A stretch of DNA of 64,000 nucleotides. Source: Antedon bifida (taxonomy: Eukaryota; Echinodermata; Crinoidea; Comatulida; Antedonidae). The stretch spans positions 27,261,820 through 27,325,819 of the forward strand of contig OY727096.1 in NCBI GenBank assembly GCA_963402885.1, written 5' to 3'. This document shows, piece by piece, positions 1 through 64,000 of the stretch; position 1 is the stretch's first letter; each line of letters opens with the position of its first letter. Made by a program: the position numbers and the translations under genes. The notes below the pieces were generated by a model. That model saw only the letters and a list, made by a program, of their open reading frames with translations. It searched no databases and had not been told where the DNA came from.

Positions 1-345
1 TAGTTTCCCCTATGTTTCACATTTTTTTGGATTTTATTTGTTGCACGAGCTTGTTGAAAATAAGCACTTCAGTGTGGGGGATAGTTCAAATTACACAGTA
101 AAATCTCTATTCTTTTGTACACAAATAGAGAGGCATTTTTAAAAAACTATGAAAAATAAACGGTGTGGTAAAAAATCAGATGACTAAATATGGGTAATAT
201 AACTTTTACGTTTCTGGTATTTTATATATTTTTGCCAAAATTTGTATTTGACCATTTTAAGGGAAATTAATGTTTTTACGTCTTTTTCTATTACAAATAT
301 TTGATTTATGTATAATTAACCAGATATTATGTTTAAAATGTTGGA
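1..345 (+). mobile_element. Dispersed repeat, left arm of an inverted pair
   Basis: About 340 bp beginning TAGTTTCCCCTATG closely matches the reverse complement of 6236-6760 (shared blocks include CTATTTACAAAA-like, GTGTGGTAAAA and TTTGACCAT segments). No coding capacity is visible. It may extend beyond the window edge. Confidence 0.75.
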
Positions 346-486
346 TCTACTCTCTCTCCCCTGTTAATAGGTCTAGCTCTTAAATTTATGTAGTGTTGTT
401 TTAGGAATTTGTGACAAACATAAAACCTGCAGTGTTGGTTGTACTCTCTTCGATATCTTTCAATAAATTGATGTTTCTATACTCAC

Positions 487-1160
487 TGTCCATCCACCAT
501 CTTCCCTCATGTCACAGTAAACATTAAACTCTGGTCTTCCATCTGTTGGCTGTATCACATATTCACCACTCAAAGCAGAAGGATCATGTTTTAAGATGTC
601 ACTACAGTCCCGGTTAAAACATTTCACTAAAATTACATAACCGTAACAAATAACTGATAGCAAAAAATGCCAACCCAGGTATTTTGATCTTTAAAATGGT
701 TTCAATAATTAATATTAATAATGAGTATGCCTCGTTGATAGCCTACTCTTTGAAACTGAGAACTGTAATCTGTTATTAATGTTATAGATTAGGCCTATTT
801 AGACATTTCCTCAAGCTTAATTCAATCTAATTTAATTTTCATACATTTTTGTATCATCGATATTTAAAATACAGCAGCTATTGCTATCTAAAATAATTCA
901 TATTCTTTTTATTTCCTGAACAGGCGTAGGGCCTATCTTTGTTTATCTTTATGTTATAGAAATCGATTCTCATTCTACAGTAGGTAGGTGGAGAGGCTGA
1001 AGACAATAGGCTATTTACAGTATAACTCATCCCTACCTAGCTTATTATTACACTTGCCTGGAAGGGTGCACATATCCTGATCCCCAGGTTCTTCTGTTGA
1101 GTTACAGGTAACTAACACTAGCAACATACAACCAAGTACTAAATCTCGGATATACATCAT
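487..1160 (-). CDS. Fibrinogen-related secreted protein, 5-prime exons (partial)
   Basis: Two coding exons of a gene that continues beyond the left edge. Exon 1 (1160-1052) starts at the first of two adjacent ATGs. It encodes a signal peptide (hydrophobic core GCMLLVLV) and a short Cys-containing linker, and ends at a GTAATA donor. Exon 2 (626-487) follows a TTTTAG acceptor and ends at a perfect GTGAGT donor; the phases join (phase 1, then phase 0). Exon 2 encodes the start of a fibrinogen C-terminal domain: RDCSDIL, SGEYVIQP, FNVYCDM and EDGGWT are the family's first conserved blocks. Family members are usually secreted lectin-like proteins that bind glycans or acetylated groups in innate immunity or adhesion. 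The calcium-binding and ligand-pocket part lies outside the window, so ligand class cannot be judged. An alternative donor 2 nt earlier in exon 1 would break frame. Confidence 0.8.
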
Positions 1161-1260
1161 ACTCTAGCACTAGAAGTTCATTCAGTACAATTGGCGTTGA
1201 TAATTGGTGTTTAGCTAAAATTAGAAAAGGGTATAGTCATACTATGAATTTTGTTCTACA

Positions 1261-1420
1261 GCTCTGTCTACACTATCAAACTAGTTTGTGTGTGTGTTAT
1301 ATGCCCAAATATGGTAGTGATATGCTTAAAAATGGTAGTGATATGACATCATCATGTCCATGTAGACCTATGGGCACATCACATTTTTTGTCACATAAAG
1401 TTTGATTGTGTAGACAGAGC
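1261..1420. mobile_element. Foldback MITE, GCTCTGTCTACAC family, copy 1
   Basis: Terminal inverted repeat GCTCTGTCTACACTATCAAA at the left and TTTGATTGTGTAGACAGAGC at the right. The interior contains TGATGTGCCCA/TGGGCACATCA arms, so the whole element can form a hairpin. Flanks are TAC and TAA. Confidence 0.8.
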
Positions 1421-2806
1421 AGAGCTTAAGAACAACAAAAAACCTGATCAGTCAACAAGCCTATGAAGTCAATAAGTTACCAGCCTGCAGTAAAGAGTCA
1501 CTATAGCCTATAATTCTAGCCTATACATGAAAACACGCTTTAATTACATGGAACAAAATAAGTAAGAGAGTCACACTTCGTTATAGGTAGGCCTATCATA
1601 TTGTTGGGTTCATAGCAAGTCTTTTTCAAAACAACAAAACAAAAGTTTAAATTAAAATGGTGAAAAGACGGATAAAAAACAGCATTAACATTTGTCTTTC
1701 ACATTGTGAAGGTAGAAAACTGTTCAATTGGAGACTTTTATTCGTTCTCCAACATACAGTTTTCTATCTAAATCGATAATAGAAATGTAATACTTACTTT
1801 CAATGTTCTCTACTCGACAGCTAAATGATGAATCGTATGTCTCGTTTCTCACATAGTGCAATATTGAAGTAGGCCTACTTTTATAGAGATCGATTGGGAA
1901 AAAACCCATATGTTTTCTCATCAAATGCATTCAAATGATTGTTTATAATAGGATTTATCATGTAATCCGAATCAAGTTATTATGCTGAATAGTATTTGAA
2001 TATCTTCTAAGTTTTAGTAGGCTAGCTAATTGACTCGTGAAATAGATAAAACTGAACTCTTTTGTAATTTGCCTCTGTAAACATTAAATTTAAGAGAAAA
2101 TAAATTTGTGAATACGGCCCAATATCCTAATTGGATTTTGTACACATTTGAGAGGATTTAATTAAAACATTTTTTCTAGAATTTGTTCGGGTAATTGGTT
2201 CGTGAAAAAGATTAAACACTTTTGTAATTTGCTGTTTGTAAACACTCAAAGCAGGATGTTAAGCTTGACTTTATTCAGTTATACACAGTACAGGAGATTC
2301 ACATGTTGACATTCACAATACAAGCGTATGTTCACACAACATAATAATAGAGAATATACATAATATAAAAGCTGCAAAGCGTTTTTACATTGATAACAAC
2401 AAATAGTACGAAAAGTATATTTTTAGTAAAACAAAAATCGTCGATCTGAATCATATCCAAGTTACAACCGACATAAAGTGATTGTGTGGTGTGTGGTTAA
2501 CTCTCTGAAAACCCGCTTTAAAAACGAAATCAAAAACTTTAGCCTATGCATGGAACTGCATGCAATACACATAACAGTGATATTTATTAGGGCGTCATCT
2601 GTTCACCCCACCAACGAGTTTTACAATAACAAACTGTTTCCCCCTTATTCAAATTATAAAAAGATGCTTGAACCAATTTGGAGAGTGTGTGTTGAAGACG
2701 TTTGAAAACAACTATAGCGTTCTGAATACGTAATAGAAATAGAGCGCGTTTAATGTGAACCTGTTGACCATTGAAGACGTTAAAGTAGCGTTCTTCAACA
2801 CGTTTA

Positions 2807-2880
2807 TGCAGTCGCGTGCTCAAGTTAGTGTTTACCTACCGACCAATCGACCGACATAGTGTGAGCTGTAGAGTCGGTGT
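2807..2880 (-). mobile_element. GGTCGGTCGGT / CGACTCTACAGCT repeat family, fragment
   Basis: Reverse complement of the block at 63735-63815: GCAGTCGCGTGCTCAAGTTA, GTGTTTACC, tandem GACC, then AGCTGTAGAGTCG. Confidence 0.6.
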
Positions 2881-3175
2881 CGGTCAATACATTATAGTGT
2901 AACCGCTATTTATCGGTAAGTCATCATGGTTTTTGTGACGGAAAGTAATGAAATGTTGGCTCTTATCCATAATGGCTTATTAAAAAAATGTATACATCAA
3001 ATCTTTTTCATTTCTTGAATCAATTTAATTAATTTGAATGTTATTTGTTATTATAGTATCAATTTTTATTTCAAAATTTTTCTTTTTATTTAGTTAATTT
3101 AAAATGATATCTTTTTATAATATTTTGTAATTGTTAATACTTGGATCGCGAATACAGCCACAACAATTTTATATA

Positions 3176-3672
3176 TGCTGCAGTATCAGTGAACTTGCAA
3201 TGTCTGCCTTATAAACTTCTACATTGAAGCAAACTAAAAACATATTGCATTAAGAAATAAAGTTACTGCAGTAGAATTGAGTTATATAAGATGGGCGGGA
3301 AAATAAAAACCTTTAAATGAGGACTGATTGTTGAAAATAATATTTATGGTTTTTATGTTTGATTTAAGAATGCTGAGAGGAGATTTGTCACTAGAAGAGA
3401 TGGTTCACATGAAATTATGTCCAGTTGCAAATAAACAATCCAATGAGGGACCTAATCGAAATTATTCTATAAAATTACTGCAGTAACTACATTTTCTAAT
3501 TGCAATATGCTTTTAGTTTGTTTCAATGTAGAAGTTTTATGAGGCAGATATTGTAATAAAACAGTGTATATGATTACTACACAAAAAAGCTTGCTGAATA
3601 ATTTCATAAACCGGTTTACGAGTAAAAAAAATGCAGTTACTGCAGAAAAGCAATTTTGACATGGTCCCTTAA
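3176..3672. mobile_element. CTGCAGTAACTGCAGT-family repeat, composite
   Basis: Several CTGCAGTA blocks, two oppositely oriented copies of an AACTTCTACATTGAA segment, and a right end TTGACATGGTCCCTTAA that mirrors the left end of the copy at 11277. Looks like two nested or rearranged copies. Confidence 0.55.
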
Positions 3673-4278
3673 TAGATTTGCAATTGTTAGCTTGTTCATG
3701 TTTTGGTTGCCAACATAAGACTGTTTCAGAATTTGTCTGATACTGCTTATAAGTGTGATTGATGAATACCGGACAGGATCTACACCTGTTACTGAATTTA
3801 ATATTGCTGTACTGTACATTATTTAATGAAGATTTCGTTCTGTAATAAAAAAAATGAATATTTTATTGTCCTCTTTTCTTGTTTAGTACATTTGTGACGA
3901 TCTTGTTTTTAACCTTTTAAAATCTAAAGTTACCTTTCTAAATCTATAAAGTTACGATTTTATTTCATCTTGAGATGGATTTATTAATATAATATGAGTT
4001 AAATGGGGATAATATTATTTCCATGAGTTGAATGATTGACTGTTCTATTCAACGAAGTGTAACCTTGTTATCTAATTTAGTGATTACAGATTTTTAATAT
4101 TGTTGAAACAGATATTGAAAGATAATGAGGAGAGAAAAAATGTGTCTGCCGCCCTCTTGTATTTTTCATTGATTTGTTGTGTCCGTCGGGTCGTCGGCCT
4201 CGATCATCCCTCGCGGATCGTCAGGTATTTCCTGTGTGTAAGCTGCTAGGCTAGGCCTAGTAAATTATTTTGTTCGTG

Positions 4279-7200
4279 ATGCCGAAAATCGATATATTAG
4301 AACTTTATTTTATTACCATCTGTGTTTTTCTGTTACCGAGAAGTCAAGGTATGTGTGTGGGTATTTATATACATTTGAAAATAACCACATTTGGTTTAAA
4401 TTAGTATTAAAATAACCTTGCTTTGACCGAAGCAAGGCTAGGCCTAGCTCCAAACCAGGCCTAGCCTAGGCCTAGCTAGTCTTGTCGGGATCCGTCAGGA
4501 CTACTTATTGTAGGCCTCTGTGATAGGACAGGTCTATGTAGGCTACTTATGTTTTAGCTAGGCCCTACGAGTAGTAGCCTTTATATATTATTATTATTAT
4601 TATTTAAAGGCTTTAACAATGTCGTGTTTACTTTTATTTTGTTCGCAAAATATAAAAACAAGTTCCAGAATTTTGTATAAGGTTTTCCGCAAATAGCGTT
4701 CGCATTGTTGGAAGGATTGGGGGCAAACATCACGCACATGATTTGTTGTTTGTAGGTACACATTGTTTACTCCCAAACCCCTTCCATCATGCATTATTGT
4801 GCAATCCAATGACATTCCTCGCAAAATCAAGCGATTTATTTGCCTACCTAATGGAGCGTCACTAGAAGGCCTATGCTTTTTTCAAATTTGAAGGGCACGC
4901 TAAATACATTTTCATTCAAAAAACAAAATACTGGAATAATAATTAATATTTGTCTGGATTATTGTGTAAATGACCTCATTACATCCAACCACTATACGAT
5001 CGATGTTATTCATTTATGTCGGAGTCCATAGCATATAATAAGGAACCCCCATATTATATGTTTTAATAATATGTCTTGGCCTGGGAAATGTGGGCTATTG
5101 AGCAAGAAGGGAACAATTTTATTTATAAGAAAGACATACAAATAGCACTACCACTAGGCCCTAGTAGTAGTACTAGGCAAGACTGTGAATTAGATTAAAA
5201 CATGATAAATATGATCTTTCGTTCTACATTTTGCAGGAAGCCTTCATCATGCCCTGCACTACTACGATACTCTTCACACGGACAACATCAAACATCACAT
5301 AGTCAAACGAGGTGCCGATCACCTTGATCGACATGTGCGATACATTACTTTTACAACTCTAGGAAAGTATGTAAAATCGTATTATTTAGTTAATTATTTT
5401 ATTAATGCTTTTCTATTGCCTCAGTCTCAATGTGAACCTTTTTGCATTATATATAGTATAAGTACAGTATATATATAAATACAAAAGTCTGTTGACCTGC
5501 TCATTGGCATAGTGGTGTTTTCAGTCATTGTATATGCATTAATTATATTATGTTTGTAGGCCTATAGTATGACCCCAACAAATCTGAATATTTTTAGCCA
5601 GTAAAGATTAAAAAATGGTTCATTGTCATTGGGCTCACTCGAATTAGTTTGTTTAACCTTTGTGGATAGTTCACCATCCAATAACCCATCAGAATGTCAA
5701 TCTTACTACAGTATATTAATTACCCTCTATCTCAGCTTTTACTAGAGTTATTCTTTTATCAGACAATGCCAAGTAAGTTGATATAAAATAAAATTTATTT
5801 GACTTTTCTTTTTAAAGGAAATTTGATATGGAACTTAGACCATCTCAAACAGCTTTATCAACCAATTTTAAAGCTTATGCAATAGGAGAAGATGGTACAA
5901 AAGAAGAGTATGATTTTGATAGAGATAGTATACTTGAAGGACACTTAAGAGGTAATTTTGATTATCACATCCAACAGCAAGCAACTTGTTTTTTACAGAG
6001 ATACTTTAGATAAACTAACCCTGGACCTTGTGATTAAAAGGCAAGCATGTTGTACCACTAATACTACAGTACAACTATTATTTTCCCCCATAAATAAATA
6101 ATTTGTTAAAAAAGTGTTATAGGCCAAAAGTCTGGAAGTCAATGGGTTTTTCGTTGATAAGATAACTGTTTATTTTTGTATTTTTATAAACGTAATCATT
6201 ATTTTTGTTGATTCTTTTCCTTAAAGCTCAGGTACAGGCATGAATTTTAAATATAATATTTTGTTAATTGTACATAAACCAAATATTTGTCACAGAAATC
6301 AAGACGAAAAAACATGAATTTCCCTTAATATGGTCAAATACAAAATTTGGCAAAATTCTTCCATAAAAACCAGAAAGACTTTTTTTCAGTAGTTAGGTAG
6401 TTAACCTAATGTAATAACATGTCTGGTGACTCCCTAGACGGTGAAAAAAGATGGTGGATATACGGTGGATAATTTTTGCTATAGCATGAAAATAAAAATC
6501 TGAAGTTGAATAAAAATATCAGAAATGTAATATTCAAGTTATAGTACCTATATTTATTCATCTGATAAAATGTTTTACCACACCGTTTATATTTCATAGC
6601 TTTTTAAAATGCCTCTCTATTTACAAAATGTGTGTACAAACGAATAGAGATTTTACTGTGTAATTTGAACTATCCCCCCACTGATAAGAAAGTGCTTATT
6701 TTCAACAAGCTTGTGTAACACAAATAAAATCCCAAAAATTATGAAACATAGGGGAAACTATAGATCGATAATTATTGGAATGTATAATCAATAGAAATTT
6801 TTTGCCCGCACCTGGCCTTTAAAGGCAAAATTGAATAAGTTTATTAAAACTACAAAATGACATATTCAAAGTTTGATTTATTGTCTTTGGGGACAATATA
6901 CCTTTAAGCTATATTTTTATGTTATATCATTAAAAATCCCTTTATATCATTACAATTTTATTGGTGATAGATTAATAAAAAAGACTGATTGATGTTGAAT
7001 GATTAATTGACAGATATTTGGATTTTATTTAAATTGCTAATCTTTTTTTTTTTATTATTTGTTTATACAGATGATTATGATTCACATGTCCATTGTCATA
7101 TAGAGGATGGTAACACAATAAATGCTAAAATAGTAACAGAACAAGAAACATATATTATTGAGGTCAGTATCATATGTCTGATAAATATTCTAAATATAAT

Positions 7201-10200
7201 AATTATCTAATTGAAATTTGTTTACGTTCGTTTACTGTAAAGAAAAAAATTAAATGTTTGTTCTACTTCTTTTGTTTCATATACATGTACTAGCCTATTG
7301 AAAATCAGACCAGTACTAGCCTATTGAAAATCAGACCAGTACTGGCCTATTAAAAATCAGACCAGTACTAGCCTATTGAAAATCAGACCAGTACTAGCCT
7401 ATTGAAAATCAGACCAGTACTGGCCTATTAAAAATCAGATCAGTACTAGCCTATTGAAAATCAGACCAGTACTAGCTATTGAAAATCAAACCAGTGCTAG
7501 CCCAAACTAGGCCAATAACTTTAGGCTAGTTTCCAGTTTCCAACCCACAAAATAGTCAATCTTTGTGTGATTGTTTGTGTTTGAGTGTGGGCTACTAACA
7601 TCTGTCAAACTATCCCAATTGACATTTGGGCTAGTGGAAAATTGATTGTAATCTGTTTCCTACGAATGTACATTTAAACAATTGTAAACCATCCGACTGA
7701 GTCAGTTCTGCCGATGACACTTTCGCAACCTTTTCTTAGATCTCAATGAGTCATCATAGGAAAGCTCAGCTTGGATACGATAGACTTCCTTTCACATTTT
7801 CTATGAGTAATTTTATGAAAGTTAACAGTCAATTTACAATTCAAATTAGTCATTTCATTTTCTGTATGAGGCAATATGAGAAAGATTGCATTGTTCTGAA
7901 GCCTTGTCTACACTATCAAACTTTATGTGACAATAACAAAAATGTGATGTGCCCATATATGTCATATCACTTCCATATTTGGGCCTAACACACTTTTTTT
8001 GTCAAACTAGTATATGTTTGCTTTCTTTGACATTGACTTGATATTAAAACTCTGGAGTTGTGCAAAGCTTAAAAAAATGTTTCCAAAATCACATAAATTA
8101 GTAAATAAATAAAGTACGTAATTAGTCTAAAAACATGTTTAATTGAAAATCAGATTTCTAAAATTGCCTCCTTCCCAGAAGGTCACATTTTTACCACTGT
8201 GAAACAAACTAAGCTACATATTCATTAAATGTCATAAATTTTTAAAACAAAGTGGGTGAGACGATCGATAAGTCGGATCTTCAGGTTTCATACTTTTCTC
8301 TTCCATTTGTATTATCTCATGTTTGTTAATTGTTGTTAGAAATAAACATAAAATGGTATAGCAAAAAAAGGTGCCTGTACTGTAGTTTAGAAGGAGATTC
8401 GAAAGTACAAAATGTTCGCCACTATTTTGATGTTCAAATACAGTAGTATATTCCTATCAATTATAAAATTGTAATAATTCTGAATTTTTGTGTTCTTAGC
8501 CTTCGTGGAGGCATTTAACAGACGCTAGGAATGGTACTATGATTTCATACCGAAAATCTGATCGCAAAGTAAATGAAACGTAAGTGGTTGATTATAATTA
8601 TGTGTCCTCTGAAACGTGATGTTTACTTGTTTTCGAAGCCATTTTTTAAAACTAATAAATTCGCATCCTAAAGTTTGATACTTCAGAAACTTTCATAATT
8701 AAGCCCTTTATTTAAAGTGAATTATACTATAGGTAGATACTGTAGGTAAATGTCTATTTTTTCAAGGGGGTATTAATGTCTTCCTTTCGTGTCAATGGCC
8801 TTTGTAAAGCTCTGTCTACACTATCAAACTTTGTGACAAAAAAATGTGATGTGTCCTTATATGTTAATTGTTATGTTACGTATCACTACCATATTTGACA
8901 ACATCACACTTTTGTTGTCAAACTTGTTTGATAGTGTAGACAGAGCTTTAGTTTATCCAAGTAAGTAATCCATCATTATTGTTCTTTATTTATATAGGCA
9001 TACATATTGTGCGCATGGTAATCACCTTCCAAAAGATTTGAAATACGAAAGAGGAGAGGAAGAAGACTACCATCATCATCATCACCATTACACCAATGAA
9101 AATGAAGGTACAAACAAAAAAGATTATAAATATATGTATATTGACAATCTTGTATGTTGTCATATGCTTCAGTTGCTGCCATACAAGTATGTGTAATAAG
9201 TATTTGTATTGCATCATTCCATACAGTATGTTCTTATTTGTACTTATATAGCCATCACTTTGACATGTGTTCTTGTCGTACTTATATGGTCAGCTTACAT
9301 ATGTAATTAAACGTACTTATAATATTGCATTGTTGTGGCATTCATATCAATTTCAATTCAATTTTATTTAATCACGGAGGCCAAGATTAAAAACTCATGA
9401 TTGTTCTTCCCTGGGGTTGTGCACATTCACAAAATACAATTTTAACATTTAACATTACTTATAAGGTCATCGCTGATCCAAAATTGTACTTATACATACA
9501 TAATATATGGCCATCGTTGTTGGCCATATACGTTCTTATACATACATATGGCATTCACAATGGTATATATGTACTTGTATGGCCATCATGGTTGCATGTA
9601 CTGGTATAACTGAATATTATTATTTACTATTTAGATGACCATTCAAGAACAAGGAGGTCACTCCGACCCCCTCCAAGGCATGTCTGCCCCTTACTCTTAA
9701 CAGCAGATAACATATTCTATGTCAACATGGGACAGAGTAGTATGTCACAGACAATTAATTACTTAGTAAGTATAAAATTTGGTACAAATCTGAATGTCTG
9801 ATTAAGTCAATGTCAGTCTGGACAGTTTCTAGAAGGTCGTGTTTCAGAATAAATACAGAATAATAAATGAATAAATTTCTAATGATGAATGAATGAATAA
9901 AGTAATGGAATAATAATGCTAAATAATTAAGTTGTATCAAAAATGTTTGTCAAATCATATTAATACCAATATACCATTAGCTAGCTTATGTTTTGGGATG
10001 GTAGACAAAGATTACAGTCTGTGAAGAGTGTAACATGCATTCCGTCCATATTACAAAGCTGTTACAGTCTGTTAATTCACATTCTTTATCTTCTAATGTC
10101 CCCGAACGAAAGCTATTAAATCACATTCTTTATCTTCTAATTTTCCGCGAACAAAAGCTATTATGAGATTGGAGAGTGACTGGAAATGTGAACTAAAATT

Positions 10201-13200
10201 TACAATCTTTTTTCAACGACAGATCTCCTTAGTGGACCGAGTCAATTTGATCTATAAACGAACAAACTGGGATGGCAGAAACTATGGCGGATTCTACTTT
10301 GAAGTTGCGGAGGTAAAATGCATAAAATTATAATGCTTGCTAGTGATGATACATTACGACCTCCCTAGAATCCTGATAATCGCAAGAGCTTCCCGATATT
10401 TTGCATGATCTCCTTCTAATGGTAGCAATTTCTCCTGATTGTTTTTGATAAAGTATTAAAAATATCCCATGATGTACTTAGAGTATGAAGTCAAAGACTT
10501 GTTCTACCTCCAGAATCACAGATTAAGTGGGCCACAGACCAATACCTACGAAGCTGCTCTGTATACAGACCCTTTTACCAAATAACTCGCTCATAATATT
10601 ATTGTAATATGGACATTTTTAAAAAATAAAACAGGAATGCATACTTGCAGTAAACTTTTGGCTAGATTTTTCATTTATTCTTACATAATTAAATAATAAA
10701 TAATATCTTTTTCACAGGTTACTGTTCATAAAACAAAGTTACACAAAAATCATTACAATACAGATCCACCAAATGGTGAAGTGTGGGAAGTACAGGATCT
10801 GTTGGAGGTAATCTTATGTCAAAACCCTTCATGCATAACATAATACAAAAATCTAATACCATATTAGGATGTGAATTATCAGGTGATAAGTAATTTGATG
10901 GTGATTGGCCGTTAAGAAAGCTCACGACCAATCTCAATTACTGGATCATAACAGATTTTTAAAACTAAAGCTCTGTCTACACTATCAAACTTTATGTGAA
11001 AAAAAAGTGATGTGCCCATATATGGACACGATGATGTCATATCACTACCATATTTGGGCACATCACACTTTTTTTTAAAAATTCTAGTTCAATGGTGTAG
11101 ACAGAGCTTAAGGCAATTGCAGAACATGCCAGTTTGAATTTCTCATTGAGGTAAAGATGAGTTATGGCACTCACAATATCAATTACTGTAATCTTTTACA
11201 TGCACAGTCATATTATTGAGAATGCGTACCAAATTTCTAACATTGATATTTAATATAACATTGAAGTTATTAGCCATTAAGGGACCATGTTAAAATTATT
11301 CTACTGCAGTTACTGCAGTAAACTACATTTTGTTATTCTTGTGCAATTATTTAAAAAGCTGTTTAGGAGTCTTAATCATACACATTTTTTATTGCATTGA
11401 CTGCCTCATAAACTTCTACATTGAAACAAACTATAATCATTATTTAATGCAGTAAAATAATTTTCACATGATTCATAATTGTTTAGTACATTGTAAACTG
11501 AGTGAGAAATTATGTTGTAATTCTATTTACTTGCAGATGTACAGCAAACAAAATCACATGAAATTTTGCTTGGCTCACTTATTTACATACCAAGACTTCT
11601 CGAACGGCGTACTTGGCTTGGCATACATAGGAACACAGAGAACTAACGCTGTTGGTGGCATCTGTACACAGTGTAAGAACAACTTTTGCATACTAACAAC
11701 TATACAATATATTTCAATGCAAGGTCTATGTCTAATATTTACATACTTTTCAATTTTTTATGATTATAGCATACCCATCTTCAAGCGGAGAATTATATCT
11801 TAATACTGGATTAACAACCACAATAAATTGGGGGCGCCGGGTACTCACAGACGAAGCTGAACTGGTTACAGCTCATGGTAAATACATTTACTGTATCCTT
11901 AGTGTTTAATCAACTGCTACTTATTAGACAGTAGCATTTATTTGATAGTGACACTTATTTGACTGTAGCACTTATTCAACTGCAACACTTATTTGACAGT
12001 AGCACTTATTTGACACTAGCACTTATTTGACATTCGCCGTTGGTGAACTGCAGCACTTTCTCAACAATAGTGCTTAATGTTTTACATTAGGACTTAATCA
12101 AATGCAGCACTTATTCGACACTAGTACTTATTTGACCTTGATAGTCAACTGAACTGCAGTACTTATTCAACATTAGTGCTTAATATTTGACACCAGCACT
12201 TAATCAACTGCAGCACTTATTCAACTGTAGCGCTTATTCAACTGCAGGGATTATTCAACTGCATTACTTATTCAATTGCAGCACTTATTCGACAGAGCTT
12301 ATTTGACAGTAGTACTTATTAAACTGCAACACTTATTCAACTGTAGCGCTTATTCAACTGTAGCGCTTATTCAACTGCAGGGATTATTCAACTGCATTAC
12401 TTATTTAACTGCAGCACTTATTCGACAGAGCTTATTTGACAGTAGCACTTATTAAACTGCAACACTTATTCAACTGTGGTTGTTATTCATGTGGTGGCTA
12501 TTGATCACTTGTATCCTTATGTAAGAAATATATCTTTATTTTATGCTACAGAATTGGGACATAATTTTGGAAGTGAGCATGACCCGACATCTAGCAACAA
12601 TGAATGCTCCCCCGGTGATGTAGATGGTAACTTTCTTATGTATCCTGCATCTGTCAGCGGCAAGAAGGTTAATCATGATGTAAGTTTATCTTATTCTGAG
12701 GGTATGTTTATGTTTTATTTACTCCACCAAAAAGAAACAGGGCCAGAAGGATTACCAGAAAATGATAGCCATCTCCTTTCCCCATCAACCCTGTTCAATT
12801 TCAATTTTTTCCTAACCTTTTCCTTTTATTTTTTTTATTTCTACGCAGCAATTTTCCGCATGCAGCAAACGTATGATCAATCAAGTATTGAGAGCTAAAT
12901 CTTCCCGTTGCTTTAGAGGTACAAGTCTTGTTATTCCGTTACTATCATAGAAAGTAAATGCATCTCCTTGAAATACGGGGTGCCATATGCAGCAATCGTC
13001 TAGTTAAAATGATAATGTAATTTATACATAGCATTTTGCAATTACAATTTGATTTTAAAATGGCGCACCATACTTGAATTTTCCTCCTAGTACTTTGATA
13101 CTGAATATGTTGTTTTATGGCTACACAGGGCTTTAGTGGTGATATGAGATTCAATGGATGATACAGCACACTAGACCCTTGTAAATAAATTAATTCATTC

Positions 13201-16200
13201 TTGTACAGTGCCATTCCAATGACAGTTCATTTTTCATGGCACTAAAATGTGTAACTATTTCCAACCACTAGTATGCATGAATTATAATATTTGTCATGAT
13301 AATAATAAATTATATATTCATTTTTATATCAGAACCACAAGGTTCAAATGTGTGTGGTAATTACCGGGTTGATGCAAATGAAGAATGTGATGCTGGGTTA
13401 CTTGCCCAAGGGGAGAGTGATCCATGCTGCCACTTGAAATGCAAACTGAAGCCTAAAAAGCAATGCAGGTTAGTGTATCTACTGCCCTCTATTAATTGGA
13501 GTGGAAATAATTGAAAGGGCCCTCTATTGTTTGGATACAAATTTATTATATTCCTGATTTTAATTTTGTAATTTTAGAGAACCTAAAATACAATAATATT
13601 TTAATAAAAAAAACAAATACAAAATATATTTTTTAAAAAAATAGGATAAAGTAATACTAATAGTGAAATAATTAATTTTTGGTAATTTTTATACGTTTAT
13701 AATAAGGTCTTATATTAGTCAACCTTACATTTTTTCCACTACAATTCTCAAACTCTGGTATAAACAGTAATTAGCTGAGCTGCACAATAAGTGGTTCGCC
13801 TAGTCCCCCTTGCCCAATAAATGAAAAGGAATAAATGTTAATATACTCTCCAGTGATAAGAACTCACCGTGTTGTGAAAGATGCCAATTTGCCCCAAAAA
13901 CAAAGGCGTGCCGTGAAACAGAGTATGCAGATACCGGTTGTAAGCAAGACGCATTCTGTACGGGCAGAAGTGCTAACTGCCCTAAGGCTGTACCCAAGAG
14001 AGATGACACTGTTTGTATAGAAAAGTAAGAAGAATTTTTCCTTTTTTAATTAGAATTTTAAACGTAAATAATGGATCTCATTCAATTGTATTGTGTAGAT
14101 TTTCTTTTTTTATTCATGTTTGATGTTGTCTGTTTCTTCTTGTTCTGTACATTTTTACCTGTTATATTGTTATAAATCAGCTTCAGCTGGATGGACCACC
14201 CTCATAAAATATTGTTGAAATAAATAAATAAATAAATTTATATATAAATCCAAAGGCAAATTACTGAAAAAATGACAATGCTGTGGGTATCAGTGGCTGA
14301 TCTCAATGGAGATACAAAAAAAAAAAGCTAAATCAAAACGATAAAGTAAAACAGCCAGAAAAGTTAGCAGAGCTTTCGGGCAACACTAGCCCTTCATCAG
14401 TGCAAGTGAAGGAATTTGGATAACGTCATATATAATAAATTTATATATATAATCAAGCAATGAATTTGTGGAAGATAATTTAAATTTATTTGTATTTATT
14501 AGTTGTTTGTTTACTAGATAATAGTAATAATTTATTATATATTTTATTTGATCAAAAAACTCTACAAATTTGATTAACAACTTAATCAAAATTACATATA
14601 GGAAATAAATATATAAACAAATTTCAGTTATTTGAAATTACTTGATGATATCTAAAAGACTATATTAGTCAAAATTTGCATTAAAATCTCAATTCCACCC
14701 TATACAATACTGTGCAATTTATATGTGTAAATCGGAATTGTTTTTTTTTTCTTATTGTTAAAGTGGAAAGTGTAGAAATGGTATATGTATGCCATTTTGT
14801 GAAGTGAATGGTATGATTTCCTGTATATGTACAGATTGTGAGTATATTTAAATAAATTAAACTTGAAACCTAAATTTCTATTAGTATGTAAGAAAGGCCA
14901 TTGTTCACATGCATAATCAGTGTTTGCTTCATGATTGGCCATACAAACTTTTAAAGTTAACTGGAAACTCTCCCAAAACCAGACTTTTCTTGAGGTCACA
15001 AAAAACCCAAAATCTTTGTTACCATTTAAAAAAAAAAGTATGCATCAGAAAAAACTATTTAGCGAGCGAACCGTAATACGTACAGTAGCCATAAAATCGG
15101 CAAGGGTTCAAGGTTCACTGGCTCTGGAATCTTCTCGGATAAGGACTATAAACTGTAGGTCCAGTGTACACATCTGGCTGATGTGCACTTTAAAGAACCT
15201 AGTACATCTTTCGATACAAATATGGGGTTACCCCTGGGTACTATTACACACACAGCCACTTATCTAGGGAGCTGCACATCCTTCAGATGACAGTTAGTCT
15301 CCCGCTTTTGTGAATTTTTGCAAATTAAATACTGTGTGTGTTTATCCAACAGCTTCCGAGTCTTGTTATTGGTGCTGTAAAAGATTTGAAACAGATGCCT
15401 GTACATTATTTTACAATGTCTCAATAAAATCACCACAGCGCGTCCCTGATGGGCGACCGTGTAACCATGGAGTTTGCAACCAAGTAAGTTATACGTTTTA
15501 TGTATTCTAAAATGAGTATATACTGTATATTGTATTAAAGTACCCATATTTTTATCATTTCTATTATTTAATATCTTTTTACACCGCTTATTATTGTATT
15601 ACTTTCACAACAGTGCAAAGCATAATGAAGATTGTAAAATACAGTGGAGCTCCTATTAAGGGGACAACTTCAGGACCCAAAAAAAAATGTCCCCTTAATA
15701 GAGGTGTCCCCTCAATAAAGGTTGGCCATTGTGTTAAAACATATACAGTATTTACATAAAAACTCATTCTTTTCACCTTAATGAGTCCCCTTAATAGGGG
15801 TGTCGCAATAGTAAGGGTGTCCCTGAATAGGGGTGTCCCCTAATAGGGGTGTTCCCTTATAGGGGTGTCACATTAGTTGGGGTGTCCCTGAATATGGGTG
15901 TTCCCTTAATAGGGGTGTCCCAAAAAACGGGTTCCATACACTTTTTACATTAAATAGGTCATTATTTTTATGACGACCAACCTTCAAGGGCCCCTTATAT
16001 TAAGGAGACACTGTTGTTGGGTCCTGAAGGTGTCCCCCTCCCCCTTATAGAAGTTCTATATTTCAAATATAATACATGTATGCTTTTCTTTTAGGGTGTA
16101 TGTGAATCTCAAACTCAAGATTTAATTGAAAGGTTTTTTGATGTATTTGAAGGGATCACAATAAGCAAATTAGGTTAGTGTGACACTGTGGCATGGTACT

Positions 16201-17568
16201 GGTCTTTCAATGTAGGAGCTTAGGTTCAATTCTTCTCCAGTACCAGTTTCATGTCTGAAAATTAACATCTATCTAATAAATGCTCACAATGTTAGACCTG
16301 TCATATCTGTATTTGACACGTAGCTTGCCATATGTCTTTCCATCCCAGTTCCATGGTATATTCCTACCTCTGGCCTAGTTCCAAAATTTGTCATAAGAAC
16401 AATTCCACTCTCAAAGCATTGTCCCTTACTAAACTGTGAATGAAATTATTTTTTTCATTTTTTTTTCTTACAGGTCGAATAATAAAAGACAATATTGTCG
16501 GAGCAACTATTATCATATCTTTAATTGTTTGGGTACCATGTAGCTGCCTCATTCATTATGTAGTAAGTTGAACTTTTTTCTTTTGGTTGTATACATTGTT
16601 TTTACACAAATTTGTTTTGGAAAGCGAGCATTTTTCCACCATTGGGTATTTTGTACATTAGTACTAGCAAGCTTTCATTAATTAATGTTTACCTTGTCTA
16701 CACTATCAAACTTTATGTGACAAATTTGGACATGATGATGTCATAGCACTACCATACTTGGGTATATCACTACCATATTTGGACACATCAAACCTTTTTT
16801 GTCAAACTAGTATGGTAGTGTAAACTGAGCTTAAGGCTTTCCAATCAAATACGCCACATTTTATTCAAATTGTTGAGCATAATTATGGTTGTTTAATTTC
16901 TATTAATTTTTTTTTTTAGGATAAAAAACGAGAAAAAGAATTACATGAAGATAGTGATTGGTTCAGTCCAAATGTAAGTTATTTTCTAACAATAATATTT
17001 ATGTTAAATACATCAAAATCGTTTTGTAAAACAGAATGAATAAATTAAGTGCTCAGAAACTGAGTGAAATGTGAGAGCAGCATGCATGCTATTTAATATT
17101 TTGGCCCATATATTCAATATATGAATGAATGAATGAATGTGTATGGCTTTTTTGGTATGAATAGAACCTATTAAGGGGACACTTTTTTTTGGGGTCCCAA
17201 ATGTGTCCCCTTAATAGGAGTGTCCCAAAGGATGTGTTTCACTGTATTTACAAATAATAATTTAGGAAGATTACTTGATAGAGGAGAGAGATAATTAGTG
17301 TAGTATACCTAAAAGGTTATGTTGGTAACGCAACGTACACCACAATGCAGATAGATTCAGACACTCGCATCTCAGAATTCACATCGTCAACCTTCCTTAC
17401 ATACAGCAATCTGTCAACAACAGATATGTGTGATTACATTAATTCATTTAATGATATAATAAAAATATTTCTTTTCAACAGAATAAAGAATTGATGAGGC
17501 CAGGGGACAAGAACAAAGTTCGAAGGTACAAGCCACCATCCTATCTAGAGAAGGAGACTGTTCTCTAG
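4279..17568 (+). CDS. ADAM17: ADAM17 (TACE) metalloprotease, complete, 21 coding exons
   Basis: Membrane sheddase that releases ectodomains at the cell surface. Exons: 4279-4348, 5237-5366, 5818-5951, 7071-7162, 8500-8579, 8998-9107, 9635-9765, 10223-10312, 10718-10807, 11537-11672, 11770-11877, 12552-12679, 12849-12918, 13333-13468, 13854-14024, 14764-14837, 15353-15483, 16095-16173, 16474-16562, 16920-16973, 17482-17568. They sum to 2190 nt (729 aa) with every phase consistent. Visible parts: signal peptide 1-23; prodomain with a candidate cysteine switch at C173; natural six-His run 194-199; furin-type site RTRR ending at R213; zinc site [11 protein letters not shown] (H390, H394, H400, catalytic E391); Met-turn M420; Cys-rich disintegrin and membrane-proximal regions; transmembrane segment about 660-683; short tail with PPSY (719-722) ending ETVL. 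The membrane-proximal and juxtamembrane VDKK blocks are specific to ADAM17 rather than ADAM10. The tail is much shorter than the roughly 130 residues in vertebrates. Confidence 0.95.
6236..6760 (-). mobile_element. Dispersed repeat, right arm of the inverted pair
   Basis: Reverse-complement copy of the repeat at 1-345, in ADAM17 intron 3, with extra internal sequence. It ends at GGGGAAACTA (6760), mirroring base 1. Confidence 0.75.
6786..6905. mobile_element. Partial copy of the GATGTATTGTCCCC-end family
   Basis: Contains AAATGACATATTCAAAGTTTGA and GGGGACAATATACCTTTAA, the right end of the family seen complete at 34364. Confidence 0.5.
7288..7496 (+). repeat. 26-bp minisatellite in ADAM17 intron 4
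   Basis: About eight units of TACTAGCCTATTGAAAATCA plus GACCAG, with a variant unit (TACTGGCCTATTAAAAATCA) at every third position in the first part, which suggests expansion in higher-order blocks. Confidence 0.9.
7901..8012. mobile_element. Foldback MITE, GCTCTGTCTACAC family, copy 2 (right end lost)
   Basis: Left end CCTTGTCTACACTATCAAACTT and the interior match; the right terminus is degraded after TCAAACTAGTAT. In ADAM17 intron 4. Confidence 0.7.
8809..8946. mobile_element. Foldback MITE, GCTCTGTCTACAC family, copy 3
   Basis: Both termini intact in ADAM17 intron 5, about 50 bp before exon 6. Flanking bases are TAA and TTA. Confidence 0.8.
9220..9610 (+). repeat. Degenerate tandem repeat around TGGCCATCA
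   Basis: Loosely repeated GTACTTATATGGCCATCA-like phrases in ADAM17 intron 6. The middle (9350-9400) carries a fragment resembling a reversed LINE tail. Confidence 0.4.
10970..11107. mobile_element. Foldback MITE, GCTCTGTCTACAC family, copy 4
   Basis: Both termini intact in ADAM17 intron 9. If the ends are AGCTCTG and CAGAGCT, the flanks are a TAA duplication on each side. Confidence 0.85.
11277..11470. mobile_element. CTGCAGTAACTGCAGT-family repeat
   Basis: Begins TTAAGGGACCATGTTAAAAT followed by CTGCAGTTACTGCAGT and contains AACTTCTACATTGAAACAAAC. It lies directly upstream of ADAM17 exon 10. Confidence 0.6.
11890..12476 (+). repeat. Degenerate minisatellite in ADAM17 intron 11
   Basis: About 30 degenerate units of GCACTTATTCAACTGCA or GCACTTATTTGACAGTA (17-20 bp). 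The block is immediately followed by the exon carrying the zinc-binding motif. Confidence 0.85.
14149..14240 (+). mobile_element. LINE-like 3-prime tail
   Basis: Ends GTTGAAATAAATAAATAAAT after GGACCACCCTCATAAAATAT, a pattern typical of LINE 3-prime ends with A-rich short repeats. No reverse transcriptase nearby. Confidence 0.35.
14250..14400 (+). repeat. Dispersed repeat ending CCCTTCATCAGTGC
   Basis: GGCAAATTACTGAAAAAATG, CTCAATGGAGATACAAA and GCAGAGCTTTCGGGCAACAC. The first half recurs at 17894-17965. Confidence 0.6.
15640..16050 (+). repeat. CCCTTAATAGGGGTGTCC minisatellite-like block
   Basis: More than ten degenerate units of CCCTTAATAGGGGTGTCC in ADAM17 intron 17; the flanks CTATTAAGGGGACA and CCTTATATTAAGGAGACA are inverted, so the block can fold. 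A short related piece lies at 17165-17235. Confidence 0.8.
16186..16260 (+). repeat. tRNA-derived SINE-like head
   Basis: A-box-like TGGCATGGTACTGG and B-box-like AGGTTCAATTC about 35 bp apart; the acceptor stem does not pair, so it is not a functional tRNA. Confidence 0.35.
16693..16830. mobile_element. Foldback MITE, GCTCTGTCTACAC family, copy 5
   Basis: Degraded copy in ADAM17 intron 19; the CTTGTCTACACTATCAAACT left end and GTAGTGTAAACTGAGC right end are recognisable. Confidence 0.7.
17482..17568 (+). CDS. ADAM17: ADAM17 short-tail terminal exon with PPxY and PDZ ligand
   Basis: Last coding exon of the 729-aa form. It follows a TTTTCAACAG acceptor in phase 0 and ends with TAG at 17566-17568. 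It encodes residues 702-729, including PPSY (719-722), a WW-domain ligand type, and a C-terminal ETVL that fits the class I PDZ consensus (T at -2, hydrophobic at 0). Vertebrate ADAM17 also ends with an E-T-x-x PDZ-binding tail, so the end looks conserved. A GTACAAG donor at 17526 inside the exon, in phase 2, would allow splicing to the downstream tail exons instead. Confidence 0.8.
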   Translation, partial: NKELMRPGDKNKVRRYKPPSYLEKETVL

Positions 17569-17893
17569 CTAACTGCATGGGTTTATGTGAGACCAACGGT
17601 ATGTCTAGCCCACACACTTATGAAGTTAAAATACTGTTATCGACCTTTCAAATTATGAGAATTTAAAATTCAAGATTCTGTCTGCTAATATTGTAATTAC
17701 AGTTTTATCAAATGTTGATAATGTTTAATGTCAACGGGCAGCAGACGGTAAAGGTGATTCTTACTGTTATGTGTCAAAAGCTTTATTTTAATGGTTGCCA
17801 TGCATTTGTTCGTATCATGCCCATTTTTATTTGTTGCCAGAAATAATTTTATTTGACATTTTTAAGAAAAACAAACAAATTTAAATATCTAAA

Positions 17894-17965
17894 GGCAAAT
17901 TACTGAAAAAATGACAATAATGTCCGTGGCTGAATCTCAATGGAGATACAAATAAAACCCAATCA
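17894..17965 (+). repeat. Second copy of the dispersed repeat at 14250
   Basis: Shares GGCAAATTACTGAAAAAATG, GTGGCTGAATCTCAATGGAG and ATACAAA with 14256-14320. Confidence 0.6.
17951..17956 (+). terminator. Candidate polyadenylation signal for short ADAM17 transcript
   Basis: AATAAA hexamer about 380 nt downstream of the short-isoform stop codon. It lies within a dispersed repeat that also occurs near 14256, so it could be fortuitous. Confidence 0.3.
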
Positions 17966-20044
17966 AAACAATAATATTTAAATATATATAATGTTGGTCT
18001 ACTGTTTGCTTATTCCTGGGCTAAAGCCTGTCAAGCAAATAGTATGCCTATTATTTCAGGCACCACTGGCTGCCCATAACTATATTTGAATAACTTTTTT
18101 ATAAATCGATTATTTTAAACAAGTTTTATTTAAAAAAGGCTGACAATGCCTTGCTATTAAAACAGCACTAAACAGGGCATGCCATTATTATTATGTGCAG
18201 TACAGTATATTGCTGATTTCAAAGTGTGTGTTTGCTAGATATACCGTTAGCTTTTGTGTGTCTCTTGCGCATGTCCTCTACACAACCTCTGCAGATCCTG
18301 TTTCTTTTTAGGCCTGTTCAGACTTGCAGATACTGGAGCCTACATAGGGAACCATACAACTTGTTTAATGCAGGGAGGGTAGGGAGCCTACATGTAAGGT
18401 ACCTAGCCCACATTCAGGCTACCTAACTTACCTAAAAGCCAAGGCAGAGTACCTAGCCTATGCCATATAATAACATGAGCCTGAGTTAACTTTAATCATA
18501 TCTTAACTCAAGCCAGGACAGTGTCTCAAGTCTGAACGTAGCCAAAAGTGTCATCATCACCCTGTGTGTGTATTGTGTTGATGTGATGCATGGTAGTTTA
18601 CAATGTTGAATGTGATTGTATACAATTTAACTAATACCTTATGCCATGTCTTTTTCATTTTAAAGAAATCGGCATGTATGCATGTTGGGTTTCAGTGTAA
18701 ATATACAATGTAAGAATTATTGCCTAGGCCACAGCTACTCCCCCATGTTCATATGGAAAATAGAATTTCTTATGAACAAAATTTTCTTTGATAACTACCC
18801 CCTGAAATATATTTCCCGGACAACACAATTAACCCTGGACAATTCCCTCCTACTGTAGGTCAACTATACTCCCAGGACAACTATGAGGATACGATAATAT
18901 TATTATTGTCATTTAAACGACATGGTAAAAATGAAATTTAAAGTGAATTTAAACATACAATACAAACAATGCTGCAATGAAATACAAGTACAAAATATGA
19001 AAACAAATTCTTTAATTTTCCAAATTTAAAATAATTTTAATATACTGTAGTGCTGTATATTATGCTAATTAGTACTACAAATTGCCATTGTCCACAAATA
19101 CATTATGTGCATTTCATTGCAAAGCTGCTATGAAATAAAAATTATCTTTATGAAAGACAGCAATTAATTAAATTTTACTGTTAGATAAATTTACAATATG
19201 GTTTACAATATTGTATTTACCAGATAAAGATCAAACTTTGAACTAATCAAAGTGAGAAAATCTGAACTTGTAAACAAAATGACTTTGCTGATTGATATGC
19301 ATAGGCCTAGTCTAGCTTCTAGACAAATTTATAAAATGAAAACGTTTTGCACACATGGCGTGTCATACGTATACGGGATGTAGAATCGAGTTACAAAAAA
19401 AATGTTAGGGCTTTCACATTTAAGTTCAAATATTATTGGATAGAAAACATATCTTTTTTAATTGTGTGAAAGAGCAGTGTGATATTGAGGTATATAAGAA
19501 AATAAGATGGTGCTCTCCTTTTATAAAAATAATATAAAAAATATTTATACTTTTTTACACTTTTTATATACTTTTATATAAATTAAAACATCAATATTTA
19601 TTATTGCAATTTTGTTGGGCCAACTACAGATCTGCAGAGGTTAGAAATATTTGTTTTTTTTATAAGTTATAACATTCGAAAACCATGGTAAACAATTTTT
19701 TTTTAAATAAATAAAATTTTAATGAGAGTGATTACATTAGGAAGCTAACAGGGTGTCGTGGGACTATTCCATTAGGTTTGTAGGGTACAATCATTTTTTT
19801 CAATCTGTATTTTTTATACAAGCCAAAGGTTTAGAAATCATGAATATTAATTGTAGAATCATTTTTTTTTAATTAAAAGTTCAATGCAAACTAAATCCTT
19901 GTAGATAAATATATAATTCCATTCCATTTTTTTATTCGGTCCAGTGTTTAACTTTCATTTGCTAAGTTATTAGAAAAATTAGGTTATTGTACTGTAAATA
20001 AGTTAATGTCAATTAAATAGGTTGTGTCAACTGTTTTCTGCAAG

Positions 20045-20125
20045 CCAGTTCTGTGGCTGAATGGTATAGAATTCAGCTTGTGAAACTTGAGGTCTAAGTT
20101 CGAAACCCATCAACTCTCTTGCCCT
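20045..20125 (+). repeat. tRNA-derived SINE-like head
   Basis: A-box-like TGGCTGAATGGTAT and B-box-like AAGTTCGAAACCC at normal spacing, followed by a body containing GGGGTTTCCCCTTAGTTG. No matching acceptor stem. Confidence 0.5.
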
Positions 20126-20486
20126 TTATCAGGGGTTTCCCCTTAGTTGAGTCGTCCAAAAGGAGGAGTTGGAATGTATAATCACATTTTGAGTTTGTCC
20201 CTCTAAAACTATCGACTTCTTTGTTATGTGTACCAAATTATTTTTCAAAATTTGTAAATATTGTACAAAACATTATATTTATTATGTGACAATCAATAAG
20301 TATTTCATCTTCTTAAAATAGTTGAATTAATAATATTAGTAATTTATCATTTATTGACTTTTATAATAAATTTTATATTTCATAATTTTTTTAATACAGT
20401 AATTACCACAATAGAAAGCTAACAGTAATATTATTTAAAATAGGCGCAAGATTTGAGTTCTCTTGGCCACTGCAGTGTAAAAGTAT

Positions 20487-20716
20487 TAGGAACCATGTCA
20501 AAATAATTCTACTGCAGTAACTTCATTTTGTTTACCTTTAACCTGTTTATTAAATTATTTAGCTAGCTTTTTGTGGTAATCATACTATTTATTATTATTC
20601 TCTACCTTGAAACAGACTAAAACCATACATTATTGCAGTAAAAAATGTAGTTAATGCAGTAACTGCAGTAAAAGAATTTAATGTGAGGATGATGGTAAAA
20701 TAACACGATCCCTTAA
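20487..20716. mobile_element. CTGCAGTAACTGCAGT-family repeat
   Basis: Left end TTAGGAACCATGTCAAAATA and right end CGATCCCTTAATAA are inverted relatives; internal CTGCAGTAA blocks lie at both ends. Confidence 0.6.
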
Positions 20717-21022
20717 TAAATTTGTTACAGTTGTGAGATAGCATTTAAATTAAATTTGAGTTGATTTGATAGTCTTGTTGCAGTAATGATTATGCAAAAA
20801 TAGATTGGATATAAATGTGGTAGAGTCCATTGTTCCCATAGGGGTGCATATTTGGGGCTAACACTAAGACAGAATATTATACCTACCATTGTTTATTTGA
20901 TATGATATGAATATACGATAGGTTTTTATGTTGTTTTTTAGTATCAGCCTGCCTTCTAAATAATATAATTTTCCGTCTTTTTATTAAAATCAATTAATTT
21001 AATTTTTTCTGTTTTGTTTTAG

Positions 21023-24000
21023 TCATAGACCTCCAGCATATCAAGATGTCAAACACGCTAGTTACAAACATGGTATATAAAATTATTGATCATTAACTTC
21101 ATACATCCATCCATCATTGACAAAAACGTTCCGATCATCTGCACATGCGTACCAAATATTGACAAAAACTTTCCGATCATCTGCACATGCGTACCAAACA
21201 TTGACAAAAACTTTCCGATCATCTACACATGCGTACCAAACATTGACAAAAACTTTCCGATCATCTGCACATGCGTACCAAACATTGACAAAAACTTTCC
21301 GATCATCTGCACATGCGTACCAAACATTGACAAAAACTTTCCGATCATCTACACATGCGTACCAAACATTGACAAAAACGTTCCGATCATCTGCACATGC
21401 GTACCAAACATTGACAAAAACTTTCCGATCATATGCACATGCGCAGAATTAACGTACATTCAGCATTTAAAGCTATATTTACACTTGTGCCATTTCACAT
21501 TCAATTCTTTATATAATTTCTCGAGACAAGTGTGAATATAGCTTACATATAATGCTTCACTTTCTAGTGCGAACATTGTATAATAACAATATCATATCGC
21601 AACAATCATCATAATAATATATCTATATTGCTTAAATCGACATTATTAATCAAATATTAATCAGCTTATTACTTTTGAATATTGCTATTTCAGACGCAAA
21701 GTCAATGCTTCCGTCACGTAACATATTCAAAGTAGAGGAATGAAAATCATGACTAATTTATTTGTTTACCTAAAAAAGTATAAGCTATCTGAACGCGGGT
21801 TGTCCGTACTTATTTCTACTGAGCAAAAGAGTACGGATTAAAATACCGTATTTTTAAAGAACGATGTTTTCTTGCCAACAGAAACGGATCCATGTATTAT
21901 AGAACCAGTTTTAAAAACCCAAATTCCTGTCTCGATCGTAAAATACCGGTTATAACGCGATCTTTTTTAAGTACCGGTTTATAAAGAAACCCGTTCTTTT
22001 GTGATAGAATCGGGCCCTAAGTCTCTACCATTTCGCGATTCTTCAAACGTAACCCCCGATGACTCTTTAGATAGAAAGAATTGTTGATGTACCGTACTTA
22101 TACAATGATTTGAAATATGTTGCAACAAAATGTGTATAGACCCTATTTTTATACATTGTGTTACTATTGAAATACAATAATAACTTCATTATATTCAATT
22201 TACATTGTAACACTACATCCGGTAACTCTGAGCTTGATCAATTCATTGGCTTGTTTACCATAAGCTTTATTTGATATCTAATTTTTTGGTGACATTTTAC
22301 ACTTTTCGAATAACACAAAGAAAAAAGTATTTTCCTGTGTAAAATTAATTGTTCTTTTGTGTGATACTTTTTTCATAAGAATGCCTCAAATTTATATAAG
22401 TCACAGTTAATTGTGGTGAATTTCATATCTTTTATAATGCTCTGTCTACACTATCAAACTAGTTTGACAAAAAAAGCTTGATGTGCCCAAATATGGGCAC
22501 ATTATTTTTTTTGTCACATAAAGTTTGATAGTGTAGACAGAGCGTTGCATTACAAAAAGTCCTGTAGCGCCAGTGTTAGGAAGGGGATATTTCACACGAC
22601 GATAAAAAATAAAACTTTTTATACCCAGAGCTACTCTTTAGTAAATATTGAATTAATTTATTCGTTTTTAATCACATGCACATCAATTATTTCAATTCTT
22701 AGATAAATATTGCTTAATTTTAGTGACGCTAAACTTACTCAAAATAGGGAAGTTGTGACGTAACTGAAACCAAAAATTGTTCGTCGAAAAATGTGGTTGA
22801 AACCAATCAATCGTAGTTTTAATTAAAGATAAGATTTTAATTTTTTGTTTTCGATCCAATTTTGGTAAAAGTCAAAAACTATTATATGTGCCATTTTAAA
22901 ATGGCATATTCAACTTTAAAAAAATAATTCTTAATTCGTTTAGGGGGACAATATTATTTACCAATAAATGTTATATTTTAAGTATAGGCTTCTCATGACT
23001 CCAATATTTTAACTTTTTTCTCTCTCATTCATGTTTCATACGGGTTAGTAAAGGGGAAAATAGATTAAATTCGATGTTCCGAGTCTTCCATATTTGGGAA
23101 TATAACAAAAAACATACAAATTAATTATTGAATTGTGGCTAAAAATTACCCGGAGATAATGATATTAATAAACTTGTTACGTTGTATATCGAACTTCTGA
23201 TGCTAACAGTTCAACCAACCAATTTTCCGGAGTTTGAACTCTCTGGGAATTCCAGTTTTATTCAAAATGTAAAACTATAATTGTTTTACATTTTACACTC
23301 TGGTAAGAACCTTATTTTTTTCTTAAATAAACGTATTAATATATGCATGGTTATTGCTTGCACATGTTTGTATCGTATTTTTTTAATAATTTAAACATTT
23401 GCTTTGTTTTATTGCATAACATATCAATCGTTTTATCTATGTTAAAAGAAAGTATCATGGAGCTATAATTGTATAGCTCCATGAAATAAACATCTCAATA
23501 TCGTAAAATAATCTGATTGGAGGCTCCATCAGAAAGAGAACAAAAACCGACGCGCGCGTTGAGTTTCTGATGATTTAGTAGTCTGTTTGCACGCGCGCGT
23601 ATTAAAGTGACAACACAAAATAGTATAATACTTATATTCTTTCTTTAGGTCACAGGTCATAGCACAGGAAGCAGAGCAAGATTCCAATCTGTAAGTTTGA
23701 AGGGAGATGTTTCATTTCCTTGATTGGGTGTCGCCATCATCATATTCCCATTACTACTTGCATGTGCAGATTTTACATCAGTGTCGTCATCACATGTGCT
23801 ATGTGCTGCATGTGAAGTTTTCAAATCATTTTTACTGTCTAGTCTGGCAAATTCACAATATTATCTTTATTTTCCTTTCATCGTGCATGTTATTTCATCA
23901 ATGTGCACAATATCATTATTTCCTCGAATCAAAAGTGACGATAATTTGAGATGAGTGGGGAGAATTGGAAATGTTTAATATTATCTGATGACATACAAGA

Positions 24001-25578
24001 CCATCTCCGATTTATTTCATTCCACTGCAAACTATAGCATCGTGTAAACTTTTAAATTACAGCTTTGAAGTTAAGCGGTTTTCTGAATTTCATACCATTT
24101 TCACCGAAATTACTGTAGGCCTATTTAAAATGTGGATACTGACTGTATGCATAGGCCTACCTCTTCCAAGTTTTTTTCTCTTTGAATTGTTATCTATTCT
24201 AATGGAATGAAATGCCTCTAAGCCAATAATTGTTTGCATGTCATCATTGTTATTTTTAAATATTGTGGAGGTGTGCGAATGTGTATAAGGCAGGCTTTGT
24301 ACACGTATACGTATACAAACTGAACTACCCTAAACATTCAATAAATACAATCAAATTTTAATATACAATGGTTTTGTTTCTCAAAGTTTCTTCAACTGGA
24401 TATCAACTGTGTGCAATTATAAAGTACCTAATAATATAGAACTGTATGTTTTGAAAATAAACTCTGAAAGGCATACAAGGATACAATCGTGACGGTCGTC
24501 CTAAATCCACCACTACACCACCCGCTTCCCCTACAAACTGTTATTAAAAGAGTTTTATACGAAACCTATTTTTAGGTGACTTACTACATCGCAACCAGCT
24601 GTAAGTGGCGGCAGGCGGGCGGGCGAAAAAGATAAAATAGTTAATTGGTCCTTTTTTCCAATCACAATGCACATTTTAAGATTTGTGCTATTATAAAAAA
24701 TTTATATAAAGTAAACCGTAACATTATAGAAGTAAACTATAATAAAATAATAGGTATTTTATTGGGGAAATAGGAAGGGTGCTTAAAATGGTGACGACGA
24801 CTTTCTAAAAATCCCCTTTTGAATTTACCGGCTTGACGCCCACACATGTATTACTGCATGCCTGCTTCGAATTGATATTTTTTACTACTAGTGCTATGTA
24901 TTATATAAATAGTGCTTGGTTTCATGCATTGTGAAGGTTGCCAATCATTTCAACTTTGTTACCGGATACGTGTATTTTTTACTTCTATCCCATTGTTGTT
25001 TTCTTTTATTTTTTAGGATTAGAATTTGCTTTAGTCTGGCACGTTTCTTTAAATAAATATACACGCTTTTGTGACTTTGTACGGATTTTTCAGCAACTAA
25101 AATGTCACTATTTCGTCATATTTTTATCATTAGTCATCATAACTTGTTTGTTTTCAAAACCACTGTTAGCGTCCTTATTTTTGTGTAAAAAAGAAAATTA
25201 TTTAAATGTCAAGGCGACAAGTCTTTCCGTGACAGTTATAAAACATTTACATTCAACATCTAGACTTACACCCCCACCCCCACCACTTTTTTTAGAATAA
25301 ATGCAACACCCTGGACGTTTATTTGAATAAATACGATATAATTTTGACAGAGGGTGCCTCTCCCAGCGCTCTTTCAAATTCTGCAGCATCACATCGTCGA
25401 ATTAATCGCTGTGCTTTTTGGGGTTTTTTTTGTGACGTTGTCAAAACGTTTGCTTTTTATACTATGTAGCTTTCTAACATGGCTGAAGGGCAGTGAAGAT
25501 GGAAGAGAGAAGTCCAGCTCTTCGCCGCAGGATAGGATGCACAGTTACGGCACCTATCTCGGAGATGCAGATCTATAG
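21023..25578 (+). CDS. ADAM17: Candidate alternative cytoplasmic-tail exons of ADAM17
   Basis: Three spliceable segments downstream of the short stop. Splicing from the internal donor after 17525 (phase 2) to 21023-21072 (acceptor TTGTTTTAG, donor GTATAT) gives a tail with PPAY. This joins 23656-23690 (acceptor CACAG, perfect GTAAGT donor; a competing AG at 23648 would bring a stop in this phase). It then joins 25489-25578, which encodes a Ser-rich segment ending YLGDADL with TAG at 25576-25578. The frame stays open throughout and predicts a 773-aa protein. PPAY falls at residues 719-722, the same positions as PPSY in the short form. An AATAAA at 26269 could end this transcript. Weak points: the acceptor before 25489 has a poor pyrimidine tract, and the path relies on consensus sites alone. 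Confidence 0.45.
21116..21446 (+). repeat. 42-bp minisatellite, eight units
   Basis: Units start at 21116 and every 42 bp after; nearly identical apart from scattered single-base changes. The unit contains no stop in two forward frames, so it reads as 14-residue repeats (IDKNFPIICTCVPN or TKTFRSSAHAYQTL). No splice sites or homology support coding; it starts 43 bp after the candidate tail exon at 21023-21072. Confidence 0.95.
22439..22543. mobile_element. Foldback MITE, GCTCTGTCTACAC family, copy 6 (short hairpin)
   Basis: Compact 105-bp copy lacking the middle; the two arms pair almost completely around CCCAAATATGGGC. Confidence 0.85.
22840..22965. mobile_element. Partial copy of the GATGTATTGTCCCC-end family
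   Basis: Contains GATCCAATTTTGGTAAAAGT, AATGGCATATTCAAC and AGGGGGACAATATTA, matching the family interior and right end. Confidence 0.5.
23456..23483. repeat. CATGGAG...CTCCATG hairpin
   Basis: Near-perfect 28-bp palindrome CATGGAGCTATA / TATAGCTCCATG. Confidence 0.7.
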
Positions 25579-26268
25579 ACAAACATACTATGTTATCATA
25601 GGGACTGTTTGGGAGGAGTTGTCCGTAAAGGAGACTGACTATATAATTATGATTCGTAAATTGGAGCTTGACGTAACAAAACAAAGCATAGTTATGTTGC
25701 ATAAATGTTACTATTTTTAGAGTGTTATACATTTTATACCTCTTGATGATTAAAATATACTGTAAATAGAAAGTTAAGATCATGCAGATGTACGTACTTT
25801 CTCCTTAGTTAAGTATAAACAGAAAATGATGTTTAATACTAATAGTATGAATGGAAATGATATCGCCAGCCTACCGAATGTTTGAAATTCTGTAGTACTA
25901 CATGTGTACATTTTTAATGAAATGGAGAAAAAATAATAGTTTCTTCCAAATGCCATGCCGTGTAGGCCTAAGGAAATCTATAAAGTTTGTTTTTGTAACA
26001 TGATGAATTTTGTTATGTGCTGTGATCCCTGAGCACACAGGGTTGTCGTTGTTAATGTTATGGAGGACATTTTTGTAACGTTTTAGAAAAGTACTCCATG
26101 CTCGAAATAGTACTGTATCGATAGCTTGACTGCACTTAGACTAAGTAAGAATACAAAAGATTAGGAATAAGTATATCATTAAGGACCATAAAAGAAATGT
26201 TGACCTGTGAAATATGTAATTTATAAATATGAATTTCGAATGAATGACATTAAGTAATCTATTACGAT

Positions 26269-26274
26269 AATAAA
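26269..26274 (+). terminator. Candidate polyadenylation signal for long ADAM17 transcript
   Basis: AATAAA hexamer about 690 nt downstream of the putative long-isoform stop at 25578, just upstream of the Harbinger-like relic. The position is reasonable for a 3-prime UTR end. Confidence 0.3.
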
Positions 26275-26727
26275 ACGAAAAACAAAAGATAAGACATCTA
26301 TATATCTATGTACCTATAACGTATTATTCATTTCTTTTATCATTTGCTTATAAATACATAGAAATTATGTTGCTCTTAGGCCCTGTTTCTGCTGCCAAGA
26401 AAATACTGTATTTTATACGGTATTTTTTGAATACCGTATTTATACCGTATTTTGTTGGCAGCAGAAACTGCGCTCATAAAAAAAATACCGTATTTTGTAT
26501 ACCGTATTTTCTCCACAAAATTTGTGGATAAAATACGGTATTTACAAATTTATACCGTATTTTTTGTACCCTTTTCTGCTGCAAATAAAAAATACCGTAT
26601 TTTGTTTGACCTACGACATGAGGTCAACATCGTCTTTTTATTTTCTGTTGCTGTTAGCTGTATAGATATATTCGGCGAAAATGTGGAGCGAAAGACGTCA
26701 CAGTATTTACTATATAAATCTGTGTGG

Positions 26728-26790
26728 GGAAGGAGGGTGTGGGGAAGGAGGGTGTGGGGAAGGAGGGTGTGGGGAAGGAGGGGGAGGGGA
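26728..26790 (+). repeat. GGGGAAGGAGGGTGT short tandem array
   Basis: About four units of a 15-bp G-rich repeat inside the Harbinger-like relic, just upstream of its ORF. The runs of G could allow quadruplex formation. Confidence 0.8.
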
Positions 26791-26796
26791 AGCTAA

Positions 26797-27030
26797 ATGT
26801 CCGGCCAACTAAAAGGTAATAAAAGGGACAACCACATTTATAAAGACATTTCTAAAAAAATAAAGCAGGAGTACGGAATAGACTTGTCTCCAAAGCACGT
26901 AAACTCAAAGCTAAGAGCCTGCGAAAGCAGTACAACATTGCAAAAGACAATAACTCGGGGAGGAACGAATTTAGTTGTCCCCATTACGATGTTTTCTGTG
27001 CTCTCACAACATCTCTATCACTAGGGCTAG
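26797..27030 (+). pseudogene. Frameshifted Myb/SANT-like DNA-binding ORF of the Harbinger relic
   Basis: The first part (from 26797) encodes IYKDISKKIKQEYGIDLSP and KHVNSKLR, like helices 2-3 of Harbinger Myb/SANT proteins. Near 26928 the family-like reading passes into another frame, with RKQYNIAKDNNSG and then CPHYDVFCAL, so one base appears gained or lost. The N-terminal Trp-rich helix is missing. Not expected to make a functional protein. Confidence 0.55.
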
Positions 27031-27975
27031 CCTGTTGAAAGTGAGGTATTGCGACTTTTAATTATCGACCAAATTAAAATGAATGGCAATTTGGGTAAAA
27101 AGGATGAAATTTAACACGACCACCCAAGAAGTATTGTTAGCAGAAACGGGGTACTAAAAAATACGGTATAAAAAATACCGCATTTTATACCGTATTTTTA
27201 TACCGTATTTTGAGCAGTTGCAGCAGAAACAGGCCCTTAGACAGTTTTACACGATGAAAATTTGCGTGTGTGCACACCACACGATCACTTTTATGTAAAT
27301 TAGTGGCGGAATAACAGGGCATTATCAAATATAACATTTTAAAAATCACGTTTTAAATAACGAAATGCTAATGTAACAGGTATCTCGATGTAATCACTTT
27401 TAATGTCGCCGTTGTACCATCAAAGGTGGTAATACACTGTAAGCCCTATACTAGCTTCATACTCTGCTGCTGTCACACTGAAACTTTGGGCATATGCACA
27501 ACACACAATTCACCTGTATGTAAATGAGCTGTTTCACAAAATAATTAAACAAATTCATTGAATGGACGAAGTCGAGAAGAAAGTAATCTGTAAAGTTTGT
27601 TTTCTTCCAGAACAATGATGGCCTGTACATAACAACACTGATTCAATGGTACCATGCAATGCCACTGGATACTATATCTTGTAAACGTTCGTATTAATAT
27701 CTCCATGCATTCCATACTATTTCTAAATTATCGCGAACGAAAATCGGAATCACAGATATTTTGTCAATTAACTGGAATTAATTTGAACTGTTCAATCAAC
27801 GCATTTCCAGATAAAACAATAATAATAAGTTTTGTTACATCATAGGTTATTTATTTTCGCTATATAAAATGTATATGAGGCCTATACAGGATATCCGACT
27901 AAAGCTAAATATGAAATATAAACAAAAACTTATTCATTTCCTTTTATGGTTTTCATTTCACCTGATCACTATAAA

Positions 27976-28002
27976 CATGGAGCTATAATTTATAGCTCCA
28001 TG
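27976..28002. repeat. CATGGAG...CTCCATG hairpin
   Basis: 27-bp palindrome CATGGAGCTATAA / TTATAGCTCCATG, the same stem as at 23456. Confidence 0.7.
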
Positions 28003-28088
28003 CTATAAACATGCACATAATAATTCCAACACACGATGAGTTGAATGGGAAGAATATTTCCATGAGTTGGAAGGTTGACCATTCTTAG

Positions 28089-28205
28089 GCTCAGTCTACA
28101 CTATAAAAATAAAGAAAGTATGATGTGCCCAAATATGGTAGTGATATATGATAAATATGGGCACATCACATTTTCTAAAGCTTGATTAGATAGTGTATAC
28201 AGAGC
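28089..28205. mobile_element. Foldback MITE, GCTCTGTCTACAC family, copy 7
   Basis: Left end GGCTCAGTCTACACTAT, right end TAGTGTATACAGAGCT; flanked by TTA on both sides. Confidence 0.75.
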
Positions 28206-28388
28206 TTTAAAATAATACAATTATTCATTATTTGTTTTGTAACTGGCACCTATACTATCCTAAAGTAAATTGTTATTTTAATCAACTTGATTTGAAACCT
28301 GCCGATTCCGATCTTCAAATCGAAAAGCAAGGCTACGGCAAATAAGAGTAGTTGCCGCGTAGCAGAACAATCAGACGGCTTATTTATG

Positions 28389-28567
28389 CCAATTTACACA
28401 GACAAGCGGTAACGGTAGTACAGATAATAACTGTTATTACTTATGACCATTTAGGCCTACACACAACGCGAATCGAACGGGCGGTTTCCACTCAAGATAG
28501 ATACAGATTATACGTGGGTGTGGAAAGCTACGCGGTTTACCGCTTACCGTTACCGCTGCAAATTGGC
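28389..28567. repeat. Foldback with CCAATTT / AAATTGG arms
   Basis: CCAATTTACACAGACAAGCGGTA at the left is an imperfect inverted match to TACCGTTACCGCTGCAAATTGG at the right, about 110 bp apart. Possibly another MITE. Confidence 0.4.
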
Positions 28568-28940
28568 CTGGTGGTTTCGTGGTCGAGCTTTGTTTATCGT
28601 CCTATCGCGTGAAACAAAAAGCCGGTCTCAAATATTTTATATAATAAAGAATTTATTTTATTACTACAATTAAGTCATAAAATAATTTAATTTGTAATAG
28701 AAACACAACTGAGTTTTTAAGAAATATAAATATTTATTTCCCAAAAGTAATTAGGTATACTTTTCATCTCTATCAGTTGACTATCTATATAAAAACTGTA
28801 CATAAAACCTTTTTAAATGCTAACAAACATCTATAGAATATAACATTTTAAGATGAACGATGGCGTTTCATTTATATAATCATTCGTGGAGATGCACTGA
28901 ACTTGAGTGTGTGGGAAAACTGTATGTGTGACATTGTCAT

Positions 28941-28993
28941 TCCATATATGGGCACATCACATTTTTTGTCACATAAAGTTTGATAGTGTAGAC
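28941..28993. mobile_element. Foldback MITE, GCTCTGTCTACAC family, half copy
   Basis: Only the right arm (GGGCACATCACATTTTTTGT through GATAGTGTAGAC) is present. Confidence 0.6.
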
Positions 28994-29564
28994 TTTACAG
29001 ACAATTTTGCCCAAAGCGTTACAAAATCAACTCTTCCACTACTGGCAAGAAGAGAAGGAAACTTTCTGATAAACTCCCAAAATCATGTTTCCAAAGGGCG
29101 TCCCGAGTTTAGACATGAACGTAATTAGGTCCATGGTTTAGACATGGTGAAGTTTGGATAAACAGTGTTGCAGCACGCCATCTTTGTTTCCAAAAAACAA
29201 ATTCAGTAATACAGTATAGTATTAGTGCATGTATTTCTATTTTTAGCCATGCAGGCTTTTAGTTTAGTTTTAATGATGTCTACATACAATCCATGTATAA
29301 TTTTGTAGAAACCTGAACTTATATAATGGAATAGCCTACTTCTAGGAAATCGTTCAAACAATAAAACATTGGATATATGCCAACATTTCCTTGTTCTGTC
29401 GATTCTGTCAACTAATCATGTATTTTTTATTGTATTCGTGTTTTGACAGATTCTTAAAAAGTTTGATATGTTAGTGAACATTACAAAGTCATATTAATTC
29501 CTATGTTGGCCAAAGCAAACTAACAACAGCATACTGAGCTCCGGAGATCAAAAGGTTTATTTGC

Positions 29565-29631
29565 GGCTGCGACATGATCCGTTCCACGCCGCGGAGAACA
29601 TAGTGCAGTACTGTTAGTATTTGTCGCAGCC
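29565..29631. other. Stem-loop with GGCTGCGACA / TGTCGCAGCC arms
   Basis: Perfect 10-bp inverted arms separated by 47 bp, in a locally GC-rich patch (CACGCCGCGG). Could be a structured RNA or a small mobile element; no family recognised. Confidence 0.3.
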
Positions 29632-30494
29632 AGACATTAAGATCAAAGGACTATTACGAGTTATTATCTTGGCAGGACGAGCTCAGTCTCCTGTTGTTAA
29701 ATTGCCTTGATTAGTCTCCATGGTATAGCCAATACTTCTGTAACTCACGAATTACAAATTATTGGAATAATGCGAATACATTTAAGTTATGAACACATTA
29801 GGGTACTAAAGTTTAGGCTAACACACACAAAACTATACAAAACATATCTATTTGAAATAAATCGAAATGTTATAAATATTAGTTTTAGGCCTATATTAAT
29901 ATTAGTTTTTTTATAATTCATAAATGGTACAATCATAAATGATTGTTTAATAAGTTATAATATACAAGTGTCTTAATTATAATATACAAACAAGGTAAGT
30001 ATTTAATGGTTCGATATATTGCGTATCAATCTACTATTCATGGCGTATTTCTGTCTTCTCTTAGAAATTCGATAAAATTCACATCAAATCTCTGAAGTAA
30101 TTGCACTGCTCTTTATTCTGGATGGAATGTTGTCGATATCAGCGGCGTACTCTGGAGGTATTAGGTGTGCGTCTAACAGTTAAAGCTTTTTTTTCTATAG
30201 GCCTACTCCAAGATTTAAATTGTATGCCACTTGCGTTTTCGTTTCGACTCCCTTACAATTTTTACCGTAGGTCTAAGCTCATGCGCAGGTTTTTCAATCC
30301 GTGTTAATAATGATACGAAATGTTTGAACATGTCTTTAAGTCTTTACTGAGCTGCTCAGTCAATTTAATCTACCCGGTATCAAGCCTAGCGACGATAAAC
30401 AGCATGCATTGCGTCTTCTGTCAGCAACCTTCTTCCATGGGGTATACTATGTTCGTCACTAGACATGGTATCGTAGGTACATACAGCTGTTTAT

Positions 30495-31937
30495 TCACAC
30501 ATACGTCTTGATATTATGCGGGGAAAGTCTTGACCTACCCTCTTCAATGTCTGACAATGATATGTTGAAGTTTCTTTGTACAGTTACACTTGCCATGCCA
30601 ACTCCATCACTCACCTGACAAGACAAAAGTATATTATTTCGATTGTCATCAACGGGCCTGGCATCTGCATTGTTCTGTTGACTGTCGGGTGATGACACCC
30701 GTGAGGAGATGGTGTCTATGCCATGGTTTTGTGCGATAGGCCTACTGGTGTTCTGTGTGGATGAATTAATATTGCCCCGGTTGTAACGCTTAACTAATAA
30801 ATGCGTAGCCCACACGGCGCAAAATAATACAATCACACAGAGGAGAATAACGATATAAAGTTCATAATTAGCCATTTCATTTGCCCCATCAATGGGCCTA
30901 CTTTTTGCGTTCATAGGGTCTGTTACGTGGGATTTTGTGTGCTGTTTTGTACTTGCGTTTTCTCTAGGGCAGTCATGCTCCAATTCTAAAAAGTCCATTC
31001 CATTTAGACACGTTGGTGGAGTCCATCTAGGATGTAGTTTCATCTTTTTTGACAAGTTTATAACGTCATTTTGGCAGTTACAATCAAATTTATTTTCCGC
31101 TAAATTAAACCTAGTCATTTTAGGCATGAAATCAAGCGCGATTTCAGGAAATTCTGTCAAGTTATTGTTTCTTAAAACAAGACTTTCCAAATCTGGAAGG
31201 TCTTTAAACATTTCACTATGAATGCCTGTAAGCAAATTATCTGATAGATCCAGGTGAGTGATCATTGAACCGTGAAATACATCGTTTGGTAAAGACGACA
31301 ACAGGTTGTTACCAAGATACAGTTTTTTTAACTTTGGAAGATTGTGGAACGTTGAAGCCGGAATGGATTTTAACTTATTGTACGATAAATACATGCTTTC
31401 TAATTCGTTTAAACCTTCGAACGCCTCTTCGTGCAGAACTTCTATGAAGTTTTCATTTAACCTCAAATCGTTCAGGACAGTCAGTTTATGGAACGCCGCC
31501 GGTTTGATTTCAGACAGCACGTTTTCTTCAAGGTAAAGTGTTTTCAAATTAACATATTCCTCGAAATCATCATTTAATTGCTCGATCCTATTTTTTCTTA
31601 GATTTAAAGTTTCAACACCTTCTGTGTTACATCGTGGAATTTCAGAAAATTGGAGACTTATACAATCTACTGTATGGTGCTGACCATCCGTTTGTGCGCA
31701 CTGTCTACATTCTGTGCTGATTCCACTAGCTGTACATGTTATAGGGTTGGTGCGTTTGTCCTCACTTGAACAGGACACAGCACTGACCGACAGAAAAATG
31801 GTTGAATAATGATATAAAAACAGCATCAGTATGTGTACTAATTGTTTTTGCGAAATATCTATAAACAAAATCATTTTGAAAGCCGTAAAAAGATCGCCAC
31901 TCCACCTGTTTTCTTCAAATGTTCCTTCTATTTTCAA
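30495..31937 (-). CDS. Single-exon leucine-rich-repeat transmembrane protein
   Basis: Uninterrupted 480-aa reading frame. A hydrophobic N-terminus (about 33-52) is probably a signal sequence; Met22 is an alternative start that would make it more conventional. Then a Cys-containing N-terminal cap (77-103), about eight leucine-rich repeats (108-280) of LxxLxLxxNxL type, and a C-terminal cap (285-323) with the typical DCNC pattern and later cysteines. One transmembrane helix (about 360-381) follows, then a roughly 98-residue cytoplasmic tail rich in Asn and Ser. N-glycosylation motifs include NLT at 259. The C-terminus KTYV fits a class I PDZ ligand (T at -2, V at 0). The layout matches LRR adhesion or guidance receptors; no TIR, immunoglobulin or GPCR module is present, so it is not a Toll-like receptor. 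Ligand and ortholog unknown. It converges on ADAM17 and diverges from SH3BP5. Confidence 0.85.
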   Translation of the reverse strand: MKIEGTFEENRWSGDLFTAFKMILFIDISQKQLVHILMLFLYHYSTIFLSVSAVSCSSEDKRTNPITCTASGISTECRQCAQTDGQHHTVDCISLQFSEIPRCNTEGVETLNLRKNRIEQLNDDFEEYVNLKTLYLEENVLSEIKPAAFHKLTVLNDLRLNENFIEVLHEEAFEGLNELESMYLSYNKLKSIPASTFHNLPKLKKLYLGNNLLSSLPNDVFHGSMITHLDLSDNLLTGIHSEMFKDLPDLESLVLRNNNLTEFPEIALDFMPKMTRFNLAENKFDCNCQNDVINLSKKMKLHPRWTPPTCLNGMDFLELEHDCPRENASTKQHTKSHVTDPMNAKSRPIDGANEMANYELYIVILLCVIVLFCAVWATHLLVKRYNRGNINSSTQNTSRPIAQNHGIDTISSRVSSPDSQQNNADARPVDDNRNNILLSCQVSDGVGMASVTVQRNFNISLSDIEEGRSRLSPHNIKTYV

Positions 31938-32964
31938 AATCGCTCTGATTCTTAAGTATTTAAGTTTACTCTAAACGCTTGTACAAAATTAGTTTCAAAG
32001 TGAATAATCTCTTGTACCGTAACTAACCTGTGTGTAGTTGCTTACTGAATAAACCCGTACTATAGTTACTGTCAAATAAAACATATCAAAACCAAAGTGT
32101 GACGTACCATTATAATTATAGATGAGCTTGACGAAACCTCAGCTATTAATATCTTACTAGAGTTTCAGGGGCTACCCGTTACAGTATTTCCTGAAGTTAT
32201 ATATCCCGGATAATAAGAATTACCCGTATGTACAGATTTCTAAAGTTGTATGTAAGAAGCAATAGAAATTAGAAATTCTAAGGACTGGGAATTCCCCAAT
32301 TATACATGCTCTCTCAACAGTGACTTACCTTTCAATATTGTTTTCTTTGTATATTTAGCTGTTTGTTGTTTATTTAATATTGCATTGTAATACAGATGTT
32401 TATGACCTGTATATACGCAATCGACGAATATTGCTGCTAAATATGAAAACTCTACATGGGGCCTGTACTAATTTGGGCATGCGTGTATTTCCCACGATAA
32501 AAACAATTATGGTTAATTTATAGACCACAAATGATGTTTATGTTTATACATGAGAAAACATAGCATTGTATTTGATTATGCCACCATAATAGTTTACACT
32601 GCAACCTTCCATATACATGGTACAGTGGTACGACGTCATGAAATAGAAACTATAACCTTTTCTGTAACTAGGCTATTGTTTAGGACATTTCGAAATTTCA
32701 GATTTCAGATCTAACGATATAAACACAATGTTCAGATTCACACTTCAATAACAGTTTGAATTGCCTTTTGTCTGAGACAACAATTTAATATAGTTGTCAC
32801 AGCTTTTGTATTGCTTTTTTAAGGTAAATTATCCAGACTAATGATAAGTACACCACATTATTGTATATTCAGCAAGTTAAGCATGGACTAAAAAGAGGTA
32901 TTATTTTAAAACTTAGAGACTACTCCCGGGAGTTCCGAGCTCTCTAAAAGTTGTGTGATAATGA

Positions 32965-33156
32965 TAAAGATGTATTCCCCAAAAAACATGAAAAATGAAG
33001 ATTAATTAAATCAGGCTTTTTGTAGTTTTAATAAAGTTAATCACTTCCGTTGTTTTTCATACATTTTTTCCAATCCAATTTTTGATCAAAGTGGATAACT
33101 ATTATGTTACACAATTTTGTTTAGAATTATTTTTTCAGAGGGACAATACATCTTTA
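32965..33156. mobile_element. Short complete copy of the GATGTATTGTCCCC-end family
   Basis: Begins TAAAGATGTATTCCCC and ends GGGACAATACATCTTTA, terminal inverted repeats of about 16 bp. Non-coding. Confidence 0.7.
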
Positions 33157-33868
33157 AATACATAGACTCCTATTAAGTGGCATTGTATTGCTGTTATGAT
33201 TCGAACTATTCCCCGGACATTTTCTTTTCTATTTCTTTGATTTAAAGGTTCATCTAGGTATTATATATGCCAATATAGAGAGTAAACTGAATGTTTTCAG
33301 TGTTGGCTTTGGTACAACTCTATGATTTGTGAACATTAATTTGGCATACTGTACAGTACTGTATTGCGAATAAAAACAAATGAGCTGACAACATTAAGTA
33401 GACCGTATAGTAAAAGGCCGAAAGTGAAATAGATTTGAATCGCTAATAATAATGTATATCCCTATATATAGGCATCTTTCGTATAATATCCCATGGTTTT
33501 TATAACTAACTGATTAGTTAGTGTGTTATTAATATATTTTATGAAACAGTCATCATATAGTAAATTATTCTATATTAGTAAACTTTTCAAGATGTATTGC
33601 TCCCCTTAGAGCGAATATCGTGTTGGACTATTTTAATTATTTACTGACTTTGACTAAATTGAAAAAAAGTGACAGGTCAACCGGAAGCGAGTTTCTGGTT
33701 AAATCTAATCGTTTAGTTTTGTTAATAGCCAAATCACTATTGTTTTAAATTTACTGATGGCGCTAGTTACACTCCGTTATGGGTGAGTAATTGTATGAAT
33801 GACGTAATTCATTACGAATATGGAAGTCTATGCGTCATGCTGGTGTTGTTAGATTGCCTTGATTTAAC

Positions 33869-33888
33869 CATGGAGGGAAAACTCCATG
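33869..33888. repeat. CATGGAG...CTCCATG hairpin
   Basis: CATGGAG, 6-bp loop, CTCCATG, flanked by TTTAAC and GATTTAA. Confidence 0.5.
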
Positions 33889-34363
33889 ATTTAACAAGAT
33901 GTGTAAATAAAGTATGAATAAATTTATCTGATTGTCGTAATTTTGTAATTTTTGTTTTTGTTTTTAAAGATTATTGATCGACATAACAAAACTAAAAAAT
34001 TACCTTTCAAAGTGATTTTATTCATCTTTATTTTTCATGTTTTGATGGACAATTATTCATCTTTAGGTTAACTACCGGAAAAACTTTCAGCAATGAGGCC
34101 TAGATTCGTCTAATGGACAACAAGCTGTAATGTTCTTGTGAAGTAGCCTATCGAATGCATGCATTGAAATAACGTACTCATGTTATCTAAATTACACTTC
34201 AAATATAAAAAACAAGTTCGTGACTTATTAATAATAGGAAATATTATCAAAAGACAATGTTTTCAGAGAACCAAATTGGAGGAGTAAAATTTTAGAAGAC
34301 TTTATAAAAGCGAGACAAACAATAAAACACTAACATCGGATAGATGGCAGTAGAGACCAAACT

Positions 34364-34688
34364 TAAAGATGTATTGTTCCCCCGAAAAAATAATGTTGGT
34401 TGAATATGCCATTTTGATGTCACATAATAATTATCCCCTTTGACCAAAAATTAGATCGGAAAACATGTGTTTATATATAATTTAATACAAAAAATAGTCA
34501 AATTGGTTGCAAGTTAACGGAATTTTTGGCTGAATTTAACCATTCATTTTGTCATTTTGTAAGTGAAACATTATTTGTTTTCGTTTTTTTTATGGAAGTG
34601 ATTAACTTGATTAAAAACACCAAATAACCTATTCAAAGTCTGTTTTAATTAATCTTCATTTTTCATGTTTTAGGGGGACAATACATTA
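34364..34688. mobile_element. Complete copy of the GATGTATTGTCCCC-end family
   Basis: Begins TAAAGATGTATTGTTCCCC and ends GGGGGACAATACATTA. Shares AATGAAGATTAATT-like and CCAATTTGA-like blocks with the copy at 32965, in reverse order. Non-coding. Confidence 0.7.
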
Positions 34689-35822
34689 ACTGTTTTCTAA
34701 AATAAAGGTTAGTCTGTCTGACTTAATTGGAGGCGCTATACCGTTTTTCGTCTTTCTATAATATAATTAATAGGAATTTTATTTTTTATTCGTTGCTAAA
34801 ATGTGTTTGTTGTATTACGTTTAAGAGAATCTTTAGAATTACGTTTTCGGGAATTCACGTTTTAAGTAGAGGAATATCTTCGTGTATGTGCTATATTTCT
34901 TAATTTTATATATTAAATCGTAAATGATGATCATAAGATGAGGTGTTTCTATTAACCAGTCATTTTGGAAAACAATCAATGGAAAAAACAATGGAACAGT
35001 TGACAGAAGAATTAGTAGAGCTGCCAGAGTAGAACCATAGAGAAATTCTTCTTTTCAATTTCTGGTCTACCCTGTTAGTAGAAAAGCTACGTAGAGGGGG
35101 TAATTACAATTTGTATTTAATATATTTGATGTTCCGTGATACAATGAGATCACGTGCCTGCCTTATTTATTTTTGTAAAGATTCAAGATACATAATATAT
35201 ATACCCTTAGCAAGCACAGAGGTTACAAATACAACAAAGCAAAACATGGTGTTTTATTATTAATTTAATTATTCCTACGATACATTTGTAAAGAAACTTA
35301 TACAACAAGATATGTTGACATTGGTTACTTGGGAGAGGAGGGGCCCTCAATTTTTCGCTGAAGGATTCCACAGTTTTTGCAGAAATGATATTTTCTGGTA
35401 ATTTGTTCCAATCGAAAATACATCTATTGCCAAAAATTGTTTCGCGATTTCTGTTTTTTGCCTGCCTTTTGTAAATGTTGGCCTCTCAAGACCAGACACT
35501 CCATCCCTTTTCTTTTTTTAAATATTGGTATAAAGTACTGTAAATTTTATATTAACCCATTGACCTACCTTCTGTGAGGAATCATAATAAACTTTTCAGA
35601 GAAGTTCTTTCATCATTGTTAGAACTCTCTTACGTCATATCTTATACGCGAATGTGATTGGACACTTGTTTTCCGATTAACCAAGATTAACCCACTGATC
35701 ATAGCGAGTGACACGCGCTACTGGTACCGTACCACCACCACCAGCAAAGCATTTGTTTACTTCTGTTCGAGACAGGTAGTAGCTCCGGGTTTAGTGGGCC
35801 TAGGACTAATCAAATCCCTGAA

Positions 35823-38800
35823 ATGACCACCGAAATGGACTGCGAAGAACTGGACCCAAGAATTCAGGTATGTGCTTTAACACCAACTATTTGTTGTATA
35901 AAATATAGTCGTAGACTGAAACTTAAGTATGTTTTTTAGCCCAGTTAGCCATCACCAGGGCAGCTGTGTATAATGTCAATGAGACTGCTTTGCATATTTT
36001 AGTGGACTTTGGTTTTTTGATGGGCATTGTTGATGCTTTAGCCTACTGTAGAGGCCAGCTAGGGTTTTATTCACGCAGAGTTTTTATAATCGGTTATAAT
36101 AACCAACTAATTCTTTTGTACATTAAAAAGTATTTAAAAAAACACATAATATAGCAAACATCCATCCAAAAACATCTCATTATCTCCTTGGTGTCCTAGC
36201 CTAGCTATATGCCTAATTGTTTAGTTTATTTGTATCTTACCAATACTGTTATTAGTATAGTGTTTTACTGTAAGTTTTATTTACATATTTCGATATTCGT
36301 TTATTAAACATATTATATGCTTTGTTACATGAAACTTTGTAGAGAATTCCCTTAAATTCTCTATCGTAAATGAGTTTTTCTTTAAATTCCAGGAGGAGTT
36401 AGAGGTTCTCAATACATCTTCAGAGGACATTAATGTATATGAAAAGAAATTGGAGGTAAGTGTTAACTGTAATTCAAAGCCAATGCTATTTCATTTACTC
36501 AACTTCTAATATGTGATAGTCAATCAATTGTAGAATAATCTCTTAATTGTACAATAACAGCATACCTCATACAGTACTCTTTTATGTCAATACTGCAGTT
36601 AACAAAATCACATTAAAGTTTAAAAACTATAATAGCATCAACTCTGAGTGTGTTTAAACAACATTTTAATGTTCAGTGCATTGACACTAAAATTAATTCT
36701 TTATGTTTAATGTTCAGTGTAGTTGACACTAACATTCACTCTTTATTTTCATTTGCATTTGACTGTCAATTCACTCTTTTGTCACTGAAAAAAAGAGTGA
36801 ATCAATTGTTGAGAAGATTTGCCTCTTTTGTTAAAGAAGTGAATCTTTAATTTTAACTTCCCCTTAATTTTTTTTTCTTTTCACAAGGCCACGCAAAACA
36901 TTCCTTTTTGTGTAGTTTGATATTTTTGTTTTATCTGCCAAAATCATTAAACGTTTTCATGAAACCACCAATTTAATTGAAAAGTAATTAATGTCGAAAA
37001 TTTAAATCAATGAAAATATTTGAATGTTTTTTAGATTAGTAATAGAAACCATATCCTAATGGCTTAAATTTCTTTAGAATTCATAAATAGGAAATCTGAA
37101 AAACACATTGTTTGACATATTAGTTATGAGTTTTTCATTTCATTACAACATACCATAAAACCATTGAACAGAAAAAATTTACATTTTGTGTTTCATACTG
37201 ATCATAATTTATAGGTCCATGGTTGGATTTTTTACCAACTTTGAACGTTTGATACTGTCTTTGAACGTATGATAACTGTCTTTGAACGTATTATACTGTC
37301 TTTGAACGTATACTGTCTTTGAACGTATGATACTGTCTTTGAAAGTATGATACTGTCTTTGAACATTTGATACTGTCTTTGAACGTTTGATACTGTCTTT
37401 GAACGTATGATACTGTCTTTGAACGTATGATACTGTCTTTGAACGTATGATACTGTCTTTGAACGTATGATACTGTCTTTGAACGTATATACTGTCTTTG
37501 AACGTATGATAATGTCTTTGAACGTATGATACTGTTGCATGTTATTGTATTTAATTAAATGAATATTACATTAAATGGAGGGAATATTTTATGAATTAAA
37601 AGATGGAATGTCCTATTTAATGAGGTAGAGCTGGGACAGTCGGCCTTTTATCAAATGCAATACAATGACACATCTACTGTTTTATAGACTTATTTTAATT
37701 AATTCACTGTTTCCATATTGAATCAAATTCTATACCATTAAAAATGGCAGTGCTCCGATTTTCTGAACAGTTATAGACAGCCCGGCAATAGCTTGGTTTT
37801 AAACACCTAACAATCGCAGCACAAAATTCTATATGTTTATAATATTTTTCTTCACAGTATAATTAAAGATCCTATCTTTTATTAATATTATTATACTAAG
37901 TGTAAATCCCAGTGCTTCCTGAATTGAATGGCCAGTAGTCTCATCTCTGCTGTAATTGTTGTTTTGATAGTACACTTTATTATTACCAACCTTGGTTTTA
38001 AACTTCCGTCTTGGTGTCCATTAGTGGCCAACTGACATTTCCTCCCTTCCACTGGGAACACTATAATTTATTTCCTTAAATTATTAACTTAAAGGGTAAA
38101 TCCGGTTTATAAAATGTCTATTGTTTATTATAAAATATAAACCCCACTTATTTTTCATTAGTGGTAAAGCAGAACAAGCATTGTGAAATAAGCCCCTTCC
38201 TAAAATGGTGCTAGCTCAGGACTTTTATACTAATGTTATAAGATAGGAATTTTTAATGATTTTATTTAAGACTTTAGGATCTAGCCTTTATTATTTTTCT
38301 TAATGGATCATAGATCAACATTTAAAAAAAATCTAAAATACAAATGTAGATAACATACTTGCAGAACTAATTACAATTCTTATCTTTTCTGTTTGTATAA
38401 TTTGTACCAGGGTACAATATTAATAATATTGTTATCGCAAATATTGTCTAGAACTGATAAAAAGTAAATAGATATTGTCAAGTTTATCGCAACATGGTGT
38501 TTTGTATTTTTGTCTGCGCTATCTTTGTTATCCAGTGTTGACCTCTAATTTTCATAAAATAATGTTTATATTTTATTGATAAAAATACTTATGTATTGAT
38601 AATCGGGAAATCAATTTTGAAAAAATGATCTTTTTCAGGATCAAAGAAATTGTTTCCGAACAACATTGGCGGATTGTAAAACAAGATTACAATTAACTGC
38701 AAAGTATTGTGGGAAAACTGTAAATAGAGCGTTACTCTATTATCAAGCGAGAGGAGAAACATGTACGGTAGGTATATAAAATTGTATTTAATGGTTTGGA

Positions 38801-41800
38801 TTGGTTCAGACATTTGCAACCCTGACTCTGAATCCAGTGGGTTTGTTGTCTGCCAGGTTGGGGATTCTGTTTTTGTGCCGAGTGTTGACAGTCAACCTGC
38901 CCCAAAACTGTACCCTTGGGGTGTTCCAAAATCAAAAGCATTTTACTTAAAGACCTTTATAAGCAAAAACAACTCTGAATTTATGAATGTACATCTGTCT
39001 AATTTCAAAAAGTTCTTTTCCTATTCTGCTTATTTCCTCATTTTAAAATCGTATCAGGCCTTTACTTTTTTAATTCAATATTTATAGATTCTTTTTCTTT
39101 CCATTTATTTCAGGCCCAAAGAGCAGTGCAGGAATCGGTTAGCACATATCAAAAAACAGTTGGCGTTTGTCAACTGGCAAAGGAGACTATAGCACTTGCC
39201 GAGGAAGCATCAGTAACAGGGAACAAGACTAGAGAATTTGATAGCGCTCTGCAAGAAATGCTAAATCACGCTACTGGAAAGGTAAGTAATGTCAAGTGTA
39301 GGATTCTAGTCTAGTGATATATTCAATGCATATTATCAGTTACAGCCTACATTAAAAGCAGATTCCCGGTTCTTGGTAAACAAGTAGGCCTACTAGATTT
39401 TGTGTTACCTGGGGTAAGGGGAAAAACATTTTTCATGTCAGTACCTCTCAAGATTACGCTGCGAAGATTTTTGGTAAACTTCTATCATTACAGATTTCAA
39501 TCGCATCAACTCAAAATTGACAGTTTACATGAAGTATGTGGTGGCATACAATATGCCAGTGCCAGCCTCATGTTTATGGAATGTAGAATTCCTTCTTTTT
39601 ATGTTTTATGAATTTTTAAGAAAATCGATATATGCCTGATGTGTACAGTAGGCTTAATTCAAGTAAAAAAGTTTTTTCCTTCCAGAAAAAAAATGAAAAA
39701 TGAAATATGTAAATCTATTTCCTATGGCTTTAGCAAGAACTGAATTATACTTTTCACACCTAGTTTTTATAGTTAACTATATTCCTAGAATTCATCAGGA
39801 AACAATAACGATGTTACAAATGTTTACCTGCAGGAAATGAAGTTACCACATACCACACTTTTTTCGCACTTAGTCACAATTTTGACACTCAAATTTGACC
39901 CATTTACATTCACTTAAACCTTGTGCACCTTTAATATAATAATAACTGGATAGTTAAACATGCTAAAGCATTGTAACGTACATAAAGAATGTATAGATTT
40001 CCCTTTTGAATGTTAAAGGTCTTACATTATCAAACTAGTTATGACAAAAGTATGCCCAAGTATGGTAGTGATATGACATTATCATGTCTGTATATGGGCA
40101 CATCACATTTTTTGTCACATAAAGTTTGATAGTGTAGACAGAGCTTAACATACTTTTAAAAACCTTTAGATTTCAACTGTCAGTCTATTTTATTACACAG
40201 TGGAACAAGAAACTTCAAAATGCTATAAACATTTTTTAAGCTTGCCTTTCTGACAGTACATGCCCTAGGCACTAAAATGTGTCTACAGAGGCCTTAGTAA
40301 ATACTCCAGCATTGAAGTAGCTGACATTAATATAGTTACAACCACACAGATCTTTTGTCATAGTGTTCTCATTTTATTTAAACACAGTTTGCAATAGAAT
40401 GAAACAATCACACACAATGTAATAAATGAACTGTATAATGTACACAAGTTGTACAAGTAGTATAACTTCAATCAATAATCGACATACAGAATAAACAAGA
40501 TAACTTATCAAATCTATAGAGCTTTGTACTGATAAAGTGTTACAGTAAAGAAGGTCAAAGTTCAATTGCCCCTAAACACCAGGTACTGCCAAAATATATC
40601 CCCATCATCTTTGTTATCAATCAATATTTTGGTACGCAATATTCTAGATTTTTTTATTGGTGCACCATCTCCAAATTTGTATCAATCAAAAACATTTAAA
40701 AGCCACATCATCCAAATATTAACAGTGATACACAAAAGTTTGGCTCTTGAGCAGTTTTCTCTATTAATGGGTAAAAGGAATACAGATTCTGAAAAAAAAC
40801 CCATTTGATTGTTCCATGGTTTAAAGGGCATGTTCAATCAATTCCCTTTTGCCCTCCCAGATAATATTAAAATTGAACTACATTGTAAATAATTAATATT
40901 GTTTTGTCTGTTTATGCAGATATTTGCCCTTGATGGCATCTGTAGCGAATGAAATTGAAATGAACAATGGTTATATTATTTTAAAATCATATTTTTAATG
41001 CTAAAAGTAATATGTTTGATTCACAGTTAAATGCTGCTGAGAAAGAACGTAAAGAAAGTGAAAAAACGCACCTTGAAAAAGCAGCAACTTACACCATAGC
41101 ACAGAAAAGAAGTGAACAATTGAAGAAAAAATATAGCAAATCAATTGCCAAGTCAAGGTAATTTAATCAAATGTTTTTAAAAGCATTGTAAAATCACACT
41201 TCAATGGCTGAGAATCCATACTATGGGATAGAAATTAAACATATATTTAAAGGAGATCCATCTATGACATATTATTAAAGCGATATCTGAGGCTTAGAAT
41301 CCTGTTTATGGATAGAAATGACACTTTAAACATATTCTATACAAAGATCCATCCATTATGTAATAACATCTGATTTTGCAAAGGTTTAGAAACCATTATT
41401 ATGGATAGAAATGACACTTTAAACACATTCCATTTTCAGAATTTATTATGAGCAGAAGTTTCAATTTGAAACCCAACTTTTAAAAATTAAACAAGAGGTG
41501 ATAGATATACAGAAGTTACTGGTGGACAGGAAGCAAGCGTACAGGAATGCCTTGGTCAGATTAGAACAAATTTCAGAAGAAATCCATGAAAAGAGGCAGT
41601 TTAGTCTTCCACTGGGACCTCGCGAAGCTGGTGTAGGGGAAGACAGTCTAGAAGGCTCATTTGGAAGCGAGGCAGACAGCCTAGAAATTAAATTCAATGA
41701 TGGTAAGTTAAAAAAAGAAAAACAAATATTTAAACAAACATATTTAATACAGCCAGAAAATAGTTTTGTTTATGTTTTATTAAGCAGTGGTCCCTAAACA

Positions 41801-44115
41801 AGAAACCAGTCCTTAAAATCTAGGAACCACTGGTTTATAAGAAAGAAAATTTAAATAAAAATGTGTCTGAGAGATGAGAATGTTAAAGAAATTAAACAAA
41901 GTTCATCCATGTAGTTTAAGTTGGTTGTGATGCAATAATTGGATTAATTGTTAATATGAATGTATGTATCTCAGATTTTGTTAAGTGTACGATCTGCGAT
42001 CCGCATATCTTGATAATTCTCAAAAAATTTGTAATTTTTTCTTCCACTAGACTGAACTGATTCATTTTACATCCCTAATATCTATTGAGCAATATCTACA
42101 GTAAAATTCTGTTTATAATATTTAAAAATTCAATATGAATATTTTGATATTTATTCATTGATATTTATTCATAAAACAAAAAGATTAAAACATAGCAGCA
42201 AAAATGCTGAATACTTTCAATCTACAAAAAAAATTATAAAATACAAATTTGATAAACAACTTTCCATGTATTATCTAGGTTAAGGTTATGAGTATTCATG
42301 GTAAACTCATCAACTTCTTAAGCTGTGTGGGTTTCAGGTTATTTTAAATTAATCTGGTATTTATATGTCATCAAAAAACTAAAACAAATCTGTATGATAG
42401 CTTAACCTTTTTAGAGACCAACAATGAGTAGTATACCGAAATGTCTTTCTTCCGTTAAAACTTGCTGTTTTAATCGTGAATATTTACTCTTTGGTGGTTA
42501 AGATACTCGGCTACCAATGGCGATCACAGAGTGCTTGGTTCAATCCCACCAGATTCTTTCTGAAAGTTAAGCTTGTACCACCAATAAGGATAATAAATGA
42601 AATTATTTTTCTTTTGTGGATGAAATCACTTATGGTTATCTTATCTCTTAGAGAATAGGAAAAATAATGTATACTGTAAGTGGGTGCTAAAGTATATGCT
42701 TTTCCTATTACTGGACCTCCCTAAGCTAATTGTCCTTTAAATCAATTTATACTTAATAAATGCAAATTTCTATTACATTTTATTAGATAATTTACCAATA
42801 TATAATAAATTTTCCCAAAATCTTCGATATTTTAAAATATTTCCCATATTTTAAACAAAGCAATGATAATATCTACTGATAACAAATACAATTTTCAAAA
42901 TGAAATAAAAATATTAGAATCAGTTTTCAGGATACTGAGATAAAATAGTTTGCAGGGGGCTTAGCAGTTTAAAAACAAATGATACCACAACTTGTTCTGG
43001 TAATATTGTAATAATGGACGTAGGAAAAACAATAAAGCATTTCAAAGAAACTGACTAGGCCTACTAAACCACAAACAATACATTGTTCTGCAAGTTTAAA
43101 ACATGCAATAGAACAGAGTCTTAATTAATCCATGGAGGGTTCCTCCATGATTAATCTGATGCCAAATTGCTTTTAAATTAGTATTGATTTAAAACAACAA
43201 TATAGAAGTTTGTCTCAGTACATCACTAGTAAAGCACAAACAATACATTGTTCTGCAAGTTTAAAACATGCAGTAAAACAGAGTCTTAATTAATCTAGGT
43301 GCCAAAATTCTTTTAAATTAGTATTGGTTTAAAACAATAGAGCCTACATTTGTCTAGTACATCACTAAATGGAATTCAAGTTCATTAATAAATCCTACCA
43401 TCAATAGGTGTTAAGTACAATAATTGTTCCTATAGAAATTTGGGTTTAGTTGTTTTTTTGTGATTGGTAGGGAGCTTTGAAGTGAGTATCAATGGTTATT
43501 CAAGTGATTGTCTTTTAATTATAGATGATTGTTTGACTTTTTGTTGATAGTGTTGTCATAGTTTTCCATGGCTACAATATACAATAATGTTGTCTACCCA
43601 TATCTTTACAATGAAGTCCATTGCAGTTACAATACAGTATATCTCAATTACAAATGCTTTATGTAGCCTAGTTATATATTTTTGTTTTAGAATGTTTATT
43701 TCATGCGTAATAATTCATTTTTTTCTTTTTAGACAATGATTCTATAAGTGATTCTGCTTCATGTGATTCGGACTACTTTTCTTCCACACCAACATCTCCT
43801 TGCAGCGATTCTGGATCCTTATCTATATTGAGAAGTTTGCCGGAGTTGGACGTACTAGAAGAATTCGAAAAGCGCAAGCCTTTAAAACGATCCTCTACTG
43901 ATAATAGCCTTGATGTCTATGTAAGAAACTCTTTACAGAACTTGTCTATTAGTAAAAATTGTGAAGATGAACAAGAATCGGATGTAGGTGAGAAAACTTG
44001 TGGAAATACAGAAATGAATGTTAAAAGATTACAGGCTGATGGGACGGAAGATGTATCAGAAAGGTCAACTGCAGAGGGCGCTGATTGTAAGAAGTTGTTT
44101 CAGGAAGATATATGA
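35823..44115 (+). CDS. SH3BP5: SH3BP5 family protein (Sab; Rab11 GEF), complete
   Basis: Seven coding exons: 35823-35867, 36393-36455, 38639-38767, 39114-39281, 41027-41157, 41440-41702, 43733-44115. They sum to 1182 nt (393 aa) with matching phases. Residues about 8-250 are a highly charged coiled-coil region; blocks ELDPRIQEELE, YYQARGET and EEASVTGNKTREFD are family hallmarks. The tail from about 267 is acidic and Ser-rich. LRSLPELDVL (299-308) resembles a basic-then-hydrophobic MAP-kinase docking site, as expected for a JNK-binding Sab protein, but that is inference. Known family roles are exchange factor for Rab11 and mitochondrial outer-membrane docking of JNK. Length matches SH3BP5-like proteins. 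The start ATG has CTGAA upstream; no other in-frame ATG fits exon 1. Introns 2 and 5 hold tandem repeats. Confidence 0.92.
37240..37535 (+). repeat. 20-bp minisatellite in SH3BP5 intron 2
   Basis: About 14 units of GAACGTATGATACTGTCTTT with small indels (units of 16-21 bp). An open frame on the minus strand across it is a by-product of the repeat. Confidence 0.95.
40026..40144. mobile_element. Foldback MITE, GCTCTGTCTACAC family, copy 9
   Basis: Left terminus truncated to ATTATCAAACTAG; interior and right terminus intact and followed by TAA. In SH3BP5 intron 4. Confidence 0.75.
41205..41432 (+). repeat. Imperfect triplication in SH3BP5 intron 5
   Basis: Three roughly 85-95-bp units sharing TATGGATAGAAATGACACTT, TTAAACATATTC and GATCCATC phrases. 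Confidence 0.6.
42484..42560 (+). repeat. tRNA-derived SINE-like head
   Basis: TGGTGGTTAAGATACTCGG and GCTTGGTTCAATCCCACC resemble the A and B boxes of a Ser/Leu-type tRNA, without a paired acceptor stem. In SH3BP5 intron 6. Confidence 0.5.
43007..43345 (+). repeat. Duplicated segment in SH3BP5 intron 6 (copy 1)
   Basis: 43007-43247 is nearly identical to 45010-45253. A further partial tandem unit (43232-43345) repeats CACAAACAATACATTGTTCT and AACAGAGTCTTAATTAATC. It contains a CATGGAGG...CCTCCATG hairpin at 43131-43149. Confidence 0.85.
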
Positions 44116-44255
44116 AAGTCAGTTTCATAATATCAGAAAATTTTAAAACAAAGAATGTGTGCTATTGAAAATAAGTCAGACGTTAAATGATTAGGCCTAC
44201 TGGATGTTATGACAGAGGATAGGCCTATTGTATCTGTATTATATTAGAAAGGTCA

Positions 44256-44261
44256 AATAAA
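44256..44261 (+). terminator. Candidate SH3BP5 polyadenylation signal
   Basis: AATAAA hexamer 141 nt after the SH3BP5 stop, ten bases upstream of a foldback element inserted at 44271. Confidence 0.5.
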
Positions 44262-44270
44262 GTGGTCTAA

Positions 44271-44439
44271 AGGGTCTTTCACACCTGTTCCGGTATGGCG
44301 AATCGAACATCAATGTTTCGTTTTCACTACGCTCCACCCGGCTATGCGTCAATCGATATGCGCGTAGCCGCGTGAAAACGAAACATGGACGTTTGATTGG
44401 ATTTTCCGTTGACAGACTGGAACAGGTGTGAAAGACCCT
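44271..44439. mobile_element. Foldback element, AGGGTCTTTCACACC family, with TAA duplication
   Basis: Ends AGGGTCTTTCACACCTGTTC and GAACAGGTGTGAAAGACCCT are perfect inverted repeats, with inner arms around ATGTTTCGTTTTCAC / GTGAAAACGAAACAT. TAA at 44268-44270 is repeated at 44440-44442. It lies just after the SH3BP5 polyadenylation signal. Confidence 0.85.
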
Positions 44440-44442
44440 TAA

Positions 44443-47400
44443 GTCGTAGGGAGGTTTCTTGCAAATACGATAACGAATGAATTCTCCACAAATAAGTTTT
44501 CCTATTGTAAGCCAGTGAAAATCTGTGTGGCTTTAACTTTGGGTCGGTAAACAGAAGTAGTTTAATAGGACTGTGACAATTGTGGAATGTAGATGTAATA
44601 TACATTCCACTTGTCGCGGTCTGTTAAATTACCTTCTACATTGGCTATCGTCCCAACATGAAAGCTTGTAATGGAAAATCAATATATTACTATCTTGTAT
44701 GCTTGTACTCGCAAATATATGTTAAAGTAGGCTATAAAACATATTATACTGTACATACACACCCAATATGTTTGTATACCATGTATACTTTTAGAGAATA
44801 AATAATAATTATTGGAGTTTTCAATGGATGAAAAAATGAGACTGATAGAGAATGAATGAATAATGGATAGATAATGGGACAAATAAAAAAATAAATGCAC
44901 AAATGACCAAGATGAATTGAGAAAATGAAATTTATATAAAAGTATTTTTTTTTTTTTTAAATTTCTACCCCAATCAGTCCAATACATTCATTCATTCATT
45001 TTTATTATTTTGTAATAATGGACGTAGGAAAAACAATAAAGCATTTCAAAGAAACTGACTAGGCCTACTAAACCACAAACAATACATTGTTCTGCAAGTT
45101 TAAAACATGCAATAGAACAGAGTCTTAATTAATCCATGGAGGGTTCCTCCATGATTAACCTGATGCCAAATTGCTTTTTAATTAGTATTGATTTAAAACA
45201 ACAATATAGAAGTTTGTCTCAGTACATCACTAGTAAAGCAGATACAATACATTTTTATTATTTTGTTGTGCATGTTTTCTACATTCTGTATACAGTCTGT
45301 CACTTCTGAAATGTAATATTTGTTTTAATGTAAAAATGAAGTCGATAAAATTGTGCATATTTTGTACATACAACTTGTCTTTCAATATTTTTCATGTAAA
45401 ATGCAATAAATAAAATTAAAAGTACAGATTTTGTAAATATAATTTTATCAAGTCTGTCAATATTTGCATGTGAACTTAATGAATTAATAAACTCAATATA
45501 AACTACTGTATATGTTTTGTTTCATTTTACGCTGCAGGTTATACAAGTTCTACAAGTACTAGACTCATTATTATTTTTTGACGTAGAACAATGGGAAAAG
45601 GACCCCAATTTAGCACTCCTAAGGGGCCCTCCAACACTGGGTAGCTGCATTGGGGGCTCCTGTGTTTAGCCACTTAAGCGCTTAATAGCTGTTATGTAGC
45701 ACTTTTGCTTAAGTATAGTTATTACATGCTATGTGTGCCAAAATCACCATCTATCAAGAACATAGACTATACAAGTACAGAAAAACAAATTAAATTACTA
45801 TGCTGTTTGATTTTAACTCCGGTTTAGCAAACAGTAAAAAAGTTGCAGAAAAGTATAGTTATGCACGCCAGGTGTGCCGAAATGTTTAGCCCACTTGCCG
45901 TCCATAACCTGGACTATTCAAGTACATTTTTTGGTGAAGTCAGACAAAAAACCTGACACATTAGATCGTTTTTCTGTCCTACAATAAAACATTTTATTCA
46001 TTTTACGGAAACTACACTCAATTTGTCACTTTAATGCTACAACACTACTACATAATGCATGCATACATTTTTGTCATAAGATGTTGATGATCCTATTTCA
46101 TGTTAATATCTCCAACACATCAGTCTAAATCAAAACAATTGTGATATATTCTTTAAACAAAAAATTGGCAAAGTTTTTTTTCTGTTTTCATTTCCTTGTA
46201 TATTGGCGCAGACAACTCTCCCAAACCAGACACCCTCGGTCCAACTTTTCAAATATTATAATTTCAACTGGGAAGAACATTCTGCTTTTTGGAGTTTTTA
46301 AGTGTAGTCAGAAATTGCACTTAAGCAAGAAATTTCCCTTAAATACAAAATATTTTCACTTAAGTTACATAAATACAGGGTTGTTTCTTTTGAATATTTG
46401 ACATTTTTTTTCGAAAATTGTTTCGAAGTCAATAAATATTTAGTGGTATTATTCCCTTTTAGTCTTAGTGAGAATGATAAATAATGCAACAGTATTTGGA
46501 AGGGGATTGCATGTTATACCAAGATAATTTGTTTAGTAAAGCTTCCATACTTCTGTTTTAAAATATTTGTACCGTATATGCGCAATTCAGTGTACCGGTC
46601 CATTTCCATGATGCATAAGCGTTGACAGTTATACAACACAAAGGGGTACTTAGGAGAGAAGAATGTTGTTAGATGTATATTTTCACACCTGTGCGCAATT
46701 CAGTCCAATTATACCCCCACCCACATTCATGGTTTAATAATACGGTACACATTTATACACAAAATTATAATTGTTGAATATTATGTGAAACAATGTGATG
46801 TTAACATAATTAAAATATGTATCAACATATCCCCATCCCCCAAGTCTTTAAAAAGTATTACATGTATGAAATGCCATGTGTGCCAAAAATATTTATCTTT
46901 TTACCATAAGTTGAAATGAACCTAGACTAAACCTTAGTGTATTCCTGCATATGTTCCATGCTTGGACAAACAATCAAACTTTTACATAATAGGGCCTATT
47001 CTAAAGACACTGATTCTTGTTTACCTATTACAATAAGAGGTTTTTTCTAAAAACTATCTTTAGCATTATTTTACATTAAAATCTAGTAAGTTTTAAAACA
47101 TAATCACAGTAGTATACTTAATTTCTTGGATGACATGATTCGGTTGCTGAAGAAACAAAAATGAATACAAAATTTTATTTAAAAAGGATAACTTTCTAAT
47201 CTCTTTTTAAAACTTAGTCATTATAAAATCAAAACAATTTTGTGCATTTTATAAGCATGAATTAATTAACCTAATTAATCTAATCACATTTTTTTTAAAC
47301 AATTTATTCATTGTATTGTAAAACTAAAATCCGATACTTAATCTCAAATTAAGTTTATTGTTTTAATATTTTTTGCTACTTATGTAGTCAAAACAAATTA

Positions 47401-49373
47401 TTAAATCTTTTCTAATTTCTGCTTTTAATAAGTGTCTATTCATAATGACAAATTTCTATAAAACACTTAAAATTTGGATAATTAAACTAGTATGTTCTAA
47501 CATTATTAATTTAAAATTAAAAACACATTTTTCTTTGAAAACTGCATTATTTAAAAATTTCCTTTTCTTCTTTGCAAGTGCCCATAAAAACATTTATATT
47601 TAAAATATCGGTAATTAAAAACACATGCACACGTTTTCCTAACGACAACGTTTATAAATGAACGTTCTACCAGTATTCATCTGGCACTTACCCATAATAC
47701 CCTTTGCTTCTTCTTGGGCATTTTACTTTCAAATTATTATCATTGTTTTTCGTTTGGAAAGGTCTACCGCTACTAAAGGTACCACGGACCAAAATTCATC
47801 ATCTATTTCCAAAAGCATTTTTTTTTTCTCAATGATAACGTTTTCCATTATCATTTAAATTTTTTTTTTAAATATTTATATTGTATTTTAACTTTTCTTT
47901 AATGGGAACATTAGGGAAAATGTCTTAACAAGTTTTGTAATTTTTAAATATTCAATGAACTTTGACCTTTGCTACCCACCTTTATGTTCTTATTTTCCAA
48001 TGAACAATGTAATCTTATAAATACAATAATCCCTATTCACCATTTAAAGAGCTCCATAGTACACAATATATTACCATATTCAATGTTTGCCATAAAAATA
48101 GTAAAGAAATATTGCTTATTTTGTTAGCTCACTAATAATTATTGGATTTACGATTTTACGATTTTTATTTGACTTTGGATCATCCAAAAGAAAATTTACT
48201 TGAAAATTATTGGATTCACCAACTTCAAGGTGGTATATCCATCATAAAAATAAAACATCCATCAACAGATGTCAATGATTTACTGAAATTTGAATAACTC
48301 TTTAATAAGCTATATTTTAATATCCAATAAACACAGAAAACAAATTTGACACTAGTGACTTGAGCATCCATCCTTAAAATGTAACATCCATTCTCAGATG
48401 GTTAGAATTCATAATAAAATATTTAAATTTGATATTGTGTATTATGTAGCTGTCTAAATGACACCTATGATTTAGCCACAGCTTTTTTAGACAATAGAGT
48501 AAAGGACAAGAAAATTCAACCATTATAGAAAAAAAAATGAAACAAATTGCAGAGATTATTAAAGATGGGTTGCGCAAATTAATATTTCGGCCGAAGCAGT
48601 GTAAATTTTAGATACCTCTTTCAAATCAATAAGCGTGGTCTATTTAAATGTATATATTTGTTTAATTCAGGATGATAACTTGACAATTGTAGACATTGTC
48701 ATGCAAAAAGTATTTCAAATGCCTTCCCATGTTAATGTACACTTATCATAATTTGTTAATAATATTATGTACGTCATCACGAACGCTGAACGTCTTGTGA
48801 CATAGCGCACTAAACAAGACTTCTCCAATCAGAGCGATTATTGATCAAAGTGTGCATTGACTATTTTTCTTTTCTTGATGTAGGTATCTTTAAAATAGAA
48901 ATTGCTGTTCAAGAAAAATGTCTTTGTACTTTTATGAAGACAAATAAAGTTTGTTTTTCTTTTAGCCAAGTAATAAATTAAATGGAAGAAGGTGAAACTA
49001 AACTATGTAGACCAAAATCTGTTAAGAGTTGTTTGTTGTGGCCAATATGTTTTAAATTATTCGGTTTAAAGATGATTTTAATCAATTTTCATTAATAAAA
49101 ACTTTTTTTTTTAAAGTTTCATCTTTTTTGATGATCTGAAGTTACTAAAACTTTCTTATCTTCACATTTACACAAATACATTCAATATTGAATAGCTGAA
49201 ATAATTTAATAATAATGGTTAATTTTATCTTGCTCTTTACTCTAGCTTGTCCCTAAGGCATGGTTTGTAGCTGTGATATTTTCTACATATTGTCAACCAC
49301 CTGTTGGGCAGTAGGCAAATCTGTTGACATCAGCCAACATCAGTTTGGGAGGGTAACCTTTTGTAACGATTTC
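44443..49373. other. Intergenic region between SH3BP5 and the dsRBD gene
   Basis: Convergent 3-prime ends. AT-rich sequence with one duplicated segment (45010) and poly(T) runs. No gene or conserved domain recognised in any frame. Confidence 0.55.
45010..45253 (+). repeat. Duplicated segment downstream of SH3BP5 (copy 2)
   Basis: About 98 percent identical by eye to 43007-43247, starting TTGTAATAATGGACG. It contains the same hairpin at 45135-45153. Confidence 0.85.
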
Positions 49374-52300
49374 TCACTGATTTGCGCTTGGCATTCCCTT
49401 CGTCGACAGCACTTTCAGGAAGTTTAGAGCATTGAGGGCAGCCTCCGCCTTCGACTGGTCGAGTGTATCCGCTGTGCCCATGCAGACGGCCAGAGGTGCG
49501 TTACTTCCTGGGGACATGGTTAGTTGTACAAGACACTGTCTACGACCACTGATACTAGTCTCCTCAATAGGAATATAACGTATTTCAAAGTTCTGTTCTT
49601 CAGCTAAGTCTTGAAGCATTGAACAGTAATTGGAGTCTGTAAAAAGTAAAACATGTAATTATTGCCATACTCAATCTGTTGAGGAATTCAAAGATGTAGT
49701 GTCCCCAAAACAAAAATAAAGATGAACAAGATCAAACTTGGGCCAAAAGTAGGAAAGTTTTTCATTTCGCAGAAAAAAAACCCAACAAAACCCAAAAAGG
49801 GTTGTGTTTACCCAGAATTCTGTTGTCTTTCGATGTGCTTTCCTAGTTGTCTTAATTCCAGTTCAATGAGTCCAATTTTTCGTCAAAGTGGACAATTATT
49901 ATATGGCATTGAAATGGCATATTCAACAAAAAACATTTTTCAAGACAATATTTCTTTAATTTTAGAAGCTTTTTTGTACAAAACATTTCTTTTACCATGG
50001 TGTGACGTTAAATCCTGGCTTCGTAGAATATCTATCTTTTCTCCAGATGAAGTTTGCAGTAGGTTCAACTGATTCACTTTAAGTTGTGTTGATGAAGATG
50101 GGCTTCCTTTCTTCTGCTGTAGGGCAAGGCAGACATAATTTCAGATAGATTAAAATCATTTTAATGCTATTTTCAAAGGTTATGATGCTACGCAAATATA
50201 TAATTGGGTGGTTCGCTAGGCAGAGATGGGTGGATCACTCCTATTTTTGTGGTATAACAAGTTTTTGCAGGCAGGTACTGTATATGCCATTATTTTCGCG
50301 TATAGAATCTTCGCAATTTACCAATATCAACATTTTAGGGTGTTGATATTTTTGCGGACGCCATTTTATTTAAAAGTGTCATTCTAACCTAGGCCTAATG
50401 TAGCTTAAATTACGATTTTTTTTTTTGTATTACAAAGAAAAAAACAATTTGAAATTATTCAACATTGCGGTACTGTTCCTAAGCAAAAATAAAATCACCC
50501 CCAAAATAATGGCATATACAGTATTAGAAAATGTGTGCACTTTAAACAAACATCCACACAAAGAGCATATCTGGTCTTCTGAAAATTATTTATTAAAGTT
50601 ACTACCAGGAATATTAGATTTTATTCTTACCTTCATGTCCACTAGTTTCCTGATGTCTTGAGCAGCCTTGAGGGGCGAACCAGGGTCTGTGTCTGGCGGC
50701 AAAGACTTGATTCGCAACAGCATTTGGGATGCTGCCAGACGTTTAGCAAGTCGTTTACTTTTGGCTATACCTACGTTTAAATTGGAAAAACAATGTTTAA
50801 TGTCACATAATAGTTTATGTTATAGTTTTACAATTTTTACCTGACAAAATAGTAATTTAAAACAAAATAGTCAAATTGGCTGCCAGAAAAAATATGTGAT
50901 ATTATATCACTACCGTATTTGAGCACATCACACTTTATTGGTCAAACTAGTTTGATAGTGTACACATAGCTTTACAGCTGTGTAATGGACTTGGTACTGT
51001 AAAAGACATATAGTCAGTAGACTATATGTAAAGCTTGATACTAGGACGCAACGCAACTGAATTGACCAATCTCAAGCAATAGTTTGAATAATTCTCTCTT
51101 GTGATTGGTCAATTCTAAGCTTTACTTACCCTTCTCCTCAAAGCTACCAATTTGAATCCTCATTGTAAACTCCTTGGCATGTGGTGGTCCTTTCTCTTCA
51201 CATTCTTCATAGTCTGGTTTCCTCCAACCCAGGTATGTCACCAACTCTTGCAGCTCCCCGACAGGATTTGATGCATCTTGATTCCTAGTGGAAATAGAAA
51301 GGAAATCTGATTTCAAAAATTTAAAATGTTGTTTTTTTATACTCCATATCCATAATCCATATATATATACACAATAGTGGTCTAGTGGGATGCAGGAGTG
51401 CTATTATATTGAGCATCAACATGTAGTGTTCGTAAGCACTAACTGTATACAGTCAATAGCCACCATATGTGATCTAGTATCATGGTTAGAAGGACCAGTA
51501 CCAGTACCAATGATTGATATATTATATTTTTATTTGCAAATAGTTTTTGTTTTTTTAGTTTAGTTATTCATGTTTTCCATTAGGTTCTGTTTTGACTGCA
51601 TATTAGTGTGAGTGGCACCAATTCAAAGGTGAATGGTCAATAAATATATAAATTGTATACTGGATGGATAGAATGTGGGCAAATGCAGTCTTTCTCTCTC
51701 TCTCTCTCCCAACCAAGCTAGGCCTAGACCCAGTTAAGTCTATACTTTCAGATTTAGGAAATAAAAATATAATATGTATGAAACAATACAATATAATAAA
51801 AACATAGGACAGATAAACTGTTTTGATACACGGCCTAATTTCACACCAGCTGAAGAAACTATATAAACCTGTTTATTTCTCCTGATTAAAATTATTTTAG
51901 TGCAGTTATTACTGCAGTAACTACACATTACATTTTACTGCAGCAATAAACCGTGTCACTAGTTGACTTTGAACAGGTTAAAGTGTAGACACAATTTAGT
52001 TTCTGCAGTAACTGCAGTAAAAAAAGTTTTATTTTTCCTTACACAGATCCATCTGTGGACGTCTCGGTACTGTCACTCTTTACTGAAACAGGAATCGCTA
52101 CGTCCAACTGTCTGAGGACCACCTCTGCAGCAGCTTGTTTTGAGGATTTCTTACTATGGCCCTCACCTGTACCGGTAACATCACCTACAGTACACCGAAT
52201 GGTGAATGTCGGTTGGTGCGATGCACCCTCTTGACCAATCGTCTCGTAAACTGGCGTTATTGCCTTCTTGGCACATAACTCCTGTAGAACACTAACAGCA

Positions 52301-53222
52301 GTCTTGCAATTCATCCTATAAAATAATATACAGTATGTTATTTTCTATTTATGGGTGTTTAAATGAAGCTAGGAGTAGGTATATTATTAAGGTAGGTCCC
52401 TAGATTTATAGTTATCATTTAATTTAGGCTTATATGACTGTACCAACAAATTCAACTGCACAAATTTTGGATGGAATAAATGACTAGGATTACTAAGTTA
52501 GGATTAGCCCAAATTGAGCCGCATGCATAGTCTAAACGCCCAAATACAGATTAAGTTTTTGTTAAACTGCGAGGCATGATAGGCCTACATCCTTTTTCAG
52601 ATAATTTAATTGGATCAGGCAGTCCCAGTTTTAGGTGTTTCATTGTATCTTTTTCTTTAACAAATACATAATTATGATGATGGCCTAGGCCTATATGTTT
52701 GTAATTATTTTTAAACCGACAATAAATTTAATCTAATTAGAACAAATATATGCACGGTGACGATCGAATCATCTAAAAGTTATAATAGAATAGTCAAATA
52801 GAGTCTAGTCTAGAGACGGTCTCGGGCACTTTTTGCAGTACCTTGCTCGGCTCGGGCCGGGTTTTAGTAGGACCGCCAAGACTATTTAGCCTATAATAAT
52901 AGGCTATTGGATGACTGGTTGGGCCGCCGACAAGTTGATCTGCCGTTGATTTCTATGAAGCTAGGCCTAGGCCTATAGTCTAGGCCTATTAGCTTAGGGG
53001 GCTACTAGGCCTAGATAATAACGTTGGCCTAGGTAGCCTATAGCCTAGGCTGGGCTAGCTAGGCCTAGCCTAGCCTATTATTAGTATTAATAATTATGCC
53101 TACACTCTACAGCTAGGCCTAGTAGGCCTAGTTCTACACACGCGACGTAATTTATTATTTCGTATAATTGTCTACCAATATATATATATATATCACTAGC
53201 TAGGCCCAGCCTTAACTTACAT
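49374..53222 (-). CDS. TARBP2/PRKRA: Three-dsRBD protein, TARBP2/PRKRA/Loquacious type, complete
   Basis: Dicer-partner double-stranded-RNA-binding protein. Exons on the minus strand: 53222-53221 (coding end of exon 1), 52315-52043, 51284-51130, 50770-50631, 50116-49996, 49636-49374; 954 nt, 317 aa, phases consistent. dsRBD1 (about 4-71) carries TGEGHSKKSSKQAAAE; dsRBD2 (about 98-167) spans exons 3-4 and carries SKRLAKRLAA. A Ser/Gln linker follows, then a degenerate dsRBD3 (about 233-305) of the type that binds Dicer rather than RNA. Length is close to vertebrate PRKRA (about 313 aa), and the linker SGEKIDIL looks PRKRA-like, but this lineage probably predates the TARBP2/PRKRA split, so orthology is left open. 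The first ATG is formed across the exon 1/2 junction and a second ATG follows directly. It converges on SH3BP5. Confidence 0.9.
49694..49985. mobile_element. Degraded copy of the GATGTATTGTCCCC-end family
   Basis: Begins GATGTAGTGTCCCCAAAACA; contains GTCCAATTTTTCGTCAAAGT and AATGGCATATTCAACA. It ends close to the exon 5 donor of the dsRBD gene (49996). Confidence 0.55.
50892..50971. mobile_element. Foldback MITE, GCTCTGTCTACAC family, half copy
   Basis: Right half (ACTACCGTATTTGAGCACATC through GATAGTGTACACATAGC) in an intron of the dsRBD gene. Confidence 0.6.
51028..51125. mobile_element. ACTAGGACGCAACGCAA family, foldback copy
   Basis: AAGCTTGATACTAGGACGCA at the left and GATTGGTCAATTCTAAGCTT at the right; ATTGACCAATCTCAAG and TGTGATTGGTCAAT form internal inverted arms. 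Ends next to dsRBD gene exon 3 (51130). Confidence 0.55.
51884..52033. mobile_element. CTGCAGTAACTGCAGT-family repeat abutting a splice donor
   Basis: TTACTGCAGTAACT at the left, TTCTGCAGTAACTGCAGTAA at the right. The right end stops about 10 bp from the donor of exon 2 of the dsRBD gene (exon end 52043). Confidence 0.55.
52960..53130. repeat. TAGGCCTA-rich cluster
   Basis: At least eight TAGGCCTA octamers or overlapping variants in 170 bp, in the first intron of the dsRBD gene. Confidence 0.8.
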
Positions 53223-53460
53223 GATTCGTTTTTTCCTTGGACGAAGTTTTACATTCCACCGGCCGCCTCAGCAGCAGCAAGAGTGGCTCGGCTCTCGGCT
53301 CGAGATAAGAACAGCAGCAAAAACAGCGCACAGGGGGCAGCACAGAAAAAACCTAGAGCTGCTGCGCGCCAGCTGTATTTTTCTATTTTACATACGGGGC
53401 GCCGGTCTGGACAGATTTATATTATTAGGTGACACCCAGTCAGAGCGAAATAAATAAATG
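53221..53460 (-). promoter_or_regulatory. Exon 1 leader and probable promoter region of the dsRBD gene
   Basis: Relatively GC-rich stretch containing the 5-prime leader, which ends at 53221 before a GTAAGT donor. An in-frame stop lies upstream of the split ATG, so coding does not extend further. No TATA box is evident; the transcription start is unknown. Confidence 0.4.
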
Positions 53461-55581
53461 ATTTATTTCTAGTCAATACAAGGACTTGTACATCGCGAGA
53501 TCGTGTTTTTAGCTACAGTATTACCAAACAAAATAAACATTCTGATGTACTTTTATGTTTATAGGATGTTCATGGATTTTGGCTCATAGGTCATTTTAGT
53601 TTTTTAGTGCGCTAATACCTAATAATTACAAGTTAGGAAATGTTTAGGTGCTAGGGGTTGATTTCAATCGAACTTCAATCGAAATTTTCTTTGACATTTT
53701 CTGTACAGGTCCACCTCATTACCCATGAGTAACAAATACAACTATATATTCCATGGGGGAATTTAAATAAACACTCCGAGAGAGAATTTAATCATACATT
53801 TTTGCTTTATTACAATTAATATTATTTTATATTACGGATAGTATATTCTTATTTTGCGTGTATAAGTATGCTTCGGTGAATTATAAGAATGTCACAATAG
53901 ACCATTGACAGTGTATGATTTTGAGGCGTTCAAACAAACTGTTGTAGGCCTACTAGTTTTGAAAACGCAGTCAATTGACGTGGTCTTCTAGTTACCATGC
54001 AATATAATCAAGAATGCCAACTTTATTGACATATTTTCAAACAATATCTGGAATCCCATCTCTTTCGCATAGCATATGAAATTACGTAATTTCTACCTAG
54101 TTCGAGCCTTGTGAACGTAGCGCTTCTATATATAAATTATGGTTAATTCTGACATAGGCGAGCACAATGCAAAAACTTCGGTACAAATCTCCGCCTTGAA
54201 TACCTACCTTATCTATCTCAGATGTACCGCGAAACATAGATTTGATAACATTAGTGTTCAGTTCGACGCTATTTTTCCATATTTCTATCTTAGGAAGATA
54301 TTACAAAGAGTTTTTTAACAACATTATTTTATGATTTCAACAGTAGATTTTCTACTCAATTTCAATTCTTCGCGGTCAAGTAATTTCCGGGTTTACGATA
54401 AGTTCACCTTGCAGCAACATGGTTTCAACTATTTTCTCTCTTTTATACACAAGGGAGCAGTTAAAATAATAGATTTGACCCTAAAGGTGACTGGAAACAG
54501 GCACTTTCCATCAATCAATACAGTGTCCCTTTGGAAGACGGAAGAAAAAAACAGATAGTATAGGCCTGGAGCGTAAGTTGGCCATTAGTCATAGCCATTT
54601 TAGTTTTTTGTTTATTTTAGGAACGGATCGCGCGTGTGAAAGGTACAGTAGTTAAAAAATAAAAATTATACTGCAAATTAATAAAGATCAAATTAAATAT
54701 ACGCCATAAAGAATCGGAATATATTGTGGGGAATAGTATTATAAAATTACATAGGGAGAATTGATGATAAGACATTAATCGAGCGAAATCCCGATAGCTG
54801 AGTTTTATTAAGTAAGCTGGCAGGAATAACTGTAGGCTATCTGTGTCCCGTTAGGACCGAGATGTCTGCCCATGTTGCAAGCCGTAATGTCTTCTTTCTT
54901 GGGCCGAAACGGCCCACTCTGTCACGGCAGTTAGTTTCAAAAGATGTTTAAATTAAATAATGTATTAATACTTATTAGGATGATATTTATTTGAATAAAC
55001 GCTTCTCCAATAAAACATCACTTTGAATAATAATCCCCCCCCCCTCCTCCCCGCCACCCAACCCAACTATCTAATAAACGTCCATCCCATCCACATTTAT
55101 AATAACACAATTATACTATTTGTAGTAGAATTCATCGCACTGTTATCTACAATTTACCAAGCATTTGTTATTCTTTTTTACCACTTTTCATATCTATTAG
55201 AGGATTTCATTTGATTATAAATGTTACCATATTATTAAAACTAAACAATTTAACATATATCCCTCGAATAAGCACTTCCCTCAAATGAACTCCGCCTCCC
55301 CACCTCCGCCATATATATAAGGGCCCTACCAAACAATAAAGACTATACTTTAAAATGTTATTAATCATCTAAGACACTGTGAAACAGAATAGTTTAATTT
55401 TACGAATGTCAAGCATTTTCAATAATGGTAACCGACAGAAAACGTACAAGAAGGACATTATCATTCCGAGAACCATCGTCTACACTTCCTAGAGGGGGAG
55501 CGAGCGAAGCGAGCTCACCCTCTAGTTAGAGAAATTATTATTATTTTCATTGTCACATGTTTTCGTTACGACTAAATATAA
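53461..55581. other. Intergenic region between ASNS and the dsRBD gene
   Basis: AT-rich with no recognisable gene; short open frames lack homology. Confidence 0.5.
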
Positions 55582-58500
55582 CTATGAAGAATTAGCGTCA
55601 TCACAGTTATGAACACTTTTTTTATAGTGCTTCATTCCACGAGCAGATGGGTCTACCATGTTCGTCCATTTGGGCCACCACATGTAGGGAATCCACGAAG
55701 AGTGGTTCCCAAATCGACGTTCAAATATCTGTCTGTAATAGAAGGCTTCTTTTGTTGTCGGAGTATTGAATGGGAACAGTGACGGTGCTTCTTTCATCAT
55801 GCTTTCAGTAACCTAAAAGAAATACAAACATTAATGATTATAATACTCTAATAATGTAATAATTATGTTCATGCATTAAGGGTCTTTCACACCTATTCCT
55901 TGACGGTTCCTGTCCGGCACCGGCAAATCAAGTCGAACGCCAATGTTTCGTTTTCACGACGCTCCACGCGGCTATGCGCAAATTGATATGAGCGTAGTCG
56001 CGTGGAAAACGAAACATTGGCGTCGGCGACTTGATTTGCCGGTGCCAGACCGAAACCGGTGTGAAAGACCCTTTATTGAGTTCCTGTCTTAACACGTTGG
56101 GGGAAAATAATGCAACCTTTGATGTTTAAATCACTCAAACCAACCGAATATGGCATTTCGTTTGATTGCCACCGATTCAAAAGAGAATGGTTAACAAACG
56201 AATAAAATGTAACTATTTTAGTGCTTTTGTGATTTTAGATACGTGTAAAATAAAATAACGAGTCATATAATATTCAAACATTCTAATGAATGAAAATATT
56301 TTCCCTGTACAGTTCTGCTGACAATCGTGAATAGCGCCACAACATCAGTAAATGGGAGTTGTACGCCAATGCTTGAACCATATAGTGCAGGAACGATAGT
56401 TTTCAATATGTTCCTAATTGGTTAAAACTTACCTTATCCTCTACAAACTCTTTTAACACGACGTTCCAGGATTTTTCAGTGGAAGAAACGCCGTCACTAA
56501 ATCCTTCTTTAGGTCTCCATAGGATCTCATCAGGAAGCAGTCCAGTTCCATCAAAAGCTTTGCGAAGAAGATACTTCTCTATGCCAAAACGAGGTCCACG
56601 TTCTTGTTGAGGAATGGATAGAACGTAGGATATAAGATGATGGTCCAAAAATGGAACACGTATTTCAAGTCTGAAATATGCAAAGATAATCTTTGAATTA
56701 GTTAGAAAAAGTGTTCTTTAAATTGTAAAATGTACAATAGAGAATTATCAATAATTATTTGTTCATTATTCATTTCAATGGTATATTCTAAATGTTAAAT
56801 TCTCCTAACCCGTGAGCTGCCGGTATTTTATCACTCCTTTGAACATCAAACAAGTACAAATCGTTAAGTAGGCGACGGCTCTCTTCGTCTGCTTCTTCTG
56901 GGCTTGGAGCAAGATGAAAGTTAATGTATCCTTGAAAAAGTTCGTCAGAGCCTTCACCAGAGTATACTACAACTGTGTCAGTCTTCTCTTTGATGTACTT
57001 TGCAACTAGGTACATTGCTAAATGTAAACAATTAGTGACAGTAAAAATGGGATCAAAATACATTGAGAGCATAATAGAACACTACGTCAAGCAAATAGTT
57101 GAATTTATTTATTCATCAGCCTATTACGTGCAACAAAGGACACATTATCAAATTGTTTACAATGATTTGGCCTTTTAATAGAAACGTTTAATTGAATTTT
57201 ACGGTTGAATAAAAAAGATTACCAATAGATCCACGTAGAGTAATGATATCATAAGATTCCAAAGAATATATCACGTCTTCAATAATTCCAATGCCTTCTT
57301 CTGGAGTAATCACAATCTCGTGATGTTCACTGCCAATATGTGCTGCCACTTTTCGGGCAGCAGCAACGTCTGTACTTCCTTCCAAGCCAACCGAAAACGT
57401 CTGCAACGCATACTCTACTCCATTTTCTATGGCGAATTTTGCTGCTAACGCAGATACCAAGCTTGAATCCAAACCACCTAACATTAAAAAAGAAAAAAAA
57501 ATCGTAGTTTCGTAAACAAATCGCCATCATTCGGTAAGATACTGTCTCTCACCAAATCTTTGCAAATGATAGCTGTCTGTTATGTATATGTCTAATTCTT
57601 ATCAACAGAAAATGTATAGGCAATTAGAGTTTACCTGATAGAAAGCAACCGATTCTCCTCTTTGCCATAAATCTCTTTCTTACAGCCTCGGTAAACAAGA
57701 CTCGAATGTTAGCAGCGTGATCGTCTCCTATAATGAATTAGTTAATTAACATTATGCATATAATCGTACAATTTCAGACATTTTTTAAGACAAGAAACAC
57801 ACTCATGTCATGCTGACTTAAATTTTTGATAAAAGATAAATTAGAAGCTTATACCTATAGGCATCGGGCATGAGGTGTCTGCCCATTTTGGTAGTTTTTC
57901 GATTGAATGAAACCGTTTTCTCTCTACAAATGAAGCTTTTCCATCAAGCCCCACATCATACTCTTCGTATAGTCCAGGAAGTACAGGTGTAATTTCTGTT
58001 TGTATGCAGTTAAGATCAACTATCCCTTTCGCTTCAGATGAGAAGGCAAGAAAACCTCGTTTTTCTTGATACAAACGATACATTGGGCGAACTCCAATAG
58101 TGTCACGTCCAATGTACACCTGTAAACAAAGAAAACAGATATATTCGAAGTAGTAGTGGTAGGTAATAGTAGTTAAAGATGTAACGGTAGTAGTAGAAGT
58201 TGAAGTATTATAATTAGTAGGTGGTATTGTTAGTTAGTGATAGTAGAAGTAAAAGTAGTAGTTTTGTTTTAGTGCGAGTAGTTTATAAGGTAGTATATTA
58301 TTTGGAAGTATTAGTGGTAGTGGAAGTGGTAATAGAATTTGAGCAGTATGTATTAGTAGTAGGCCTACTACCAGTAGCAGAGTAGTAGCAGCAGTAAAAG
58401 GGGAATAGACATTAGTAGTAAAAGTGGAATAGACATTTACTAGTAGAGTAAAAGTGGAAGTAGTAATGATAGTGGAAATGGTAGTAGAAGTGACGTGACT

Positions 58501-60612
58501 ATAAATAGTAGAAGTGAAAGTAATAGTGATAGTGGAAATGGTAGTAGAAGTGACGTGACTATAATTAGTAGAAGTGGAAGTAGTAGTGATAGTGGAAATG
58601 GTAGTAGAAGTGACGTGACTATAATTAGTAGAAATGGAAGTAGTAGTGATAGTGGAAATGCTAGTAGAAGTGACGTGACTATAATTAGTAGAAGTTTAAG
58701 TAGTAGTGATAGTACGTATAGTGTAGTGTTATTAAAATAATAGTAGAAATCCTACTATTAGTGGTAGTGGAAGTAAGCAGTATTCGTAGTGGATGTGGTA
58801 GTGGTAGTAGCAGGAAGCTAGTGAAGCGGAAGTGGATAGTAGTGGAAGTGGTATTAGAAGTGGAAGTGGGTAGTAGTGGAAGTGGTATTAGAAGTGGAAG
58901 TGGGTAGTAGTGGAAGTGGTATTAGAAGTGGAAGTGGGTAGTAGTGGAAGTGGTATTAGAAGTGGAAGTGGGTAGTAGTGGAAGTGGTACTGGAAGTGAA
59001 AATGGTAGTAGTGGAAGTGGTATTAGAAGTGGAAGTGGTTGTAGTGGAAGTGGTATTAGAAGTGGAAGTGGGTAGTAGTGGAAGTGATATTATAGTAGTA
59101 GTGGAGGTATAAATGGTAGTAGAAATGAAAGTGGTAGTCGTAGTTGAAGTGGTGGTAGTTGAAGTGATGGTATTAGAAGTGGCAGTAGAAGTAGAAGTGG
59201 GAATTGGTACACTGTAAAATTGATTTATACCTTCTTAGCCTGTGTATCAACGACACAGAATGCATACACTCCATCAAGCATTTTGACCATAAAATCTATT
59301 CCGCCATAAGCATACAAGTGAATAAGAATTTCACAATCACAGTCGCTAGTAAAGTTGAAATTATACTGGTCACGTAACTGAAAAAAACCCAAATGTATTT
59401 GTTTTATCACTGAGTTTTTAGAAAGAATAACAACAGTTCATGGTGAATTGAATTCATTTTCAAAACTTGTCCCCTACATTTGGAACAATTAACCTAACTA
59501 ACATAATACGTAATGCGACCAATGTTTAATAGTACTGTAATTCAGTGATGTGTTACATATCGTGTTTAAATGTAGTGCATGTGCAATTCAATATTACGAA
59601 CAAATGAATATTATTTTATTATGTTTGACTACAGAAACGAATAAGATAAGATAAGATAAATCTTTATTAATGTCATGACCACAACAAGGCGAATGTGAAA
59701 TTGGTTTTCCTTGATGCTTAAAAACACATACAATATATAAAAACATTAAAAATATCAATACAATACATTAAAACTATATAGTAAACAAGTTATATTTACA
59801 GAAGGAATAAAAAACAACTATCTTTGAAATGTTGAGTTGGAAACATGAATAGAGTTGTGGACAAATGATTTCCTACATCGAGTAGGATAGAATAGTAGAA
59901 TAGTAGGATAGTAGAATAGGTACGATTTCCATTTCTATCACGTGTCTTTCGCTTTGCAAAACGTAGAAACTATTCGAATAATAATGGACAGACATGTATG
60001 TTATTACAAAAAATAATAAATGACAATTTACAGTTCTGCGCATTTGTTTTCTCTGCAGTTTGCCAAAGTTTGTCAACTGATCTACTGAGCAAACCTTGAA
60101 GAACTTTTCTTGATGAACTTGCAAATAAAAGTTTGCGTGTGTAGCCTAGCAAACTTTACAACATTTTTTGTTCGCCAACTCGGAGTTACCGAGTAACTTT
60201 TCAAACAATAGTTTGATATGAGCATAGACCTGATTTAAGCAGCATCTTTAATGCGATTTATTTGTTTTCAATTATTCTTGCACGGTTTATTTATTGAAGG
60301 GTGTTATGTGTAATCATAGGTAGCCCTAACAACAAGAGAGGTCTGCTGTACACTTCATACCTTTTTATAATTGTAAAGTTCACCGTTGCACATTGTAATA
60401 ATATGTGGAAAATCCTTGATCATCATTGGTTGATTTCCGAGTCCACTGCTGTCAGTAATCGCCAATCGATGGAAGCACAGTAAACAATTAGTGAATTTCT
60501 CAATATTTGTCAGAGTAAACGCATCAGGACCTCTGTGACGTATTGAATACGCTTTCTGGAAATACGTCTGCAGATCCATATCACTTCCGAATATTCCCCA
60601 AATTCCACACAT
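55582..60612 (-). CDS. ASNS: Asparagine synthetase (glutamine-hydrolysing), complete
   Basis: Converts aspartate, glutamine and ATP to asparagine, glutamate, AMP and PPi in the cytosol. Exons on the minus strand: 60612-60361, 59377-59231, 58119-57855, 57727-57635, 57477-57223, 57017-56810, 56670-56433, 55812-55582; 1689 nt, 562 aa, against 561 in human. N-terminal glutaminase domain: nucleophile Cys2 in MCGIW, RHRGPD (25-30), NGE (76-78). C-terminal synthetase domain: ATP pyrophosphatase loop SGGLDSS (252-258), SGEGSDE (357-363), RVPFLDH, and the C-terminal DPSAR block. All catalytic motifs are intact. The start is fixed by the requirement for Cys2 after Met. A TTTAAAG acceptor just upstream suggests a separate non-coding first exon. 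The second coding intron holds about 1 kb of GTAGTGGAA-type tandem repeat. Confidence 0.97.
55879..56072. mobile_element. Foldback element, AGGGTCTTTCACACC family, with TTA duplication
   Basis: Ends AGGGTCTTTCACACC and GGTGTGAAAGACCCT; same ATGTTTCGTTTTCAC inner arm as the copy at 44271. TTA at 55876-55878 repeated at 56073-56075. In the last ASNS intron. Confidence 0.85.
58140..59215 (+). repeat. GTAGTGGAA-type tandem repeat block in ASNS intron
   Basis: Trinucleotide-biased repeats with two clean arrays: a 60-bp unit at 58441-58714 (about 4.5 copies, each with GAAGTGACGTGACTATAA) and a 34-bp unit at about 58837-59085 (TAGTAGTGGAAGTGGTATTA plus GAAGTGGAAGTGGG). Purine-rich on the plus strand. 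Confidence 0.9.
59640..59770 (-). mobile_element. LINE-like 3-prime tail, reversed
   Basis: AAGATAAGATAAGATAAATC followed by TTTATTAATGTCATGACCAC resembles the reverse complement of a LINE 3-prime end with a short tandem tail. Confidence 0.3.
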
Positions 60613-60625
60613 TATGACGTAACTT
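60613..60625 (-). promoter_or_regulatory. ASNS leader fragment containing a CRE/ATF-like octamer
   Basis: TGACGTAA at 60615-60622 (plus strand) sits immediately before the start codon. It matches the ATF/CREB consensus. It may be part of a 5-prime UTR exon starting at 60625 rather than a promoter element; position argues against a standard enhancer role. Confidence 0.25.
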
Positions 60626-60679
60626 CTTTAAAGATACAAACAAAACAGTACCTTCAAATAATAGTTGTAAAATAATCAA

Positions 60680-60758
60680 GCTTGTTTCCCACTAGGACGC
60701 AACGCAAGGACGTAAACGCAATATAGGGCCTAAACTTGTTGACCAATGACAAGTTAAT
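60680..60758 (+). mobile_element. ACTAGGACGCAACGCAA family, end fragment
   Basis: CACTAGGACGCAACGCAAGG, then TTGTTGACCAATGACAAG, just upstream of ASNS. Nearly identical to 61344-61401. Confidence 0.6.
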
Positions 60759-61189
60759 AACGCACTTAGAAAGATTTTAAGACGCTCAAGGAGCTGTAGT
60801 GCTAGTGCTATGTTTGTTGATAACCATGTTCCCTCCTTCTATGAGTACATTCGGAAATCAATTTTTTGTTTCAAAACAAAAATTGAAAAAAGCTGTAATA
60901 CTTTAATTACATGTGTTTTTTCTCGTATTCTAAAAGATTCAAAGTTGCATAGAAAATGGACAGAACTTTTGTATATATAATCTCATGTATACTTTTACGT
61001 GTGTTAACTAGTATCAGTATAGCCATAATAATGTGTTGTTTTGTAAACTATAGTAATCAATAATATAATAATGTCTACAGTCTACATCCAATAAACCTCA
61101 AAACATAATCCACATATTTTAAGAGGCACTATATGTCAACAAATAAGTATTAGTCCTCTCTCCATGACGGTTGTCACATAATGCTTTGT

Positions 61190-61255
61190 ATTATTTTTTA
61201 TTGTATTTATATGTTTCATATGGACAGTTTGTCTGAAATAAAGTTGAATTGAAAA
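61190..61255 (+). mobile_element. LINE-like 3-prime tail
   Basis: GACAGTTTGTCTGAAATAAA followed by GTTGAATTGAAAA resembles a common LINE 3-prime end. Confidence 0.35.
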
Positions 61256-61260
61256 CGACA

Positions 61261-61405
61261 GTCATGATTGGTCAACTCACTTACGTACTTACGTTACATA
61301 CCTGTATTCTCTGCTGCACCGCTGTCAAGCTTAGTTTCCACATACTAGGACGCAACGCAAGGACGTAAACGCAACGCAAACGTGTTGACCAATGACAAGC
61401 GACAA
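61261..61405 (+). mobile_element. ACTAGGACGCAACGCAA family, longer copy
   Basis: TGATTGGTCAACTCACTTACG at the left, AAGCTTAGTTTCCACATACT AGGACGCAACGCAAGG in the middle, GTTGACCAATGACAAGC at the right. Looks like two abutting end fragments. Confidence 0.55.
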
Positions 61406-61475
61406 TTCGAATAATCCATAATCCAAGTTTTAACTTATATAGGTTTTCTTTCACACCCACTATGTTTTATTATTA

Positions 61476-61555
61476 CGCGACTCTAATAGCTATTTCGGTC
61501 GGTCGGTCGATCGGTAAACACTAACTCAAATTTGCGCACGCGACTGCAGCTATGT
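61476..61555 (+). mobile_element. GGTCGGTCGGT / CGACTCTACAGCT repeat family, fragment
   Basis: CGCGACTCTAATAGCT, (GGTC)n, GTAAACACTAACTCAAATTT and GCACGCGACTGCAGCTATG match the copies at 2807 and 63555. Confidence 0.6.
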
Positions 61556-63235
61556 CCTTGTTAATATAGGCCCTACAATATGTGTGGAGAAAATATTGAA
61601 TTGAATAAACGAATAATCCATCGATTATTATTGGTAAATTCAATAATTAATTTGAATGACCACAGACTCTTCAATATGTTGACTGTTTGTCACTTCCTGT
61701 CCACATAACATCGTTTTAATTGAAAGGTGGGGCTTTGAAAGGCGACATCCATACAGTTGGTTGGAAAGGGTCAATTCACATTTGCCCAATTATCAAAATC
61801 ATCTAAACCTGTTTGGATAGCTCTCAGTGATTTAACTATCCGGTCATCAGTATGACATTCTATAGTCGATTGTATTGTGGCATGGCACATACACATTAGT
61901 TGGCCGCTGAGGGTTTTTTGTGGGTCTCCCCAATGAGGAGTTCTAATTTCCATTCGGAAAAAAGTATTAAAATATCTATCAAACCACCATTTTCAAAGTT
62001 GTTCCGTGCATGCATCTGCATTTTGAGAAGAGACGACTTTACTGGAATTCGTATCAAAACAGGGAGTATCTAAACATTTAGGATGGCAATATTAAAACAA
62101 CCTAAAACTTAATTAATCACTTACTTGGTTAAATTATTTTGTTGATTACTTACCGTTGTAAGTCCAGAATTGAATGCGTTTGATAAAATCATGGACCTAT
62201 TATTATAGCACTCTGCTGCTATTGAAATAGGCCTACTATTAGCTTATCTAAGCTTATTGAGCTTAGATTGTTAATGCTTAACGAATAGCGCTATGAATGA
62301 ACTCATTCATCCATTCATTTCACTTTAGGAAGCCTATTGGATATTTCTATTGTACCATCACTCTAAAACTTTTGAAATACAATAATAAATATAAATCTAT
62401 TGTATCGTTACCGATATTTTATCATTCTGTTGTATAAATATATAGGCTTACATTGTATAAATAGGCCTACGGAAACTCGACGGTGCAGTACAATTTTTTT
62501 AGATGGGAATCACTGGGTATGTCTTTCATGAGAAAGATTAAACTTTGTCTGAAACAATTTTTATGTCAGGTATAATTGTATTGCGAGTGCAATTGTTAAT
62601 AAAAATTACCTGTCATTTCAAAAATTTACGAAGAAATATGTCTATATCCTACAAAGGACTAATCTTAAACCCCTTTATAATATGAATTATTAGTTAAATT
62701 TTCAATATCATCATTATTGTATTTCCTGTGAAGGATGAAAAAGTTTGTAATCTGTAACTGTACTTCTTTAAAAAAGAAAAAAAACTTTTTTTGTCGCTTA
62801 AATAAATTTAACTCTTACAATCTGTGAATTAGTTTTAAGATTATTAATAATGACATTTCCTACGGATATGATTCCTGAATGAAGAGAAATTTAAATTCAG
62901 ATAAATACTGTATGTACTGATAAGTTTAATATAAACAATGACCATAAAAAAACTAATATTGATGTTATTTGAGACAACAAACGGGTAGTAAAGCCACTTG
63001 TGTACGTATATAATAGTTTAGATAGAATATTGAGTAGGTTTTGATCAAATTGATGATTTACTCTAAGTTGGTTAATATTTAATGAATCGCCATGAAATTA
63101 TTTTTAGATTAGCGTAACAAAAACTGGTAACTGAAAATGCTATATACAGGCTTTAACATTTTTTTTTTTAATGTTGGAATGTTTGGTTAGGTCTGGTCAA
63201 GAAAAAAAAACTTTATAGTATAAAGTAGGAGTTGA

Positions 63236-63306
63236 TTTATAGGTTGGTGGCTATGATCACCTATTGGTCCCAAGGTCCTGGGTTCAATCTTGTTCAGTAC
63301 TCAACC
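63236..63306 (+). repeat. tRNA-derived SINE-like head
   Basis: GGTTGGTGGCTATGATCACC and CCTGGGTTCAATCTTGTTC resemble the A and B boxes; the stem is unpaired. Confidence 0.45.
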
Positions 63307-63554
63307 CATTTACAAACACTTATTGTAATAACCATTCATCATAAATGTGTATGTTTTTCCTGTGAACAGAGTTGCCACCTTTAAGTAAATGAAATAACTT
63401 ACGGTTAATTTTGGCATTTTCTTTAAAGAAGTACCTACTCTTATTTGTGTAATTTAGGCATTGCATATTTTTTATATTTCTACCTATAATGAGACCATCA
63501 GAGCCAATTTCCATGCCATACTTACATGATCAGTTTTTACTTTCGGTGAAATTA

Positions 63555-63822
63555 AACCAATTCGGTGTGGACAGACACATACGACTCTCTCTCCCACAAT
63601 AACCTGTTTCCCAGTGGACGTTCCAGCATCGTACGGGACCGACTCACTGTGTATCGTGGTGAGATCGACTTAACGTTGTACGGGGCGCCGCCGTTTGGGA
63701 AATTGTCTTTTTTAGTGGCGTCGTGCAAACGCGACTCTACAGCTGCTCACTATGTCGGTCGGTCGGTTGGTCGGTCTGTCGGTAAACACTAACTCAAATT
63801 TAAGCACGCGACTGCTGCCATG
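63555..63822 (+). mobile_element. GGTCGGTCGGT / CGACTCTACAGCT repeat family, longest copy
   Basis: GC-richer segment with CGACTCTACAGCTGCTCACT, a (GGTC)n run and GTAAACACTAACTCAAATTT near its right end. Only the right part is shared with the other two copies. No convincing gene. Confidence 0.55.
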
Positions 63823-64000
63823 TATATGTTATTATTACCTCCGCCTGAATGGCGAGAGGTGTGGGGTTGATCGCATGTGTGCAGTGCTTGTTTCTTTCTA
63901 TATTTGTTAGCAGGATTACTCAAATGGTATTGTCAGATATTCATTCAATATTTTAAGGGATGGTTTTGTATGGGAACACGTCATTAAATTGTCAATGCCT

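Follow-up and report, generated by a model that had tools for sequence, protein, structure and literature searches.

The ADAM17 gene of Antedon bifida appears able to give rise to two membrane-anchored sheddases through a competition inside its tail exon, a plausible splice switch to which we assign a probability of roughly 0.55. Exon 21 read to its stop yields a short form of 729 aa, and a donor within the same exon opens the way to a long form of 773 aa. The original prediction of two in-frame tails from one gene was confirmed insofar as both frames are open and the splice sites adequate. More tentatively, splicing may toggle ADAM17 between a form docked through both WW and PDZ domains and a form docked through WW domains alone, with a 14-residue end exchanged for a diverged duplicate tail that holds its PPxY motif in the same register.

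A complete ADAM17 gene in the window

The window is a 64-kb stretch of contig C9 (C9:27261820-27325819) in an assembly of 315.6 Mb and 27 contigs. The mitochondrial contig of this assembly, C27, contains COX1 and, apparently on the opposite strand, an ORF resembling ND1 with AAA, ATA, and AGA at sites where N, I, and S are conserved; this codon usage is that of the echinoderm/flatworm mitochondrial code and points to a probable echinoderm. We rebuilt from its sequence a complete ADAM17 gene on the + strand (4279-17568), which has 21 exons, encodes 729 aa, and keeps its exons in phase across 20 introns, all of which (20/20) are GT-AG. Exons 1-20 (4279..16973, +), defined by the gene model, PDB match, and Pfam domains, encode in order a signal-peptide-like start, a prodomain, an RTRR furin-type site, the zinc site, a disintegrin domain, a membrane-proximal domain, and a TM helix. 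Judged by its full-length sequence likeness, which is greater to ADAM17 than to ADAM10, the gene is ADAM17: the best PDB hit of the 729-aa protein is ADAM17 (E 1.7e-155, residues 27-719), and the best ADAM10 match is weaker (E 2.8e-63). Pfam matches above cut-off are reprolysin, disintegrin, and ADAM17_MPD, the last being the ADAM17 membrane-proximal domain PF16698 (E 2.6e-7, 31.3 bits, cut-off 26.2); the propeptide model stayed under its cut-off (17.7 vs 23.7 bits). The zinc-site motif of ADAM17, HExxHxxGxxHD, is found in the model.

Searching the whole genome with the 729-aa protein gave 24 matches at E <=0.001, of which 21 lie in the ADAM17 gene itself and three on contig C1, where, at 36-47% identity and on two strands, they represent one or two other ADAM-like genes. 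No retrocopy that would reveal a used junction is among the 24. A propeptide-family search of the genome pointed to 10 more loci from the broader ADAM/ADAMTS group, either far off on C9 or on different contigs.

The short tail and its PDZ-type end

Exon 21 read to its stop forms the short tail (17482..17568, +), as given by the gene model and by the alignment to ADAM17 in the PDB, which reaches into the tail (VRRYKP/VRIIKP). The gene is shared with human ADAM17/TACE, whose tail aligns through VRxx[KR]P. The human last exon probably also continues past VR without an intron. In the gene model, the short tail carries PPSY at residues 719-722 (17533..17544, +), seven residues from the C-terminus, and an ETVL end with its stop (17554..17568, +), which K at -4 extends to KETVL. 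This end fits a class 1 PDZ ligand as the classes are defined in PMC10185773. The human TACE C-terminus, RQNRVDSKETEC, is a PDZ ligand (KETEC) for PTPN3 with a KD of about 30 uM, and KETPL of p38-gamma is given beside it as a PDZ ligand (PMC10185773); KETEC and the Antedon KETVL have K-E-T in common, in both cases at the C-terminus. In PMC4380453, the printed human tail is longer and lacks PPxY, whereas the Antedon short form packs PPxY and a PDZ end within 14 residues.

Of the 13,003 stop triplets in the window plus 10 other loci, 2 are preceded by the pattern [KR]E[ST]x[VLCIF], the short tail accounting for one of them. When the short tail was aligned to the human tail after VR, KET was the sole alignment, and 1,460 of 2,000 shuffles scored equal or better. 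Because this general likeness is non-significant, the comparison of KETVL with KETEC draws entirely on the C-terminal position. Per codon, the read-through part of the short tail scores 0.16, which falls short of the 0.27 that marks the background 95th percentile, despite its membership in the training set; scores below 0.2 are found in 7 of the 21 modelled exons. The first AATAAA past the stop (17951..17956, +) is a candidate proximal poly(A) signal but not a diagnostic one, since the hexamer occurs 21 times in 17500-27500, too often for it to demonstrate a proximal transcript end.

A candidate alternative donor and second tail exon

The alternative donor within exon 21 (AAG/GTACAA, 17526..17527, +) scores 6.5, in the top 2.3% of 3,776 GTs. 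It is identical to donor 9108 across all nine bases, and its score lies within the range of the 20 modelled ADAM17 donors (3.0-10.1, leave-one-out). It cuts two bases into the codon following KVR. Joined to 21023, it continues in frame, reads SHRPPAYQDV, and gives the joined sequence KVRSHRPPAYQDVKHASYKH. The candidate alternative tail exon, SHRPPAYQDVKHASYKH(G) (21023..21072, +), follows an acceptor AG at 21022 that scores 7.6, in a gene whose 20 modelled acceptors span -1.9 to 16.5. The AG at 21028 keeps the frame too, with a score of 8.9.

Within 17526-27000, internal exons of compatible phase were ranked without use of the PPxY motif, and among the 136 the variant starting at 21029 came first and 21023-21072 second. 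Their scores of 19.3 and 18.5 compare with tops from simulated sequence that average 15.5 and reach 19.8 at most (n=40), so the margin over simulated sequence is small. Genome-wide, the DNA of the tail exon matches only itself, which makes it unlike a dispersed repeat. A 42-base minisatellite begins at 21115, 43 bases past this exon.

A shared PPxY register

The PPAY of the long tail (21030..21041, +) falls at residues 719-722 when AG 21022 is used, the same residues as PPSY in the short form, just as the original prediction had placed it; through AG 21028 the motif would shift by two residues to 717-720. We measured how often such a register arises in a background of 194,210 both-strand bases, made up of the window plus 10 loci separate from the ADAM17 gene (L001-L008, L018, and L026). 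PPxY-coding 12-mers number 18 in this background (9.3e-5 per base). A same-register PPxY follows 3 of 9,708 AGs, and two of those three are the pair under study; across the 365 AGs of 17569-26000 the expectation is 0.034, and one was observed, with a good acceptor. The shared register is thus unlikely by chance.

The first 25 bases past both junctions, which include the motif, are identical at 15 positions, and of the window's 3,289 other AG sites 1 does equally well. At the protein level, the tail-versus-tail match HRPPAY/YKPPSY was equalled or bettered in 17 of 2,000 shuffles. The register and identity counts are mutually dependent, and the PPxY motif was chosen post hoc. Both matches would be compatible with an exon duplication, and selection on one shared short motif would look similar. 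No likeness between the flanking introns of the two tails was seen on inspection by eye, and queries with the tails against viral and prokaryote (non-animal) contig collections returned no relative.

The register also bears on whether the short form is real. If splicing from 17526 were constitutive, only the long form would be made and the short form would be an unspliced intron start; the donor is indeed on par with the other donors of the gene, and the long-tail codons are more coding-like than those of the read-through. A plain intron start, however, would be expected to have neither a same-register PPxY, which read-through of a GT gives in 2 of 10,909 cases including 17526 itself, nor a KETVL end, given the rarity of such ends among stop triplets. 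We regard the long form alone as quite improbable.

Putative downstream exons of the long tail

The chain 17525>21023-21072>23656-23690>25489-25578 preserves an open frame throughout and gives the 773-aa protein, and the codon scores exceed the background 95th percentile in all three of its long-tail exons. Its middle part beyond the tail exon is a putative 35-nt microexon, HSTGSRARFQS (23656..23690, +), with an acceptor of 11.25 and a donor TCT/GTAAGT of 3.65; a competing AG at 23648 yields GHRS*. The putative terminal exon, GSEDGREKSSSSPQDRMHSYGTYLGDADL* (25489..25578, +), combines a weak acceptor with a high codon score: the 29 codons of 25489-25575 reach 0.38 per codon, where the background 95th percentile is 0.22. 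Its acceptor, at 25488, has a score of -1.0, a value that 34% of the window's AGs equal or better, and this poor acceptor leaves the last long-tail exon uncertain. An alternative acceptor at 25469 (exon start 25470) yields LSNMAEGQ*.

Exon-chain searches gave modest support. At cost 9, the best chain scored 36.4 vs 19.8 for the chain described here; since this cost favoured long artificial chains, the search was repeated at higher costs with simulated controls. The best whole-chain scores at costs 12, 14, and 16 were matched by 2, 1, and 0 of 40 simulations, respectively, and the best chains at costs 12-16 finish elsewhere than 25489-25578. Exon 25489 is absent from all 21 top chains listed by the searches (6 + 15). 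A terminal exon at 26666-26812, favoured by the cost-9 search, was disbelieved; it lies partly inside a 15-base tandem repeat. We also considered whether KHASYK in the long tail corresponds to the human KAASFK site and dropped this, as the human tail aligns best, locally, with a different part of the long tail (EDGREK/EDGFEK, score 24), and 1,230 of 2,000 shuffles equalled or bettered that score. In this shuffle test, the long tail as a whole showed no significant likeness to the part of the human tail that follows VR.

Two readings draw on these results. Both tails may exist with the long one built differently, via AG 21028 and/or other 3' exons (25470, or read-through past 21072 or 23690), such that PPxY is off by two and/or exon 25489-25578 is wrong. 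The higher score of AG 21028 (8.9 vs 7.6), the acceptor score at 25488, and the failure of exon 25489 to enter any listed top chain all speak for such an arrangement, whereas the base match between the tails, which is counted from the first AG (21022) and not from AG 21028, and the coding-like 29 codons of the terminal exon speak against it. We hold it possible, if rather doubtful; it overlaps with the best explanation, two sheddases made through competition inside the tail exon, and the confidences given here do not sum to 1. Alternatively, only the short form is made, and the PPxY exon further downstream is either a relic or a stretch left open by chance, which would suit the match of the short end to the TACE PDZ ligand, the modest gene-finding support for the long chain, and its weak last acceptor. 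This seems unlikely to us, because a PPxY that holds the register, next to good splice sites and within codons that look coding, would hardly arise by chance.

Predicted loss of the PDZ ligand in the long form

The long form ends in DADL, which fits none of the PDZ classes 1-3 as defined in PMC10185773. We derived four further long-tail ends, LSNMAEGQ, GHRS, KHGI (read-through at 21073), and ...GDVSFP (read-through at 23691), and these are likewise outside classes 1-3. The check covered these five derived ends. Since all five are without a PDZ ligand, the claim that a PDZ-type end is found on the short tail only, which the original prediction also made, survives the doubt about the downstream exons.

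A proposed switch and its relation to known systems

We propose that two in-frame ends compete at donor 17526. Where the donor is ignored and a proximal poly(A) end is used, the short form would result, with exon 21 serving as a composite terminal exon (intronic polyadenylation); its K-E-T-x-hydrophobic end would bind a PTPN3-like PDZ protein, and its PPSY would bind a WW domain. Where the donor is used, the join to 21023 would change the end to ...VRSHRPPAYQDVKHASYKH plus downstream residues, so that the PPxY position is kept and the PDZ ligand is gone. Both RNAs would then be in use, with a choice of poly(A) site, and the two forms of the protease may differ in binding partners and in how they are trafficked or turned over.

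What the ADAM17 tail does is a matter of debate. If the switch between WW-plus-PDZ and WW-only docking is true, the PDZ control known from mammalian TACE would be optional and regulated in the lineage of Antedon, and a natural isoform pair that differs in the PDZ end and keeps PPxY would allow the effect of PDZ docking on a sheddase to be tested cleanly. Should the short end be a homologue of the human one, a KET PDZ ligand in an echinoderm would predate vertebrates. We found no paper on such an ADAM17 tail pair in the titles and abstract beginnings of the open-licence papers that literature searches brought up.

Alternative ADAM tails as such are already known. ADAM15 has at least 13 variants from alternative cytoplasmic exons, in which exons 19, 20a/b, and 21a/b vary the mix of motifs for cytosolic interaction, including potential SH3 ones (PMC2148059), and the likeness to Antedon ADAM17 is that alternative tail exons alter the docking motifs of a sheddase. 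Unlike ADAM15, Antedon ADAM17 would keep one motif and gain or lose a PDZ end through an alternative 3' end. Transcripts made with an intronic poly(A) signal lack part of the coding region (PMC5928244), and the two in-frame ends at donor 17526, with adequate splice sites save for the weak last acceptor of the long tail, resemble such an intronic polyadenylation pair. One difference is that the start of the Antedon ADAM17 intron seems to encode a selected, motif-bearing tail.

Repeats in and beside the ADAM17 gene

Introns of ADAM17, as well as a putative intron of the predicted long tail, contain a short inverted-repeat element with ends resembling AGCTCTGTCTACACTATCAAACT (8805-8950, 10965-11112, and 22436-22546), and further copies were recognized by eye near 7898 and 16690. 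Across the whole genome, the 23-base end of the element has 5,685 + 5,525 exact copies versus no match when the same end is read backwards, and the element therefore looks like a very abundant MITE. Other intronic repeats of ADAM17 are a degenerate 17-base tandem array of the CAGCACTTATTCAACTG type (11919-12477), which occupies most of the intron preceding the zinc-site exon, and CCCTTAATAGGGGTGT-type repeats (15652-16037 and 17167-17218), which contain inverted arms. Directly 3' of the alternative tail exon (21023-21072) is a minisatellite (21115-21443) composed of 7.8 copies of a 42-base unit that are 96% alike, and at least three of its frames are open.

Other genes

A minus-strand open frame of 491 residues (30498-31970) encodes leucine-rich repeats (LRR_8, E = 1.2e-54), and a transmembrane stretch was seen in it by eye. 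The window also contains exons of an SH3BP5-like gene (39003-39314, plus strand), a dsRNA-binding-domain gene (52039-52344, minus strand), and an asparagine synthase gene (57188-57526, minus strand). Elsewhere in the genome, two loci on another contig, C1 (L018 and L026, 6.31-6.33 Mb), hold one or two more ADAM10/17-like metalloprotease genes on opposite strands, which, judged by eye, are probably ADAM10-like.
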